Shown: one piece after another, positions 1 to 64,000 of the stretch
Position numbering within the stretch: the first letter of the stretch is position 1
Layout: every line of letters starts with the position of its first letter
Source: Gracilariopsis chorda
Lineage: Eukaryota; Rhodophyta; Florideophyceae; Gracilariales; Gracilariaceae
Length of the DNA stretch: 64,000 bases
Direction: 5' to 3'
Assembly (NCBI GenBank): GCA_003194525.1
Contig: NBIV01000101.1
Coordinates: 186,001-250,000, forward strand
Position numbers and translations under genes: made by a program
Notes under the pieces: model-generated
What the model saw: the letters and a program-made list of their open reading frames with translations, nothing else
The model's database searches: none
Told to the model about the DNA's origin: nothing

Positions 1-989
1 GCCTTTTATTCTCTGGGACAGAGAGTAAGATTAGCAGGTTCATGCAATCACCACAGAAGTAATTTGAGATCGGCAAGATTCGTATTGGGCGTAAGTTATC
101 CTTTGCAGGATGCAAGATTAACCAAGGTGAAGATGGATCCGTAACACCTTCAACGGCTTCATACACGGGCTGGCTACATCCATTCGAGATTTCAAGAGCT
201 AGACTCCGAGAAAGGCAATACCATGCGACGGAAGACGAGACAAAGCAATACCGCTCTCTTGCTGGAACACTCATGTATCTTGGCGGGGCAGTATTACCAC
301 AAGCATCATACATAACTTGACGGGTGCAGCAAGAACTAGGAGATCTTAGAGGCGAACACCAAATTGCTTCCCACCTCCATGCTTTCTGAAGTATGTAAGC
401 TGCAACCAAAGATCAGGTACATATGTGCTTTCGGAGTAACCGCTGCTGCATTGATCAGTCTTTCGGACGCTTCTCATGGAAGCAACCTGAATGCATATGG
501 CCAAACCAACGCCATATTTGGGATTAGGATGATTGCAGATTTCTACATAGAACCACTTTTTCATCCTCTTTACTAGACGAGTACAAACTACGACGTGTTT
601 CATACTGATCATTTGAAGCAGAGATTTTGGCCTGGTCTGAAGCAGAAGACAGAGAATTTGAGATGAAAAAGACGTTACGCAATATTTTCCTGCACGTTCA
701 CATCCTTCGTCACAACCTTGTTGACTCAAAACCCCTCTTTGACAATATTACTACGCTTCATGAATGCAGAGAATTTCGCCTTCGTGAGACAAACACAATG
801 ATAAGGGACGCTTTCGAATCTGCAGAACTTGATACAGTGACATGGATACCAGGATCACTGATCATTGCCTACGCCTTGACCAAACGAAGTTTCAATCATC
901 CACGGATAGCAAATGAAATGATTGCAGATGGCCACTGGAGCATTGATATCTCTAAGGGTATGACGTGTCACTCCACAACTTGGAACTAG
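1..989 (+). pseudogene. Ty1/copia pol 3' part (RT end and RNase H), truncated and decayed
   Basis: This is the C-terminal part of a copia-type polyprotein and is cut by the window start. In pieces across frames, bases 60-330 give an RT C-terminal segment containing the RSLAGTLMYLGG motif typical of the copia RT/RNase H junction. Bases 590-989 give an RNase H-like segment with RRVSY-SFEAEIL, then KPLFDNITTLHECREFRLRE and the late ALTKRS motif. Stop codons and frameshifts between about 315 and 620 show it is dead. It ends just before a matching LTR, so orientation and position fit the 3' end of an element whose 5' part lies outside the window. The family resembles the copia copy on the minus strand at 60-64 kb. 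Confidence 0.75.
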
Positions 990-1028
990 AAGGCAACCAT
1001 ATAGGGAACTAGCGCGACCGGGGGTGTG

Positions 1029-1290
1029 TGTGAAAACACGTACAAGGCTGTCACTGACAGAGAAGAACTAACGTACACTGTCTGAGCGCCACATCCGTCG
1101 CTGACAGACTTCAGTATCCCAAAGGTCACGTATTATCCCAATCTGAGTAAAGCCCTACCCCCCAGGAGACCTACATGGACTCCCGGCAGATTCCTGTGCC
1201 GATTATATTCGCTTGTGACAGAGGTCCCCCTACACTGCGCCACTATGAACTTCTCTCACTTGAAAGAAGCCCATTCGACAACTGTACCTA
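1029..1290 (+). repeat. 3' LTR (part) of the copia element, family also found inverted at 29.4-29.7 kb
   Basis: The segment starts with TGTGAAAACACG about 35 bases after the pol stop, next to a short G-run that could be the polypurine tract. About 260 bases are recognisably repeated in reverse orientation at 29449-29717, with the shared landmarks GGCACAGGAATCTGCCG and AGTGTAGGGGGAC in reverse complement. The 3' boundary is not clear; a TATA-like and AATAAA-like stretch follows at about 1315-1345 and may still be LTR. Confidence 0.55.
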
Positions 1291-4200
1291 ATGCAAATTT
1301 CGACATTGCACTTACTGTATTGTATATAAAATATTACAATAAACCAGCGCAACATCACATGGGATGAGGAGTAATTGAAAGAACCCTGTGAATACATGGG
1401 ACAGTAGTATAGAGAGAACAGGTTTGCGACACGCAAAATATCTCAGTGGTACTATGGCTACACTTGGGAGGGCATTTCCAACAAATATCGGACCTATTAC
1501 TGCTAGTGGCAAAATATCAGACGTGAGAATTACAACAACGGGACCTTTACAAAAACTAAAGACTCAATCTACCAATCTTTTGAACTGCAGAATTAACCAT
1601 ATTATGAAAGTAATGCGATGAAGGACAATGAAATGGAGTATTTTGTTTCCAAGGTGCACTCCCTCTCATGCGTTTCATCCGAAGACTGCATGCGACACCT
1701 AGAAGTGCCTTTTATCCGTGATCCGTAACACAATATATGTGTATATATATAGATTGGCTGGCCTTGTCATTTTCATCTTACTAGTATTCAATTTGCTTGT
1801 AACCATCTTCTCCTTCAATGATCTTACAAAAAACCTGGAGTATTCATCTCAGGAATATACAGTTTTCCGGTACCCTTATGTGTATTCATACTAAGATTTT
1901 CTCAAATTGTGCATGAAATGACCTGAAGCAAGAACGGGGGTTTTGGGCTGGAGCTGCCTATGTATTCTGGGGGTTCTCCTGTATATAAATCGCTTCAAAA
2001 ACGTTTCAAAGCAGTTGGTTCAGAAGAAACACGAAGAATAACTACACGCATGTACAAGCAGGTATAGAATGACTCTCAAACACCAACTTGAACAATCTCA
2101 TCCGTAGCTAAAAAAAGTATCATAGCATAAAGGAACAAGCCTGAAGAACATAGGCAGGAATTTTTCGACACCGAGGAGACCGATTCAGTATAAAAAAAGC
2201 TGGAAATGCGTTTTACGAAATCCGGAACGCGCATGTAGTAAACCCAGAGCATGCGAAATTACAAGGTTGTTCAACTCAAACTGTTATGATTGAAATTCAC
2301 TTTCGCTTTCGTTGTGTTCGTTTTATAAATCGACAGAGAATCCATTATTGTATGCTACAGTTTCCATCTTGGTGTGAAATCTGTCCATGACGACAAGCCA
2401 GTTATTTTTAACATTCACGAATCACAGTCCGCATTAAATACAAACCAGTATATAACCATAGTAGGACCAAAAAATCCAATTTAAGAGATACAAGACAATG
2501 TTTACTCCCAGTTTAGAGAACAATTGCCCCCAAACTTTGCTTGGCTGTGTATCCATCGAATGATTTGGTACGAAGGCGATATAGAAAGTAGGAAAAAGAT
2601 ATCATACCTCTTATAATACCTGCAATTTTATACATCATCTTCGGCTTCAAACTCAAACTTGTCCTCTTAGACTTAGTTCTTATTTGAGTCTCAAAAAATA
2701 TCGTAGGCAATCTTTCCTTGCACTTCAAAGCTCTTCCAGTTCAAAGGATTGACCATAGTCAGCATTCATTCGCTCTTCCTTGATCATTGAAGATTCACGT
2801 AAGGCCTGAGTGGTCAACTTACGATTTAATGCAAGATGGAGCTCCATTACCTTTGTGGCCACGAATACTAGAGAAAGCTCAAGAGGCTAGGCCGTGTTTA
2901 ATAATGAATGCCTGTTCGTAATGTTCCTAAGCAATGTTTTCCCGATCAACATATTCAGATGAAATTTCCTTGCAGGCGGAAGAGTGAATATGTGGTAGTA
3001 CGTGAGTGCTATAGTACCTTTCCTCAGACATGATTGTTGTCTGGCTGTGTTTGAAATTCCCTCTGCGCATGTCAAAATTAAGATTGCACGCCTTCTGAGT
3101 TCATAGTTGTCGTATAAGTTGAACAGTTGCTGGAAACAATCGTGCAGAAAAGCGAGCGATTGTCCGAGTATATTTGCCTCGGAGTTCTGCATGTTGACGG
3201 GGGCACGCAGGTGATGCAGGAAAAAACGGGCGCTAAATGTTACACGAAACGCAAAAACGCACCAGGCTGGCGCTCAGTCATAAATGGCAGTAACAATCAC
3301 CAAGAAGATGAAGGCAGAAAATGAATGGGTGGCTTACCGGGTGGTGTTCGAAGGCATCATGGGGGCAGTGTAGACAGCGAGTGCACGTGACAGCTGATGC
3401 TATAGGTCAGGATTACGTTAAGTTGAGAGATGGTGGTTTCTGGAGGTTAGCGACGGGTACAGTACTGAGCGTACACGTCAGATTGTCCAGATTGTCCTAA
3501 CTAGTAGAAATGGGAGGATTAGAACTCAAATTAGAAACGGCGGTGGCAGCAGGTTATTGTGACGCCACAGTGCTCCGCGACGAAGCAGACCCTTCCACTG
3601 GATTAAATCAGTGATGCTTGGAGTGGCTTTTGGCACCCGCATGAAGGGGTTGCACGAGCGAAAAGAAAGGAGTTCGTACTCCTTGAAAATAGACCTTAAA
3701 TATCTAATACTCATGCTCTACCTTATGAAAAATGTATTTCGGAATGTGACCATCACAATCTCTCTACAAAACGAGCTGCATGGGCCAGCAATTATAGGCG
3801 GTGATAAGAGAGATATGGGGAAGGAAAGATATAGACAGAAATATGTACACAAACCTGCTTCACTTCACTTTTTGTTTGTCCGGAACAGATCCAAAACTAC
3901 CATGAGTCTTTGGTTAGAGTTAGTTGCTATTTTTCCTCTGTTTGAGTATAGTTGGCTCCAGCATCAGTTCAAGCGTGTTTGCTTTTCCTATTTTTATTCT
4001 ACTCGATGTTCTGAAGAGATCTGTTACCTATTTGGCCTGTCTACCTGGCCTCAGAGCCGAGTTGACATCTTTTGCAACAGACTGTCAATATGACACGACA
4101 ACATGCTTATGTCAGAAAAGCCCCGACCGACCATGGGGACAAGGTTGGCTCCGAAGTACACGTTGCCTACTAATTACAATGTTTACAAACACCTGACATG
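1291..4200. other. No recognisable gene
   Basis: AT-rich sequence with only short, unsupported reading frames on both strands. A short AT dinucleotide run lies near 1740. I recognise no protein domain, RNA gene or terminal repeat. Confidence 0.5.
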
Positions 4201-5098
4201 GTACAGGAACGATCAATCTGTCATGAAAAGTTCCCAAGAGATCCGTCCCAAGTCATCATGAGGCCCTTAGGGTTATGCCAGATCATCAAGACGCTGATCC
4301 TTGCCAATTCATAGGACAAGTCATCAACTGTGGAATTTGGCAAGTCATCAAATGGCTAGATCTGGCATTTAACCCGGTAAACCACCTGTGTATGGAGGCC
4401 AACGGGAAGACCGAGCATAATGCCCTTAAAGCCGGACGATTTCTCATTGACTAGTGGCACTTATATAACTAGACTAGACCATCTATATAAACCCTAATGG
4501 ATGCACCAAACTTCAACTTGGATCATCACCATCAACTTCTAACCATTTTCAACCATTGCCCTTCTGTTCCTAACACCGTCCTGGACATTCAAAAACTTCA
4601 TAGACACCATTAAACTCCGTCTACCTACATAGTTTCGGTAGTCCTGCCATACTTCGACTCCCCATTCATGTTGAATCACAACGGTGTAGACTCAGTAATA
4701 CAGCAGACCAGATCAAGATATCACGCTTACACACTTTTGTGGCCATGTTTACTCCAGAATATGGTTGGATACCAAGGAAAAACTGGTGCTAGTCTAGACG
4801 CCCCTCCAAAAAGTCTAAGTGGGAAAATTCCAGCATCTATGTTATTTACCTTCCAGTACTTTGAAACATCTTCACTTCTTTTCAGTAGTCCTCGTACGTA
4901 TTTTGCATTACTCTTTGTCACCTCTGCGTATATTCTTTCATGAATAACAAAAGTTGATATTTAGGATCCTTTCTTCTCATTACGTTTTGTACTAACGACC
5001 GCTGGTTAACAGTATAATTCATCTCTGTTGCTGTCTCATCATTATGTTGAGGTGTAGCATTGACCAATTGCTTTGCCTTCTCAGGTGTTGCGATTCTG
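4201..5098. other. Possible LTR-type relic (TATA box and transcript-leader-like sequence)
   Basis: A TATATAA box near 4480-4490 is followed by pyrimidine- and CAAC-rich sequence (repeated ATCA/CAACTT motifs to about 4600). The same arrangement occurs in the 0.86-kb insert of the mariner element at about 39.9-40.0 kb. This looks like the U3/R region of an old LTR, but no ends could be placed. Confidence 0.25.
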
Positions 5099-5229
5099 TC
5101 AAAGCCAAACTAGAGTGATTCTTACCTGCGTATAAGATACCTGAAACGTCTTTTCAAATACTTCACATGAACTTCGTTGTGCTTTTTGTAGTGCAAAGCC
5201 CAAAGTTTGGGTTTCACTCTCAAGTTTTC

Positions 5230-5800
5230 CGGGGCCTTGCTCCCTGTGGAGGCAGACCCGGTGCCAGAGCCCTCTGTATATCTGTAATACGGCCGTAATT
5301 ATGTAGGTATTTCGGATTGACCACAGAGGTGGATAAAGAAAGGTAAACCGGATCCAGAAAGACGGTAAAACCAGAGACAGGTGTGCCACGCGATGCGGTG
5401 GTTTAGAATATACCCGTTGAGGGGTGCCTTCCGAGGACGGGGAAAACCCACCCGGTGGGTCGTGCAGAAAGCGGAAACAGACCCGACGGATGGTGCACAT
5501 CCATGAGATGTAGCGGACGAATTACCCGATACAGGGGCGATACCAGTACCACACGGTAGATAAGTGTCCCATGACAATTATAACACAGAGTATCTGTAGG
5601 TGTACCGAGCGGTTGAATTGAGCAAACCAAATGCGTTGACCCTCCGCAGGGAGTAATACATGGCGCAACGAAATCACAATCCAGAGCCGGATATCGCAGG
5701 CCAAAGTGAACAGTTATGAATAACCAAAGTCTCGAGTTAACTTTACTTAGTGCTGGCAACGACGAATTCGCGCTCATCTAAGTAGGTACTCTACCATAAT
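5230..5800 (-). repeat. Hairpin-rich LTR-like relic, distinct from the 11.4-kb element
   Basis: Read on the minus strand this block has the compact CC-loop-GG hairpin style of the large retrotransposon, for example TACCgtgtGGTA and CACCgggTGG-type stems, and overlapping spurious open frames like those in the 808-bp LTRs. Its sequence does not align by eye with that LTR. It may be an LTR of a sister family. Confidence 0.35.
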
Positions 5801-6468
5801 AAACTATAATAATTAACTACAATAATTCACACCTCTCCAGGTCCACACACGTGGCCGGGCCAGTTTCAGGCACCCTAAGGGGCCAACCCAAGTAAAAATA
5901 CCACTACAGAATGGTGCTGTCGCACGAGCGCACACGTGTCCGCTCATCCTGCAATCCGTTCTAGATTCCTACCTTCCTAGGTGAAACTTCACACCGTAAA
6001 CCATCTCATTGGCATCAAATCGTACGGTTCCAACTCATATACGGTAGAGCCGTCACGGTAACCACGTCGCACTCTTATGAGTAGCATCATCGCGATTTCC
6101 ACGCATTTCGAGTTGCCCCACACTTTTCCTGAAAAGAAGAGTTTTCCATTGCTTGAAATACAGCTCATCGACCTTTGAATGCCAATTCTGCAGCTGGTAA
6201 GAATTTTAAACCATATTGTAGGCCCGTGTTCTTTTCATTTTGAGTCTGGTATGGGGCAGAAAATACATTGATCGTTTCTCCTTCTTGGTAAACCAATCCC
6301 ATTCCCTTTCGTTCAATTTTTTACGTAAGATAGGAATGAAAAAGTATATGCTTCAAGCTTTTTGATTACATGAACAAAACAGAAGTCTAGATGATGAAAA
6401 ACCTGTTATAACATTGAATCCATCTGAAGAGCCCAAATTTAGCACATTTTTTTTTGCTCACATGAGCG
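5801..6468. other. No recognisable gene
   Basis: Intergenic sequence with no supported coding frame, RNA gene or repeat. Confidence 0.5.
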
Positions 6469-6934
6469 ACAAGTGCAAACAGCCTTTGGCCGTGGGCGGC
6501 GCTGTGCGCCGCGTTGTTTTTGTAGCTTTGTGTATTTAGTAGCGTTCGGAGGCTCTCCGAGCACTTTGCTCGCTTGCGCTCGCAATAGTGCTCGTAGAAC
6601 CACGGGGCGCCGCGGCACTTAGAGTATGCGGAGCCGTAATGGTTTGTGTTTAGGTGCCTAAATTGACTGCAGTGCCAGCCAATGATGAGAAAGCGCGACA
6701 CGTTACTTTTTGTAACCGGCTGGCACTGCAGTCATTATGGGAGTGCCAGCCAGTAATCAGCAAGCTTTGCTGCTGCTGCTGAATGTTTTAAGTGGTAGGG
6801 AGGCGTTGCGCCAAATGGGCGTTTTGCATGCGCAAAAAAGGGCGTGCAGAACGATTTTGTGGCGCAACGCCTCCATTCAATCAAGAAGACCACCCTGATA
6901 CATGAGCAAATCATTAAGAGTTGGGGTTTTGAGA
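6469..6934 (+). repeat. 466-bp multi-hairpin interspersed repeat, copy 1
   Basis: It aligns over its full length with 14077-14543. It contains several perfect inverted repeats in series: GCGGCGC/GCGCCGC at 6496-6512, CGAGCACT with AGTGCTCG around 6555-6595, a 17-bp pair (TGACTGCAGTGCCAGCC at 6664-6680 with its complement at 6718-6734), and a 14-bp pair (GGAGGCGTTGCGCC at 6799-6812 with its complement at 6861-6874). No target duplication is evident and no protein is encoded. It may be a foldback or MITE-like non-autonomous element, or a copy of a structured RNA. Confidence 0.75.
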
Positions 6935-7098
6935 TCTTTTTAAGTGAGGAATGGCTATGAGCACTCCTAATTGTACAAACACACCATGATTGTTGACGAC
7001 TGAGGTATTTAACTCTAGACGGTCACAGTAAATCAATAGATAAGTCACTGTGCACAGCTGTAAGCTTGCACATCGGGTGCTTAGCGTTGATCCTCACT

Positions 7099-7262
7099 GC
7101 GATATGAACAGTGAACTTTCGCTGTCAGTCATTAGGGCATTGAAAGTGCTAGGGAACGCTCACAGTCAGTCAAAATGGCAGTGAACGTAGTAGTGAGCTT
7201 TTACTGTCAATCATTATCGTAGTGAACGTGGTACTGAATGCCCACTATCAATCTTTAGGGCA
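7099..7262. repeat. Tandem repeat, 41-bp unit, four clear copies
   Basis: Units begin at 7099, 7140, 7181 and 7222, each exactly 41 bases long, sharing a GTGAACGT-type start, a CACTGTCAATCATT-like core and an AGGGCA-like end. More degenerate units extend on both sides, roughly 7058-7390. Confidence 0.75.
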
Positions 7263-7449
7263 GTGAGCTTGCACAATCAGTCATATCAATGAATGTTCAT
7301 TTTTGTAGGTTTGCGCAGTGATTTTTCACTGTCAGTTGTTACCTCAATTATCATTTAGGGTGATCAGTCACTGTTGTAATTTTTCTCAGTGGGCAATCAT
7401 TTTTGGGAGCATATTTGCTGCCGCCACACAAACTTATAATGTCAACCTG

Positions 7450-7868
7450 TTGTCTTATCGAGTTTGAGGAGACGTTTTTGTTTCATAGCGCAACCATTAC
7501 AAGCAACTTATGACTCCCATGAATTTGTATGCTAGAGTTGCGTTTGGAGAAGGCGCTTTCTTGAACGTTTGAATAAAAAAACGTTCCGAGTAAGCTTGTC
7601 TGGCAGTATTTTGATTCACCCCAAGGCTCTAGGCATAGCACTAAGCTTAGGAGATCGAATCGGCAAGTTCGACTGGTTTTATTAGAGGATGAAACTTGTG
7701 CATCCCAAGCTGCTGTAACAACTATAGAAGGCAAAAGAAAACGCGACCGCACCACTCAAATATGTTTTGAATGAACACAGGGTATCGTCTATCATTGGGA
7801 GTTATGGTGGTTTCACTGACACTGCAGTGATGTTACGAAATCTGAACATATGTTGGTCAAATCAACTA
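7450..7868 (-). other. Small unsupported frames only
   Basis: A 90-codon minus-strand frame spans 7483-7755 but has no recognisable domain. It may belong to the decayed frame just downstream (7870-8688). Confidence 0.3.
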
Positions 7869-7869
7869 C

Positions 7870-8688
7870 CTAAGCATTGGCTTTATGAAATACTTCAGCA
7901 CAATCCTTCTCAAACACCTTCACTTCATCCTGTAAGATAAACTCTGATAGTAGGAATAGGTTAGTTAACTCTCCCAGATAGTCCTTGCAAATTGAAAACG
8001 AAGTTTTCATAACAACTCGGTCCCCTTCCTCTTCCGTTTCTGGCATCAACCTGTTTTCAGAGACAAGGCGGTTATAATTTGCATCAGTTCATGTTCTGAG
8101 AATGTGCAAAAAGCAACTGAGATTTCCAAACGACCTGGTATTTGGTACTCCAAAGACCTTATTTTCACTCATTTTGAATGACACAATGCTTGCAAGTACA
8201 TTCGAAGTGTGAAGATTAGGAGTTCAATGACAAAGATCTCTGAAACTGAGGAGGATTTCATAACAGAAACGGGGCGTTTGGAATTCTTTTTCATTTTGCA
8301 CCGCAGATTTTCTATTCCAAAGAAACTTTCCGTTCTTGACCCTTACATCTTTCATTCGCAGAAAATGCTGGGGCATTGCTCGCCTCCTTGAAGCACTCTG
8401 GGACTCTGTTAATGGTATGTAAAGGCAAATGTTCTTTACATAAACTAAGGACCTGTCGCGCAATGTTCTCTCGTTCTCACGAAATGGGCGTCTAATGTGA
8501 GGGTTGTCATGTGACATTTGTATCATTAGCAGATCGTGCTCAACCTGATGTTGGGATGGAATGAAATAATTCACCTTGTAGATTCGCATCATTTTGCCTT
8601 CATTTTTCAGATTAAGCTTGAACCCTGCCTTACGCTTTTCCGAATCGCATGGAAACTGTTGGACGAGGTCATGACACAGGTTTACCAA
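7870..8688 (-). pseudogene. Decayed reading frame of unknown function
   Basis: One minus-strand frame stays essentially open from 8688 down to about 7870, some 270 codons, with only two stops inside: one at 8224-8226, which ends the longest piece of 154 codons, and one near 8100. Composition on both sides of each stop looks protein-like, with acidic and lysine-rich stretches and no low-complexity bias, which suggests a single gene that has recently decayed. I recognise no domain. Given its neighbours it is more likely to come from a transposon than from a host gene. Confidence 0.35.
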
Positions 8689-8690
8689 AC

Positions 8691-9319
8691 TACCTAAAAC
8701 CAGTAGCGATCACGATAGGTTGAAGGGGAAGTTTCCTGAAGTATTCGGTAAAGTATGTATACATGATGTAGACAAGCGCCAAAGCCATGATTTCTTTCTT
8801 CGCAACTCTCTTGCTCCGTGGCTCTCTTCGGCTCTTCCCTCTGTTTCTACACCATTCTATCTACGCCATAATGAGCCAATCATTTTATGGAATGTTTTTT
8901 TTACTCTGTTCGATCTGGCTGACCGTAAATTGAATTGCTGTGTCTCGTTTTGTATGCTCTCCAGCAATCCTTACAACCACAAAAACACCCGCCCTTTGAA
9001 GCATTATAGAAGGGTATTGCCATTCTTTGTCACATTTAGTTTATGGAAATGGTGGTTCATTTCGTGATTAGCTGTAACAAGATACGCATTGGGTAGGTCC
9101 TCTCGATAAAATATTTTCAGCGCTTTATGGCTAGGTTGAGTTCAGCTCCGTTATTACTGTGGATACCACAAATTCCGAAGTCCAATTTTTGGATAGGTGT
9201 ACCGGAATTAGAGATGCCCACACTATTCATTGTGTGTACACTATATTCGTGATGGGAAGATTAGTGTGGACTGCACTACTTGTGACCAAAGAAAATTGTT
9301 TGATTCCAGACCACCAACT
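8691..9319. other. No recognisable gene
   Basis: A 115-codon plus-strand frame (8720-9067) shows no recognisable domain and is probably chance. Nothing else is seen. Confidence 0.4.
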
Positions 9320-10521
9320 TACTAGCCAGATTTAATATGTTGACCGTCGAAGACCTCTGTGAACTTCGCTCCAATGGCCTGCAATTGCGGGAGGAGTTGG
9401 CGTTGCTCTCACTGCTCTTTCAGGGTCAAGTTCATGCTACAGCACATCATGATCTGGTGAGGATATGTAGCTCCACATTAGTCGTATTGAGAACTAGCCG
9501 ATCGCACATACCTAGCCTTAAACTTAATAAAATATCTCTGTCCTGGATTCAAAACCTTCCCACACCCACGAGGCCCATCCCACCAGAACCCATCTCACAA
9601 TATTTTCATGTCATGGTTGCATTACTCATGCATCCAATACGTCTTAAACTTATGGATGAGAAAAATATCGGCAGGTTAAACTAGACTCGTGTCATTACAG
9701 AGGAGTTATCGGATCTGCGTATTGCTTGCTTCTAAAGCTCTCGTCACATCATCAATATGACTGTGCGTTTTAACGTCATCGATAAAAAAACACGGTGTCT
9801 ACCTCTCGGCAACGGAATCAAAACTCACTTTTTGCTTATAAATCTATGAACACACGCTTGTCCATCCACGCGTCGGGCCTCGTTCTGTATTCTGTATTTC
9901 ACACTTGGTATACCTTCTGGAAGCCCTCGAATAGGATAGTTATTTTCAGCTTTCTTGAAAAATTCTATTGTGGTTTCAAGGCATGCCGTTGGTTCTTCTG
10001 AACTGAACATCATCATTGTAATACAGTCTTCAAAGGAAAAAAACATCAGAATACCGTAGATTCTTCTCCCCATTGAGCGCCATCGTTTTGTGCTTATCCA
10101 TGTTGATGAAAAAATGTGTTTCGTCTGCGTTATACACATTCTCGTCTGGCAGAGGGTTTGATCGAAAGTGGTGAACAAATGCAACAAGGTGCTATGCAAC
10201 CTCTCTCTCAATTTAATCTTGCGTTGCTGGAGATACAAATAATTTACTGCACTGAGCTCTGCTGACAATATTCGAAAGTTCCAAAGAAGTATGAATCCAC
10301 CTTTGCTGGATTTTCTTCTATGAAGATATTCAAGTTTGGCGTTTAAAAATGTTGGCATGGTAGTATTCCGAGGTGCGATTTACAATCAGATAGACAGCGA
10401 AACGACGTAGTAATCGAATTTTGAAATATATCCCTGTTTCCCGCGTTCGATGGCATTCAGACAGCAATTTTGACTGCAAAGAGATAACCCATGGCGATAT
10501 CTTTCCAAATCGTTCTCTCAA
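9320..10521 (-). pseudogene. DDE transposase relic
   Basis: Minus-strand fragments resemble a DDE-superfamily transposase. Around 10140-9830 a segment reads like the catalytic core, with a THxF-type motif (frameshifted), GPTACLETT and NNYPIRGLPEGIPSV-YR, followed by a GWMD-like match. Around 9740-9620 another frame gives a segment like the C-terminal PAD-F-I-KFK-YW motif after the last acidic residue. Frameshifts near 10330, 9920 and 9750 and several stops show it is inactive. The identification rests on motif order remembered from this family; terminal inverted repeats were not found. Confidence 0.55.
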
Positions 10522-10560
10522 TACCTTGCAGTAATGAAGTTGAGGGCGTCTTTCGTATGG

Positions 10561-11979
10561 CCGAATAATGAAAACCTGTTGCTTTTTGCAGCTTTATGAT
10601 GTCCTTTGGTGAGGATCAATCGGTTCTTTCAGTCACGACTAGCATGTTGCATTTTGGATTTGTATATGTCGCGAAAGAGAAGCGGGGATGGCTCCACCGC
10701 GCATGATGTGAGGAGGTTTTGGCATATTGTCTTGCGTCATCTATCATCTAGTTTGCAACGTTGGCTTTGTTCGGTATTGTCAACACGACTTGCCGTGAGC
10801 GATTGTTTGCTATTCTGACTTGGTTTTCTTTACTGGTGATAGTGCTAGATGTGCTATGGAATATGAAGAAAGACTTTCCTGGGTGTGGTGTTGTTAGTAA
10901 AGAAACAGTGCTTGATTGTTGACATTTTATTCGCGCGAAGGCGCTCAAAAGTGATGAAGGGTTGACATCCATTCTGGGTATCTCTGGGACGGCTTCGAGA
11001 AGCTTGATGAGAGTAACGCTGATTAATGTGGTCTGAAGGACTGGTTGAGCTCGAAGTTATCGCGCAAAGGTTGGGAATGTCAACACTATTTCCGTAAAAA
11101 CCTCTGTGTGGCGCACATAAAAAAGTAGTGCGGACAACAGTAATTCTTTTGTCTACACTATCAGCACTCTGACACTAATAAAATTGAAGAACTGGACCGT
11201 AGCAACGGAACAAATAACGGAATACAGTGCTAGAGCATGGGCTTGATGGCTCGTATAACAGCAGAGAGAGCGATTATGTAGAAAGACGGCGGGTGCAAGA
11301 AAAAACCATGGTAAGATGTGTGGAGATTTACCATTTCTCATCATAACGGTTTGTAATTGTGAACGGTCAGTCTGTGTCCAGCATCTAAAAGATGAGCACT
11401 GCTCGTGCACTTTTACTGAATACGCAATCATATGACGGTTCACAAAATCACCACACGTGTACAAATTTTGAAGTACAAATAGAATATGGCTAATACCTTT
11501 CAGGGCAGGGAAAAATGTAAAAATCTCTAATATGGAACGGCAAGGTCCCCAAAATTCTTTATTGGCCTATAACCCACAATATCCTTCAATATCCTCAGTA
11601 ATATTAATCGCAAATGCTATTCTCCGCTCAGAACAATTCATTTTATACGCAGATAAACCGGCATTCCGTGTAAATTGTCATATAACGCTGTATGTTTCAC
11701 CAAAAAGACTTCTCACATGTTCACATCTTCAACGATGTTTTACGCACTCAAATACAAACTGAAACCACGCCAACATCTCCGTAGTTACAAATGAGGCTTC
11801 TTTAAGCTCGCGTTCTCAGACACTTGTTTCATGGGCTCTGCATTCTTTACCACATTATCGAAGCATACGAAAGTTTTTGTAGTCACTTCGCCGCGCACGT
11901 TCAAACCAAACCCGCGCCAAAACAGCATCACGTCTTTCTTAAAACGCACTTTACACCACGCGTGTTGCAATACAGTTCT
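10561..11979. other. No recognisable gene
   Basis: Short open frames exist on both strands, none with a recognisable domain. Confidence 0.4.
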
Positions 11980-13640
11980 TTCCGAGTCCTATGAACGTTG
12001 AAAAAGATAGTCACGCCGTCTTTGCAGCGGCAGAAAGTGCAAAGGAAGCGACGAAAGATCCGAAAAGAACAAGTCAGATCCCAGCAAGGAAGCCCAATTG
12101 CTCTAATATCGCAACAAAAACCAGTTCGACCTAATGGGTTCACTATTAACCTCTTTGCTGGGACAGTACACCGCTTGAAAAAAAAAGAACAGCATGCAAA
12201 CAAAAACGCTCAAACAATAATACGATGACTTCACCTATGACTTTAAACGGGGAGGAAAACTGCACTCTAATTCAACGAAGAATGAGTCATTGTTGAAAGT
12301 TTTGAAGAAGTGGCAAATCATAGGTTTGCGGTGTCTATGGAAACGCTGAAAGCAATAGGTGCTGATGTGTATAGCGGTGGTCAGTCATGCTCTCGAAATG
12401 GATATCCAGGTGACATTTGGGTCCGCAGTTTCAGAGCAAGACATCGTGAAATGACGTACCGGAAAATGGCAAACAAAAAAGGTGCAAATATTGCAGCAGA
12501 AAACCCCGACCACTTCAAGACCTTCGCTGCTGCACTGCAACTGTGCGGAAAGGGCAACCCTAAAATCTTATAGGGTGGACACCTCATTTGGAATCCCAAT
12601 GAAACACAAGCGGCAATAAATGTTTCTGAAAAGCAGAAGGGGTTTGTGGCATCAGATAACAATCATGATGGCCTTCAAATGTCCTTTGGTAATCAAAGTA
12701 AGCACCTTAATGCTGTTATTACTGCATCAAGGTCGGGAAAGGAAGTCCAGCTTTCCATAATCTTTGCTGGAAATAACACAATGAACCCATGGTTCGAGCT
12801 CTTTCCTGGTGATGTTTCAAAGACGAATTGGAACAACCGCACCGATTGGCACGGAAGAATAAGTTGCACCCGATAGCTTCGTGTTTTGCACAGAAAAAGC
12901 CTGTGATCAAACCATCAAGAAGAAGTTCAAGGGAGCAATACGAAAAACTTTTGCTTTCTTGAAGAAGAAGGCTTTTGTGGATTCTAGGGACTACAATACT
13001 ACGTTTAATCTCGCAGCTGCCGGATATCGTGCAGTAACGGATTAAGTCTTGAAAAGGGCTTTCAAAGCTTGCAGTCTTTGTCTGATGAACTTTAGATTTT
13101 TGAAGTGGGTGGAAACGAAATGAAATTGTCAGCAGAATAAGACATCAGATCGTCAGATACGATACGAGCAGCTTGTGGAGTAGAAGCAATGCACAGACAT
13201 CGTCAATATTGTGCATCAGCGTACCCATGTTTCATGCAAGGTTCAGGATATTGGGAACATAATTACAAATGGTAGACAAAGGGTGAGAGTTGTGGCAGTT
13301 AGCAGAAGCCTGACGATACAAAGAATTTGCAAGTATCCTATTGAGCACTTTGATTGCACCATAATAAGAAAGGGTACTCCTGCAGTGTACTTGACACATG
13401 GCAAGCTCACTCAGCGAAGAAAAGAGGCCGCAGAAACGATGGAGAAACAGCGTGAGCAGAGAAAGAGAAAGAAAAGGCTTCATGCGGAGCATCATCAAAT
13501 CGAAACGCAAGAAAAGGCGCAGAAGAAACTAAAACATGAAGCTAACCCCATAGCCAAAACCAAAGGAAAATCCCAGCAAAAGACCATAGGGCTGAAGAAT
13601 GCATTAAGAGAAAGAATAATGAAGTAGTGGTCACAGAGAA
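11980..13640 (+). pseudogene. pogo/Tigger-like transposase relic (CENP-B-type HTH plus DDE core)
   Basis: Plus-strand fragments follow the order of a pogo/Tigger-type transposase. Bases 12300-12480 give a CENP-B/Tc5-like DNA-binding segment (RFAVSMETLKAIG, then PGDIWVRSFRARHREM). Bases 12570-12800 give a core-like segment (WNPNETQ in place of the usual N-DE, then AVITASRSGKEVQLSIIFAGNN and NPWFELFP). Bases 13430-13625 encode a long lysine/arginine/glutamate-rich coiled tail typical of these proteins. Stops at about 12571 and 12874 and shifts after 12900 break it. The catalytic acid pair appears degraded. Terminal repeats were not recognised, so the ends are approximate. Confidence 0.6.
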
Positions 13641-14076
13641 TAATTATGTGAAACGATAGAAGCTGCTAAAGCATGAGCAAGAGAACTTCAACTTGGCAGA
13701 AATTGAAGTTGCGAAAGTTGCGTAAGGAACGGAAATATGCACGGAAGATTCGTCTGCTAATGGGAATTTGTCTTGTGCGAAGGATGGTGCTTCATTTGAG
13801 ACGGTGCTTGGTATCACATGTCAAAGTGTTGAGAGTGATGGTGACAACGACAAAGCTGATGGGTGCGCAAAGAAGCTCTTAGACGTCCATCGTATGAGCT
13901 CTCAAGTCTCGGATACTCACAAGATGGTATTTGAGAATTCGGTAGATGATCAAAACATGTCTTGATGATTGTCATTGGAAGCAATGGGGGTTAATAGCCA
14001 AGTAAAACGTTCAAAATTGCCCGATGGAGCCCAAAAGTGACGCTATGTGAGACGGAGCAGTAATTATAATGATTTG
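13641..14076. other. Unassigned tail next to the pogo-like relic
   Basis: Short overlapping frames (13673-13965) look like continuing degenerate coding sequence but carry no recognisable domain. Confidence 0.3.
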
Positions 14077-14543
14077 ACAAGTAGAAACGGCCTTCGGCCA
14101 TGGGCGGCGCTGCGCGCCGCGTTGATTTTGTAGCTTTGTTGATTTTATAACGTTCAGAGGCTCTCCGAGCACTTTGCTCGCTTGCACTCGCAATTGCGCT
14201 CGTAGAACCCCGGGGCGCTGCGGCGCCTAGAGTATCTGGAGCCGTAATGGTTTGTGTGTGGATGCCTAAATTGACTGCAGTGCCAGCCAATGAGGGGAAA
14301 GCGCAACAGTTTGCTTTCTGTAACTGGCTGTTACTGCAGTCATTATGGGAGCGCCAGCCAGTAAGCAGCCAGCTTTGCTGCTGCTGCTGTATTTTTTAAA
14401 TGTTAAGGAGGTGTTTCGCCAAATGGGCGTCCTACATGCGCAAACGGGGGCGTGCAAAGCGAGTTTGTGGCGCAATGCCTCCCATCAGTCAACAACACCT
14501 CACTCATACATGAGCAAATTATTAAGAGTGGGGTGTCGAGATT
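14077..14543 (+). repeat. 466-bp multi-hairpin interspersed repeat, copy 2
   Basis: Same family and orientation as 6469-6934, with many substitutions. The first hairpin is kept with a changed loop (GCGGCGC, loop TGC, GCGCCGC). The 17-bp and 14-bp inverted repeats remain but carry mismatches. Sequence similarity stops sharply at both ends, which supports a discrete mobile or duplicated unit. Confidence 0.75.
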
Positions 14544-14880
14544 ACGTCGGCACTTTCTGCGCCGCCATATCTCGCGTGCTTGATAGCAGACTGATAAGCC
14601 TTTGCTTGCACGGATTCTCTTCTAAGATAATAAAAATGAAGTTGGGTTTTGATGCGTGCTTGAAAACGTGTTTCACTTATTCTTGCGCTAGAAGGTAGTA
14701 CGTGCGATAGGAATATGAATTACAGGTTTGATGCTCCAGCTTATCTACGTACAAGGGATACTGTCAGGGATTCCCCCCATCTGTGCCCTAGGTGAAAAAG
14801 GCGGGGAGGGGGTGAAGTCCCTATGAGATTTTATCTCAGTCTAACGGCCAACCTCCTCTCGCCGCTTCCACCCAAGGTGC

Positions 14881-14998
14881 CACTCGCCACCGCGCAGCCC
14901 TACACCTTCAGCATATCGCACCACCACCACGCGCACCACCACTCGCCACTGCGCAGCCCGGCACCTCCAGCGCGTCGCATCACCACGCGCACCACCAC
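14881..14998. repeat. 59-bp direct repeat, two units, CAC-rich
   Basis: Units 14881-14939 and 14940-14998 both begin CACTCGCCAC/T and end in a CACCACGCGCACCAC run. The surrounding 14.8-15.3 kb is C-rich, with overlapping chance frames. Confidence 0.6.
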
Positions 14999-15390
14999 CC
15001 GCCTCCGCCTTCCAGCTTCGATCCCGTGCTGCTTGCTGCGCAGCTCGTTGGCTCCATCTCCTTGTTCACCTGCTCGCGTGCAGTGTGCCTCGTCTCCACC
15101 TTCGCTGCAGCGCATTTTCAAAGACGTCAGCTGATGCTCCATGCCGCGGCGCCGTGTGCGGCTGGTCCACATTGTACGCGTCCACCATCCCGAAGATTTT
15201 TGGTGTCGGCACCCCTATCTTCCACCCCCACATTGCCGTCTTCCACAACTCTCCGCAAGGCCGCGTAGCTGCAACGGTCGCTTACTTCCGGAAACCGACT
15301 TCAACGAAAGTGTGCGGCTGGTGCAATACTCAATCTACCAGCCCGTGGCGCGTTGGCTGCACTACTGGTTCAGAAGCAATGAAAAAGTTA

Positions 15391-15705
15391 TGTAACGCCC
15401 GCGGAATCAATTACAGTCGTACGCAAAGAAAGGTACCCAACTTGGTTCTGGATCTGGACGTCCTGGCACATAATCACAGCAAGCGCCTCTCCATTCTGAA
15501 GGAGGTCAAGCGCCAACGCAAACTATCACCGGCGTTCGATCGCTTCAAGACGAAGCCGCGCAAGCTCATTCACCGTGCGCGTCCAAGATCTTCAAATCTC
15601 AACATGCTACTCTCAGATTGTGCTTCGCTCTTGTCGCGTCAACCACCTGGAGCCCCGATGCACACCCTCACAACTCTGATCCTGTCGGAAAGTGTCCCAA
15701 ACTGA
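15391..15705 (+). CDS. Uncertain hypothetical frame
   Basis: A plus-strand frame (open from 15085, 206 codons) has a C-terminal half rich in Lys, Arg and Leu that looks more protein-like than its C-rich upstream half. No domain is recognised. It ends shortly before the next frame (15692-15994), which it overlaps by 14 bases in another phase. It may be chance or an old repeat. Confidence 0.2.
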   Translation, partial: CNARGINYSRTQRKVPNLVLDLDVLAHNHSKRLSILKEVKRQRKLSPAFDRFKTKPRKLIHRARPRSSNLNMLLSDCASLLSRQPPGAPMHTLTTLILSESVPN

Positions 15706-15994
15706 CGGAATGTCACCAGTACCTGCTTTCCTCTCGCCGCTTCCCCCCACGGCAGTAGTCTTCACCGTGCCGCACCCCGTCTCCACTGCGCCCGCAACCG
15801 CTGCTACCAGAGCTTTGAAGCGTCGCCGCACAACGTCTACCACGCTCTGCGTGCTCGTGCAGTCCCCTGAGCAGCTCCTGCAGCGCTACAGACTCCCGCG
15901 CAGCCACCCGCAGTACCGTATCACTATTGAAACGTATGGACGCAAGAAAAAGCAGTTAATCGACGTAATAGGGAAGGATGGTAGCAAATATTAA
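15692..15994 (+). CDS. Hypothetical 100-codon frame upstream of the retrotransposon insertion
   Basis: An ATG-initiated frame of 100 codons: a Pro/Ala/Thr-rich first half and a basic C-terminal half ending in GKDGSKY. It stops 88 bases before the insertion point of the 11.4-kb element, so the insertion would lie in its 3' flank. No domain is recognised and coding status is uncertain. Confidence 0.25.
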   Translation: MSQTDGMSPVPAFLSPLPPTAVVFTVPHPVSTAPATAATRALKRRRTTSTTLCVLVQSPEQLLQRYRLPRSHPQYRITIETYGRKKKQLIDVIGKDGSKY

Positions 15995-16077
15995 TGCTGG
16001 GGCTGCAACTCTTCATCTATGGCTGTGGCCACTGCGAGCATAACATCCCCCACAAGGGGACGATGACGAGTCCGCAC

Positions 16078-16082
16078 CACGG
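16078..16082. other. Target site duplication, left copy (CACGG)
   Basis: Identical to 27496-27500 across the element, proving a single integrase-mediated insertion. Confidence 0.95.
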
Positions 16083-16890
16083 TGAAGTGCAACGCCCTCA
16101 GGGAGGGATTCTGGGTACTTGAACGCTTTCCCGATATTATCGGTTGTGTAGTGTGTATATGAACTACGCCCCACAATGGTGGGTATGGACACGTGGGACA
16201 CGGTTTTGGGTCAATTGGCGGTTGGCCACAGTAGTGGATGTTGCCACGGAATGTGGAGTATTTTAGTTAATTTTATTTATTATTTTCACACCCATTTCTG
16301 GGAAGCTAGTACTTAGTGCGACGGCGCACTGCCGTTGCACCAGTAAACCTTCCCCAACAAGGGACCCCAACCTGGGGAATTGGCTCTGAGCTTTACCGCC
16401 TCCGCGTGTTCTCAACTCCTCCTTGGAGGGAAGCACCGTAGTGTACGGAAGTTCACCCCCCTTGCACATCTAAAGGAGACCCATCATTGGGAGTACTAAT
16501 TGTTCCAATCATATTGGTGTTTCGCCCTGTATAGGGAGTCCTGTCCACCGGCATTGCCGTATCTGCTCGTCGCTCTCGCGACCCACTTCGTCCTTCCTCT
16601 TTCCCCTTTTTAGGGTAGCACCTCCCGCTATCCGCGGCCCTCGTGTGCGCATCCGCTCACACACCCCCACTTACGTGGAAACATACCTCTACTGAGGATC
16701 ACACCCCGCTCACGCGGATACCGATTCTTCGCCTTCACCTCCCTGCGCGAGTCGCGACAGGTGTCCCTGGTCTTACAAACCGGCTTCGCCGTGACACCTC
16801 TGGGAGGGCTCTACCCAACTGGGTTCACCTCGTGAGAGGAAGATCCCGGACGTCTTTCGGTGTTTTTCCCCTTTGGGGCATTGCACCACA
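16083..16890 (+). repeat. 5' LTR of the 11.4-kb element
   Basis: 808 bp, starting TGAAGTGCAA and ending TTGCACCACA, which are imperfect inverted termini with the TG...CA rule. It carries at least ten CC-type mini-hairpins, for example CCGATattATCGG at 16131-16143, CCGTagtgtACGG at 16436-16448, CCACttacGTGG at 16667-16678, CCTCtactGAGG at 16686-16697 and CCGCtcacGCGG at 16706-16717. The open frames inside it are by-products of GC content and are not genes. Confidence 0.95.
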
Positions 16891-16893
16891 AAG

Positions 16894-16911
16894 TGGTCTC
16901 CTGACTTAGAA
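16894..16911 (+). promoter_or_regulatory. Primer binding site
   Basis: TGGTCTCCTGACTTAG begins three bases (AAG) after the LTR end. TGG pairs with the universal tRNA CCA end, the expected place for minus-strand priming. The primer tRNA was not identified; it does not match the tRNA-Ile in this window. Confidence 0.65.
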
Positions 16912-16995
16912 TCGGTTTTTGTTTTCCCTCTTACGAGGTTTGTTTTCATTCACCGGAAGTTCCGTGATCGTTTCCCGTCGTAACTGTATTTTCTC

Positions 16996-19017
16996 ATGTC
17001 GAGAAATCCCTCCGACGCGGAGCCAGTGGTTACGCGTAGTCGCTCCCGCGACAACGCGGACACTTCCGAAGTTCGGTTCGTACCCCGTATCCCTATACGG
17101 ACAAGTTCCAGCCGTGCTGGCGCCGCTTCATCGCGGAATGATACCCCCGACCGGGAACCCCGGAACCTCCTTTTGCCCTCGTTATCACCCCCGCAGGGGA
17201 ATGCAGCATCGACTCCGGCTGTTGCCGCAGTGCCCCAGGCACCCCGGCCTGCTCCCGCTGTCGCGGCTTCAAGCCCCCGTGGAACGGGCGATAACACCCC
17301 CCAGGGGACTTCCCTGGAATCCCAGGTCCGCGCTCTGTGGACCGCCCATGACACCCTTGTAGGGGAACTAAAATCCCTCCAAGAGGTGGTCTCGGCAACC
17401 CCCGTAAAGGAGGTCGCCGAGGAACTCCGTATTTTACGGTCTGACGTCAACTCCGTGTTGGAGAGTTTGGGACAACCCGCCGCCTTCATCGAAGGAGTTG
17501 AAGCCCGATTTGATCGGATTGGTGCCCGCCTGGAGACGCTGGAGCAGTTCGTCCTCATGGACAAACCATCCCCGGGTGATCCGGTAAACGAGGCATCGCA
17601 CAACGACCAGCTTGCTGGGAAGAAGAAACGCCGTCACCGACGGAAACACCACCGAAAATATTCGGACTCCGATTCTTCGACATCGTCGGACTCATCCCGA
17701 AACCATTCGGTTAGCTCGAGCTCCTCGGACTCCGACTCGGAGGACGAGAAGCGAGGCTACTCCTCCCGCTCGAAGCGGTCATCGGCCACTGAAGGTGTGG
17801 TCCGAACCCGCCAGAAGGGGAGAAGACACCCCGGTCTCCGGGAATTGAAACCGACAAACCCGGATTACCGGAAGCTTTTATCATACCGGTACTACCGGCT
17901 TGAAGATTCGTCACTTGGACGTACGCCCCGTGGTACGGGAAAGGTGCGAGAATGCATTAAGCGAATGCAGCTCTCGCTCCGCAACCAGTATTTTACTGGA
18001 GAGGACCCAGTCCTAGTACTGGATTTCCTATCCCGCTCTGTAGCGGAGGCCGATATCCTCGGTATGAATGAGGGACAAGCCTATTTGGCTTTACCGTATT
18101 TCTTACGGGGAGTGGCCGAGGACCAATACACCTCTGTCCGAGGATCTTCTCGCGCCTCCGAGGGAGGAGTTACTTGCTGGCCGGAGGCCATGCAGTATCT
18201 TCTGCGCTCCTACGCCACCAACACCGCTATTCAGCAGGCTATCCTCACTTTGCGAGATACACGCCAGCGTGCTGGAGAGACCGAGACCGATTACTCGGTG
18301 CGCCTTAACAAGGCTTTCCACAGATGTCGTAACGTATACCCCGCTGGGGAGCGCAGTACCATGTTCATTGATGGTCTTGACCCGGCAATCCGGAGTTTAG
18401 TTACCCGTTATCGGGAGGACAAGCGAAGGATCACCTACCTCGAGCTGGTCCAACACGCTCGAGCGGAAGGGGATGCACTTCGTGCAAGAACTCCGAACAA
18501 TCGGTCTAAATCCGCCAAGGCGTTGTTGCTGGAAAGCGAAGCTTCCTCTCTCCCGCTCACCGCGGATGGGAACCCTGGACAGGGATTTGATACCGTGCAT
18601 CTAGCGCAGGGGGATGGTGTGTCGATACCCACCAGTGAGTTACCGTCAACGACGGAGATGACCCATGATACGGGAACAGAAGATCCCGTTCTATACGGTG
18701 GTAACAGTCGGGTTCAACCCCAACGACTCCCGTTTTCAAACGGTCAATCCCGTTATCAACGGCCTGGATGGACTGACACCCGCCCTGCGGTTCGCTTCTC
18801 CGACACTCGGAATAATAACCGGCGTGTCGCGGTGCTGGCTCTCATTTGCCACCTGTGCTATGCCCATGGCCATACCTCTCCTCAGTGTATTTGTTCACTG
18901 AAGGATATGGCCAAGGTGGTGGCAAATTATGAGGCCCTCACTCCAGAGGAGAAACGTTCCGTCCCGACGGCTTCCTACCTCCGTGCTAAAACGGACTTTT
19001 CCCACGCCCTACCATAG
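16996..19017 (+). CDS. gag: Gag polyprotein of the chromodomain retrotransposon
   Basis: A 673-residue intact frame starting 105 bases after the 5' LTR. Gag forms the particle that packages element RNA. Residues 1-110 are Pro/Ser/Arg-rich and disordered, about 115-190 are likely coiled coil, and 208-270 form a basic then Ser/Asp-rich linker (RRHRRKHHRKYSDSDSS). The middle (about 310-500) has the helical retrotransposon-gag fold signature around LVLDFLSRSVAEADILGMNEGQAYLALPYFL in the sequence. A CCHC zinc knuckle, C-X2-C-X4-H-X4-C (CHLCYAHGHTSPQC), lies at residues 618-631. Mini-hairpins run through the coding sequence. The frame is undamaged, unlike pol. Confidence 0.9.
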   Translation: MSRNPSDAEPVVTRSRSRDNADTSEVRFVPRIPIRTSSSRAGAASSRNDTPDREPRNLLLPSLSPPQGNAASTPAVAAVPQAPRPAPAVAASSPRGTGDNTPQGTSLESQVRALWTAHDTLVGELKSLQEVVSATPVKEVAEELRILRSDVNSVLESLGQPAAFIEGVEARFDRIGARLETLEQFVLMDKPSPGDPVNEASHNDQLAGKKKRRHRRKHHRKYSDSDSSTSSDSSRNHSVSSSSSDSDSEDEKRGYSSRSKRSSATEGVVRTRQKGRRHPGLRELKPTNPDYRKLLSYRYYRLEDSSLGRTPRGTGKVRECIKRMQLSLRNQYFTGEDPVLVLDFLSRSVAEADILGMNEGQAYLALPYFLRGVAEDQYTSVRGSSRASEGGVTCWPEAMQYLLRSYATNTAIQQAILTLRDTRQRAGETETDYSVRLNKAFHRCRNVYPAGERSTMFIDGLDPAIRSLVTRYREDKRRITYLELVQHARAEGDALRARTPNNRSKSAKALLLESEASSLPLTADGNPGQGFDTVHLAQGDGVSIPTSELPSTTEMTHDTGTEDPVLYGGNSRVQPQRLPFSNGQSRYQRPGWTDTRPAVRFSDTRNNNRRVAVLALICHLCYAHGHTSPQCICSLKDMAKVVANYEALTPEEKRSVPTASYLRAKTDFSHALP

Positions 19018-19187
19018 ACCCCGCGTGCGCGGCAAGCTTCATACACCCCGATTCGGGAGATCACGCAACCATCCGTTGCAACCCCCGCTTATGCGGATAG
19101 AAACCCCCGTCAACGGGATGAAGCACTCGTTGTCGAGGAAACCAACCCACCGCCGAAGGCGGAAAACTAACTGAGGGAGTCTCCCCT
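19018..19187 (+). other. Gag-protease spacer
   Basis: 170 bases between the gag stop and the usable protease frame, dense in mini-hairpins (CCCGTcaACGGG, CTCGttgtCGAG, CCGCcgaaGGCGG). It could host recoding, or may simply be damaged. Confidence 0.4.
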
Positions 19188-19865
19188 TTGGGAGAGGCGT
19201 CCTCAAGAACGAGGCTGTTGGCGCCCGAGGCGTCCTCGCCTCGCTCCCCGGTGAAAGTCCTCTCGAGGAAAGACACCGCTGACGCGGACTCTGCGCACCT
19301 CGGTGTGTTGCGTCGCCCGTGGATACGGAGTAAAAATCCCCGGATTCCCGGTAGAGTCTTGGTCTTGGCCAAGCGCAATTATAAGGTCTATGCCGACCTT
19401 GGCCTTGACCCCCAGTTTATGGTGAGGTTTCTCACCGTCCTGGATACAGGTGCAGGCCCCAACTTTGTCGTGGAATCATTGTTACCCCCGCTTGTGCAGT
19501 CGCGTATCCGCTCTGACGCGGTCCCCGACATTTCGGATGCGAACAACAATCCGTTACAAACGGTGGGCACAGTGGACCTCGTCGTGAGACTTGGTACCTC
19601 CGTGGTGAAGTTGGACTTCATCGTTTGCCGTTCATTGGCAGCACCAGTCATACTGGGATGTGATTACTGCGACAGATTTGTCGACACAATCAGGCCCCGC
19701 CTCAGGCGTGTAGAACTTCACGACGGATCGTCGGTTCCGATTGTTCGCCGCCCGCTAAAGCGGTCCTCTCGGAAACAAGTTCCGCTCCCTGCTGCGCAGG
19801 AACCACCGCCCGCGTCCCGCGAGTCCACCAAGCTCCGCGTCGAAATCCCAGCCGGCGCTGGCTAA
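19188..19865 (+). CDS. Retropepsin-type aspartic protease
   Basis: A 225-codon frame in a different phase from gag. The active-site motif VLDTGAG lies at about residues 86-92 and the second conserved element VILGCDYCDRF near residue 152, the standard arrangement of a Ty3/gypsy protease that cuts Gag-Pol as a homodimer. The frame ends at a stop just where the downstream RT frame, in the gag phase, becomes usable, so a phase change is needed between protease and RT around 19800-19870. Whether that is programmed frameshifting or a lesion cannot be told from one copy. The listed start codon is only the first available in frame. Confidence 0.8.
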   Translation: MGEASSRTRLLAPEASSPRSPVKVLSRKDTADADSAHLGVLRRPWIRSKNPRIPGRVLVLAKRNYKVYADLGLDPQFMVRFLTVLDTGAGPNFVVESLLPPLVQSRIRSDAVPDISDANNNPLQTVGTVDLVVRLGTSVVKLDFIVCRSLAAPVILGCDYCDRFVDTIRPRLRRVELHDGSSVPIVRRPLKRSSRKQVPLPAAQEPPPASRESTKLRVEIPAGAG

Positions 19866-19905
19866 TGGAATTGTCTCCATTTCCCCGGATGTTCCTTTCC
19901 GGATA

Positions 19906-21405
19906 TTGGTTGCCAACCTTGGCAAACACCCCCAGTATCTGGTCAAACACCAAGTAATTGGGAGTGTAACCCCCCATCCTATGGGAATGCTGCCAACGAA
20001 GATGACAGCCGCCGATGTACTCGGAGTTACCACCTCTTCTGAGGAGTTCGCCCCGCCGTTCGAAGACGTCAAGTCTAAGGAGGGGGAGGAAACCGCTACT
20101 TCAGCGTCGAACATACCGAGTAACTCGGAATTGCGAACCACACCTGTTCCACAGGACAATGCTCCATCGAGCAATGACAGGATTGATCCGGAAAAAGCAC
20201 TTGAAGCGCTGGACTTCAGCCACGTGCCAGAGTCGCACCGTGACAAACTCCGTACTATGTTACGGGAATTCACCACAATGTGGGATGGCTCGCTTGGCGA
20301 GATTGATGCAACGGAACACCGGATCGATTTAATCCCCGGTGCGCGACCGGTTGCACAACCCCCTTACAGGGCAGGTCCGAAAGCTCGGGAAGAGGAGCAG
20401 TCCCAGGTGGACAAGATACTCCGCGCAGGTGTGATTGAGCCCGCTCAATCGCCCTGGGCATCCCCAGTTGTACTGGCTTTAAAGGCCGACGGAACCTGGA
20501 GGTTCTGTGTCGACTACCGCCGGCTCAATGCCGTGACTGTTAGGGACACGTACCCCATCCCTCGTATGGACGAGTGCATTGACTCCCTTGGAGACGCCAC
20601 CGTGTTCACGGCCCTTGATGCCAATTGGGGATATTGGCAAGTACCTGTCAGACAGGAGGATCGCGACAAAACCGCATTCACCTGCCATGCAGGAACGTAC
20701 CGCTTCAAGCGGATGCCATTTGGGTTAACCAACGCCCCCGCCACCTTTCAGCGTGCAGTAGATATTCTACTCAACCGCTTTAAGTGGCGGAGTTGTCTGG
20801 TCTACCTTGATGATATTATCATCTTCTCCAACTCGTTGGACGACCATCTCACTCACGTCCGAGACGTGCTGACCGTACTCCGCGATGCGGGAATTACCCT
20901 CAAGTTGAGGAAATGCGAGTTTTTCACAGATATTGTGAAGTATCTGGGTCACCTTATCCGTCCTGGACGGTTAGCGATCGAGAAAGCTCGAGTCAAATCC
21001 CTCGTTGAGGCGAAAGAACCCCGTACTCAAACGGAACTGCGCTCCTTTCTGGGGCTGGTCAACGTCTATCGACGGTTTATCCCGAACTTTTCGGATACTG
21101 CAGCGCCCCTGAACGCGTTGTTGCGAAAGGGGAACCCCCCAAAACTGGGAAAATTTACGCCCGAGCAATCGGAAGCTTTTAACTCCTTAAAGGAGGCTGC
21201 CACATCAGCACCAATCCTACATCTCCCAAAACTTGGGTTGCCATACTCCGTAGATACGGACTCGAGCGACTACCAAGTCGGGTGTGCTCTTTTTCAAACC
21301 ACCCCCGAGGGGGAACGACATCCAATTGGTTATTGGTCACGTTCGCTCAATGTTCATGAGCGGAACTACTCCGTATCGGAGAAAGAGTGCCTCGCCGTCG
21401 TATGA
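19906..21405 (+). CDS. pol: Reverse transcriptase and start of RNase H
   Basis: A 499-codon frame with the Ty3/gypsy RT landmarks: CVDYRRLNAVT, the TALDANWGYWQV region, KTAFTCHAGTYRFKRMPFGLTNAPATFQ, the catalytic YLDD at residues 300-303 (from base 20803), the YLGHLI block, and the connection with FLGLVNVYRRFIPNFS. RNase H begins with VDTDSSDYQVGCALFQ and YSVSEKECLAVV. It ends at a TGA (21403-21405) exactly where family members have Trp; the same phase continues four bases later with AMTTLRPYL. The stop therefore looks like a single nonsense change or a readthrough site inside one RT-RNase H-integrase frame. Confidence 0.9.
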   Translation: MVANLGKHPQYLVKHQVIGSVTPHPMGMLPTKMTAADVLGVTTSSEEFAPPFEDVKSKEGEETATSASNIPSNSELRTTPVPQDNAPSSNDRIDPEKALEALDFSHVPESHRDKLRTMLREFTTMWDGSLGEIDATEHRIDLIPGARPVAQPPYRAGPKAREEEQSQVDKILRAGVIEPAQSPWASPVVLALKADGTWRFCVDYRRLNAVTVRDTYPIPRMDECIDSLGDATVFTALDANWGYWQVPVRQEDRDKTAFTCHAGTYRFKRMPFGLTNAPATFQRAVDILLNRFKWRSCLVYLDDIIIFSNSLDDHLTHVRDVLTVLRDAGITLKLRKCEFFTDIVKYLGHLIRPGRLAIEKARVKSLVEAKEPRTQTELRSFLGLVNVYRRFIPNFSDTAAPLNALLRKGNPPKLGKFTPEQSEAFNSLKEAATSAPILHLPKLGLPYSVDTDSSDYQVGCALFQTTPEGERHPIGYWSRSLNVHERNYSVSEKECLAVV

Positions 21406-21408
21406 GCG

Positions 21409-22566
21409 ATGACCACTCTGCGCCCCTACCTTATGGGAATTCACTTCACCGTGTACACGGATCATTCCTCATTGAGGTGGTTGATGAATATCTCCGACCC
21501 GTCGGGACGCCTCATGCGCTGGAGACTCCGCCTCGCGGAATATGACTTTCAAGTCATTTATAAAAAGGGTGCGCAGAACACCCAGGCCGACGCTTTATCG
21601 CGGTTACCCACAAGTGGGGAAGCACTCCCAACAGAGGATGATGAAGTCCCATGCTTCATGGCTATAGACCCGGATGATCCGGAATATGCCGTCGAGGCTA
21701 GGCCAGAAACCTGGGACGAGGATGCTGATTTTGACGAACTACTCGCATCGCGAGATAAATCTGAGAACCCGTTACCGGGAAACTTTGTACCGGTATCACC
21801 GGAAGAAATGATCCGAGAACAATTCGGCGACCCATTCTGTAGGAGAATTCGTGCCCGTATCAACGGTGGTGAAGATCTCCCTTTCGGGGTAAACGACAAA
21901 GGCTACCTCGTAAGAAAGGTCGAAGCCCGCCCACAGATTATGGTACCACATTCCCTGCAATCGCGGGTGTTACATCTATCACACTACGCCCCCATTGGAG
22001 GTCACCCAGGTGGGAGGAAACTCTACCTAACCCTGCGAAGGGATTTCTATTGGCCCGCAATGGCGGTGGATTGCTACGCAACTGTGCGGTTTTGTAGCGA
22101 ATGCGCGAAGAATCGCGTCAAACTCCGCAAAAATGCGAAGAAGATGAAACTATTCCCCGCAAGGGCGCCGCTCGAGTTTATCGCGATCGATATTCTCGGA
22201 CCATTACTCACCACGAAACGTGGAAACAAGTTTCTACTTGTCATTACCGACCGCTTTTCTAAGCTGGTACGGACTGTCCCTCTTCGGAGGATAACCGCTC
22301 TCACGGTGGCCCAGGCTCTGGTGACGCACTGGATTTTTGTCTACGGTCCCCCTGTAGAGGTGCTCTCTGACAACGGGAAGCAGTTCGTGAGCAAGTTCTT
22401 CCAGGATGTTTGTCGCATCCTGGATGTCAAGAACTTGTTCACGACTACCTACCACCCCCCCAGTGTAATGGGCAAGTTGAACGGTTTAACCGGACGTTAC
22501 TCGCGGCGTTACGTTCCTACGTCGCTGACCACCCAACGAATTGGGATCTCTACGCTGATGCGGTAA
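21409..22566 (+). CDS. pol: RNase H end and integrase N-terminal two thirds
   Basis: In the same phase as the RT frame. It opens with RNase H (FTVYTDHSSLRWL, then NTQADALSRLP). Integrase follows: the zinc-binding HHCC module (HYAPIGGHPGG ... FCSECAKN) and the first two catalytic acids in FIAIDILGPL and VLSDNGKQFVSKFF. From base 22455 a run of seven Cs shifts the phase, so this frame drifts into nonsense after about 22460 and stops at 22566, before the catalytic Glu. The true protein continues in the next phase (22459-23024). Confidence 0.85.
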   Translation: MTTLRPYLMGIHFTVYTDHSSLRWLMNISDPSGRLMRWRLRLAEYDFQVIYKKGAQNTQADALSRLPTSGEALPTEDDEVPCFMAIDPDDPEYAVEARPETWDEDADFDELLASRDKSENPLPGNFVPVSPEEMIREQFGDPFCRRIRARINGGEDLPFGVNDKGYLVRKVEARPQIMVPHSLQSRVLHLSHYAPIGGHPGGRKLYLTLRRDFYWPAMAVDCYATVRFCSECAKNRVKLRKNAKKMKLFPARAPLEFIAIDILGPLLTTKRGNKFLLVITDRFSKLVRTVPLRRITALTVAQALVTHWIFVYGPPVEVLSDNGKQFVSKFFQDVCRILDVKNLFTTTYHPPSVMGKLNGLTGRYSRRYVPTSLTTQRIGISTLMR

Positions 22567-23024
22567 CCTACGCGTACAATACGCAGGTACACCGGACTAC
22601 CGGAGTTTCGCCATTCGAGTTAGTTCTATCTAGAACACCCCCGCCTGTGGCGCTGGAACCCCAAGCTACCTTGGACAATTTCCCATCTGTGGGTATCTAC
22701 CGGCAGCAATGGAAGCGATGGCTTTCCAAGCTGGTCCCCGCTGCGCGGAAGACTATGGCACGGGCCCAAGCCGCTTACAAGCGGGATTTTGACGCTCGCG
22801 TGCGAGGAAAACCATCTCCGATTCGGGCAAATAACTACGTCTTCATCAGGAAGGAATACTACAACCCGGAACCGGAGAAGCGTCACAAACTCTCGCCTGT
22901 GGCGGATGGACCCTTCAAGGTGATCTCTGTTAACACCGACACTGTCGTGGTAGAGATGGGGACACGCACGAACGGATTTCCCGTGATCGTGTTGTCCTCG
23001 CCCCTCCTCCCTCGTCAGAGGTAG
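22459..23024 (+). CDS. pol: Integrase C-terminal part, phase-shifted
   Basis: This frame (open from 22410) takes over exactly at the C7 run and supplies the third catalytic residue in CNGQVERFNRTLL, then WDLYADAVTYAYNTQVHRTTGVSPFELVL and the GPFKVISV-type integrase C-terminal fold. The match between the two frames at one homopolymer implies a one-base indel, real or a sequencing error. The frame ends at a stop at 23022-23024, where another phase stays open into the tether region. Confidence 0.8.
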
Positions 23025-24265
23025 TCCTGGATCCAGGCAACCCCGTTTCTACGGACTCCGCTACACCGGAACAATCCGGAAGTACTAGACCTACGGTACT
23101 ACCACACCCCAGCCGGGGACTCTCAGACCTACCGACTCTGTTGGACTCACCGGCTCAGCCGGGTAATTCGGGCCCCTCAGCGCCCGCCCCTACCACGTCT
23201 GCCCCACTGGCGCGCATCTATACCCGCCAGGCGGGGAATGTTATCCCTTATCCCGCCGCTCCGTCTAAGGAGGGGGAGGAGAACACTCGTTTTCGAGGAA
23301 CGATATCACCGTCGCAACGGGAAACACACCGTAACATACGGAACACTGACCGTGGAGCACGGAGTATGTCACGCGACACTAATCCCCCGTTCCCGGGCAG
23401 TGCTGTGCAACAGGAACCAGACGCGCAGGCCCCGCAAAAGCGGCAAATACACCGTTTGTCACGGGAAAACGAGAAGCCTCACTCCAATACCGCAGCAGCG
23501 GAAAGGCAATCGCCCGATGCCTCGAAGCCGCCGTTGGCGGAAGTCCCCGCGGAAGCGGTTCAATCAGGTCGATCAGACCCGCGCCCTGCGGAGAAGGGGC
23601 GCCCAGATACGCCGGCCTCACAGGGGAATACCCACACCCCTCTTGGGGAAAAAGGCGGCCAAGCTGCAGTCGAAGCTTTAAGCCCTGGCTTGCAAGCACC
23701 GGAAACGCCTCCCGTCGTTGACGGAATCAAAGCCCCCACTACGGGGAATAATTTGCGCCAACCCCCGCATCGCTGCGGCGAAGAACCGAGGAACTCGGGA
23801 ATAACGCGCGCCATCGCACGCTCGAAACCGGTCGTACCGGACGCTGCTCCTCCTCACGGAGATGGTGCACTGCGCTCAGCGGCAATTCCCCTGAAAAGGG
23901 TGTCATCGGCACCTGCCCGGAACCCCCCAGAGGGGAATTTTGACCAAAAATACCGGTGTACCGGAGTTAGCCCCAGGCAACCCGTCAGTAGCCGGGGACA
24001 CCACGGCATCGCCGGAACGTATGGTGCAGAGCGCTCGTGCGCCTGGCAGGGAGGCGGTTTGCCACCCAATCACCGTGTCGCACGGGACCCCCCAGGGGAT
24101 TGTGGAAATGCCGATCCCGCAGGAGCGGTCATCTTCCCGCAAACTCGCGGTTCGTGCGCTCAACCGCGAAGGCGGGAACCCAAGTCCCCCGCCGACTGGC
24201 GGTTCGCCCGGCCTACCGTGAGGACGGGAACAACGACACCCCTCTGGGGAACGACTTGCCGGTGA
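23025..24265 (+). other. Long hairpin-dense linker between integrase and chromodomain
   Basis: About 1.2 kb, open in one phase as a 374-codon frame (23141-24265; the phase is open upstream to about 23000). Its product is Pro/Ser/Arg/Thr-rich and low in hydrophobics, with no domain. It is the densest part of the mini-hairpin pattern: at least 30 CCNN-loop-N'N'GG units between 23281 and 24760. It may be a disordered tether whose sequence is dictated by RNA structure. Confidence 0.5.
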
Positions 24266-24651
24266 AAACCGTGGCACCACACACCCTCTTGAGGGATATT
24301 TTCCCGCATGAGCAGCGGCCACTAGGACAGCGCACGGCAACGTCGGAGTTATCGCCGAACACCCTGCTAAGGGACATTATACCGCACCGCGGGCAACCCT
24401 CGCCAGGGATTACAACCACCACCCGGCACGGCCGGCAGGTCTACGAACGAGAGTTCGTAGTAGACCGACTTGTCGGACACACCTGGGACCAGGATGGTAT
24501 TCTACAATACCGCGTCCGCTGGTACGGGTACGACCCCAGTGGGGATACGTGGGAGCCAATGGAACACCTCCCACGGTCGCAGGTCGTGCGATACCACCGT
24601 CAAACGGGAACTGCAGCTCCAGCCACGCTGGTTAATGCCCAAGTTGGGTAA
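24266..24651 (+). CDS. C-terminal chromodomain of integrase
   Basis: The frame (open from 24037) encodes a chromodomain at about 24448-24610: YEREFVVDRLVGH, LQYRVRWYGYDPSGDTWEPMEHL. The aromatic residues expected for a methyl-lysine cage are present (Y/F near the start, W-Y, and W in TWEP). Chromodomains at the integrase C-terminus mark the chromovirus branch of Ty3/gypsy and direct insertion to particular chromatin. The phase differs from the linker frame before it, so another frame change lies near 24200-24270. Confidence 0.85.
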
Positions 24652-24842
24652 CGTTGCCGCGCGAGCGGAGAGCGAAAGGAAAGGATAACAAGGCAAAGTC
24701 CGTCGAAGACGGGGAACTCAACCGAGAAGCACCGTTCTAAACGGGAAAGTTTATTCAAGGGAGCAGCTAGCTCCCCACAATACTACACTACACTAACTGG
24801 CATAGCCAGGGAAAGAAGAACCAGGAAAATGGACTAGAGGTT

Positions 24843-25610
24843 TCACTCACCCCCATCGTCCGGGGCGTAACCCCCAGCAAGGCGGTAGGCCAACGCGTCC
24901 GCCATGGTGGTGACATCCCCCGATACCTCGGCAGCGCTAAGACCGGCGCCCCGGAGGAAACGTGCGATGATTTCGTTTTCATTCGCCGTCACCCCGCTGG
25001 GGATAGAAGGTCCGGCACTTGCCGTTGAAGGGTCAGCAGCCGGCTCGGCCGGAGATACCCCCTCTGGGAAAGCTTCCGCGCTAGCGCCGGTTTCCTCTAC
25101 GTCCATCTCCCCGGGTTCTTCCCGTTCGTTATCGACCATTGGGTCATCCCCGCCGTATGCGCGGTAGTAGTCGTCAGAATCGACGTACCCCACCGGGTGG
25201 TCTTCCGGCACATGCCGGGGCGTATCGCGAAGCTCTCGCGCCTCCTCGGAGGAAAGTTCCCGGAACTCCCAGGGGTCGAAGTAGATAAAATCCCCCGCAA
25301 GGGCGGTGTTTCTACCGAGTCCCGGACCACCGGTGTTACCGCTGCCGCCATCCAGACGACCGCTTTGCTCCAGCGGGACCTCACTCCAGCTAACGCTGTC
25401 GATGTACCCAAGTAATTGGAGGACCTCTTCATTGTTGGCCTGGCCCCCAAGGGGGATGCGAAGATCCAGGTTTCGGATCGCTGCCCGCACACGCGGTTGA
25501 AGGAACCAGAGACGATACTGGTCGTACGCCTCGTTGAGGATATAAGCCGCAGTGCGGGCCGCCCACTCCGTAACCACTACGGACCACAACCCCGACCGGG
25601 GATCCTGCAT
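24843..25610 (-). CDS. Antisense frame of the retrotransposon, downstream half
   Basis: A 255-codon minus-strand frame in the same phase as the frame at 25626-26630 and separated from it only by one TAA (25626-25628) and five sense codons. Together they would make about 595 residues. This half has aromatic- and Leu-rich helices at its start (WAARTAAYILNEAYDQYRLWFLQP) and an acidic, Pro/Ala/Ser-rich middle. It ends in a short helical domain (NEIIARFLRGAGLSAAEVSGD). No family is recognised. Antisense frames between pol and the 3' LTR are known in some plant Ty3/gypsy lineages; relationship to those is not shown here. Confidence 0.6.
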   Translation of the reverse strand: MQDPRSGLWSVVVTEWAARTAAYILNEAYDQYRLWFLQPRVRAAIRNLDLRIPLGGQANNEEVLQLLGYIDSVSWSEVPLEQSGRLDGGSGNTGGPGLGRNTALAGDFIYFDPWEFRELSSEEARELRDTPRHVPEDHPVGYVDSDDYYRAYGGDDPMVDNEREEPGEMDVEETGASAEAFPEGVSPAEPAADPSTASAGPSIPSGVTANENEIIARFLRGAGLSAAEVSGDVTTMADALAYRLAGGYAPDDGGE

Positions 25611-25625
25611 GAGCAGCGAACCGAG

Positions 25626-26630
25626 TTACGTAAGTACCAGCGGGAGTTCTATGTAGCACCCCCGGCAGGCTTCATGGAAGCGCCACCACTCGGGGAGTGC
25701 TACATACCGACCTAGTCGGTGAGGCGGCGCAATCCGCTCTATCTCCACGTTCTGATACGGGATAAAGTACCCGAATCGGGATCGCCAGCGCCGCTCGTAG
25801 CGGATGAAGTTTTGGAGAAAGTTGGACCGGTATTGCCGGGGAAGGTGCCTGAACTCCGCCTGAATAATCGGTCGCTCCCAGCAAAGGGCCTCTTGCCGCG
25901 CTGCGGGGAAATTCCTCCAAGCGAGGGTCTCGAGGCGGAACAGGTTCTCGCCGTACCCAATCTCCCCGCGAGTGCGGAAGTAGCTAACGTCGAAGCCAAA
26001 CTCCGGTGGGACCGGTACATCGAATGGAGCCCGGCTCTGCCGTTGGTACGCCATCCGCGTCAACGCGGTCTGCGCCGCAGCGACGGTCTCGCCCGAGTTT
26101 CTTCGGAGATGGTGACGCGGAATCGCAATCCGGTGACGCCAATCCCACGATGTGGTGACTGCTCTGGGCAGATCCCCCGGAAGGGTGTCTGAACCATCCG
26201 CATAAGCGGTGACCAATCCCTCATTGAGGACGGCGACCGGGTGAAACCACGGGGCAAGGCGCAGGCGCGACGCGTGATTCCGATTCATCGGGTTGAGCCC
26301 CACCAGGGTGTTGTAAGTTGGCCAGTTGGACACCGGAGTGGTTCCGGAGGACACCACCGAAGGTGGTAGTGCGAAGGGATGGTCGGCTGCAGCAGCCATA
26401 TTCCCCGGTTGTACCGGATTTCGATCCCCCTGAGGCAGGGGAACTGACCGGAAACCGGTGGTGTACCGCCCGAGAAGTCTCGGCGGTTGGCTGTGGCTGT
26501 TGATATGGTTGTCGTCGTTCATTTGTCCCTTTTGGAGGGTGGCTGTTGTTGTCGTTTGTGTGCTTGATGACTCTGGTGCAGAGGGATTTACCGGAGAACC
26601 GGAGACAAAGCACGCGCTTTTATCACCCAT
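25626..26630 (-). CDS. Antisense frame of the retrotransposon, upstream half
   Basis: A 334-codon minus-strand frame reading away from the 3' LTR and starting 57 bases inside it. The first 90 residues are Ser/Thr/Pro/Gln-rich and disordered. The rest is rich in Arg, Trp, Phe and Tyr (WDWRHRIAIPRHHLRR, FDVSYFRTRGEIGYGENLFRL, RYERRWRSRFGYFIPYQ), suggesting a folded, possibly nucleic-acid- or membrane-associated domain. It ends at TAA, after which the phase is open again at once. Composition and length make it unlikely to be a mere shadow, since the sense strand here has no long frame. Transcription would need a promoter in or near the 3' LTR on the minus strand. Confidence 0.6.
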   Translation of the reverse strand: MGDKSACFVSGSPVNPSAPESSSTQTTTTATLQKGQMNDDNHINSHSQPPRLLGRYTTGFRSVPLPQGDRNPVQPGNMAAAADHPFALPPSVVSSGTTPVSNWPTYNTLVGLNPMNRNHASRLRLAPWFHPVAVLNEGLVTAYADGSDTLPGDLPRAVTTSWDWRHRIAIPRHHLRRNSGETVAAAQTALTRMAYQRQSRAPFDVPVPPEFGFDVSYFRTRGEIGYGENLFRLETLAWRNFPAARQEALCWERPIIQAEFRHLPRQYRSNFLQNFIRYERRWRSRFGYFIPYQNVEIERIAPPHRLGRYVALPEWWRFHEACRGCYIELPLVLT

Positions 26631-26674
26631 TTTCGTCTGGGAATCCTCCGCGCCCGCGGTCGTTTTCCCGTCTT

Positions 26675-26685
26675 AAGGGGGGGGA
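26675..26685 (+). promoter_or_regulatory. Polypurine tract
   Basis: AAGGGGGGGGA ends two bases before the 3' LTR, the expected plus-strand primer position. Confidence 0.85.
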
Positions 26686-26687
26686 TA

Positions 26688-27495
26688 TGAAGTGCAACGC
26701 CCTCAGGGAGGGATTCTGGGTACTTGAACGCTTTCCCGATATTATCGGTTGTGTAGTGTGTATATGAACTACGCCCCACAATGGTGGGTATGGACACGTG
26801 GGACACGGTTTTGGGTCAATTGGCGGTTGGCCACAGTAGTGGATGTTGCCACGGAATGTGGAGTATTTTAGTTAATTTTATTTATTATTTTCACACCCAT
26901 TTCTGGGAAGCTAGTACTTAGTGCGACGGCGCACTGCCGTCGCACCAGTAAACCTTCCCCAACAAGGGACCCCAACCTGGGGAATTGGCTCTGAGCTTTA
27001 CCGCCTCCGCGTGTTCTCAACTCCTCCTTGGAGGGAAGCACCGTAGTGTACGGAAGTTCACCCCCCTTGCACATCTAAAGGAGACCCATCATTGGGAGTA
27101 CTAATTGTTCCAATCATATTGGTGTTTCGCCCTGTATAGGGAGTCCTGTCCACCGGCATTGCCGTATCTGCTCGCCGCTCTCGCGACCCACTTCGTCCTT
27201 CCTCTTTCCCCTTTTTAGGGTAGCACCTCCCGCTATCCGCGGCCCTCGTGTGCGCATCCGCTCACACACCCCCACTTACGTGGAAACATACCTCTACTGA
27301 GGATCACACCCCGCTCACGCGGATACCGATTCTTCGCCTTCACCTCCCTGCGCGAGTCGCGACAGGTGTCCCTGGTCTTACAAACCGGCTTCGCCGTGAC
27401 ACCTCTGGGAGGGCTCTACCCAACTGGGTTCACCTCGTGAGAGGAAGATCCCGGACGTCTTTCGGTGTTTTTCCCCTTTGGGGCATTGCACCACA
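26688..27495 (+). repeat. 3' LTR of the 11.4-kb element
   Basis: 808 bp, the same length as the 5' LTR. By eye it differs at two positions (T/C near 16336/26941 and T/C near 16570/27175). Confidence 0.95.
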
Positions 27496-27500
27496 CACGG
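27496..27500. other. Target site duplication, right copy (CACGG)
   Basis: Matches 16078-16082. Confidence 0.95.
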
Positions 27501-28212
27501 ATATCATTCCTTCCAATATAAATTGTATATATATAAGGGCAGGCGCTCCAAACGATGTTGTAGAGAGGGCTGCACCTCATTTTCTTTCTTGTGGCCATCC
27601 GCCAGGGCCGCAATTAGGCCACCAAACTGTGCAACACCATAAGATGGGTTGATGGCGCTATGGTGAAGCGTCAAACCATACTGTGCCTCAATTTAGAGCG
27701 CTTCTTCGGTAGAAGGCACTGCTTCGGAGTTTTCGTCATCATTGATTTTGGGTATGGTTGTTTGGTGGTTTGCGTCTACGGATAAAACTGGCTGGAGCGA
27801 GGTTTCTACCCAGTAGTATATCCCAAGTCGTGACGAATACACGCTATAATATATTCTCAAATAGCCGTAGTATGTCCTTTGTTAGACGTAAAAGAACATG
27901 ACAGAAAGCGAAACAAAAGGTTATCAAATCTAGTCTGTGGCCAAAAAATCTGTAAACCTTCTCAATATGTATAGTTTTATGCAACTCAAGGAAACAAGAC
28001 ATTTGATCTATGTCTAGCGTACTTTTCCTTGCACTTAACGCAAAGAAATCATGTTATTGTTTGGTTTTCTTCGAATAGCAAAAATGCGAATTTTCGGAAG
28101 ATCATAATGAGTTCTTCCATATTCTACAGACATGGCTGGTGGTGCATGTGATCTTGGGATAGCTAGCTAGGCTTTTGATACTTAGGCACGCAGCAAACAA
28201 TTGCTCCAATTT
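27501..28212. other. No recognisable gene
   Basis: Right flank of the insertion site. Before the insertion it was continuous with sequence ending at 16082. An AT run (TATATATATAA) lies near 27525. No coding frame is supported. Confidence 0.5.
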
Positions 28213-29053
28213 TGTTGTGCAATGCCCCAAAAGGGAAAAACACCGAAAGACGTTCGAGATCTTCCTCTCAAGAGGTGAACCCAGTTGGGTAGAGCCCTCC
28301 CAGAAGTATCACGGCGAAGCAGGTTTGTAAGACCAAGGAAACCTGTCGCGACTTGCGCAGGGAGGTGAAGGCGAAGAATCGGTATCCGCGTGAGCGGGGT
28401 GTGATCCTCAGTAGAGGTATGTTTCCACGAAAGTGGGGATGTGTGACCGGGTGCACACAGGAGGGCCGCGGGTAGCGGGATGTACTACTCTGAAAGGGGG
28501 AAAGGAGGAAGAGTGAAGGGAAAGGAGGAATAGTGGGCGAGGGTGAGTCGCGAGAGCAACGAAAAAGTGCGGCAATGCCAGTGGACAGGACTCCCTATAT
28601 AGGGCGAAAAATCAATGTGATTGGAACAATTATACTCCCAAGGATGGGTCTCTTTAGGTGTGCAAGGGGGTTAGAGGTCCCGTGGTTCACGGCATTTCCC
28701 TCCAAGGAGGAGTTGAGAACGCGCGGAAGCGGCAACAACTAGAGCCAGTTCCGCAGGTTGGGGTCCGTTGTTGGGGAAGCTTTACTGGTGCGACGGCAGT
28801 GCCCCGTCGCACTAAGTACTAACTTCCCAGAAATGGGTGTAAGAAAAGTAAATAATATTAACTAAAATTATTAGAAATACTCCACATTTTTTGGCAACAT
28901 CCACTACTGTGGCCAGCCGCCAATTGGCCCAAAACCGTGTCCCACGTGTCCTTATCCACCATAGTGAGGCGTAGTTCATATACACCCTACAAAACCGATA
29001 ATATCGGAAAACAATCAAGTACCAGGAATCCCTCCCGAGGGCGTTGCACTTCA
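28213..29053 (-). repeat. Old solo LTR of the hairpin family
   Basis: A reverse-orientation LTR of 841 bp, from TGTTGTGCAA to TTGCACTTCA in plus coordinates. The flanks AATTT and AAGTT match at four of five bases, consistent with an aged target duplication. Many substitutions separate it from 16083-16890, but mini-hairpins persist with altered loops (plus-strand CCACgaaaGTGG at 28425-28436, CCTCtcaaGAGG at 28264-28275). Confidence 0.9.
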
Positions 29054-29448
29054 AAGTTTACCGCAACTAGTAGATTGCATAATCGGCACAAAGTAGTGCT
29101 CAGTTGCAGTAAATGTGGGGGTGTTTTTGTTGGGTTTCCATAGAAATTCTTGCACATTTGGAGTTTCTTTAAGATTTGCGCCGACGAGTGGAAATAACTT
29201 GATTAGTCTTGTTCAGAATGGTGTAAACTATGCTTAACAAGACGCAAAATTCGGATAGGGATGGCAAATAGAACGGTTTCCGTTCGGCTCTAGTGTAGCA
29301 GTAGATAATGTACGTGAAAGATCTTTTTTTAAATTGATGGCTCACGGATTCCTTTTATGACCTGGGTCTTCTGGGAGCGCTGACGACCGAACGGTCGGAC
29401 GTTTTAGTTTAATAGTGTGCTAGCCCTATTTATGTTGGCTTGGTCGAG
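29054..29448. other. No recognisable gene
   Basis: Short intergenic stretch between two LTR relics. Confidence 0.5.
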
Positions 29449-29717
29449 CCGCCGGCGGTACTGTTGTCGCATGGGCTTCATTCAAGTGAGAGTAGTTTAT
29501 AATGGCGCAGTGTAGAGGGACGTCTGTCACGAGCAAATACAATAGGCACAGGAATCTGCCGGGAGTCCGTCTTGGTCTCCAGGGGGATTTGGGTTTACTT
29601 AAATAGGGATGCTACGCGACCTTTGGGGTACTGGAGCCTGTCAGCAGTGGTCTTTGTCAGCTCATTCTAGTGCATGGATCCTCTGTTCTTCGTGACAAAC
29701 TTGCACGTGTTCTCACA
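29449..29717 (-). repeat. Copia LTR relic, inverted relative to 1029-1290
   Basis: About 270 bases alignable in reverse complement to the copia LTR at the window start, ending in TCACA (LTR start TGTGA). No second LTR or coding sequence is next to it, so it is a solo or truncated LTR. Confidence 0.6.
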
Positions 29718-30107
29718 ACTGTACTGTGCGCGGCCTGACATTCTCTACCAGTGTTTGGTAAATTTGGCCTTCATATCGCGTTTTTTGGAAATAATTGAAT
29801 CCAAAACTTGGAACATTTGAACAACAAGTCGGCCGAATCTCAAACTTAATAAGCTCTACGGACATATTAACATGATTTGAATCCAATGTTTTCTTTCATA
29901 GCGTCACCGGAATCTTCCCGCTGATCACTTGGAGCACTTTCCACCCTTCGTCAATCACGCATCAGCGAACATGGCAGCGAAGTTCGTTTGTCCCTGAGCA
30001 CATAGGGGAAGCAGCTAATCAACAATCACCGTTTAAATCCTGCAGTAGACATTTTGCATGAACACATATAGAGATTCAATTGGAACGCAGAAGCAGTCAC
30101 ATCTGAG
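29718..30107. other. Upstream flank of tRNA-Ile
   Basis: No gene recognised. Confidence 0.5.
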
Positions 30108-30181
30108 GCCTCCATAGCTCAGTCGGTTAGAGCATGGTGCTAATAACGCCAGGGTCGCAGGTTCGAGCCCTGCTGGGGGTA
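30108..30181 (+). tRNA. trnI-AAU: tRNA-Ile (anticodon AAU)
   Basis: 74 bases fold into a complete cloverleaf: acceptor GCCTCCA with TGGGGGT (one G-U at the first pair and one at the fourth), D stem GCTC/GAGC, anticodon stem TGGTG/CGCCA around CTAATAA (anticodon AAT at 34-36), T stem GCAGG/CCTGC with TTCGAGC loop, and discriminator A. The internal A box (TAGCTCAGTCGG) and B box (GGTTCGAGCC) are intact. A TTTTT Pol III terminator follows at 30189-30193. There is no encoded CCA, no intron and an A34 anticodon, all typical of a eukaryotic nuclear gene. It lies 345 bases upstream of the aspartic-protease-like gene on the same strand. Confidence 0.97.
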
Positions 30182-30188
30182 TAGGTTA

Positions 30189-30193
30189 TTTTT
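30189..30193 (+). terminator. Pol III oligo-T terminator
   Basis: TTTTT eight bases after the tRNA discriminator. Confidence 0.85.
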
Positions 30194-30525
30194 GGTTCTC
30201 AGTGTTTTGTTCCTTTTGCTGAGCCAAACTTCCCCGCAAGGACAGCTTAAATCACCAGTATTACTCGCGCAAGGAGAAATATGCTCTGGCAGCACGTTGC
30301 ACGCAACTTTCCTGCCTGTAGTGAACAAGGGTCTCTACTGAGAAGTGCGCGCTTCCTAAAGTCGTTCTCATATCTGCACCGCTTTCGTCCTGAGCTGACA
30401 CTGCACGAGCAACAGCTGTCGGCTTCCGTATTACGCACTATCGTCAACATAAGCAGAATCATTTCCGTAATTCTTCTCGATTTCGAAGCCAGGAACAGTC
30501 GAGGCTCTTACCATATTGGTCCGCT

Positions 30526-32250
30526 ATGTTCACGTTCGTATATTTTTTACTCAACCTCATTCTGCTTTTCGTCAACTTCTTAGCTACGCGATGCCACGGC
30601 CGATCTCCGGATGGCCTCCAGCTACCACTGTTTCGCAAGTCTTCAACCAAATCGATAAAGCTTCCTCTTTCAGGCGGGCTTCTGCACGTGTCCGGCTTTT
30701 TTATCAATGCGTCGATAGGTGGACAGCATCTAACATTGCAGATCGATACGTCGTACTCATCACTGATAATACCTCGTAAAGGCTGTGTCGGATGTCGAAC
30801 AGGCGACCGTCGCTACGATCCTGGTGCCTCAACTCACGCCACAGCAATACCCTGTGAAGACCCCATCTGCGCTGCTCCGAATACTCAGTGTCCTTCCGAC
30901 AAGTGTTTCAGCTGCTCCCAGGCTGGGAACTGCTGCGTCGAAGGAACCAAAGAGTGCGCATTCAATATGTTCTATATGGATGGCTCTAGCGGTAATGGCA
31001 CTCTTTACAGAGATACGGTCCATATTGGATCCGTTGATGTCCCGATGCTGTTTGGAGCTATGCATGAAGAATCCCATAACTTTGAACTTCCGTACACAGA
31101 CGGGGTACTGGGAATGGCTTTTCAGAAGGGTGCATGCCATCCGGCATGTATTCCTCCAGCCATGGATACCATTGTCAATCAAACTGGAATCAAAGATTTA
31201 TTCACTATTTGCGTCTCTCGCTATGGTGGTACGCTCGTTTTAGGTGCGGCAGATAAGTCACTCGCTACTTCTGATTACAAGTACGTTCACTTGGAAGACG
31301 GTGGCAGCCAGAGTCGTTTCGTCACACCGGTGAAACCTGAGTGGAGAGTTGGTGATAGAAAACTGAGTACACCGTCACTAACTGCGGCAGTTTGGTCCAC
31401 AGCTACGACGCATCTGGCTTTTTCAAAGTCTACCTTTTTATCGCTACTGGATCATCTTATGGCACATTACTGTCACATCCCTGATCTTTGTAGTATGTCT
31501 AGTTGGTTTCGGCCTCAAAGCTGCTCCGCTATACCTGAGGACTCTGTCAGAGCCATGCCAAATATTACCATTGAAGTTTCCGATGATGTTGAAATCACGC
31601 TTACACCAGATGACTACCTCATCAAGTTGCGGAAGGTCGACGGAGTTCAGCATCGTTGCGTGGCTATGATTGCCACTGACAGTCTTCAAGAGAGAGGCTA
31701 CGGGCTTTTGTTCGGTAGTGTTGTGATGAGGAAGTATGCCACCGTGTTCGATCGCAAGAACTATAGAATAGGCGTGGCGCCAGCCAACTCGAGGAAATGT
31801 GGTCCTCTCACCGGCTCTGATCGCGGACTACCTGGAAAGCATTCAACGAAGGGGAAAGGCCCGGTGCTGACAGCGGATACATCACCAGCGGCAGGGACTG
31901 AGCAAGAAACCGAAGATCCTGACGAAAAGCTCATTGCACAGGCGGAAAAATGTCGAGCGAAAAGATCTTGTTCGGGGTGCTCGAAGATTTCTAATTGCAG
32001 CTATGGGTATCAAACAGGTCGTTGCGTTCCAGTTCGAGAGGCTACTAAGATGCCATATCCTTTTTGTACAGGCGGTTTTTGTGCCTGTTTCCTGGTTGGC
32101 GGCTCCGGGTGGTATTTCGGAATTGTTATTGGAGCTCTTCTTGGAATCGCGATTGTAGTTGCCCTGGTCTTGGTGTTCCGGAAACGACAGCAGCGAAATC
32201 ACTACCAAGCCCTACAGCGGTACGAGGAGCAAGACATTGAAACGTTTTAG
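30526..32250 (+). CDS. Membrane-anchored pepsin-like protein lacking the second catalytic Asp
   Basis: A 574-residue intronless gene. Residues 1-24 are a signal peptide. Two pepsin-type lobes follow. The first active-site motif is DTSYSSLIIP (Asp74), a variant of DTG. The flap Tyr is in FYMDGSSGNGTLYRDT (Tyr150). A Cys-rich insert at residues 87-144 has about ten cysteines, as in nepenthesin- and plasmepsin V-like A1 enzymes. At the second active site, where DSGTT or DTGTT is expected, the sequence is STATTHLAF, placing Ser291 instead of Asp, so the classic mechanism should not work. A Cys-rich stalk (476-521), one transmembrane helix (531-550) and a basic tail make it a type I membrane protein, probably at the cell surface or in the secretory pathway. 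Either a pseudoprotease or a strongly divergent enzyme. Confidence 0.85.
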   Translation: MFTFVYFLLNLILLFVNFLATRCHGRSPDGLQLPLFRKSSTKSIKLPLSGGLLHVSGFFINASIGGQHLTLQIDTSYSSLIIPRKGCVGCRTGDRRYDPGASTHATAIPCEDPICAAPNTQCPSDKCFSCSQAGNCCVEGTKECAFNMFYMDGSSGNGTLYRDTVHIGSVDVPMLFGAMHEESHNFELPYTDGVLGMAFQKGACHPACIPPAMDTIVNQTGIKDLFTICVSRYGGTLVLGAADKSLATSDYKYVHLEDGGSQSRFVTPVKPEWRVGDRKLSTPSLTAAVWSTATTHLAFSKSTFLSLLDHLMAHYCHIPDLCSMSSWFRPQSCSAIPEDSVRAMPNITIEVSDDVEITLTPDDYLIKLRKVDGVQHRCVAMIATDSLQERGYGLLFGSVVMRKYATVFDRKNYRIGVAPANSRKCGPLTGSDRGLPGKHSTKGKGPVLTADTSPAAGTEQETEDPDEKLIAQAEKCRAKRSCSGCSKISNCSYGYQTGRCVPVREATKMPYPFCTGGFCACFLVGGSGWYFGIVIGALLGIAIVVALVLVFRKRQQRNHYQALQRYEEQDIETF

Positions 32251-33089
32251 CTTGAATGACTCGTTCTCTGTCCTGCCACGGATTTATCCGCTTGGAATCG
32301 TGCGTCTTCTCCGTCAGCTTACTTGCATTCCAGGGTGATTACGTGTCGGTTGAAGAGAACACCAGTATGAACAATTTTATGGTGACATTTGTGGGAGCTC
32401 GAGGCCCTATCTGTGCCTGGTTACTGTTTATTCTCATTTTCATGTCCAATAGAGGGTTCAGTATTAGGAATCTGGTATGCTGAAGTTTCGGAGTCTGGTT
32501 TGAAAACAGCAACATGTTGTGTCTCAATGTGATGAATGTCGAAGTGTAGCTCAAAGCCTTTTGCGGAAGGGTTTCGTGACTTCGAGTTAGACCAGGTTTG
32601 CTTCATCAGCGAACGAAGGGGTGTGGGACTGGAAAAAGTTCTTGGCACTAAGGGTGATTAGGGATAAGGGGTAGCACTGCTAGCAGCTAGCCTCCTGGTG
32701 ACACAATGTGATTCTCAACTCACTACTAGCGTGAGATCAGGAAAGGGTGCAGCTGAGCTGCGTCGAGGGAGTTGACTATGACTAACTATACATGTTTGAT
32801 AAAACAATCTGAAAGTACAAAATGTACCCTTGTACATGTACCAAAGGCACTTGTGCAACGGGATGAGTTTCCGACCTGTAAATTCTTGTTTGCAAGAATC
32901 AGATTGAGATCTAAGCCTTTTAAAACAGAGAATATTCTAGCAGGTACATACAGGCTCTGCATCGCAGAGCGCCTTCTGAGGGACAAAGATCTCATCCTAG
33001 TCGAGCGAAGAACATAGAGGTTCTTTCCTTCTCCGTTTAGGATCAGGGTACACACAGTTCTTACCAAACAAAACTTCAGGAGATCATCG
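32251..33089. other. Intergenic, no recognisable gene
   Basis: Contains only short chance frames on both strands. It should hold the 3' end of the upstream gene and the promoter of the helicase gene; no clear TATA box was identified. Confidence 0.5.
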
Positions 33090-34739
33090 ATGGAATTTCA
33101 ATTTCTCTGTTTCGTCCAAGGCTTTCCGTTGTTCAACGAGCAGCGCCCACGAGGAGTCTTGAATTCTGCATCTACAGTCGTACAGACGCGTTATACACAA
33201 AAACATGTTCCCCGCCCCAAGATATGCCATAGAGCATGTGGAATTACAATACCTATGGCCGCTTCGCTTGGTGCGGCAAAGGCACGGGACGTGTCGGAAA
33301 CACACATCCCAGCACCCACGACCCCACTCTTCACGGGATCAACATTCGGTGCGCTTGGACTTGAAGAAGGGATTCTCGACCATCTTGGAAGTTTTAACAT
33401 AAAAACCCCAACTGGTATACAGTCACGTGGAGTTCCACCAATTCTTGGTGGTGCAGACGTGATTCTCGGGGCTGCAACCGGCTCCGGCAAAACATTTGCT
33501 TACCTGCTACCAGTAGTACAGCAACTAAAGCAAGCAGAACAGTTTCGAGGCGAGGAAGACGCTCCACTTCGAGTGGCAAGAAGACCCCGTGCGTTGGTCC
33601 TCGTGCCGACTAGAGAACTGGCGGAACAAGTTGAACAAGTTGCCCGTGCGTTGTCGCACGTAGTGAAATTCCGCGTAATCGGGGCTCTAGCCGGTGGGCC
33701 TGGTTCGATGAGAAAGCTAAAGGAACGCTTGAATTATCCGGTTGATGTGCTTGTCGCTACAACTGGCCGACTACTACAACTACTGGAAGAACGTTTGATT
33801 GACGTACGTTTCGTTAAACATGTTGTGATAGATGAGGTGGATACACTATGCGACAAGGGGTTTGACACAGAGCTGAACAAAATCTTGTGGTGGTGCAAGG
33901 GCGCCAACTCGAATATTGTGAACCACCCTCAGTTTATTGCTGCCGGAGCCACTCATCCTCGTGCTGCGGAGCAAATCTACAGTCAGGTTTTTCCGAACGC
34001 GAAACGAATCAATGTGGATCTACATAGAGCCCCTCGCGGACTTGAACAACGATTTGTTTACGTCGGAGCGAACACAAAAGTACAGGAGCTTATCTCGTTT
34101 CTGAATGCGACCGAGAGAGACGGGGCCCTTACAGGTGGTCGAATGATGGTGTTCTGCAATACCATGGATTCGTGCCGATTCGTTGACCATTTCCTAGTGG
34201 AGAGTGGTTACAATACCTCATGTATTCATGGCGATGTGCCTTTAGAACGACGAGAGAAGGAGTATGAAAGTTTCCGCAATGGGCAGAAACCGCTCCTGAT
34301 ATGCACCGACATGGCTGCCAGAGGCTTGGACAACCTGAAGGTGGATCACGTTGTTCTGTTTGATTTTCCCAACTCCGCTGTAGACTATTTGCACCGCGCT
34401 GGAAGAACGGCCCGTGCAGGTGCGACTGGAAGGGTTACTAGCTTTGTCCTGAAAAAAGATATGCGCCTTGCTCGTGCAATTCAGCGGGCGGGACTCCATG
34501 GGTATGACGCCCTTGAAAGCGCGAGGGTCTCAAGAGAGCAAGAAGCGGCGCGGAAACAACGCGAAAAAGAAGCTGCGGCGGAGCGGGAACAAATGGAAGT
34601 GGTTGAAGAAAAAGGGGAGCCCCGAAGGATGGGAAAGGGGCGCCATAGTGTTGGAGTGAAGCGTTTACAGTTCCGTCGAGGCGGCAGTCGTGTGCGTGGG
34701 AGAGGGGGAAGCGCGGGTCGAAGACGAGCGGGGAGATAG
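33090..34739 (+). CDS. DEAD-box RNA helicase, probably organelle-targeted
   Basis: A 549-residue intronless ATP-dependent RNA helicase. Motifs in order: Q-motif region TPTGIQSRGVPPIL (about 106-119), I ATGSGKT (129-135), Ia PTRELAEQ (173-180), Ib TTGRLL, II DEVD (248-251), III GAT (286-288) in place of SAT, V CTDMAARGLD (405-414) and VI HRAGRTARAG (435-444). The first about 80 residues are basic and hydroxylated with few acids, like a plastid or mitochondrial transit peptide. A second Met at residue 56 could be an alternative start. The tail is charged and ends in RGG/RGR repeats for RNA binding. Organellar RH39/RH22-type helicases used in ribosome biogenesis are the nearest class I would suggest; this is inference. 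It converges with the DPM3-like gene, with 24 bases between stop codons. Confidence 0.92.
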   Translation: MEFQFLCFVQGFPLFNEQRPRGVLNSASTVVQTRYTQKHVPRPKICHRACGITIPMAASLGAAKARDVSETHIPAPTTPLFTGSTFGALGLEEGILDHLGSFNIKTPTGIQSRGVPPILGGADVILGAATGSGKTFAYLLPVVQQLKQAEQFRGEEDAPLRVARRPRALVLVPTRELAEQVEQVARALSHVVKFRVIGALAGGPGSMRKLKERLNYPVDVLVATTGRLLQLLEERLIDVRFVKHVVIDEVDTLCDKGFDTELNKILWWCKGANSNIVNHPQFIAAGATHPRAAEQIYSQVFPNAKRINVDLHRAPRGLEQRFVYVGANTKVQELISFLNATERDGALTGGRMMVFCNTMDSCRFVDHFLVESGYNTSCIHGDVPLERREKEYESFRNGQKPLLICTDMAARGLDNLKVDHVVLFDFPNSAVDYLHRAGRTARAGATGRVTSFVLKKDMRLARAIQRAGLHGYDALESARVSREQEAARKQREKEAAAEREQMEVVEEKGEPRRMGKGRHSVGVKRLQFRRGGSRVRGRGGSAGRRRAGR

Positions 34740-34763
34740 GGCTCAGAGCTAGGACTCAGAGCT

Positions 34764-34961
34764 TTACCACGATGTGAAGCCTCGCTGGGCCAGTTGAGCT
34801 CGCGCCCGTTTGATGTCTTTGAGAAGCTGCTGATGGGCCTCCGAGCATTCTGGAAAGGTTGCGACACCATGAACAATGACGGCGAGCGAATACACTCCAA
34901 ACACAATCAAAGCAAGGAGCGGAACCGCAAGCAGAAGCAGAAGTCCAACAGAAACGCACAT
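34764..34961 (-). CDS. DPM3: DPM3-like subunit of dolichol-phosphate mannosyltransferase
   Basis: A 65-residue frame: a hydrophobic stretch at residues 4-36 (LLLLLAVPLLALIVFGVYSL), then VATFPECSEAHQQLLKDIKRARAQLAQRGF. The latter matches the C-terminal pattern of DPM3 (VATF-x-C-x-x-A-x-x-x-L-x-x-x-I-x-x-AR-x-x-L-x-x-RG). DPM3 anchors and stabilises the catalytic DPM1 in the ER membrane. The usual protein is about 90 residues with two membrane segments. Here only one long segment is seen, and the frame is open upstream without another ATG for some 60 bases, so an upstream exon or a genuinely short protein is possible. Its stop lies 24 bases from the helicase stop on the opposite strand. Confidence 0.65.
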   Translation of the reverse strand: MCVSVGLLLLLAVPLLALIVFGVYSLAVIVHGVATFPECSEAHQQLLKDIKRARAQLAQRGFTSW

Positions 34962-37909
34962 GGCATGAGAGCTGGCATATACGACGCGGATGTGTGAATT
35001 TGATGGGCAAGGCAGGAAATGACGAAGGCGCGCTTCAACTTGTATGTTGGGGCACGATTACGTAAGATAGTGTACAACGTGAACGTATGATTCCGAAGTT
35101 GCTCCGATCAAAGACGGCGATCCGGCGCTCTTCCGAAACCCAAGCCCTTGTGTCTTATGACGCACAGAACGGGTCTGAAGACCATGGGATACACATGAAG
35201 ATACAGCGTGGACCATGGTCTACATCCAGTAATGCAATTCTGTAGTGGACAGCACTGGTGCGTCAATCAACAACCATCATGAACCGCTTCCCCTCGTGCC
35301 TTTGTCTAAACTGTATCCCTATAACCCCTTAACCCTTACCAGCGCCTGTTGTCAATAGCGCAATCAGCTGTAGATTTTCTATAAAGGGTAGATACGAGTT
35401 TCGTATCTTTTATGTGGGGCAGAATTCACGAAAAACAGATTGTTTACCGGTCATAGATTGCTACGTGTAGCCGATGTGTCTAGTAGATCCACGTGTCGAA
35501 TCTGGCAGACCACTGCGCAAGACTCGCCCAAACAGTTGTTTTGATTGACTTTTTAGGCATTCGGGACTGCCTTCGCTATTTGGGGCCCGATCTGCTCTCC
35601 CTGGACATGCCGGTCTATGCATGCCGGTCTATAGGCGCCCCCTACAGCCCCGGCTGGACCGGATAGTTTTGCGCTCTGCGTTTTGCGTGCCCCGGCGGGA
35701 CTGCCTTAGATCGATAACAACAGTATCCCTATAACCCTTTACCATTCGTGGTTGAATTTGCATGCGGTGTATGCTCACTGTGCAAAAAGGATGTCACATG
35801 CACAACACTGTCCACCAGCACGGGTGGGTTGCCCGAGTTTTGTTTCGGTTGGTAAATCTGCAGTCAAGGGAATTCTCGCCGTACCAAAACAAAAGTTGAG
35901 CCACTGACAGTAAAATAGTTAAATTCCACAAGCTTTAAGCTGTCTTCGGTAGAATCGACCTGGTAGCGCCCTCCACCTTCCAGAAGGCATCGATTTTCGC
36001 AGTGAATCGGTATAAATGTAAGAGAAGCCCGGCGGGATGCCGGACTTCACTTTTATCTTGAGAAAACCAGCTAGATCTCATCGTACCGCGAATTCAACGT
36101 CAATACTCGCCCCTAGGCGAGTATAGCAGTGATTGAATGAGTTGGGTTTGACTATGGTCCCTGGCTCTTTGATACAAATTAACAGTTAAGAAGGACACAT
36201 GCAGCCCGCCTTTACGTGGTGTGTCAGAATCCGAGTCGCGATGAAGCGGCCGGAACGAAATGGGGCTTGTGCGTGGGTCTCCTACGGAGACCAGCGACTT
36301 CGGGGTTACTGTCAAGAAAAAAAAAGAAGGCATAAGCAGCTCAGTAAAACTCATTGTATGTACATCAACAGTGTGAAAATATGCGTAAAGAAGCCAATAC
36401 AAACGTATGTACTAGAACACAACGGTGAGTGGCTTGCCGTAGCGCATTAGAGCTAACGCAAGTCGGTGTAACAAAACAAGGCCATTGTCCATAAGCTTTG
36501 TTGATGGCAGGAGATTTGAAAATTGTTCCTGTCCCGCTTGCCGTTTCGAAAGAAAAGCATAATGAAAAGTATAGGATGCATCTGGTGGGATGCGACGATT
36601 ATTGTTTAGAGACGGTGTTGCCCTCAGGGCAAATGGTTAATATCCTTCTCTTACGAGTGGAGAATTCGCCCGCGGAGTAGAAGACTTGGTCCTTCCGAAA
36701 ATGGACCCGACAAGTTGATAAAACCTTGACCAATATCACTTGCCACGATGGCGACACTCGAAAGTCCTTCAGTAGTGCAGCGGGTTCGTATGACCCACTC
36801 CATGGCCACAAATACCTGTTCTATTTAGCAACGCACTTCGACCTCAGATTTTTATGCGTACTCTGAACGTCCCGTTCTTTGGAAGAGGTTAGGCTCCTAA
36901 CGGCGGAAATCTACATGGGAAAATCTCCACATGAGTGTAAAGTAAAACAACCATGCAGTTTCCACAAACAAATGGCCACTTGAGTTAGCTTAGCCAAAGC
37001 ATGAACGTTCTGAAAAATTCTTTCTAGCATCAGCGAGACAGGGCCCTGCCTTGAAATGTCACACGGTCGGTTTTCGGAAGGATTCCGGTCTGGCTTTCTT
37101 GTTATTCACTAGCTGTCCTTGCTAGCAAGTGCAATCGTTGTTACATAGATCGATGAGACGTTGCCGACCCACAAACACATTCACGCTTAGACAAACCGCG
37201 CCAGCTTTTAAAATTCACAAGCGGGTGAAAAATGGAACTGCAGTCGCGATAAATCGAAAGCTTGGTGAAGACGAATGATAACGACCGGAAAACCCTGGCA
37301 TAGCAAAAGTAGCAAGAGCAGTAGCTTCGTCTGCGCTTTGACAATCGCGCCGCTCGCCTCTCAAACATTCCGTGCGTTTCTCTAAACTCCATGCCGACAG
37401 CCGTTATCGTAATCGGAAAGTTTATCTGAAAATCAACGTAAAGTGTCAATCAGTGTTAAGGTACATTGTACTAGACATTGTCATGCGTACGGCTTCATTG
37501 ATTCATAACCACGCCCTCGCTGACTTTGCAGGCCGCATTATCCTGCGATGATCACCTGTAAGGCGGTTGGGTGTTGATCTCTCTTAGAGACCCAGCTGCG
37601 GATACATTTCGCTTCCCTTCTCGGCGAGCGGAAAGACGGACACACGTCATGAAGTCGGACCAGCTTGTGCAACTGTAGGTCAACGGTATTGTTTCGTCTG
37701 GGCGTAGGTCATGCCGAAGTACCGCCGCAAACCATCAACATGCTCTGGGAGGTGAGTTCTAGAACTGCCCACAAATAAAAGGAAGGAACATGCTTAGTTA
37801 TCTTTGGAGGCTTTGAGTCTTTACAAAGGACTTGTAAGGCCAAGCCGATCTTATCTATAATGAAGGCATTGTCTTAAGAGACTTGTAAGTAAGCCTGTAG
37901 AAATATCAG
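34962..37909. other. Gene-free stretch inside the island
   Basis: About 2.9 kb with only short frames (60-102 codons) lacking domains. Two copies of TATCCCTATAACCC occur near 35318 and 35730. A hairpin with stem CCGGC/GCCGG lies at 36026-36050. This may include untranslated regions of unannotated genes or old repeats; I see nothing firm. Confidence 0.45.
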
Positions 37910-37918
37910 TATAAAAAA
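37910..37918 (+). promoter_or_regulatory. TATA box of the VWA gene
   Basis: TATAAAAAA lies 184 bases upstream of the proposed start codon. No other strong TATA occurs between it and the gene. Confidence 0.5.
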
Positions 37919-38101
37919 CTGTATCTGCAGTGTGCCTCATCATTGTATGACATGGACACAGACCTCTCACGATTGTCACTCAAGTGTAAGTGCGGGTTCT
38001 GTGCCGAGCTTCAAGAAGCATATCGAATGCTCTATATAGTCTGCAGGTACAAGACTAACATCGACGACCGTTCCATCAACAGGCACCCCAAATCATCCAA
38101 A

Positions 38102-39103
38102 ATGACCTTCAGCTTTGTTGTTATTGTGTTCTCTCTCGCGCTTCTGCGCATAACATCAGCTCAACGCAGCTGCCCTCCACTCAATGTATGCTTTGCAATA
38201 GACGAGAGTGGCTCCATCAGTCCAACAGACTTTATAGAGCAGACCGAGGCCATTGTAGCCATTGCTCAGGAACTCTCTACCTTCGCTCCGGGTTCTACGC
38301 TCTCTGCCGTTGGTTTCTCTAGCTTTGCTGAGCTCATTCAAAGCCCAACGACAGACATCAATGGTGAATTTGTACAGGCTATTCAGGGAAACAGTCAACT
38401 TGGAGGTACTACTTCTTCAGGTGCTGCGCTTCAGCTATGTCAAACTCAGATAGCTTCTGCAGCTGATCCAAGGATAATCGTCCTCCTCACAGATGGTGCA
38501 GACAACACAATGCCGTTCGGAACCTCTGTAGCGGGTGGAATCAAGAATAATGGAATCATTATCATCACGATCGGCATTGGTAGCGGGATAAACGCGCCTA
38601 GCCTTCGATCCATCGCCAGCAGTCCGGATCTGTTTATTTTCGTGGATGATTTCAGCAGTTTCGAGGACAGTATTGAGGTAATTGTTGATACCATTTGTCC
38701 AGTGCCGGAATGCGTCAACTTCGACTGTGCAAAGTGCGGTCAGGTCCTTGAATGTTATGTTAATTCAGGATTCGTTTCAGCTGATGAGGCGGTATGTGAT
38801 GTGGTAAACGACGCATCGCAGTTCTGTACCACTCGCCGAGGAGATGGTACAGCTTGTCAACAGCAATGCAAGGGTCGTCAGGGAGTACAATGCTTCCCAG
38901 GAACAAGCTTTGGCTCGTGCCCTCAAAGAATTGGTAGTGACGCGAAATGCATGGGCGGGGCGGGCAAAGGACGACGAGCTGATTTGAGTAACTTTGCTTC
39001 TTACACAGTATGCATATCACGAAACGGCAGAGTTGAAGTTAGCTGCCTCAGCCAAAAATGCGAATCTGGCTCCCACTGCTCTTGTGCCTCACCATTTGTG
39101 TAA
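38102..39103 (+). CDS. Secreted von Willebrand factor A-domain protein
   Basis: 333 residues from the ATG at 38102. The frame is open further upstream from 37943, but this start gives an immediate signal peptide (residues 1-20, cleavage likely after ITSA). The VWA domain spans about 28-205 with a complete metal-ion-dependent adhesion site: DESGS (Asp34, Ser36, Ser38), Thr103 in GGTTSSG, and Asp131 in LLTDGADN. It is therefore predicted to bind a divalent cation and ligand. The C-terminal 120 residues hold about 20 cysteines (PECVNFDCAKCG ... CQQQCKG ... CSCASPFV), suggesting disulphide-rich extracellular modules. No membrane anchor is seen, so it is probably a cell-wall or matrix protein. A Tc1-type transposon begins 33 bases after the stop, within the probable 3' UTR. 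Confidence 0.9.
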   Translation: MTFSFVVIVFSLALLRITSAQRSCPPLNVCFAIDESGSISPTDFIEQTEAIVAIAQELSTFAPGSTLSAVGFSSFAELIQSPTTDINGEFVQAIQGNSQLGGTTSSGAALQLCQTQIASAADPRIIVLLTDGADNTMPFGTSVAGGIKNNGIIIITIGIGSGINAPSLRSIASSPDLFIFVDDFSSFEDSIEVIVDTICPVPECVNFDCAKCGQVLECYVNSGFVSADEAVCDVVNDASQFCTTRRGDGTACQQQCKGRQGVQCFPGTSFGSCPQRIGSDAKCMGGAGKGRRADLSNFASYTVCISRNGRVEVSCLSQKCESGSHCSCASPFV

Positions 39104-39529
39104 TTTAAAAGTCTGTGACGGTTTGAACGGTGATACACTGCCCGAAATTCAAATAGGTCCAACAGACCAGCGGCCTTGCTCGTGAAGAGCAAGGCCAGTG
39201 AGGATCTGTTGAGTAGCTCAGAACATGTACAATAGTAGAGTTTTTGCATTGGTAGTAGCAAAAAGACAAAGTAGAACTCAAACAACAACATATTTAGAAT
39301 TTACTATGTGAAATTTAGCATAAATCCACGAAATTCAACAAGTCCAAAAACAACTTTGTAGACAAAACATCACAATAAATGGCCAGAAGGTCCACCATTT
39401 GCATCCAGCACGCACAGTAGACGATTATTGATAGAACAGTAGAGTTTCCGTATAAAAGCTTCCTCGATATTGTTCCATACTGATGTGGTTTTAGCACCAA
39501 GCTCGTCCACAGTATTATACTGCTTAAAA

Positions 39530-39760
39530 CTTTGATACAAGTCCCTTACCATACACCCACACATTTTCAATTAAATTCAAGTCCGGAATATGAGCCGGCC
39601 ACTGTAAAACGTCAACTTTTTTGCGTACAATCTGTCGGTCGCAAAATTGGTAGAATATTCCAGCACTGCTGGAACACTCGTGTAGAGCGCTCCAGCAGTG
39701 TCTGGAGCATTGTAAGCTTCGCTGGCCCAGCATTACCACTGTATTTCGGTGATGCAGTCG
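39530..39760 (-). pseudogene. Tc1-type transposase, C-terminal part
   Basis: Contains FCDRQIVRKKVDVLQWPAH followed by IPDLNLIENVW, matching the WPA-SPDLNPIEN-W block that holds the third catalytic acid of Tc1/mariner transposases. It is separated from the rest of the gene by the insert. Confidence 0.8.
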
Positions 39761-39769
39761 CCAGTTGCT

Positions 39770-40640
39770 AAATTACTATTGGTTAGTGTGCAGCTCCAGA
39801 GGCTTCTGAAAGCCAATGGAGTAACTTAGACGCACACATGAGTAAGTAGAAAGTATTAATGCGTTTCTGTGTTGTTTTGCATGCTTTTTGAATCTATAAA
39901 AGGGCAAGTTGAGTCCCGAACTTCGGTCTGGACTCATCTCAAAGGGAACGACATATCAAAGTCCTCACCCCCGCAACTATCTCAACTATTACTATCAACC
40001 ATCAACTCTCAACCGCACTTAGTGAGGCGCTTGCCGCTTTGTGCATACTTGGAGTGGGGCATTACCGTCGCTGAGACCGGTTGAAGCGCCCTTCGCGTGG
40101 ACGGGAGACGGGTAGTGTGTATCAAAGGCGCTTCTGTCGTCTGTGAGCCCCCACCGGAGCTTTGCTCGCATAACGGTGACGGTCGAAAGACCTGGTGGTT
40201 TCCGGACGGAGGTGCATGACGGGAAGCTGTCCGCAGGCGACGTGCCGTGCAACCTCTCCTGCAAAGGGCCAGATTGGGTATAGAGTGAAAGCATATCCCG
40301 CTGTGAGTAGCTCTCCTTTGGAAGCCCTGTAAGGATTGTACGCACCTGCTTCTGGTTGGTGCAGAAGCGGGTAGGCTGCAGAAATCACTTCATATCCGGA
40401 GTGTCTTACCAGAAGCCGGGAGTCTGACTCGTAGTGACCCTTGAAATAATTCTTGGGTTGTGCGCCGTTTCAAGAAGTATCAAGAAGTTTTTATTTGGAT
40501 TGAGCCTTGTGCTCTCCTTTTGTATTTGTTGTTATCGTTGCAGGTTGAGTCCTTTTGGTCCCTGCATTGGTTGTTCGTTTGATCTTTTATTCGTGTCGTT
40601 TCATCTTTTTGGGGCTTCGAGCTACGAGGAATACCCTTCT
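39770..40640. repeat. Insertion inside the mariner element, possible solo LTR
   Basis: About 0.86 kb separates the second and third catalytic blocks of the transposase and so must be inserted. It holds a TATAAAA box at about 39895, a pyrimidine/CAAC-rich leader-like stretch at 39960-40020 and a GC-rich hairpin segment (40020-40430). These fit an LTR, but I could not fix the ends or a target duplication. Confidence 0.4.
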
Positions 40641-41600
40641 TAGGCTAATTTGTCATTTATTTTGGCCCCCTGCGTCACCGTCTCGTGATGGCGCCCACAC
40701 ACTCCAATCTTTTGTATACTTAGAACGATAGTTTGTGTACTTGCGTGCTCTAAAGTCCAACTTTCACATAATGTTTCTGCAGCAAAAAGTAAAATATTCT
40801 CTTCAAATAGTTGCATATCGTCCGTAAAGTTCTGGTAACCATTCAATTCTACTACTTGCAGCGCATCATAGTAAGAAATAGCTACCCAAACCATGACCGA
40901 TCCACCTCCCATATTGCGTTGAGAAAACCATCTTGGTTCGGTAGGTACATCGTGCCAGTACATGCAGTTCATACCAGGGCCGTCCAAATTGAACTTCTTC
41001 TCATCCGCAAAAATAACTTTCTTCCAATCGATAGCCTCAGATTGAAGCTACTTTCTAGCAAACTTTACCCGTTTAATTTTGTGTGCCGCCTTCAGGTAAG
41101 GAGTTTTCATCATTTTTTTGTACTTCAGGTGTGGAACTTTGTGAAGTATGTGCTGTATTCGACGAGTTCTTACGTGGAGTTTCATGTATGGACAAATGTC
41201 ATTTGGACTGAGGTCTCTGGTTAGAGCTTTGCGAAGTATCCACCATTCTGTTTTTTTGTAAGCTTTCGTTTATTAGCTTGCAAATACTTTCGGCTGGATT
41301 TGTTCAAGTTGTTTAAGAATTTTTGCACGGCTCCCCTGGAGCGGTTGATAGCCTCTTCAATGTCTCTTTGGCTAAATTGCTAATGATGTAGAGCTAAAAT
41401 GACGCTTTTTCCCTTTCTGTAAGGACTTTGTGGCGGGGCATTTTTTGCAACTGTTGTTTAGACGTTCTTCGTTCAAGACTATGAAACCGTTTGGTGTCGT
41501 TCTAGTAGGCTCGGTTTCATTTACAAGTGGCAAAAAAGGGCGTCGAAGTACAGTAAACAAGTGTTTGGATTTATTGAATTTCGTGGATCTATTTTGCATT
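40640..41600 (-). pseudogene. Tc1-type transposase, N-terminal and central parts
   Basis: Starts near 41599 with a basic segment. It continues through HTH-like sequence with several stops into RKLFLRM-type and DGPGMNCMYWHDV, then GGGSVMVWVAISYY (the GGGSVMVWG block) and a frameshifted segment that should carry the second acid. Multiple stops make it inactive. Confidence 0.75.
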
Positions 41601-41777
41601 TCACATTGTATAGTCTACGTAAGTTCCTACTAGGGCTACTCTGCACTTTTGGCTTTCTTGGTGCCGTTAACTGTAATAGTCGTTACGCTCAGACGCACTA
41701 CTCCACCGTCGATCGGCCTTACTTTTCACGAGCAAGGCTGGTGGCTTGGTGGATTTATTTGAATTTCGGGGACTGTA

Positions 41778-42951
41778 GTAGGAAATTGTATGTAGCCTTT
41801 CATATTGGTCATAAACAATCCTATTGCTTCAGCCTTCGTTACAGTTTCTTATAACGTGTAATTGATGTTGTGATTGGCTAGGGCTGAATCCACATGTAGT
41901 AAAAAAAGTAAGATCTTACCCGATGAGCGTTAGGAGTTCAGTCTTGTTCAGCGAGTGGCGCTGCCCTGGGGACCGCCTCCAGAGCCTCATAAGGCTGGTT
42001 TTCAGGCAGCCAATCAGCCGTAAGAGTTCACCCTGCCACGGCGCCAAGCGCACAACATAGCCAACCACACAGCGCCAAGTACAGCTAGTCACGTTAAAAT
42101 CCAACTTGCACGCGTTTTTCCATGTTCTCGGTGATCCGGCGCAGAGCCCAAATCTGGCAGTGCGCTGTACGCACACTGCTTATCGCGCACGATTAGATTT
42201 CGTCTCCTCACCTCACCGCAGATTGTCACACCTGTTAGCATCTAACCTTTGGTCCTCCTTTTCGGCCTTGCATTTTCTCCCCGACCATTTACGCGTCTTG
42301 CACGCTGTTTATTCGCACTGTGCTCTACTATATATATTAACAGGATATTTAGTCTGATAATAATGTCAAACAGCAGTTTTTGATTCCAGTTCGCAGCGCT
42401 CTGCACTAATTGTAGATCAAAAGGGTACTTTGTTCATGTTTCGTCTTAGTAGTTTCTGTAGTTTGCTCTCTGTGCATTTGCGGTATCTTTTATTAGTCAT
42501 CTATCAATTTGTCAATGAGAACGCGGTTTGAACTCGTCACAGTTTGGTATCAGTTGCTCCTAAATTGAGGGTCGGTTGTTATAAATTTGTGCCGCCGTCA
42601 TGTGATCTCATGATTATGCTTTTTCAGAGTCTTTCAACAGTTCTGGTTTGGTTCCATACGCAAATACCTTTTAGTTTGATTGTAATGGCGTGAAATTATT
42701 CTTGTTTCTTTGAAGTGAGTGCTGTGCGTGAAAAAAAATGTAGTATTGTGAATGGTAGAGATAAAAAGAGAGTTTTGGTTTATTGTTCGATGGATGTAAG
42801 GCTTTTGTCGATGGCTTTATTAATGAGAGCTTTCAAAGTTTATGAATTGGTCATGGAGCTGCTTTCTTTTGCAATGAATTTTGGAATGGGTGGAGATGTT
42901 TGAGAACCAACTGTAGTGAGGCGCCTTGGCGTGAGCCTCTCGCATGATGTG
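41778..42951. other. No recognisable gene
   Basis: Intergenic AT-rich sequence with an 86-codon minus frame (41916-42176) of no recognised family. Confidence 0.45.
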
Positions 42952-43777
42952 TGAAGTGCAACGCCCTCAGGGAGGGATTCTTGGTACTTGAATGCTTTCC
43001 GGATATTATCGGTTGTGTAGTGTGTATATGAACTATGCCCCACAATGGTGGATATGGACACGTGGGACACGGTTTTGGGTCAATTGGTGGTTGGCCACAG
43101 TAGTGGATGTTGCCACGAAGTGTGGAGTATTTTAGTTGATTTTATTTATTATTTTCACAGCCATTTCTGGGAAGCTAGTACTAGTGCGACGGCGCGCTGC
43201 AGTCGCACGAGTAAATCTTCCCCAACAAAGGGACCCGAACTTGGGGAGTTGGCTCTAGTTGTTACCGCTTGCGCGCGTGCTCTACTCCTCCTTGGAGGGA
43301 AACGCCGTGAACCACGGGACATCTAACCCCCTTGCACATCTAAAGGGACCCATCACTGGGAGTCATATTATTCCAATTGCATTGGTGTTTCGCCCTGTAT
43401 AGGGATATTGTTACCGGCATCGCCGTTCGCCCCCGTCGCTCTCGCGACTCACTTCGTCCTCTTTTCCTCCTCTTCGCCCTTCCCTTTTCCCATTTTTAGG
43501 GTAGCACCTTCCGCTATCTGCGGCTCTCGTGTGCGCATCCCATCACACACCCCCACTTACGTGGAAACCTACCTCTGGCGAGGACGCATTCCCGCTCTTG
43601 CGGATACCGATTCTTGTCCTAAACCCTCTTGCGCTAGTCGCGAAGGTTGGCTTCGGTCTTACAAACCAGCTCCGCCGTGTCACCCCTAGAGGGGCTCTAC
43701 CCAACTGGGTTCACCTCGTGAGAGGAAGATCCCGAACGTCTTTCGGTGTTTTTCCCCCTTTGGGGCATTGTACCACA
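42952..43777 (+). repeat. Solo LTR of the hairpin family with extended 3' end
   Basis: 826 bp from TGAAGTGCAA to TTGTACCACA. A diverged second copy of the LTR's last about 60 bases follows, ending in another TTGCACCACA at 43885. No 5-bp duplication is found with either end. Its hairpins differ from the 16-kb copy mainly in loops: CCGTgaaccACGG (43305-43317), CCTCtggcGAGG (43572-43583), CCGCtcttGCGG (43592-43603). One stem changed on both arms: CCCCtagaGGGG (43683-43694) against CCTCtggGAGG. Confidence 0.85.
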
Positions 43778-43885
43778 CCTGATTACCGCGCCCACCTCAG
43801 GTGGCTCTGTTTACTGTTGCTACCCTACAGAGGAGGATCTCGAAAACCCCGTGTGTTTTTTTCCTTTTCACGGTATTGCACCACA
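43778..43885 (+). repeat. Diverged duplicate of the LTR 3' end
   Basis: GAGGAGGATCTCG ... GTGTTTTTTTCC ... ATTGCACCACA parallels the end of the family LTR. It begins with CCACCtcAGGTGG-type hairpin sequence not present in the 808-bp form. Confidence 0.5.
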
Positions 43886-45546
43886 CAATGGATTTGTTTT
43901 TGTTGAGGCACGGATTGAAAGTGCTTTTCGTTTTTGGTTCCATTTGTTTCCATACATCTTCGTTTTCTATCTTCGTGATTGGTAAGCCCAATATTTGGTT
44001 TCTAACTACTTCCAGGCGGCTATCCTGGCTTCTATCCTTTCCATAGAGAATAAGTGAGACGTGGTTTTGTAGTTGAGAAAGGCTCAAAGATGAAGGGAGC
44101 AGTATATGACCTTTGGAGATGGCTTCAACGGCGTCCTACATCAGTTCGTTCGAGCATTTGATGGCTATTAGACCTAATGAAGAAGCCCAGTGATGCGTTT
44201 TGACATATATGGCTTTCACATCCGCCCATGACAGATATGTTTTGACCTAGGCATCAATGTTCTTCTCAAGTTCTGTTGAATCACCAACGAGCTTTTGTGA
44301 CGAGCGTTGATTTCCCGTCCTGATATAACAAATAAGGTTCTATTTGTGGGTTCTCGCCATGGTTCTCCGCAGTTTTTGAGATATTCTGGAGATAATGCTT
44401 CCAAGTTATTCTGCCACTACGGTTCAAAGAATATTTTAAAGGGCATACGACTGCCGATAGTGTAGTTCAGAATCGCAGATTTAATGACAAGCTCTGGGAA
44501 TATTAAGGCACATCCAACGATATTACGACAACAAAAATTCTTGTATGGAGGGCTATAAGCACGAACAGGCCGCGAAAATAGTCTCTGAGCGTGTTGATGG
44601 GTTAGTGAGCCTTTCCAGGTTAACAAAGGACTTTCTACGGTTTTCATGCTCTCCCTCTTGGACACTTGGGTTCAAACTCATACCGCACCACGTCATATTG
44701 AATACCACTGCTTTTTGAAGACTTTCCTTACTTTTTATCTTCATAACAGGCCATTCCGATCCGTGTATTGCCTTTATCATGACGTCAAGTGACGTGAACT
44801 TGTTGACGGCTCCACGCTTTTCTCAACAAACTTAAAAAAACTGAAAGCCGTGTACTCTCGAATTAGATTGCACAGTACGTTCATAAGTGCTGGCAACTGG
44901 CAGGTTGATATATTCCATAGAGTAAAGCTTTGAGGTTTCAGAGCTTTTGATCATGCAGTGCTTCGCATCTGGTTCTGCCTCTGCATTATTGTATATATCT
45001 CTGATGGTTTCTTTCAGAGAGGAACCACTCTACAGGGAATATGTTGGCGATAAATGTGTTGGAGCTCCCCCTGTACCCAGGTCCTTGGAAACGGAACCAG
45101 TGCTGTACGGATTGACTACGGTAGAAAGAAATGACCATTAAGGAGCTCCTATGCTACAACAACCCCTGTGATCAAAATATATGTACAAAATATGGCCGAA
45201 AAAGAGTCATCAAATGTCCTAAAATGTGAGCGAATCTAAATGCCCAGAAAAGAACATAATTTGGCCAATAAGTAGCCAAGGAAACGGCGTTTAACTACGG
45301 CCGAAGAAGGAGCGCCTTCACAAGGCCCATATACACCCAAATGTGGGCCGAGTATGGTACAGTCGCTCACAGGGCCGTTATATATCCTTCAAATTACCAA
45401 GTAGACTACGTTGGCCCAAATGGCCTACTTTTCTCCGTAACTCTGCCAGTTTCGGTACGTAACAAAACTGGCCTGATTATTTCCTTGATATGAACAAGTT
45501 TATACGCCATGCAGGAAAAGTTTTGTGTCATACATTGGTCGAAATG
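43886..45546. other. No firm gene; possible decayed coding sequence on the minus strand
   Basis: Minus-strand frames between 44216 and 44780 look like pieces of one broken coding sequence, but no domain is recognised. Confidence 0.3.
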
Positions 45547-45907
45547 TGTAGAAGATCATCGATCCAATAAATATGGGCACGTAGAATGTGTGACAAAGAG
45601 GATGTGAAAGGAAATGTATTGTAGATTATCTTTATTGGAATAGAACATAATAGTTACAAACCAGTCTCCAGAACGGTATATAGGAGATCCCACTCTAATA
45701 AACAAGGTCTATAAAAGACCGCTTGCTTTGGACCAAGCAGGAAGTCTGAGGCAAGTTGGAACTTTAGAAGTCGACTTCACTCTTGAACTCGGCCAGAACT
45801 CTATCCCCAGCCACTTGCAGTCCGTCTACCACACAGTCCTGAACGTAGTCCATATTCTACATTACTAATACCATACAAAAGTAAGTACCTTTACTGCATG
45901 CACCACA
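45547..45907 (+). repeat. 5' LTR of the AT-rich gypsy element
   Basis: Starts TGTAGAAGATCAT and ends near CACCACA. It contains a TCTATAAAAGAC TATA box near 45710. Matches 52428-52789. Confidence 0.85.
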
Positions 45908-45909
45908 AG

Positions 45910-45925
45910 TGGTAGCATCGCATTA
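45910..45925 (+). promoter_or_regulatory. Primer binding site, probably initiator tRNA-Met
   Basis: TGGTAGCATCGC begins two bases after the LTR. Its first eight bases equal the complement of many initiator tRNA-Met 3' ends (TGGTAGCA). Confidence 0.55.
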
Positions 45926-45941
45926 ACTAATTCTATTCTAA

Positions 45942-46427
45942 GTGACGGGTAAAGAAGATAAATCTCATACTCTACAGGCGAATATCCAACAATTTGAATT
46001 ACCACCGTCACTTGGAGACAAACCAGAGGACATATATGAAGATGAAGATTCAGATTTCGAAGAAATATCAAGAGAAGAAATACCAATACCGAGGAATGAT
46101 AAAATCAACTACTGCAACTACTGCAATAAGTCGAAATCCGAAGCTACGTGGGGAGAGCGTAACCGCTCGCAGGCACACTACATATCATTTTCTAAGTCGT
46201 TCAACTTTACATTCTTCTGCGAGTACTGCTGGTGCTTGTTTAAGACTACCTTTGAATACTACGCGCATTTGCGCACGCTTGAACACATTAACAGTCGCAA
46301 ACGTGTGGCACAAGTGTATCGTGCCCCACGCAAATCTCAGAAAGCTCACCCACTAACCAAAACGATCGGTGCCTTGCCGCCGTTTGGTGTCATCAAGGAC
46401 ATTATCAAATCCTTAAAAAATCATTAA
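45942..46427 (+). CDS. Leader frame upstream of gag encoding a U1-like zinc finger
   Basis: An intact 161-codon frame between the primer site and gag, an unusual place for a gene in a Ty3/gypsy element. It begins right after a TAA, its first usable codon is GTG and it has no internal Met, so it may be a spliced exon, use a non-AUG start, or have lost its ATG. Residues 20-50 are acidic. A pair CNYC at 58-61 precedes a matrin/U1-type zinc finger, C-X2-C-X12-H-X5-H, with Cys93, Cys96, His109 and His115 (FFCEYCWCLFKTTFEYYAHL then RTLEH). The tail is basic. It could bind RNA or DNA. Its intactness contrasts with the broken gag and pol. Confidence 0.55.
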   Translation: MTGKEDKSHTLQANIQQFELPPSLGDKPEDIYEDEDSDFEEISREEIPIPRNDKINYCNYCNKSKSEATWGERNRSQAHYISFSKSFNFTFFCEYCWCLFKTTFEYYAHLRTLEHINSRKRVAQVYRAPRKSQKAHPLTKTIGALPPFGVIKDIIKSLKNH

Positions 46428-46632
46428 TATTAGACACTTTACACCTGCATCTAGTTAAGTAAAAGTTATTCATTCGTGCATTTACACTACTTGACTATCT
46501 TGCTATTACAGTACCTAACCACTAGAAAACGATTGCACGGCATACTTAAATGCTAGGTGCCAACGAATAGAAATCCTTAGTTAGTAGAGTACAATAAGTG
46601 TTCCAAGAGCAACCAAATCTTTTAAAAACGAT

Positions 46633-47435
46633 ATGGAAAATGAAATTATAGAACTACAGAATAGAGTTAATATTTTAGCTCAACAAATAAATCAGGTATG
46701 GCAAGTAAACAATCATTTAAGAACTCTAGTAAATCAAAATAATAATCAGTCTACTATACTAAAAGAATGAAAACCAGAAAAGTTTTCAAGTAAATATGTA
46801 AGGTCTTGGGTACAATCATTGGAAAATATTTTCTCTAACATAAATGAAGTAGTAAGTGAAGAAAAGGAAATTAAGTATGCTTTAAGCTTTATGAGTGGAC
46901 AAGCACTAGAATGGCGGGAGCTGATAAATATAAATAATGGAATTAATATTAATACCTTTGATGAGTTCCGAAGAAGACTATTAGAATACTTTGAACCCGC
47001 AAATAGAGAATTAAATGCGCGAAAAACATTATCAAATTTAAAGCTAATGGGAAAGTTCAACTCGGTTAGCTTATATAAAAAGAATTCACTAAATGGTTAT
47101 TACAAGTTCCAAATATGTCTGTACAAGAACAGCTATTTTGATATAGCAAGGGATTGAAGCATCACATTCGTATCGAACTTGAAACATCAGAGCCCAACCA
47201 ATTACAAGAAGCCATGAAGACTGCAGACAGAATGGATACTATTTACACATCCAACAGATTTAATTACGGTCATCATTCATACTGGGGAAAGCAACCAAAA
47301 CACGATAATATTCAAAAACCAACACCGATGGAAATAGGAAACATTCGAAAAAATAACAACAGAGGTAATCTTAATAATGAAGAAAGAAGGCAACATATGA
47401 AACAGAATTTATGCTTTAAGTGTCATAAACAAGGA
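46633..47435 (+). pseudogene. gag: Gag of the AT-rich gypsy element, disrupted
   Basis: ATG at 46633. A TGA at 46768-46770 splits off the first 45 codons. The retrotransposon-gag helical region follows (ALSFMSGQALEWRELI, FDEFRRRLLEYF). A frameshift lies near 47088 and a TGA at 47139-47141. The frame then runs on with LKHHIRIELE to the start of a zinc knuckle (CFKCHKQG), where a solo LTR of the other family is inserted at 47436. Confidence 0.8.
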
Positions 47436-48263
47436 TGTGGTGCAATGCCCCAAAGGGGAAAAACACCGAAAGACGTTCGGGATCTTCCTCTCACGAGGTG
47501 AACCCAGTTGGGTAGAGCCCTCCCAGAGGTGTCACGGCGAAGCCGGTTTGTAAGACCAGGGACACCTGTCGCGACTCGTGCAGGGAGGTGGGGGCGAAGA
47601 ATCGGTATCCGCGTGAGCGGGGGTGTGACCTTCAGTAGAGGTATGTTTCCACATAAGTGGGGGTGTGTGAGCAGATGCGCACACGAGGGCCGCCGATAGC
47701 GGGAGGTGCTACCCTAAAAAGGGGAAAAAGGAAGGGCGGAGAGGAGGAAGGAAGGACGAAGTGGGTCGCGAGAGCGACGAACAGATACGGCAATGCCGGT
47801 GGACAGGACTCCCTATACAGGGCGAAACACCAATATGATTGGAACAATTATACTCCCAAGGATGGGCTTCTTTAGATGTGCAAGGGGGTTAGATGTCCCG
47901 TGGTTTACGGCGTTTCCCTCCAAGGAGGAGTAGAGCACGCGCGCAAGCGGCAACAACTAGAGCCAATTCCCCAGGTTGGGGTCCCTTGTTGGGGAAGGTT
48001 TATTGGTGCGACGGCAGTGCGCCGTCGCACTAAGTACTAGCTTCCCAGAAATGGGTGTGAAAATAGTAAATAATATTAACTAAAATACTCCACATTTCGT
48101 GGCAACATCCACTACTGTGGCCAACCGCCAATTGGACCAAAACCGTGTCCCACGTGTCCATACCCACCATTGTGGGGCGTAGTTCATATACACACTACAC
48201 AACCGATAATATCGGGAAAACGATCAAGTACCTAGAATCCCTCCCTGAGGGCGTTGCACTTCA
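47436..48263 (-). repeat. Nested solo LTR of the hairpin family
   Basis: 828 bp in reverse orientation, TGTGGTGCAA ... TTGCACTTCA on the plus strand, flanked by perfect AAGGA duplications (47431-47435 and 48264-48268). It lies inside the gag zinc knuckle. Its internal region was lost by LTR-LTR recombination. Hairpins are present, for example CCACataaGTGG at 47649-47660 and CCGTggtttACGG at 47898-47910. Confidence 0.95.
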
Positions 48264-48268
48264 AAGGA

Positions 48269-48880
48269 TGTCGTCCTTGGAAACATAGGATGAACTATAA
48301 CCCAAAAAACTAAACAATCCGGGTTCGGAGAAGACAGCCAGCACCAAATCCGTCACAAATGTACAATACCAAAAAACAGAAAAAGACAAAAACAATAGAA
48401 AACGTTTACGAAATGGAAAACTCAATACCATTTCGTTATGTGCATTAAATAATAAACCAACGAAGAATAATCTTGTAGTCTTCAAAGGAGAATGTATAAC
48501 ATTGGATAAGATTGAAACTTGTAACATCTTAATAGATAGTGGTTGTGAGGAGGTTTGTACCTCAAAGAAATATGCTGATCAGCTTAAACTAAAATGAAAA
48601 ACAAGTAATATTAGAGCAGGATTATGGGATAGAACATTAATCACAGTGGACCTGTGTTTAGACGTTCTATTCATCAAAATTGGAGAAACTAAGTTTAACA
48701 TAAATCCTTTCATAGTGGATTTGATAGGATATGATGTTATTCTGGGAAAATCTTGGCTACAATAGTACAATCCACATATAAACTGGAAAACAAATTCAAT
48801 ACTTATTCATATTGATAGAAAGAACTTTATTCTCGACGCAGAACCTGTCAAAGGACAGTGCTCCCAAGTTCAACTTCTGC
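48269..48880 (+). pseudogene. Gag end and protease of the AT-rich gypsy element
   Basis: After the nested LTR the coding sequence resumes. The protease shows ILIDSGCEEVC (active-site DSG) near 48530 and VILGKSWL near 48740. TGA (48595-48597) and TAG (48763-48765) interrupt it. Confidence 0.75.
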
Positions 48881-50548
48881 TAAGTAAGAGACAGTTTGCT
48901 AAACTCGTACGGAGACAAAAGAGTAAAATATACCTTATGTTAATACAACCAAAAAGTAAAACGGGTAATACAAAGAAAGACAAAGTTGACCTAGACCCAA
49001 AAGATGATGAACTAGTAAAACTCTTAAAAGAATACCATGATGTATTCTCAGATGATTTACCAAAGGGATTACTACCCATAATAAAAATAGAAATGAAAAT
49101 TGTACTAAAAGAGGATGCTACACTTAAGATGGGACCAGTGTACGAACTATCTCGTGCAGAACTAGAAGAGATGAGAAATCAACTGGATCACTTATTAAGT
49201 CATGAATTTATAAGACCAAGTATTAGCCCATGGAGAAGCCCAGTTCTTTTCACAAGAAAACAAGGATGTCTCACTTCGAATGTGCGTGGACTATAAAGCA
49301 ATAAACAAAAAAACAATAAAAAACAATGTACCACTTCCCCGAATGGACGAGATTTGGGATCAACTAGGACATGCGAAGTACTTTACTACAATCGATTTGA
49401 GATCAGGATATAACCAAATCTGAAAAAGAGAAGAGGATATAACTAAAACTGCATTTCGTACAATATACTGCCATTTCGAATATCTTGTCACACCTTCTGG
49501 ACTAAGTACTGCTCCTGGTTACTTTCAAACATTAATTAACAATAGTTTTAGACCATTTTTAGACAAGTTCGTAATGGTCTACCTCGATGACATTTTAATT
49601 TACAGCACAACAAAGGAAAACCACTTAAAACAAATAAAACTTGTGCTATATATACTTAGAAAAGAAAACCTTTATCGTAAATCATCTAAATGCCACTTCA
49701 TGAAAGAGGAAGTAGAATATCTGGGTCATTTAATAACGACAGAAGGAATTAAAGTTGATAAAAAGAAGATTGAAGCAATAACCAAATGGCCAATACCAAA
49801 AACAGTCACAGATGTCCAAAGCTTCCTAGGTATCTGCAATTACTACAGGACGTTTGTTAAAGACTTTGCAAAAATAGCTAATCCTTTACCAGAACTTACA
49901 AAACAGAAAAATTATTTTATGTGGAAAAATGATCAACAAAAGGCATTTGATATACTGAAAAATAAACAAATAAGTGCAGCTATACTGAAATGTGCAGATC
50001 CTGCGCTTCCATATGAAGTAACAACAGATGCCTCCTCCCCGGTTTTAGGAGCAGTTCTATCTCAGAAAGACAAGAAATGGAAAAGACCAATAGCATACGC
50101 TTCTAAGCAACTTAACGAAGTAGAACAGAACTACTCTATAGGAGAAAGAGAACTGCTAGCTATCGTATTTGCACTGAAAACATGGAGATCATATTTACAT
50201 GGTTCTAAGTTTAAAATTCTAACTGACCATCATCCGCTTAAGTATTTAGAAACACAAAAGACGTTATCAAGAAAACAAGCAAGATGGGTTGAGTTCATGC
50301 AAGAGTTTGATTATACAATTTCACACATAAAAAGAAAAGAGAACAAAGTGGTTGATGCGCTCTCAAGAAAGAATATGGAAGTTCATAAAACCTCGTCTAG
50401 CATCATTAAGTCACTCTTAAATATGACAACAATAAAAAAATCCGATGATACTTTAACAGAACTGGAAAAAGGATACGGGAGCAGCTTACACTTCTCACAG
50501 ATACTTGAACATCCGAAAGAACCATACAAACGTATGGGAAAACGATAG
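48881..50548 (+). pseudogene. pol: Reverse transcriptase and RNase H of the AT-rich gypsy element
   Basis: RT motifs: VDYKAINKKT, TTIDLRSGYNQI (followed by TGA at 49421-49423), YLVTPSGL, MVYLDDILIYS near 49575, VEYLGHLI, FLGICNYYRTFV. RNase H: VTTDASSPVLGAVLSQ, YSIGERELLAIV, ILTDHHPLKYL, VVDALSRKN. One frameshift lies near 49265 and a TAG ends the long open part at 50546-50548. Catalytic residues of both domains are still visible. Confidence 0.85.
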
Positions 50549-51456
50549 TACTTTGAAAATCGCTTATGTGTACCAGAAGGAACAATACAAAGGACCATTC
50601 TTCAGGACAATCATTGCTCACTACAAAGAGGACATGGGTCTTATAAAAAAACCCTTTTAATAATCAGATAAAAATACTTTTGGGATACAAGGAAAGCGAT
50701 TTAAAGAGATTTATATCTGTGTGTGAAAAATGTCAAAAGGCAAAATCAATGAACAAGGCTATGCAAGGACTAATACAAATATTTCCACGTCTTGCACGAA
50801 AATGGGAAGTGATCTCAATGGACTTTATATTTCACTTACCAAAATGCAAAGAATATACTGGAATAATGGCTATTGTGGACAAACTCTCCAAAAGAGTACA
50901 TTTCATTCCACTCGATGAAAATAATAAGGCACCAGACATAGCCAACATATTCTACAAAGAAGTATATTGACATCATGGACTTCCAAGGGTCATCATATCA
51001 GATAGAGATAAGCGAGTTACAAGTATATTCTGGGATACCTTGATGAAACTTCTTAACATAAAACTAAACCTATGAACTTCATTCCATCCTAAAACTGATG
51101 GATAAACAGAAGGTATGTTTAGAAAATTAAAAGAAATGATACGATGCTATGTATACCACACTCATAAAGACTCGGAAAAGTACTTACCAGGTCTCGAATT
51201 TGTCTACAATAATCACGTAAATAGTACAACAACATTTACTCCATTCTTCTTAGAATATGGACCACACACAATCACAATAAACGATATTCTGGACAATGGT
51301 GAACGTAAAGAACAAACTGATATATCAAAGAAGTTTCTTAAAGAAATGAAGAAAGCAAACGAGATTGTAAAATATGCAATTGAAGTAGCAAGTATAAGAG
51401 ATGCAGACAATGGTAATCGTAGAATAAAAGATATACATTTTCGCATCGGAGACTAA
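50549..51456 (+). pseudogene. Integrase of the AT-rich gypsy element
   Basis: Carries the end of the zinc module (VCEKCQKAK), catalytic blocks VISMDFIFHLP and HHGLPRVIISDRD, and the HP-TDG-TE block with the catalytic Glu. It is broken by TAA at 50669-50671, TGA at 50968-50970, TGA at 51073-51075 and TAA at 51103-51105. Confidence 0.85.
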
Positions 51457-51477
51457 GTACTGTTATCTACAAAGAAT

Positions 51478-51732
51478 GTGATGATACCTAAAGCCCGATC
51501 AAGAAAGTTTACACCAAAGTTTATAGGACCGTTCAAAATCCTATCTTATAATAAATTACACACCTCCTACAAACTTGAACTTCCACAAGAATATAACTTA
51601 GTACATCACACTTTCCACATATCATTACTAAAAGAGGTTTGCAGTAGTTCTAACAGCAAGAAGAATATGGATATTCAAACATTCGTACCGAAGAAAACAC
51701 ATCTACATCCTACACTACGGGACACAGATTAA
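51478..51732 (+). pseudogene. Integrase C-terminal fold (GPF/Y type)
   Basis: KFTPKFIGPFKILSYNKLHT and LVHHTFHISLLKE match the integrase tail of Tf-type Ty3/gypsy elements. A further piece (to about 51855) may be a decayed chromodomain. Confidence 0.7.
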
Positions 51733-51855
51733 TAAACGATGAAGTACAATACCTTCTACGCATATGCCATGAAGAATCAGAAGACATATGGCTCAAGGAA
51801 TATGATACACGTATCACGACAAAGGTACTAGATACTTTCGAAGTCAAAACTTGAA

Positions 51856-52427
51856 GTACTATAAAAGAAAAAAGTACACTTGCATACCTACTTAACTCAG
51901 CTTGGGCTTCAAAGAAACTAGTAAGCTTATCATCACAATCATACTATGAATATATAGGATGTTCAGGAGTACAGACTTTTATGGATCTCAGGGAACTATA
52001 TGAAGAATCATTTACGACCAAAACTACAAGATCGTTATAGACAAAAATTCACCCTTTACGAAATGATTCACATATGCCTAGCATATAAACAAATTAAAGG
52101 ATTCTTATTTAATTAGAAAGATAAAAACAAGCTTCTTGCATTGATTGAAAGTTATAATTCTATACTTACCGGATTTCTAAACGAAGAATTTCTTGTTCAT
52201 TTCTACTATCCGATATTTGGAATGTATGGCCATCTACCAAAACAAGGAAACTATGTAACGATAATTGAAAATTTTATGTCAAAAATAGAAAGGTATGAAA
52301 CAGTGTTCATCAATATTAAACAGGATGACAGGAATCCTCATTTTATTTATCAAAAAACGAGAAATTTACCCTTTAAGAACATCATATGATTTGAGGACAA
52401 ATCAAAAAGAAAGAAGAGATGAGAAAT
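51856..52427 (+). other. Post-integrase region of the AT-rich gypsy element
   Basis: About 570 bases with an 82-codon frame (52141-52389) of no recognised family, ending in a purine-rich stretch (about 52402-52427) that would serve as polypurine tract for the 3' LTR. Confidence 0.4.
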
Positions 52428-52789
52428 TGCAGAAGATCATTGATCCAATAAATTTGGACACGTAGAATGTGTGACAAGGAAGATGTGAAAGGAAATGTAT
52501 TGTAGATTATGTCTATTGGAATGGAACATAGTAGTTACAAACTATTCTAAAGAACGGTAGAGAGGAGACCCCAGTTTAATGAAGAAGGTCTATAAAAGAC
52601 GGCTTGCTTTGGACGAAGCAGGAATTCTGAGGCAAGTTGGAACTTTAGAAGTAGACTTCACTCACGAACTCAGCCAGAACTCTGTCCCCAGCCACTTTCA
52701 GTCCGTTTACCACACAGTCCTGACCGTAGTCCATATTCTACACTATTAATTTCATACAAAAGTAAGTACCTCTACTGCATGAACTACCA
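52428..52789 (+). repeat. 3' LTR of the AT-rich gypsy element
   Basis: Starts TGCAGAAGATCATTG and ends near CTACCA, followed by AATG. It shows many substitutions against the 5' LTR, so the insertion is much older than the 11.4-kb element. Confidence 0.85.
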
Positions 52790-53304
52790 AATGGGTACGC
52801 ATGAATATCAACCCTAGATCTATTAGAAGTCTGAACATGGCCACGTTTATTACAACTCTCATGGACGGAACTAGTTCTATCTGCTACCTAGAATTGTTCC
52901 AGTTGTTCTGTTTCAAAAATGTTATATATATGGCATGTTTGGAGCAGAAGAGGTTCATATTTGCGTCTTGGGCTGTTCGCATCGTTTACAAAGCGTTAGA
53001 TCGAGCGAGCACAAATACGGGTCATATTAAAACCAGCAACTCGGAATAACTACGTCCGTTTGGAGATTAAAAGATTGTTTTTAAGGTTTCCCATATCGTC
53101 CTGATAAGTTCCATGAAACAAACCAGCAGAATGTCACATTGAAGCTCATGGGTGATCGAGAACAACCTGCATTGCGTACAACATATGAACGGTTTTTGAC
53201 CGACTTCTTCGTTCTTGGCTCAGTATTATTCTGATGGTATAGGCCCATGCAGGTTCTGAAGCATACCAAGTTCGGAAACCAATCGTATAATGCTCGTAAG
53301 TTCA

Positions 53305-54513
53305 CTACTCGCGCAATACTTTCGCAACTTTTATGGCACGCAAGCTGCGTTTCATAGCCCCGATGGTGTTTTCCTTGCTGTTGAGAGCCTTCATTGCATC
53401 TCGAAGAACGGGACTGCAAGCTTCTTCGTCAGAAGAATCATAATCGTTGTGAGAAGCTGAAGCACTCTTCACGTATTGCTTCTGAGACACATTTGCAGAT
53501 CCTGAGACGCTCAGAAGCTATTTACGACGCAACGGGGCTCTCCGTTGTTTCGTGCCGACCGGCATTCGTCTCTTCCTTTCGAATCTAAGATTGTCTTCTG
53601 CATTAGAAACAGGAACTTCGCGGAGCTCTCCACCATTCTTATACACTCCATTGAAACCATTTCTGTGCACGTCACGCAAATCAATGGCTTAAATTAAATC
53701 GGTAGTAGCAGCGGCTCGGTCACACTTCGCATCAATGCCTTCAGTGTCCTTAGCGACAGAAGCCTGCCTTTCACCTTCGTTTATAGGTGCTTCCAGTACA
53801 TTTTCTGTATTTGAATTGCCCGAACAACCTGGGTTGTTGATGCTGATCTCATTCAAATCAATTCCTTCTCCACTGCCATGCAAATAATTGCTAGCAACGC
53901 TTACCTTTCTGTCGCCAGTCTTTGTCACCCTTTTGTTGACTTTCGCAGATTCTTCCACAGCCTTGTTATCTCTCTGTATGGATTCCTTGATGAAATCATC
54001 CAGTACCTACCTCCGTTGTGCTGCCTTCAACACATGATACTTTTCGAGCAGCGATTCCTTGAGATGCGAAAGAGGTTTCGCAAACTCACCCTTCACTGAC
54101 GAGTGTTTGTGAATTCTGCGGTTGATTTTTATGCGTTGCTATACGAATATGCAAATGTCATCTTTCACAAAGTTTCCCATCTCTGTGTATATTGGGAAGT
54201 CATCCTCCATTTCCTCCAAAGATCGTCCCAGCAACGTCTGATACATGCAGTTGAAGAGTGTACGCGTGGATACTGCCCCGCCTTTCGCCTCTCCGGGGCT
54301 GATGAAATACTTGATCTCTTTCTTGAAAGCAACGGTTGGAATCCTGGGAGACGATGGAGGAACGATAACGGGGTCAGACGATCCACATTCGTTTTGCGGA
54401 ATTGTGGCACTCGGATCGCAGCTGCTGTGCGCGCTATTAGATTCATTGCGGCTCTGACTCAACATTCGATTTCGAATACTGCTTTGCATATTATTGGAGT
54501 GCACTGTCCGCAA
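53305..54513 (-). pseudogene. Decayed long reading frame of unknown function
   Basis: One minus-strand phase is open from 54513 to 53305 (about 400 codons) except for four single stops: TAG at 54139-54141, TAG near 54010, TAA at 53689-53691 and TAG near 53520. Sequence between stops is protein-like throughout: Ser/Asn-rich at the start, a charged helical middle (LSHLKESLLEKYHVLKAAQRR, EESAKVNKRVTK), then an acidic Ser-rich segment (SHNDYDSSDEEACS). No domain is recognised. It is probably a pseudogene of a transposon or host gene; stop readthrough is a remote alternative. Confidence 0.4.
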
Positions 54514-54560
54514 CGATACGTTGGTGTTGGGTTCTCGAAGCCATACCTTTGCGATTTCAG

Positions 54561-56508
54561 GAGATATATGGAATGGAGATCAGAGTCGTTTGCTTCGGTT
54601 AGCGATTAGTTCATTTTTGGCTGTTTAGTAGGCAACATATACATGTCAGAGAAACTAAATCTAGTTTATGAACACGTTAACCGATTGAGATAGAGCAATT
54701 TGTCAAGGGGGAGAGCGTTTCAGTATTCTTTGTCAGTTTCTTTCATGGCGAGTTCTAAAATGACATATTCTCGACAGTTTCAATGTGGTTAACTTACGCT
54801 GGTTTCATCTATTCTGTAGAGCACAGGCAGGAAACTGCGGGCGTGATAGAAACGAGGCTGTTGCGCTCTGCTATACGGGTAGAGGAAGTAGATGGCTCTA
54901 AATTGAGAGGAAATGCCTGATGAACTACTCACTGCGGTAGGAGGTTCATGTGTGTACAAAGACGAGATGAATGTGAGGAAGAGACAGGGCATGGCAGGAG
55001 ATGATGGCAGGAGAAGACAGCTCAAGTTCTCTGTGGACTCGTTTGGAACGAAAGAGAGCATTGAAGTGAAAGGTGAGAAGGTGCTTTCGAAGCTATTGAT
55101 CCGTTGGTTATTTTCAAATAAATGACTAAAACACTTGAAACGAGTTTATAGTAAACCTGTACGACATATGCGTGATCGGCGCCTCACCCTCGGAAGCCAG
55201 AGCCCTATCACATAAACCTTCCCATATTGTGAACGTTTCAATCTTGTGGGAAGATATGGGAAGCGGCAGAAAAAGGTATATATTGGAATTATCGCCACCG
55301 GAAAACTTGGGCGATTGAAATGATTTCACTGACAGTCTGGAGGATAAAGAACACATTCAAAGCAGTCCACAGAAGACAAGAAGAGATCAGAGGTGCCGCT
55401 GAGAAGTTTGCAATCATATGTCCAACACATCAGCTTCCACATCACAAGCACAATATTCCGATGCGAAGGCATTAAATGAAGAGGAAGGGACATATTATGC
55501 TGTCTTGAATGACCACGATCTCTCTGGTGCATATCAAGATGTCGAACAAGAGCACGAAATTCAGCAATCCAATGAAGAAAAGGAAAACGATTGCGATTCT
55601 TTTGTTCGTGGACCAATGACCTTCAGCCTAGAATACTCTGAGGACTTTCCTGAAGTAGGTAGCATTTCGTTTTCAAACAGTTCTTTGCTGCGCTGTTGGC
55701 ACTCGACATTCTCTTCGCCCTATTAAGTCGAGGAACGGATTAATCTTGGCTCGAAAGGAAACGAATACAGACGCCTATCAAGCTTTCTGTACACCACTGA
55801 GCTTCCAAGAATATCACAACGCACCATAACGAAGTTGAATGTCAAGAACCTTACCAGTTCGCACTTTTCTTAGAGATCAATAATATCCTATGCATCTAGT
55901 AAAGCGCAGGTGAAGAAAAACTAGGTCAACATGTGCACCGAGGGGCATTTTGCACGTGCGGGAATCTTAAGAGCCACAGAGGCGTGTCCAAGCAGTGATG
56001 GACCACTATTTCCCAGTAAAAATACGTTCTGGTATACGAAACCATCCTTCACCCGCCAAGGTCTTTGTCGAGCTCGCAAATCTTTCGAAGAAATCATGGA
56101 AGAACGTCACCATCCAAAAACAGCCTTTGTGGAGCGGCCATCTAGAGCAGTAGCTCATGGTTATTATGATGCAAGGACGTTCCAACTCATGCACGGGGAA
56201 GGGCACCAAAACTGGTGATCGGAAGGAAAGGAGGTCATTGTGTATTTGTCGTTATCAACTGATGGGTTTGAGTTTGCAAAGAAAAGAAAGGGTTAGGCGA
56301 TGTCTTCGCGGCCACTTCTGTGCAGTATACTAAGCAAAACTCTTTCTCCTCAAATTTGGTCATCCAACATCCTGATACTTGGTATAGTGTTAGGTTCTCA
56401 CGACTCAAAATATTTCGATACGTTCTTCAGGGATATAATTTGCGATTTGAAGCAGCTCGAAAGGGTAATTCTACAATATTCCAAGATAGAATGGTTAGAA
56501 CGTTAAAT
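54561..56508. other. No firm gene; short frames only
   Basis: Plus-strand frames at 54913-55125, 55418-55726 and 55931-56218 (70-102 codons) lack recognisable domains. The one at 55418 is acidic and Ser/Glu-rich. They could be fragments of decayed elements. Confidence 0.3.
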
Positions 56509-56640
56509 ACTGTACGGTTTGCATTAAATTGAATTACAGAACACTGTACGGTTTGCATTAAATTGAATTACAGAATACTGCACGGTTTGCATTAAATTGA
56601 ATTACAGAATACTGTACGGTTTGCATTAAATTGAATTACA
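56509..56640. repeat. Tandem repeat, 34-bp unit, 3.9 copies
   Basis: Units start at 56509, 56543, 56577 and 56611 with ACTGTACGGTTTGCATTAAA and continue identically but for two substitutions. The high identity points to recent amplification. Confidence 0.9.
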
Positions 56641-57182
56641 ACTGTACAATGTTCTAACGTTTCCAGAGGCATTTTCACTTTTCTCATCACGCGGGATGGA
56701 AGCTGAGCAGCTAAGAAATTAAGTAGTTTTCTTCTTCCTTGTTTTGCCGCTTCGATTGGTATTCTTGAAATGAGCCCCGAGAACAACAAAGTTGAGACAA
56801 CGAATGAGATCTATCACAAGTTCTACTGTGGGGATTTTCGAGACGCAAATGAAAAAGAAGCCTTCCGAAAGTACTTAGAAGACATGACTGGTACAAAGTT
56901 TAAAGATGATGAATGTTCTGATTAGCAGCCATTTGACGTTATGCAAGAAGCTTAAGAAGTATGAATCAAGATGTTGCGATCGCTGCTCACAAAACGATCA
57001 ACTACTCTCGGATGCATCAGTGAAACAATATTGCGATCAACGAGAAGTCAAAAATGCCACCTTACATGATACACTACCTGCAAAACCTTCGTCAGCGTTT
57101 GATGAAAGAGATACCGATGTGATTTTGGAGTTAATGTACGTGCTTGAGCTCATTCTTTGAAACCAGCCAAGGAAAGGTAATT

Positions 57183-58221
57183 TTATGGCGACTTCTTTGT
57201 TCTGCCACTATCAGTCTCCGAACTAAAGTGGAACTATGTGACAACTAAATTGATTGACGAGTACACCGCTCGTTATCTTGGTTCTGCCAGTTCCAGTCGT
57301 GGTCGTAACTGCAAAAAGAACCAAGGCAAGAGCAACGGCCGTCATTTTGGACGGAACAGAATGTCAAATGGGGAAGAAAATGATGGTAATACACCAGATT
57401 CCACCTCCCCTTTCGAGTCCAATGGGCGTACTTATGCTGTTGCCAACAAAAACGGTTATCATTGCATCTTCTGCGACCACGATGATCATACGCACGACCG
57501 ATGCCACATGAACCCTGACAATCCGGACAACCGTTTACCTAAAGTCATCTTGGACCAACTCAAAGCAACTTCTGGGGACAAGTGTAAACCCTCTGGGAAA
57601 GCTCCAAGAAGAGGAGCACAGATTCAGACAGCCGGAATGGGTGTTGAGAAGTCTATAGTGCTCCCATCTGAGTGTAATGGATTGGATAGCTATGCGGAAA
57701 GCGGAGCCACGTCCCATTTGTTTTGTTTTGCATCTGCATTTGTACCCAACGCATTGTTTGATGTATTTCCAAGGTTAATTGAGCTTGCTGACAATACCAC
57801 GGTCCCCCCCACTTCACGAGGAGATGGTTTACTGCTCTTCGTCGAGGCCAACCTGCGATTGACAGATGTGCTGCTCGTACCACATCTTAGATACAACTTG
57901 GTGCCTGTTGGATGTATGGCCGATAAAGGCATTCAATCCATGTTCTGTGCAAGTGACGTTCACCTTACACACCAAGAAGGGTTTGAAATTGGATATGGTC
58001 AACGAGATATGCGCTATATGCTGTACACGCTGCCACGTCCAATCGAGCATACCGATCAAAGACCGTTCTTATCTGCCAAGGACTTAGACATCGCAAAGCT
58101 CTGGCACCATCGAATTGCACATATGAACCCACGAGACCTTCGAAAGGTACACGAGCAGGTTAGTGGAGTGCCAAAGCTAAAGCAAATGGAGGAGGTATGT
58201 CAGCCGTGTCGACTGGGCTAA
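57183..58221 (+). pseudogene. Ty1/copia gag-protease-GAG_pre-integrase fragment
   Basis: A continuous frame of about 345 codons. It starts with a gag C-terminal segment (LKWNYVTTKLIDEYTARY), followed by a CCHC zinc knuckle C-X2-C-X4-H-X4-C (CIFCDHDDHTHDRC, near 57468). The protease motif AESGATSHLF (near 57695) has Glu in place of the catalytic Asp of DSGA. The GAG-pre-integrase block LWHHRIAHMNPRDLRKVHEQ and EVCQPCRLG (near 58105-58220) supplies the integrase zinc-binding residues. It stops there; the integrase and RT are not recognisable downstream. A truncated, probably inactive copy. Confidence 0.8.
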
Positions 58222-59520
58222 GCACATAAACTTCCTGTTGATGTTGGCACATGGTCGAGTGCCTGGTAGCCCTAGGACATCATGGTAGAGTACTTGGGAA
58301 CAATGTTGCATATACCAATAGGCACTTTTGAGCACCTCCTTTACAAAAGCGCACATGCGCATGTGCTCGAAACCAACGTGAAACGGGCTTATGATTGGCT
58401 ACTGCATTTGCATTTATGCATTACATGGTTTACAAGTGGTATACATTGTATGGGTCTTAGGCACATCATGTGCCACTTGGCATAGTGTGAATGGACAAAG
58501 TACGTGGTATTCCATGTGGATACATCTGGTTTACAGGTACATCACGTTGTTCCGGACCTGTGATTGTGTGTGCCAGAACGTGCACGGTACGCAAAGGACT
58601 TAGGGTATCGATATGGATGCAGTTTCATGCGAAATTGTGCATTGTCATGGTCATGATGACTCAACCAAGTTATTATACAGAGCTCTGACATGCTGGCACA
58701 TTGTTATCATGGTTGTTTCACTTACTGTGCTTCGAAGGCATGTGCTGGAATAATTTTATGCATGATATTCGTTAACTGTCAGCAGTTTGTGCAACCCTTA
58801 TTGTGTTATGTTTGCATATGATTGGTAGTACTGGCTGTCTGCACTTAGGGTTTAGGGTGTTCCTTGTAGTTGTAGTGCACTCTAGTGGTGCTATATAACA
58901 TGCAGATATTGCACCTCCAAGTAAACCACCCCAAGGCTGACAACCTTCACTCTTGTTTTTCTTCTTTTTTTCTTTTTCATTTCTTTCGAAGCCCAGCTTC
59001 ATTCATCATCAACAGCTTTTCTTTTAATTTCTTTTGAAGTCCAATCTCAATTATCATCAACAGGTTATAGGCCCAGAGCGTCAACATATTGCAAACGTCA
59101 CTATTATTTACTTTTCTTTTGTTTTTGCGCTGCACATATTTGTGAGACCTAGTTGCAGAGGTGAAAGGCAAAGCAATCAGGGACTTTTCTCTGGTAAACC
59201 GACCCGTGCCTGTTTCGATCCGTGTTTCTTTGGTTTCAAAAAACAAAAAATTCAGCTAATTTCTGGCAAAAGACGACCAGGAAGTAACTGGTGAAATCAT
59301 ATCGCGCTTGTACGTAACCTCCCTGGGACGTTTCGTACGGGTACAGAACTCTGCTTTCGAAGTGCGCAGAGTAAAGCAGGTCGAAGAAGATCACACCTGG
59401 TCGGGTTCGAACAACATGTGCGAGTGTGGTAGTTCGTAGGATACCACTGCTGGAATCCAGTAGGGCAAGCAGTGACTGGCTGGTGCGAGGCGCTGAAGTC
59501 CCAAGAACAATCGAACGTGG
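58222..59520. other. Decayed sequence downstream of the copia fragment
   Basis: Integrase homology fades within about 60 bases of the stop. The rest shows no domain and no clear LTR. Confidence 0.4.
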
Positions 59521-59529
59521 CGCGGTAGT

Positions 59530-59806
59530 CGCGGACATAGCTGAGGAATATATTTGAATCAAGTGAAGTTGTTTGTTATTAGTATTATTGGCAACAGATA
59601 CAACACTCTCAATTGCTACTTAAGTACAACCACGTATGGCGTTACACGCATATGCATTGATCACACTTTCAACAATGCCATACATCACTTTGAATTGATC
59701 TTCTTCATTATCGACGTCAAACATGCGCGTCAATGTACACCTCATCCGACTACAGCCTTCTCCTCCAGTTTAAACGATGTCCAATCACGTAGACCTACCA
59801 TACTCA
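59530..59806 (-). repeat. Probable 3' LTR of the minus-strand copia element
   Basis: On the minus strand a purine run AAAAAAAGGG (59807-59817) directly follows the RNase H end and precedes TGAGTATGGTAGG, the expected polypurine tract and LTR start. The outer end was not fixed. Confidence 0.4.
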
Positions 59807-59819
59807 CCCTTTTTTTCAA

Positions 59820-61500
59820 AGGCCTTCTTTAAATCTCCTAGCCCATCCTTTTGCATCGACATCGAAGCTATTCATTTTCATCATACTCCGTAGAAGATGT
59901 CTGGACCAAGCGCATGCTTTTGTCAGCGCGTCGGCAATGTTCTCGTTGCTCATTATCCACGAAAGACTGTTCAATTTCCCATGTTCATGCCTCTCACTAA
60001 AAGCGTAAACATCGATCTGCAGGCGCGTCTATAGCATTGCAGCGTTCTTTGCAACGACGTTGAAGAGAGTGCGAGAATTGATACAGCCTTATACAGTCAC
60101 TAAGTGACCCTGAAGCTCTGAAAACATGTCCGTAGCAATATATGCATTGTTGAAGCCGATTGTCAGCGCGTGTATCTCAGCTGCCATGACGGAACAAGTA
60201 ACTCTCTTACAGAGAGAGCTCCCATGATGTATAATGTTCGCCTTTCCATTCTTGTCGACCATGAGAAAGATGAAGCCAAGCTGAGACTTTAAATGAGCAA
60301 CGGTTGCAAATGATGCATCTCTCAGGAGGACCAAACGCACTGATCCAAGATCCAGCAGAATAAAAAGAAGACTTATCGGTCGTAGAGTGGCAGTGCTTCA
60401 AGAAAGTGTTTGAAGCCTTAATCTGACTTTCAGAGAACCCATCAGCACCTGTAGCAAGCAGTTTGCACAGCAGTGCAGATTTTGGGACGCACACAGTTTC
60501 AAATGTACTGGGCCGCGGTGCGAAAGCTCTTAAAATCTTCAGCATTCGTTGCAAGCTGAAGACACTTGAACTTTTTTCCCTGCATGATCATGTATGTTCC
60601 ATCTTTTGACTCTGCGATGTTGACACAATTGAACAAACCGCCATCGTCCGTTTGCAATATATTACGCGGTTTTGATTTGAATCTACATCTTTCTTCTTCT
60701 GCATCCAGAAAATCGAATGACCCATGAGTGGACCAATCATACACCTGAAGCGCAGATACTTCTTCTAAATGATCTCATTTTCTTCCAAGTGAAACTGAAG
60801 GGTATACCTTAGCAGCCTGCATACCAAGTGCTTCCTTGCCATGCATTTGAGAAGGAAGGAACCAGTGTGGACCACTCTCTGGTATGCCGTACAGATGCTT
60901 GAGGGCTAACAGTATCTCGTCTTTTTGGAGTTCCATCTCAAAAAGAGAACGTAAATAGGGCTTGTGTTCAATAGGGGACTCAGACTGCTCATACGCCTGG
61001 GATATGTCACAGACGTACGACTTATATTCTGTAAAACCGGCAGCGAGCAACACAGTAGGACGCAGTCCGAGTCTACTAACCGTAGGAGCCTTGGTGGAGA
61101 TCGGGGAGGCTTGCAAGGCGGAGTAGGTTTGTGCCAGGAGACGATATTTCTTAATTTTGTTCCGTATATCGTCTTCTACGCGTCAACGAATCTTGTGCCG
61201 TAGATGCAGTGTCCTTCAGGTAGAGAGGAGAGGCTTCACTACTTTGAATGTACCGTTTTTCATAAGATCTTCGAGTTCTTTCTTACGAACATCCGTGAAG
61301 AAATGCGCATCGCTCGGTGGCGCAATCACTATCTTTGTTGATCCAGACATCACTGCACACTGTTCTTTGCAAATTGAACCACTCTTTGCAGAATTCTTAT
61401 CACGATCTAGGGCCTCAGGAACGTCTTCCTTATCATCTTTTTTAGTGCGAGATACCTCCAACATAGCAGATCAAACGACAAGATTTAATAAAGTAGACCT
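59820..61500 (-). pseudogene. Copia RT and RNase H, minus strand
   Basis: Read from high to low coordinates: an RT start segment (ELEDLMKNGTFKVV near 61250), a core segment with SYVCDISQAYEQS (near 61020) and LKHLYGIPESGPHWF (near 60880), more broken RT pieces, then RNase H (RLVLLRDASFATVAHLKSQ near 60330) and its late block SLSWIMSNENIADALTK (near 59940). Frameshifts and stops occur every few hundred bases. It continues the gag-integrase part at 61975-64000. Confidence 0.8.
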
Positions 61501-61974
61501 GAAGATTTTGCGACCTTTTGGGAGCTGAAATATAACGGTTTCACTGCCAATCTAGATAAAAGGAACGGAGGTTTCCCATTTCTCGCTCTTCTCTAGATAC
61601 AATTAAACGAGTGATTGGACGGGATGCTTGCGTAGCTCTGCACTCACTTCGAGCCATTTGGGTCCGTGGTCATGCTTGAGACCAAACGTAATTCTCTTTG
61701 CGTGTTGCTTTTTCTGCACGGCTTTTGTCGCAGTTTCCATAGCTTGTGCGCGCTATAGCTGCGTTTTAACGCATTTATTCTTGGCTAGGCGTGGAAGACA
61801 ACCAAATAACAGTGGGGTAGGGCACAAACCGTCCCGCCCATTGGTATCGTTGACGCTCTTTACAGACATTTGCAAATACTTGTCATTCCTCTCGGATCGG
61901 GGCATACAGTCACCAATCTTGTTTTAGGTGACGCACAGAGGCGCGTGATAACGTTCAACATGATACATCGTCGA
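61501..61974. other. Degenerate segment inside the minus-strand copia element
   Basis: Lies between integrase and RT and should correspond to the integrase C-terminus, but no reading frame is recognisable. Confidence 0.4.
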
Positions 61975-62763
61975 TTAAGATTCAATCAGAGCCTTCAATG
62001 TAGTCACACAATCCCCCGTTTCATTTGGTACTAGCTCTGCGGATACGAAGTTCGATCCCTGATTGACTTGCAGAAAGTCTTGTGGACCGAGGTACACATG
62101 ACGTAAACCTCTTAAAATAGTTTTCCAAACATGCTGAAGCGTCATGTTGTTCAGAAACGGAGCTGCACTGAAATGCTTCGCTTCATCCACAAGATGCAGT
62201 ATAGGACGGCTGTTGATTTACATTACGCCAATGGTAACAATATGGTTGATGTGAAGGTCATCCTTTTCTATCGTAACCTTGAAATGGCGAGGTTTGGCGG
62301 CATGCTGAATGCAGACTTCACATTCGCCATGAATATTCTCGAGAACATTGCGTACAGATCCACCGAGAGTGTCCGAACTAGCGCGAATCAGCAATTTGTA
62401 CAGTGGTTGTACAGAAGGATGACCAAATAGACGATGAAGCGTTCGTAGTTCTGACTCAGTGTATAGCACGAAACCTGAATCTTCGGGTCTCCAACGATGA
62501 ACAAGAAAGTAGTTCTCCATAACCAAGTCCTGCTCAGCGTTCTTAAATCCAAAAACGTCGTCCTCAATACTGAATTCTAGCTCGTTATTCTTCATTTCCT
62601 TCATACTGAGAAAAGACGGCACATTATCCTTCATGATTTGGAACGTAACGTCAATCACAAGATCAAGATCCGTAAAAGGAACAGTGACTACAGCAGTACC
62701 GATTACATAGATTGTGCCCTCAATTCCAAACATCGATCGACGTGAATCTGTATCAATGTTCAT
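61975..62763 (-). pseudogene. Copia protease, pre-integrase and integrase segment, minus strand
   Basis: A 181-codon frame (62763-62218) gives a protease-like stretch (GTIYVIGTAVVTVPF), then the pre-integrase block (ELRTLHRLFGHPSVQPLYKLL, CEVCIQHAAKPRHF) with its zinc ligands. The next frame (62190-61975) gives integrase core sequence GLRHVYLGPQDFLQVNQGSNF with the second catalytic Asp replaced (VNQGS in place of TDQGS). Confidence 0.8.
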
Positions 62764-64000
62764 TCTTACTTTGAACTACTCGCAGTATGCGCAGTACTGG
62801 TTGTTAGACTTTACAGAAGAAGTTTTAGCACACCAGTCAATCAATAATATTTTGAGTCATGGAGCTTCTCCCATAGAAAGGGAGGAGAACAAAAGCTGCC
62901 ATGTTAGCTTGAAGTTCGATAGAGAACGTCCTGCCGTGTACAAATACCAAGTTCACCAGATAGGCTTCAGCGTCCCGTTGCAGATTGTGAAGATCCCTTG
63001 CAAGACGATCAATTTCTTAAGAGTCAGAGAATTTAGCTTCCTATGTAGTCATGATGGGTTCCTGAGATTCAGTGAGCTGTTGAGATATACGCAAAATCCT
63101 CTACACTCAGCATTGCAGAAGGTTGGGAAGCTTTCGGATGGATGATTGCTGTTCGAGCCTCATCAGAAGAGTGACGCGTATAATCTTTGTGATCCTTCCC
63201 GCATACATAGCAGCATTTCAATCCCTTACACCACCTGTATAAGAACCTTCGGGGACGTCTGTAGCGTTGGTATGGGACTGCAGTGGAAAAGCACTTCTTT
63301 GATTCATCGCCGTAGCGTCTGTCAAGGCCGTAGAGTACAGAATTTTCATCAACGCCATGATAAATATAGGAACTAGCAGATGTTGCATCGGAGCACAAGA
63401 AGATTGCTTCCTGAGCTGTCTTTGGGACAAATTAACCAATGGATTGTTGTATTTGATCGATGTTGCAGGCAATCAAAAGGTAATCCCGCAGCAGGCTGTC
63501 ATGCTGATTGTTTGCAAACAACTGGTCCTGGAGGTTGAAGATGTTGAAGTCGAAAGCGCGTAGTACTTCTGCCTCACTCTTGTCAGGATCTTCTCTCATC
63601 GCTTTAAAGTGCTTCAGAGTCTGCCATCGAGGTAAAACACGATTGCGCTGTTCTTCACTTGTATAGAAGTCAACGAGCTTCTGGCAGATGCCGTCGATAG
63701 TGTCTTTGATGCTATACACTCTTTTGTAATACGACAGAGCTTCTTCTTTCAACATGACAGGGAAGGCATTGGCCTTTTCCTGCTCAATAAGGTGGCACAC
63801 CTGAGCCAACGTCTCGTAAAGCAGGAATGCGGAAGAAATATCTTCATCGCATTGAACACTGAACTTGACACGGTCTTAACAAGCTCACGAAAGTCCATTG
63901 AAGCCGAGAAAGTAGCTGATTTATATACTCTCTTGAGCCTTACATGGATTCCTTGTACTAGAAGGATTTGAATTAAGTCTTCTCAGGTCACGAACAGCAG
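62764..64000 (-). pseudogene. Copia gag, minus strand, cut by the window end
   Basis: The frame at 63809-63432 is a helical gag core (FYTSEEQRNRVLPRWQTLKH). The frame at 63398-63069 carries a knuckle-like C-X2-C-X4-H-X4-H (CYVCGKDHKDYTRH) with His in place of the last Cys. Upstream gag sequence continues past 63809 to the window end, so the element's 5' LTR is outside the window. Confidence 0.75.

Follow-up and report, generated by a model that had tools for sequence, protein, structure and literature searches.

What maintains the short perfect hairpins that fill an 11.4-kb retrotransposon about once every 47 nt, and is it their paired form that matters to the element? The question is raised by positions 16083-27495 of the window (the whole stretch of 64,000 nucleotides that was analysed), where the host of the element is probably a red alga. 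The hairpins seem to have a function in the element, and as a tentative model, to which we give slightly less than an even chance, we propose that they would be recognition elements dispersed in its genomic RNA, perhaps also in its cDNA, and read by its own Gag nucleocapsid, where we infer both the reader and the molecule that is read.

The element and its hairpins

The limits 16083-27495 of the preliminary description are borne out by a pair of TG..CA LTRs and by CACGG on both sides, and this LTR pair with its target-site duplication, together with the domain order RVT_1, RT_RNaseH, H2C2, rve along 19906-22566, is that of a Ty3/gypsy LTR retrotransposon, the pol ORFs of which are interrupted in this copy. 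A profile search found no Pfam gag match for its gag, and no Rfam family reached the gathering threshold across 15500-29100. The features are as follows.

16083..27495, plus strand: LTR retrotransposon (Ty3/gypsy type), the whole hairpin-bearing element, with 241 non-overlapping CCNN-loop-NNGG hairpins and CACGG flanking both ends
16083..16890, plus strand: 5' LTR, TG..CA, 20 hairpins
16667..16717, plus strand: example LTR array of three hairpins (CCAC..GTGG, CCTC..GAGG, CCGC..GCGG)
16996..19017, plus strand: gag ORF of 673 aa with a basic/Ser-rich region and one CX2CX4HX4C zinc knuckle; 47 non-overlapping hairpins, 51 with overlaps
19188..19865, plus strand: probable aspartic protease (PR) ORF, from a weak match below the cut-off; 12 hairpins
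19906..21405, plus strand: reverse transcriptase (RT) and start of RNase H; 30 hairpins against 4.8 in codon shuffles
21409..22566, plus strand: end of RNase H, H2C2 zinc finger and integrase (IN) core, in this copy a stop codon lies between it and the RT ORF
22410..23024, plus strand: ORF in a different frame, putatively the C-terminal part of integrase from its position and sequence, with only a sub-threshold Tf2-1 SH3 match; 9 hairpins
23025..24842, plus strand: region 3' of pol with no Pfam match; 47 hairpins, the densest long stretch
23309..23362, plus strand: example array of three hairpins (CCGT..ACGG) at about 20-nt spacing
24843..26630, minus strand: antisense ORFs of 334 aa (26630-25626) and 255 aa (25610-24843); 36 hairpins, whose 3' A bias stays on the plus strand
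26688..27495, plus strand: 3' LTR, TG..CA, 20 hairpins, 99.75% identical to the 5' LTR
28213..29053, minus strand: LTR copy, about 85% identical to the element LTRs; 13 hairpins
42952..43777, plus strand: LTR copy, about 85% identical; 16 hairpins; divergence 3.4% in stems and 23% in loops
47436..48263, minus strand: LTR copy, 92% identical; 19 hairpins; divergence 0.3% in stems and 8.4% in loops

The 241 units compare with 22.4 +- 4.4 (maximum 40) in 200 dinucleotide shuffles and with 21.7 +- 4.4 (maximum 35) in 200 sequences of a third-order Markov control. The excess is confined to one orientation, CC-type hairpins numbering 267 against 24.6 expected and the mirror GG..CC type 26 against 23.6. 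It persists when the proteins are held constant: in 300 synonymous-codon shuffles of each ORF the hairpin counts were 51 against 5.2 (maximum 12) for gag, 12 against 2.1 (maximum 7) for PR, 30 (maximum 12) for RT, 19 against 2.7 (maximum 8) for IN and 33 against 6.6 (maximum 16) for the ORF at 23141-24265, the weakest being the ORF at 22410-23024, where 9 against 1.8 is equalled by the best shuffle. Hairpins occur in the LTRs, gag, pol and the downstream and antisense regions at 16-29 units per kb in the parts tabulated, with the exception of a 105-nt leader that has one unit. The earlier claims of a density above chance and of a pattern that runs through all these parts stand, and the estimate of more than 30 CC units in 23281-24760 proves modest (41 non-overlapping units against 3.7 +- 1.8, maximum 9, in 300 dinucleotide shuffles). 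The six example strings then quoted are found letter for letter at their coordinates; one of them, CTCG..CGAG, falls outside the CC type to which all were assigned.

The stem has 4 bp, or 5 bp with a 3-nt loop, and in family A the hairpins span 11-14 nt, mostly 12-13, start with CC, end with GG and pair by Watson-Crick rules. Fifteen of the 16 possible inner dinucleotides are present (TA was not seen), only complementarity being fixed, which rules out a sequence-specific palindrome of double-stranded DNA. The pairing seldom continues outward: of hairpins with spans of 12-13, only 14-17% have complementary bases at the next position beyond the stem. That the units are "usually" followed by GA, AA or GGA was too strong, 71 of 241 (29%) being so against a background of 15%; the clearer flank preference is A at +1, in 123 of 243 units (16047-28300). 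Nearest-hairpin spacing centres on 21-22 nt in families A and D. A regular 20-nt lattice is weak, as the period tests are inconsistent (p = 0.017 in A, 0.32 in the relative L012, and 0.005 in D, where the best period fell at the limit of the range scanned) and midpoints between hairpins are not clearly occupied by weaker ones (2.21 vs 2.09 pairs).

Divergence of stems and loops

In close relatives the stems of CC hairpins differ at 122 of 6616 sites (1.8%) and the loops at 398 of 3532 (11.3%), over 827 comparisons, whereas in eight control hairpin classes (GG, GC, GA, AC, TT, AA, GT and TG) pooled, stems and loops diverge alike (155 of 3560, 4.4%, and 83 of 2054, 4.0%). GG is the only control class in which loops are also the faster, at 7.8% vs 4.3% for stems. 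In each of seven close relatives the stems have diverged less than the loops, by a factor of 4.5 to 28. Four-fold sites, pooled over three relatives that overlap, had changed at 2 of 218 positions in stems, 9 of 86 in loops and 70 of 951 elsewhere. Single stem changes yield G-U in 22 cases, A-C in 30 and other pairs in 32, with no strand preference.

Across five families the inner pairs covary, double changes remaining Watson-Crick in 35 of 56 cases at pair 3 and 67 of 107 at pair 4, compared with 16-27% after sliding the partner position and 34-35% at the same pairs of other hairpins. The outer pairs hold their identity and do not covary (11 of 54 and 29 of 77 double changes Watson-Crick). 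As the stems are slow, their four-fold sites constrained and the inner pairs covarying, selection for structure, the first of three causes offered in the preliminary description, is the one that these data support (stems diverge about six-fold less than loops), and by these comparisons purifying selection very probably acts on the paired stems. An implication is that selection can act simultaneously on hundreds of very small structures by way of protein-coding sequence.

Family-specific outer pairs and a candidate reader

Within the window the pattern was held to be specific to the element, and its absence from other genes is upheld, host genes at 30000-42900 being near expectation (12 units against 8.3) and the other gypsy element without excess (1 against 1.3); a copia region likewise has 1 unit against 2.2. 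The three LTR copies outside the element do carry it, however, and hairpins are also abundant in seven related families, with outer pairs that vary by family. The outer code is CC in families A and B; CC, TC and AC in C; C followed by any base, and TC, in D; and AC, TC and CC in L025, which is the sister of C in the RT tree (support 0.92), both having C at position 2. The sister element L052 has 5-bp hairpins with 3-nt loops and no preference for CC over GG, and the more distant gypsy ORFs tested had no comparable excess. As far as the related sequences tell, the pattern is that of a clade of families with differing codes and not of one element. Two scans of IMG/VR gave no relative of the element, and nine matching contigs from bacterial records resemble eukaryotic contamination.

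The positions that carry hairpins differ between families, only 11 of 47 being common to A and D, so no single site would be essential. We propose that the hairpins would serve as dispersed recognition elements along the whole Ty3/gypsy-type genome, in which inner pairs change by compensation, loops are free and the outer-pair code differs by family. Their reader would be a nucleic-acid-binding protein, and that the element itself encodes it is, in our judgement, a little better than an even prospect. The most likely candidate is the Gag nucleocapsid with its basic region and single zinc knuckle, a knuckle that family A shares with three of the four related loci scanned and with 19 of 26 protein homologues; that Gag is the reader and genome packaging the role is plausible, though we place it somewhat below even. 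By reading shape and outer-pair code on genomic RNA, and we infer perhaps on cDNA too, such a protein could pick out and condense the element's genome at particle assembly, and with a different code for each, families resident together could each package their own genome. It is possible, if rather unlikely, that the outer pairs, with inner pairs and loops left free, are a self-signature of each family, by which an element-encoded protein acting on RNA, perhaps cDNA, distinguishes its own from sister genomes and which diverges as the families do. How retroelements select their own RNA in the cell is poorly defined; here one genome would have been marked some 240 times by selection with a motif visible to the eye, and several families with different codes share the same genome, making it possible to test directly for a reader protein, for its specificity and for its co-evolution.

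Single-stranded RNA viruses have multiple packaging signals dispersed across the genome with a common recognition motif, according to the available part of PMC6281560, and the element resembles them in its many genome-wide stem-loops with a common motif. It differs in being an LTR retrotransposon, in its roughly 240 hairpins per 11.4 kb, and in that the outer base pairs are what is common while the code varies among related families in one genome. Ty1 and Ty3 are of the same broad element type, and interactions of Gag with genomic RNA drive their packaging. The packaging and Gag-binding sites mapped for Ty1 are near the 5' end, for Ty3 short palindromes at the 5' ends are proposed to hold the RNA dimer, and the review among these sources calls packaging sequences not precisely defined; the available parts of these sources describe no element-wide hairpin saturation like that seen here (PMC11381356, PMC4974528). 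Nor did a literature search yield a published description of such saturation among the titles and abstract openings of the matches listed.

Strand evidence and alternative explanations

RNA stems usually tolerate G-U pairs. In families A and B together G-U is not enriched at pairs 3 and 4 (15 against 11.9) and in family A A-T is enriched as much as G-C, a poor fit to simple selection for RNA stability. Strict Watson-Crick pairing would be forced if the hairpins had their role in reverse transcription, on minus- or plus-strand DNA to which nucleocapsid or RT binds while the cDNA is single-stranded, or if they had to form in both RNA and cDNA, an alternative that we consider unlikely. Besides the pairing rules of family A, the prediction of formation is higher with DNA parameters (0.62 and 0.60 on the two strands, p = 0.004) than in RNA folding, which shows no clear preference for the plus strand (0.43 vs 0.39, p = 0.16), although DNA folding parameters are a model. 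The folding-energy excess over shuffles is also nearly symmetric, at 10.9% on the plus strand (45 windows, mean z -2.05) and 9.0% on the minus strand. At the loop-closing pair of A and B, C-A occurs 18 times against 4.0, and on the other strand would be U-G or T-G; but A-G is raised as well (7 against 2.5), so the C-A excess need not reflect minus-strand wobble. Family D points the other way, since G-U is raised (14 against 5.1) and A-C is not (9 against 8.1, pairs 3 and 4 summed), as a function in plus-strand RNA would give. In family A the flanking A keeps to one strand: A at +1 exceeds the mirror T at -1 by 15 to 7 of 36 hairpins in the antisense ORF region, in the same direction as in sense regions, and by 8 to 1 of 16 in a diverged relative, and family B is without polarity (0.39 and 0.36, n 36).

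Hairpins on both strands could also hinder sense-antisense duplexes or targeting by small RNAs, and thereby protect the element, which also has an antisense gene, against nucleases or RNA interference. The antisense ORFs have homologues in relatives, Watson-Crick-only pairing in family A keeps the hairpins on both strands, and a folding-energy excess like that of both strands here goes in RNA viruses with weaker host sensing of the RNA, in the available part of PMC3950689. We nevertheless regard such evasion as quite unlikely, as it does not account for the CC..GG outer code, for GG..CC hairpins being no commoner than chance or for the different family codes in one host, and the related family D has many hairpins and yet an excess of 3-4%. 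The element is like the GORS of that source in its genome-wide excess on the plus strand; unlike GORS, described there for positive-strand RNA virus genomes, it is an integrated LTR retrotransposon with uniform 11-14-nt hairpins bearing a sequence code, a nearly equal minus strand and only a weak effect (3.2%) in the hairpin-rich family D.

Intramolecular template switching by the element's RT, the second of the causes offered earlier, could keep writing perfect micro-palindromes to no benefit, and templated copying would give the equal A-T and G-C and the lack of G-U excess of family A, as well as the turnover of hairpin positions between families. It should, however, leave frequent paired changes, and double changes that keep pairing were seen in only 4 of 1071 ungapped hairpin comparisons among the seven close relatives, LTR copies being scored against both LTRs; all four are a single CCGT/CCGC exchange, met from both sides in L012 and L015. 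In a more distant relative (L013b) the count is 1 of 101. With stems so much slower than loops, four-fold stem sites constrained, pairing that seldom extends outward and a family-specific code, we hold this explanation to be very improbable.

The third cause, spread of micro-palindromes by insertion, is disfavoured. Inserted repeats would interrupt conserved genes or lie outside them, whereas 30 units sit within the RT ORF, for which tblastn gives a single alignment (from residue 3 or 14 to residue 499) in families C, D and E, and the hairpin positions differ by family. Algal organelle micro-palindromes, similarly dense and short, spread mainly as intergenic repeats, whereas those of the element occupy conserved coding domains and have an inner sequence that varies and outer pairs that depend on the family. 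Finally, chance, base composition or codon usage has a practically negligible probability, for although the element's GC content of 0.50-0.61 per kb window exceeds that of most of the surrounding DNA, far fewer hairpins arise in the dinucleotide, third-order Markov and synonymous-codon controls than are observed, save that the best codon shuffle of the ORF at 22410-23024 equals its count, and GG..CC hairpins are not enriched.

Hairpin excess and anatomy of the unit

The six hairpins quoted in the preliminary description match the sequence exactly, and its claim that hairpin density in 23281-24760 exceeds that of random sequence of similar composition was borne out, as this stretch holds 41 non-overlapping CC units (CCNN-loop-NNGG; classes are named by their two outer 5' bases) compared to 3.7 in 300 dinucleotide shuffles. 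Across the Ty3/gypsy-type element (16083-27495) we counted 241 CC units, where dinucleotide shuffles gave 22.4 and third-order Markov sequences 21.7. Scoring all sixteen outer dinucleotides in 16047-28300 left CC as the outlier (267 vs. 24.6) and its mirror GG at chance (26 vs. 23.6); the CG, CT, CA, TC, TG and AG classes were raised roughly two- to five-fold, part of the CG excess being due to nesting in CCG. The claimed excess also persisted under synonymous-codon shuffling in 6 of 6 ORFs of the element, the weakest being 22410-23024, where the observed 9 was equalled by the best of 300 shuffles.

The span of CC..GG pairs peaks at 12-13 nt with pairs 3 and 4, the inner pairs, highly complementary; one position further out, complementary bases occur in 24% of cases at span 11, 17% at span 12 and 14% at span 13. 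Maximal helices have a 4-bp stem with a 3-4-nt loop, or a 5-bp stem with a 3-nt loop; 15 of the 16 inner dinucleotides are seen, and stems and loops occupy 17% and 9% of the element. In families A (that of the element) and B, at spans 12 and 13, inner G-C, C-G, A-T and T-A were enriched 9 to 22 times, and G-T and T-G reached 0.9 to 1.5 times expectation. As the same count in family D gave G-U 14 vs. 5.1 and A-C 9 vs. 8.1, a ban on G-U is not general. The lack of G-U in family A fits DNA or a requirement on both strands, and its presence in family D fits function in RNA.

Constraint, strand and a proposed reader

The element was compared with seven close relatives, taking hairpins in both directions and dropping identical comparisons. 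In the 827 comparisons of CC hairpins, changes were found at 122 of 6616 stem sites and 398 of 3532 loop sites. Since requiring an intact stem in one sequence depresses stem divergence, by an estimated factor of up to two, eight other hairpin classes treated alike serve as control; summed, they changed at 155/3560 stem and 83/2054 loop sites. GG was the sole control class with faster loops (stems 23/536, loops 23/296), and in TT and AA loops were slower than stems. Four-fold sites of the pol and gag frames, pooled over the overlapping relatives L015, L013 and L012, had changed at 2/218 in stems, 9/86 in loops and 70/951 elsewhere, while the contrast with L011, a 72% relative, was small (0.45 vs. 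0.55), as turnover would give. Among five families, double changes at pairs 3 and 4 were still Watson-Crick in 62-63%, compared to 16-27% for slid partners and 34-35% for other hairpins, and no covariation excess was found at outer pairs 1 and 2 (20% and 38%), indicating that outer pairs keep identity and inner pairs keep complementarity.

Family A flanks are polar, A following GG in 123 of 243 hairpins and T preceding CC in 39, and this was also scored in the following region:

24843-26630, minus strand: antisense ORFs (334 and 255 aa) lying between pol and the 3' LTR

Here A and T flanks numbered 15 vs. 7 (n=36), and in relatives 15 vs. 3 (L012, n=25) and 8 vs. 1 (L013b, n=16; L013, which overlaps it, was left out). 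As the polarity has the same direction within the antisense ORF region, it tracks the sense strand of the element rather than the strand that codes. Family B showed no flank polarity. Predicted hairpin formation was 0.43 on the plus and 0.39 on the minus strand with RNA parameters (p = 0.16), and 0.62 and 0.60 with DNA parameters (p = 0.004). The folding-energy excess was 10.9% on the plus and 9.0% on the minus strand of the element. Host genes and the window's second gypsy reached 1.4-2.6%, family D 3-4% and L048, a more distant element, 5.3%.

The hairpins span nearly the whole genomic RNA, coding and noncoding alike, their orientation matters, and families in one genome differ in code, i.e. 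in preferred outer pairs. As a host process should not write family-specific codes, a reader encoded by the element is more likely. The obvious candidate would be Gag, which combines a basic Ser-rich stretch with a single zinc knuckle that recurs in many relatives. In this model the hairpins may work like the dispersed packaging signals described in PMC6281560.

Families and distribution in the genome

Hairpins are enriched in families A to F, which share 62-81% nucleotide identity, and in the L025 type, with outer pairs varying by family.

Outer-pair codes of the families
Family B: CC 38 vs. 3.6 (3 kb sample)
Family C: CC 27 vs. 3.9, TC 23 vs. 4.0 (3 kb sample)
Family D: CC 77, CG 76, CT 40, TC 46 vs. 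9-16
Family E: CC 17, CG 18 vs. 3-4 (3 kb sample)
L025: AC 51 vs. 10, TC 35 vs. 12, CC 30 vs. 9
Family F: 9 vs. 1.7 (small sample, 1348 bases)

Three family D copies, with a listed identity of 100% across 2249 bases, lie in one orientation at ~8.81 kb spacing (G000:C3:98918-118790), which suggests a tandem array. About 40 RT hits, family C locus L036 included, share a score of 139.3 bits, suggesting a recent burst of family C.

Among nineteen 10-kb stretches of the same 91.3-Mb assembly, 12 held 3-10 CC units, six held 30-136 and L014 held 13; these seven higher-count stretches, the only ones compared, all match the element. Twenty 3-kb RT stretches were picked across Pfam scores, not at random, from 150 RVT_1 hits; 19 held 17-38 CC units and L047 (37% aa identity) none. 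The second gypsy fragment of the window (48300-53000; RT/RNase H 49574-50548) lacks the pattern, as previously described, and it was not found in the copia fragment (55000-60000; 57238-58221).

A smaller stretch, 5000-7000, is enriched in AC, GG and CC hairpins and perhaps represents an LTR from a different hairpin family; 5938-6122 shares 90% identity with L014 1468-1652, which adjoins the family F fragment. A tRNA-Ile (AAT) gene (30108-30181) lies ~1 kb from a hairpin-bearing LTR copy (28213-29053).

Homologues and more distant elements

We found 26 homologous Gag proteins, every organism-named one from Agarophyton chilense. Among the 120 RT matches listed, those with a name include A. chilense and Chondrus crispus, besides a bacterial MAG taken for contamination. 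These matches make a red alga the likely host. The 334- and 255-aa antisense ORFs gave zero Pfam matches, and the former has two homologous proteins, both without name. The antisense region is open across 540 codons in L012; in L013 (4837-6580) its pieces, with stops, are 68-73% identical, and 40% at the N-terminal end.

L052, a contig in a bacterial record, encodes related gag and RT (52% aa) and is enriched in GG (18 vs. 5.0) and CC (14 vs. 5.4) outer classes; its 775-aa ORF has 15 five-bp/three-nt hairpins compared to 2.7 in codon shuffles (maximum 10 in 100). The RT tree places L052 sister to families A-F plus L025 (supports 0.90 and 0.92), with L048 the next branch. L048 showed no general helix excess (164 vs. 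171; within its ORF 110 vs. 113), but stood out in CG-type units (36 vs. 15.6) and in having six 8-bp/3-nt helices (vs. 0.1). The ORFs of L050, L053, L054, L047 and the window's second gypsy showed no excess of 11-13-nt hairpins; for L049, L051, L055 and L056 the analysis covered plain hairpin counts. The simplest reading, on single contigs, is one origin of the hairpin trait.

Gypsy-type RT is encoded by the contigs L048-L056, which are filed as bacterial (Moorena, Robiginitomaculum, Solirubrobacter, Geminicoccus and others) and appear to be contamination from eukaryotes. L054 and L055, filed under two bacteria that are not related, nearly agree in size and have near-identical hairpin counts.
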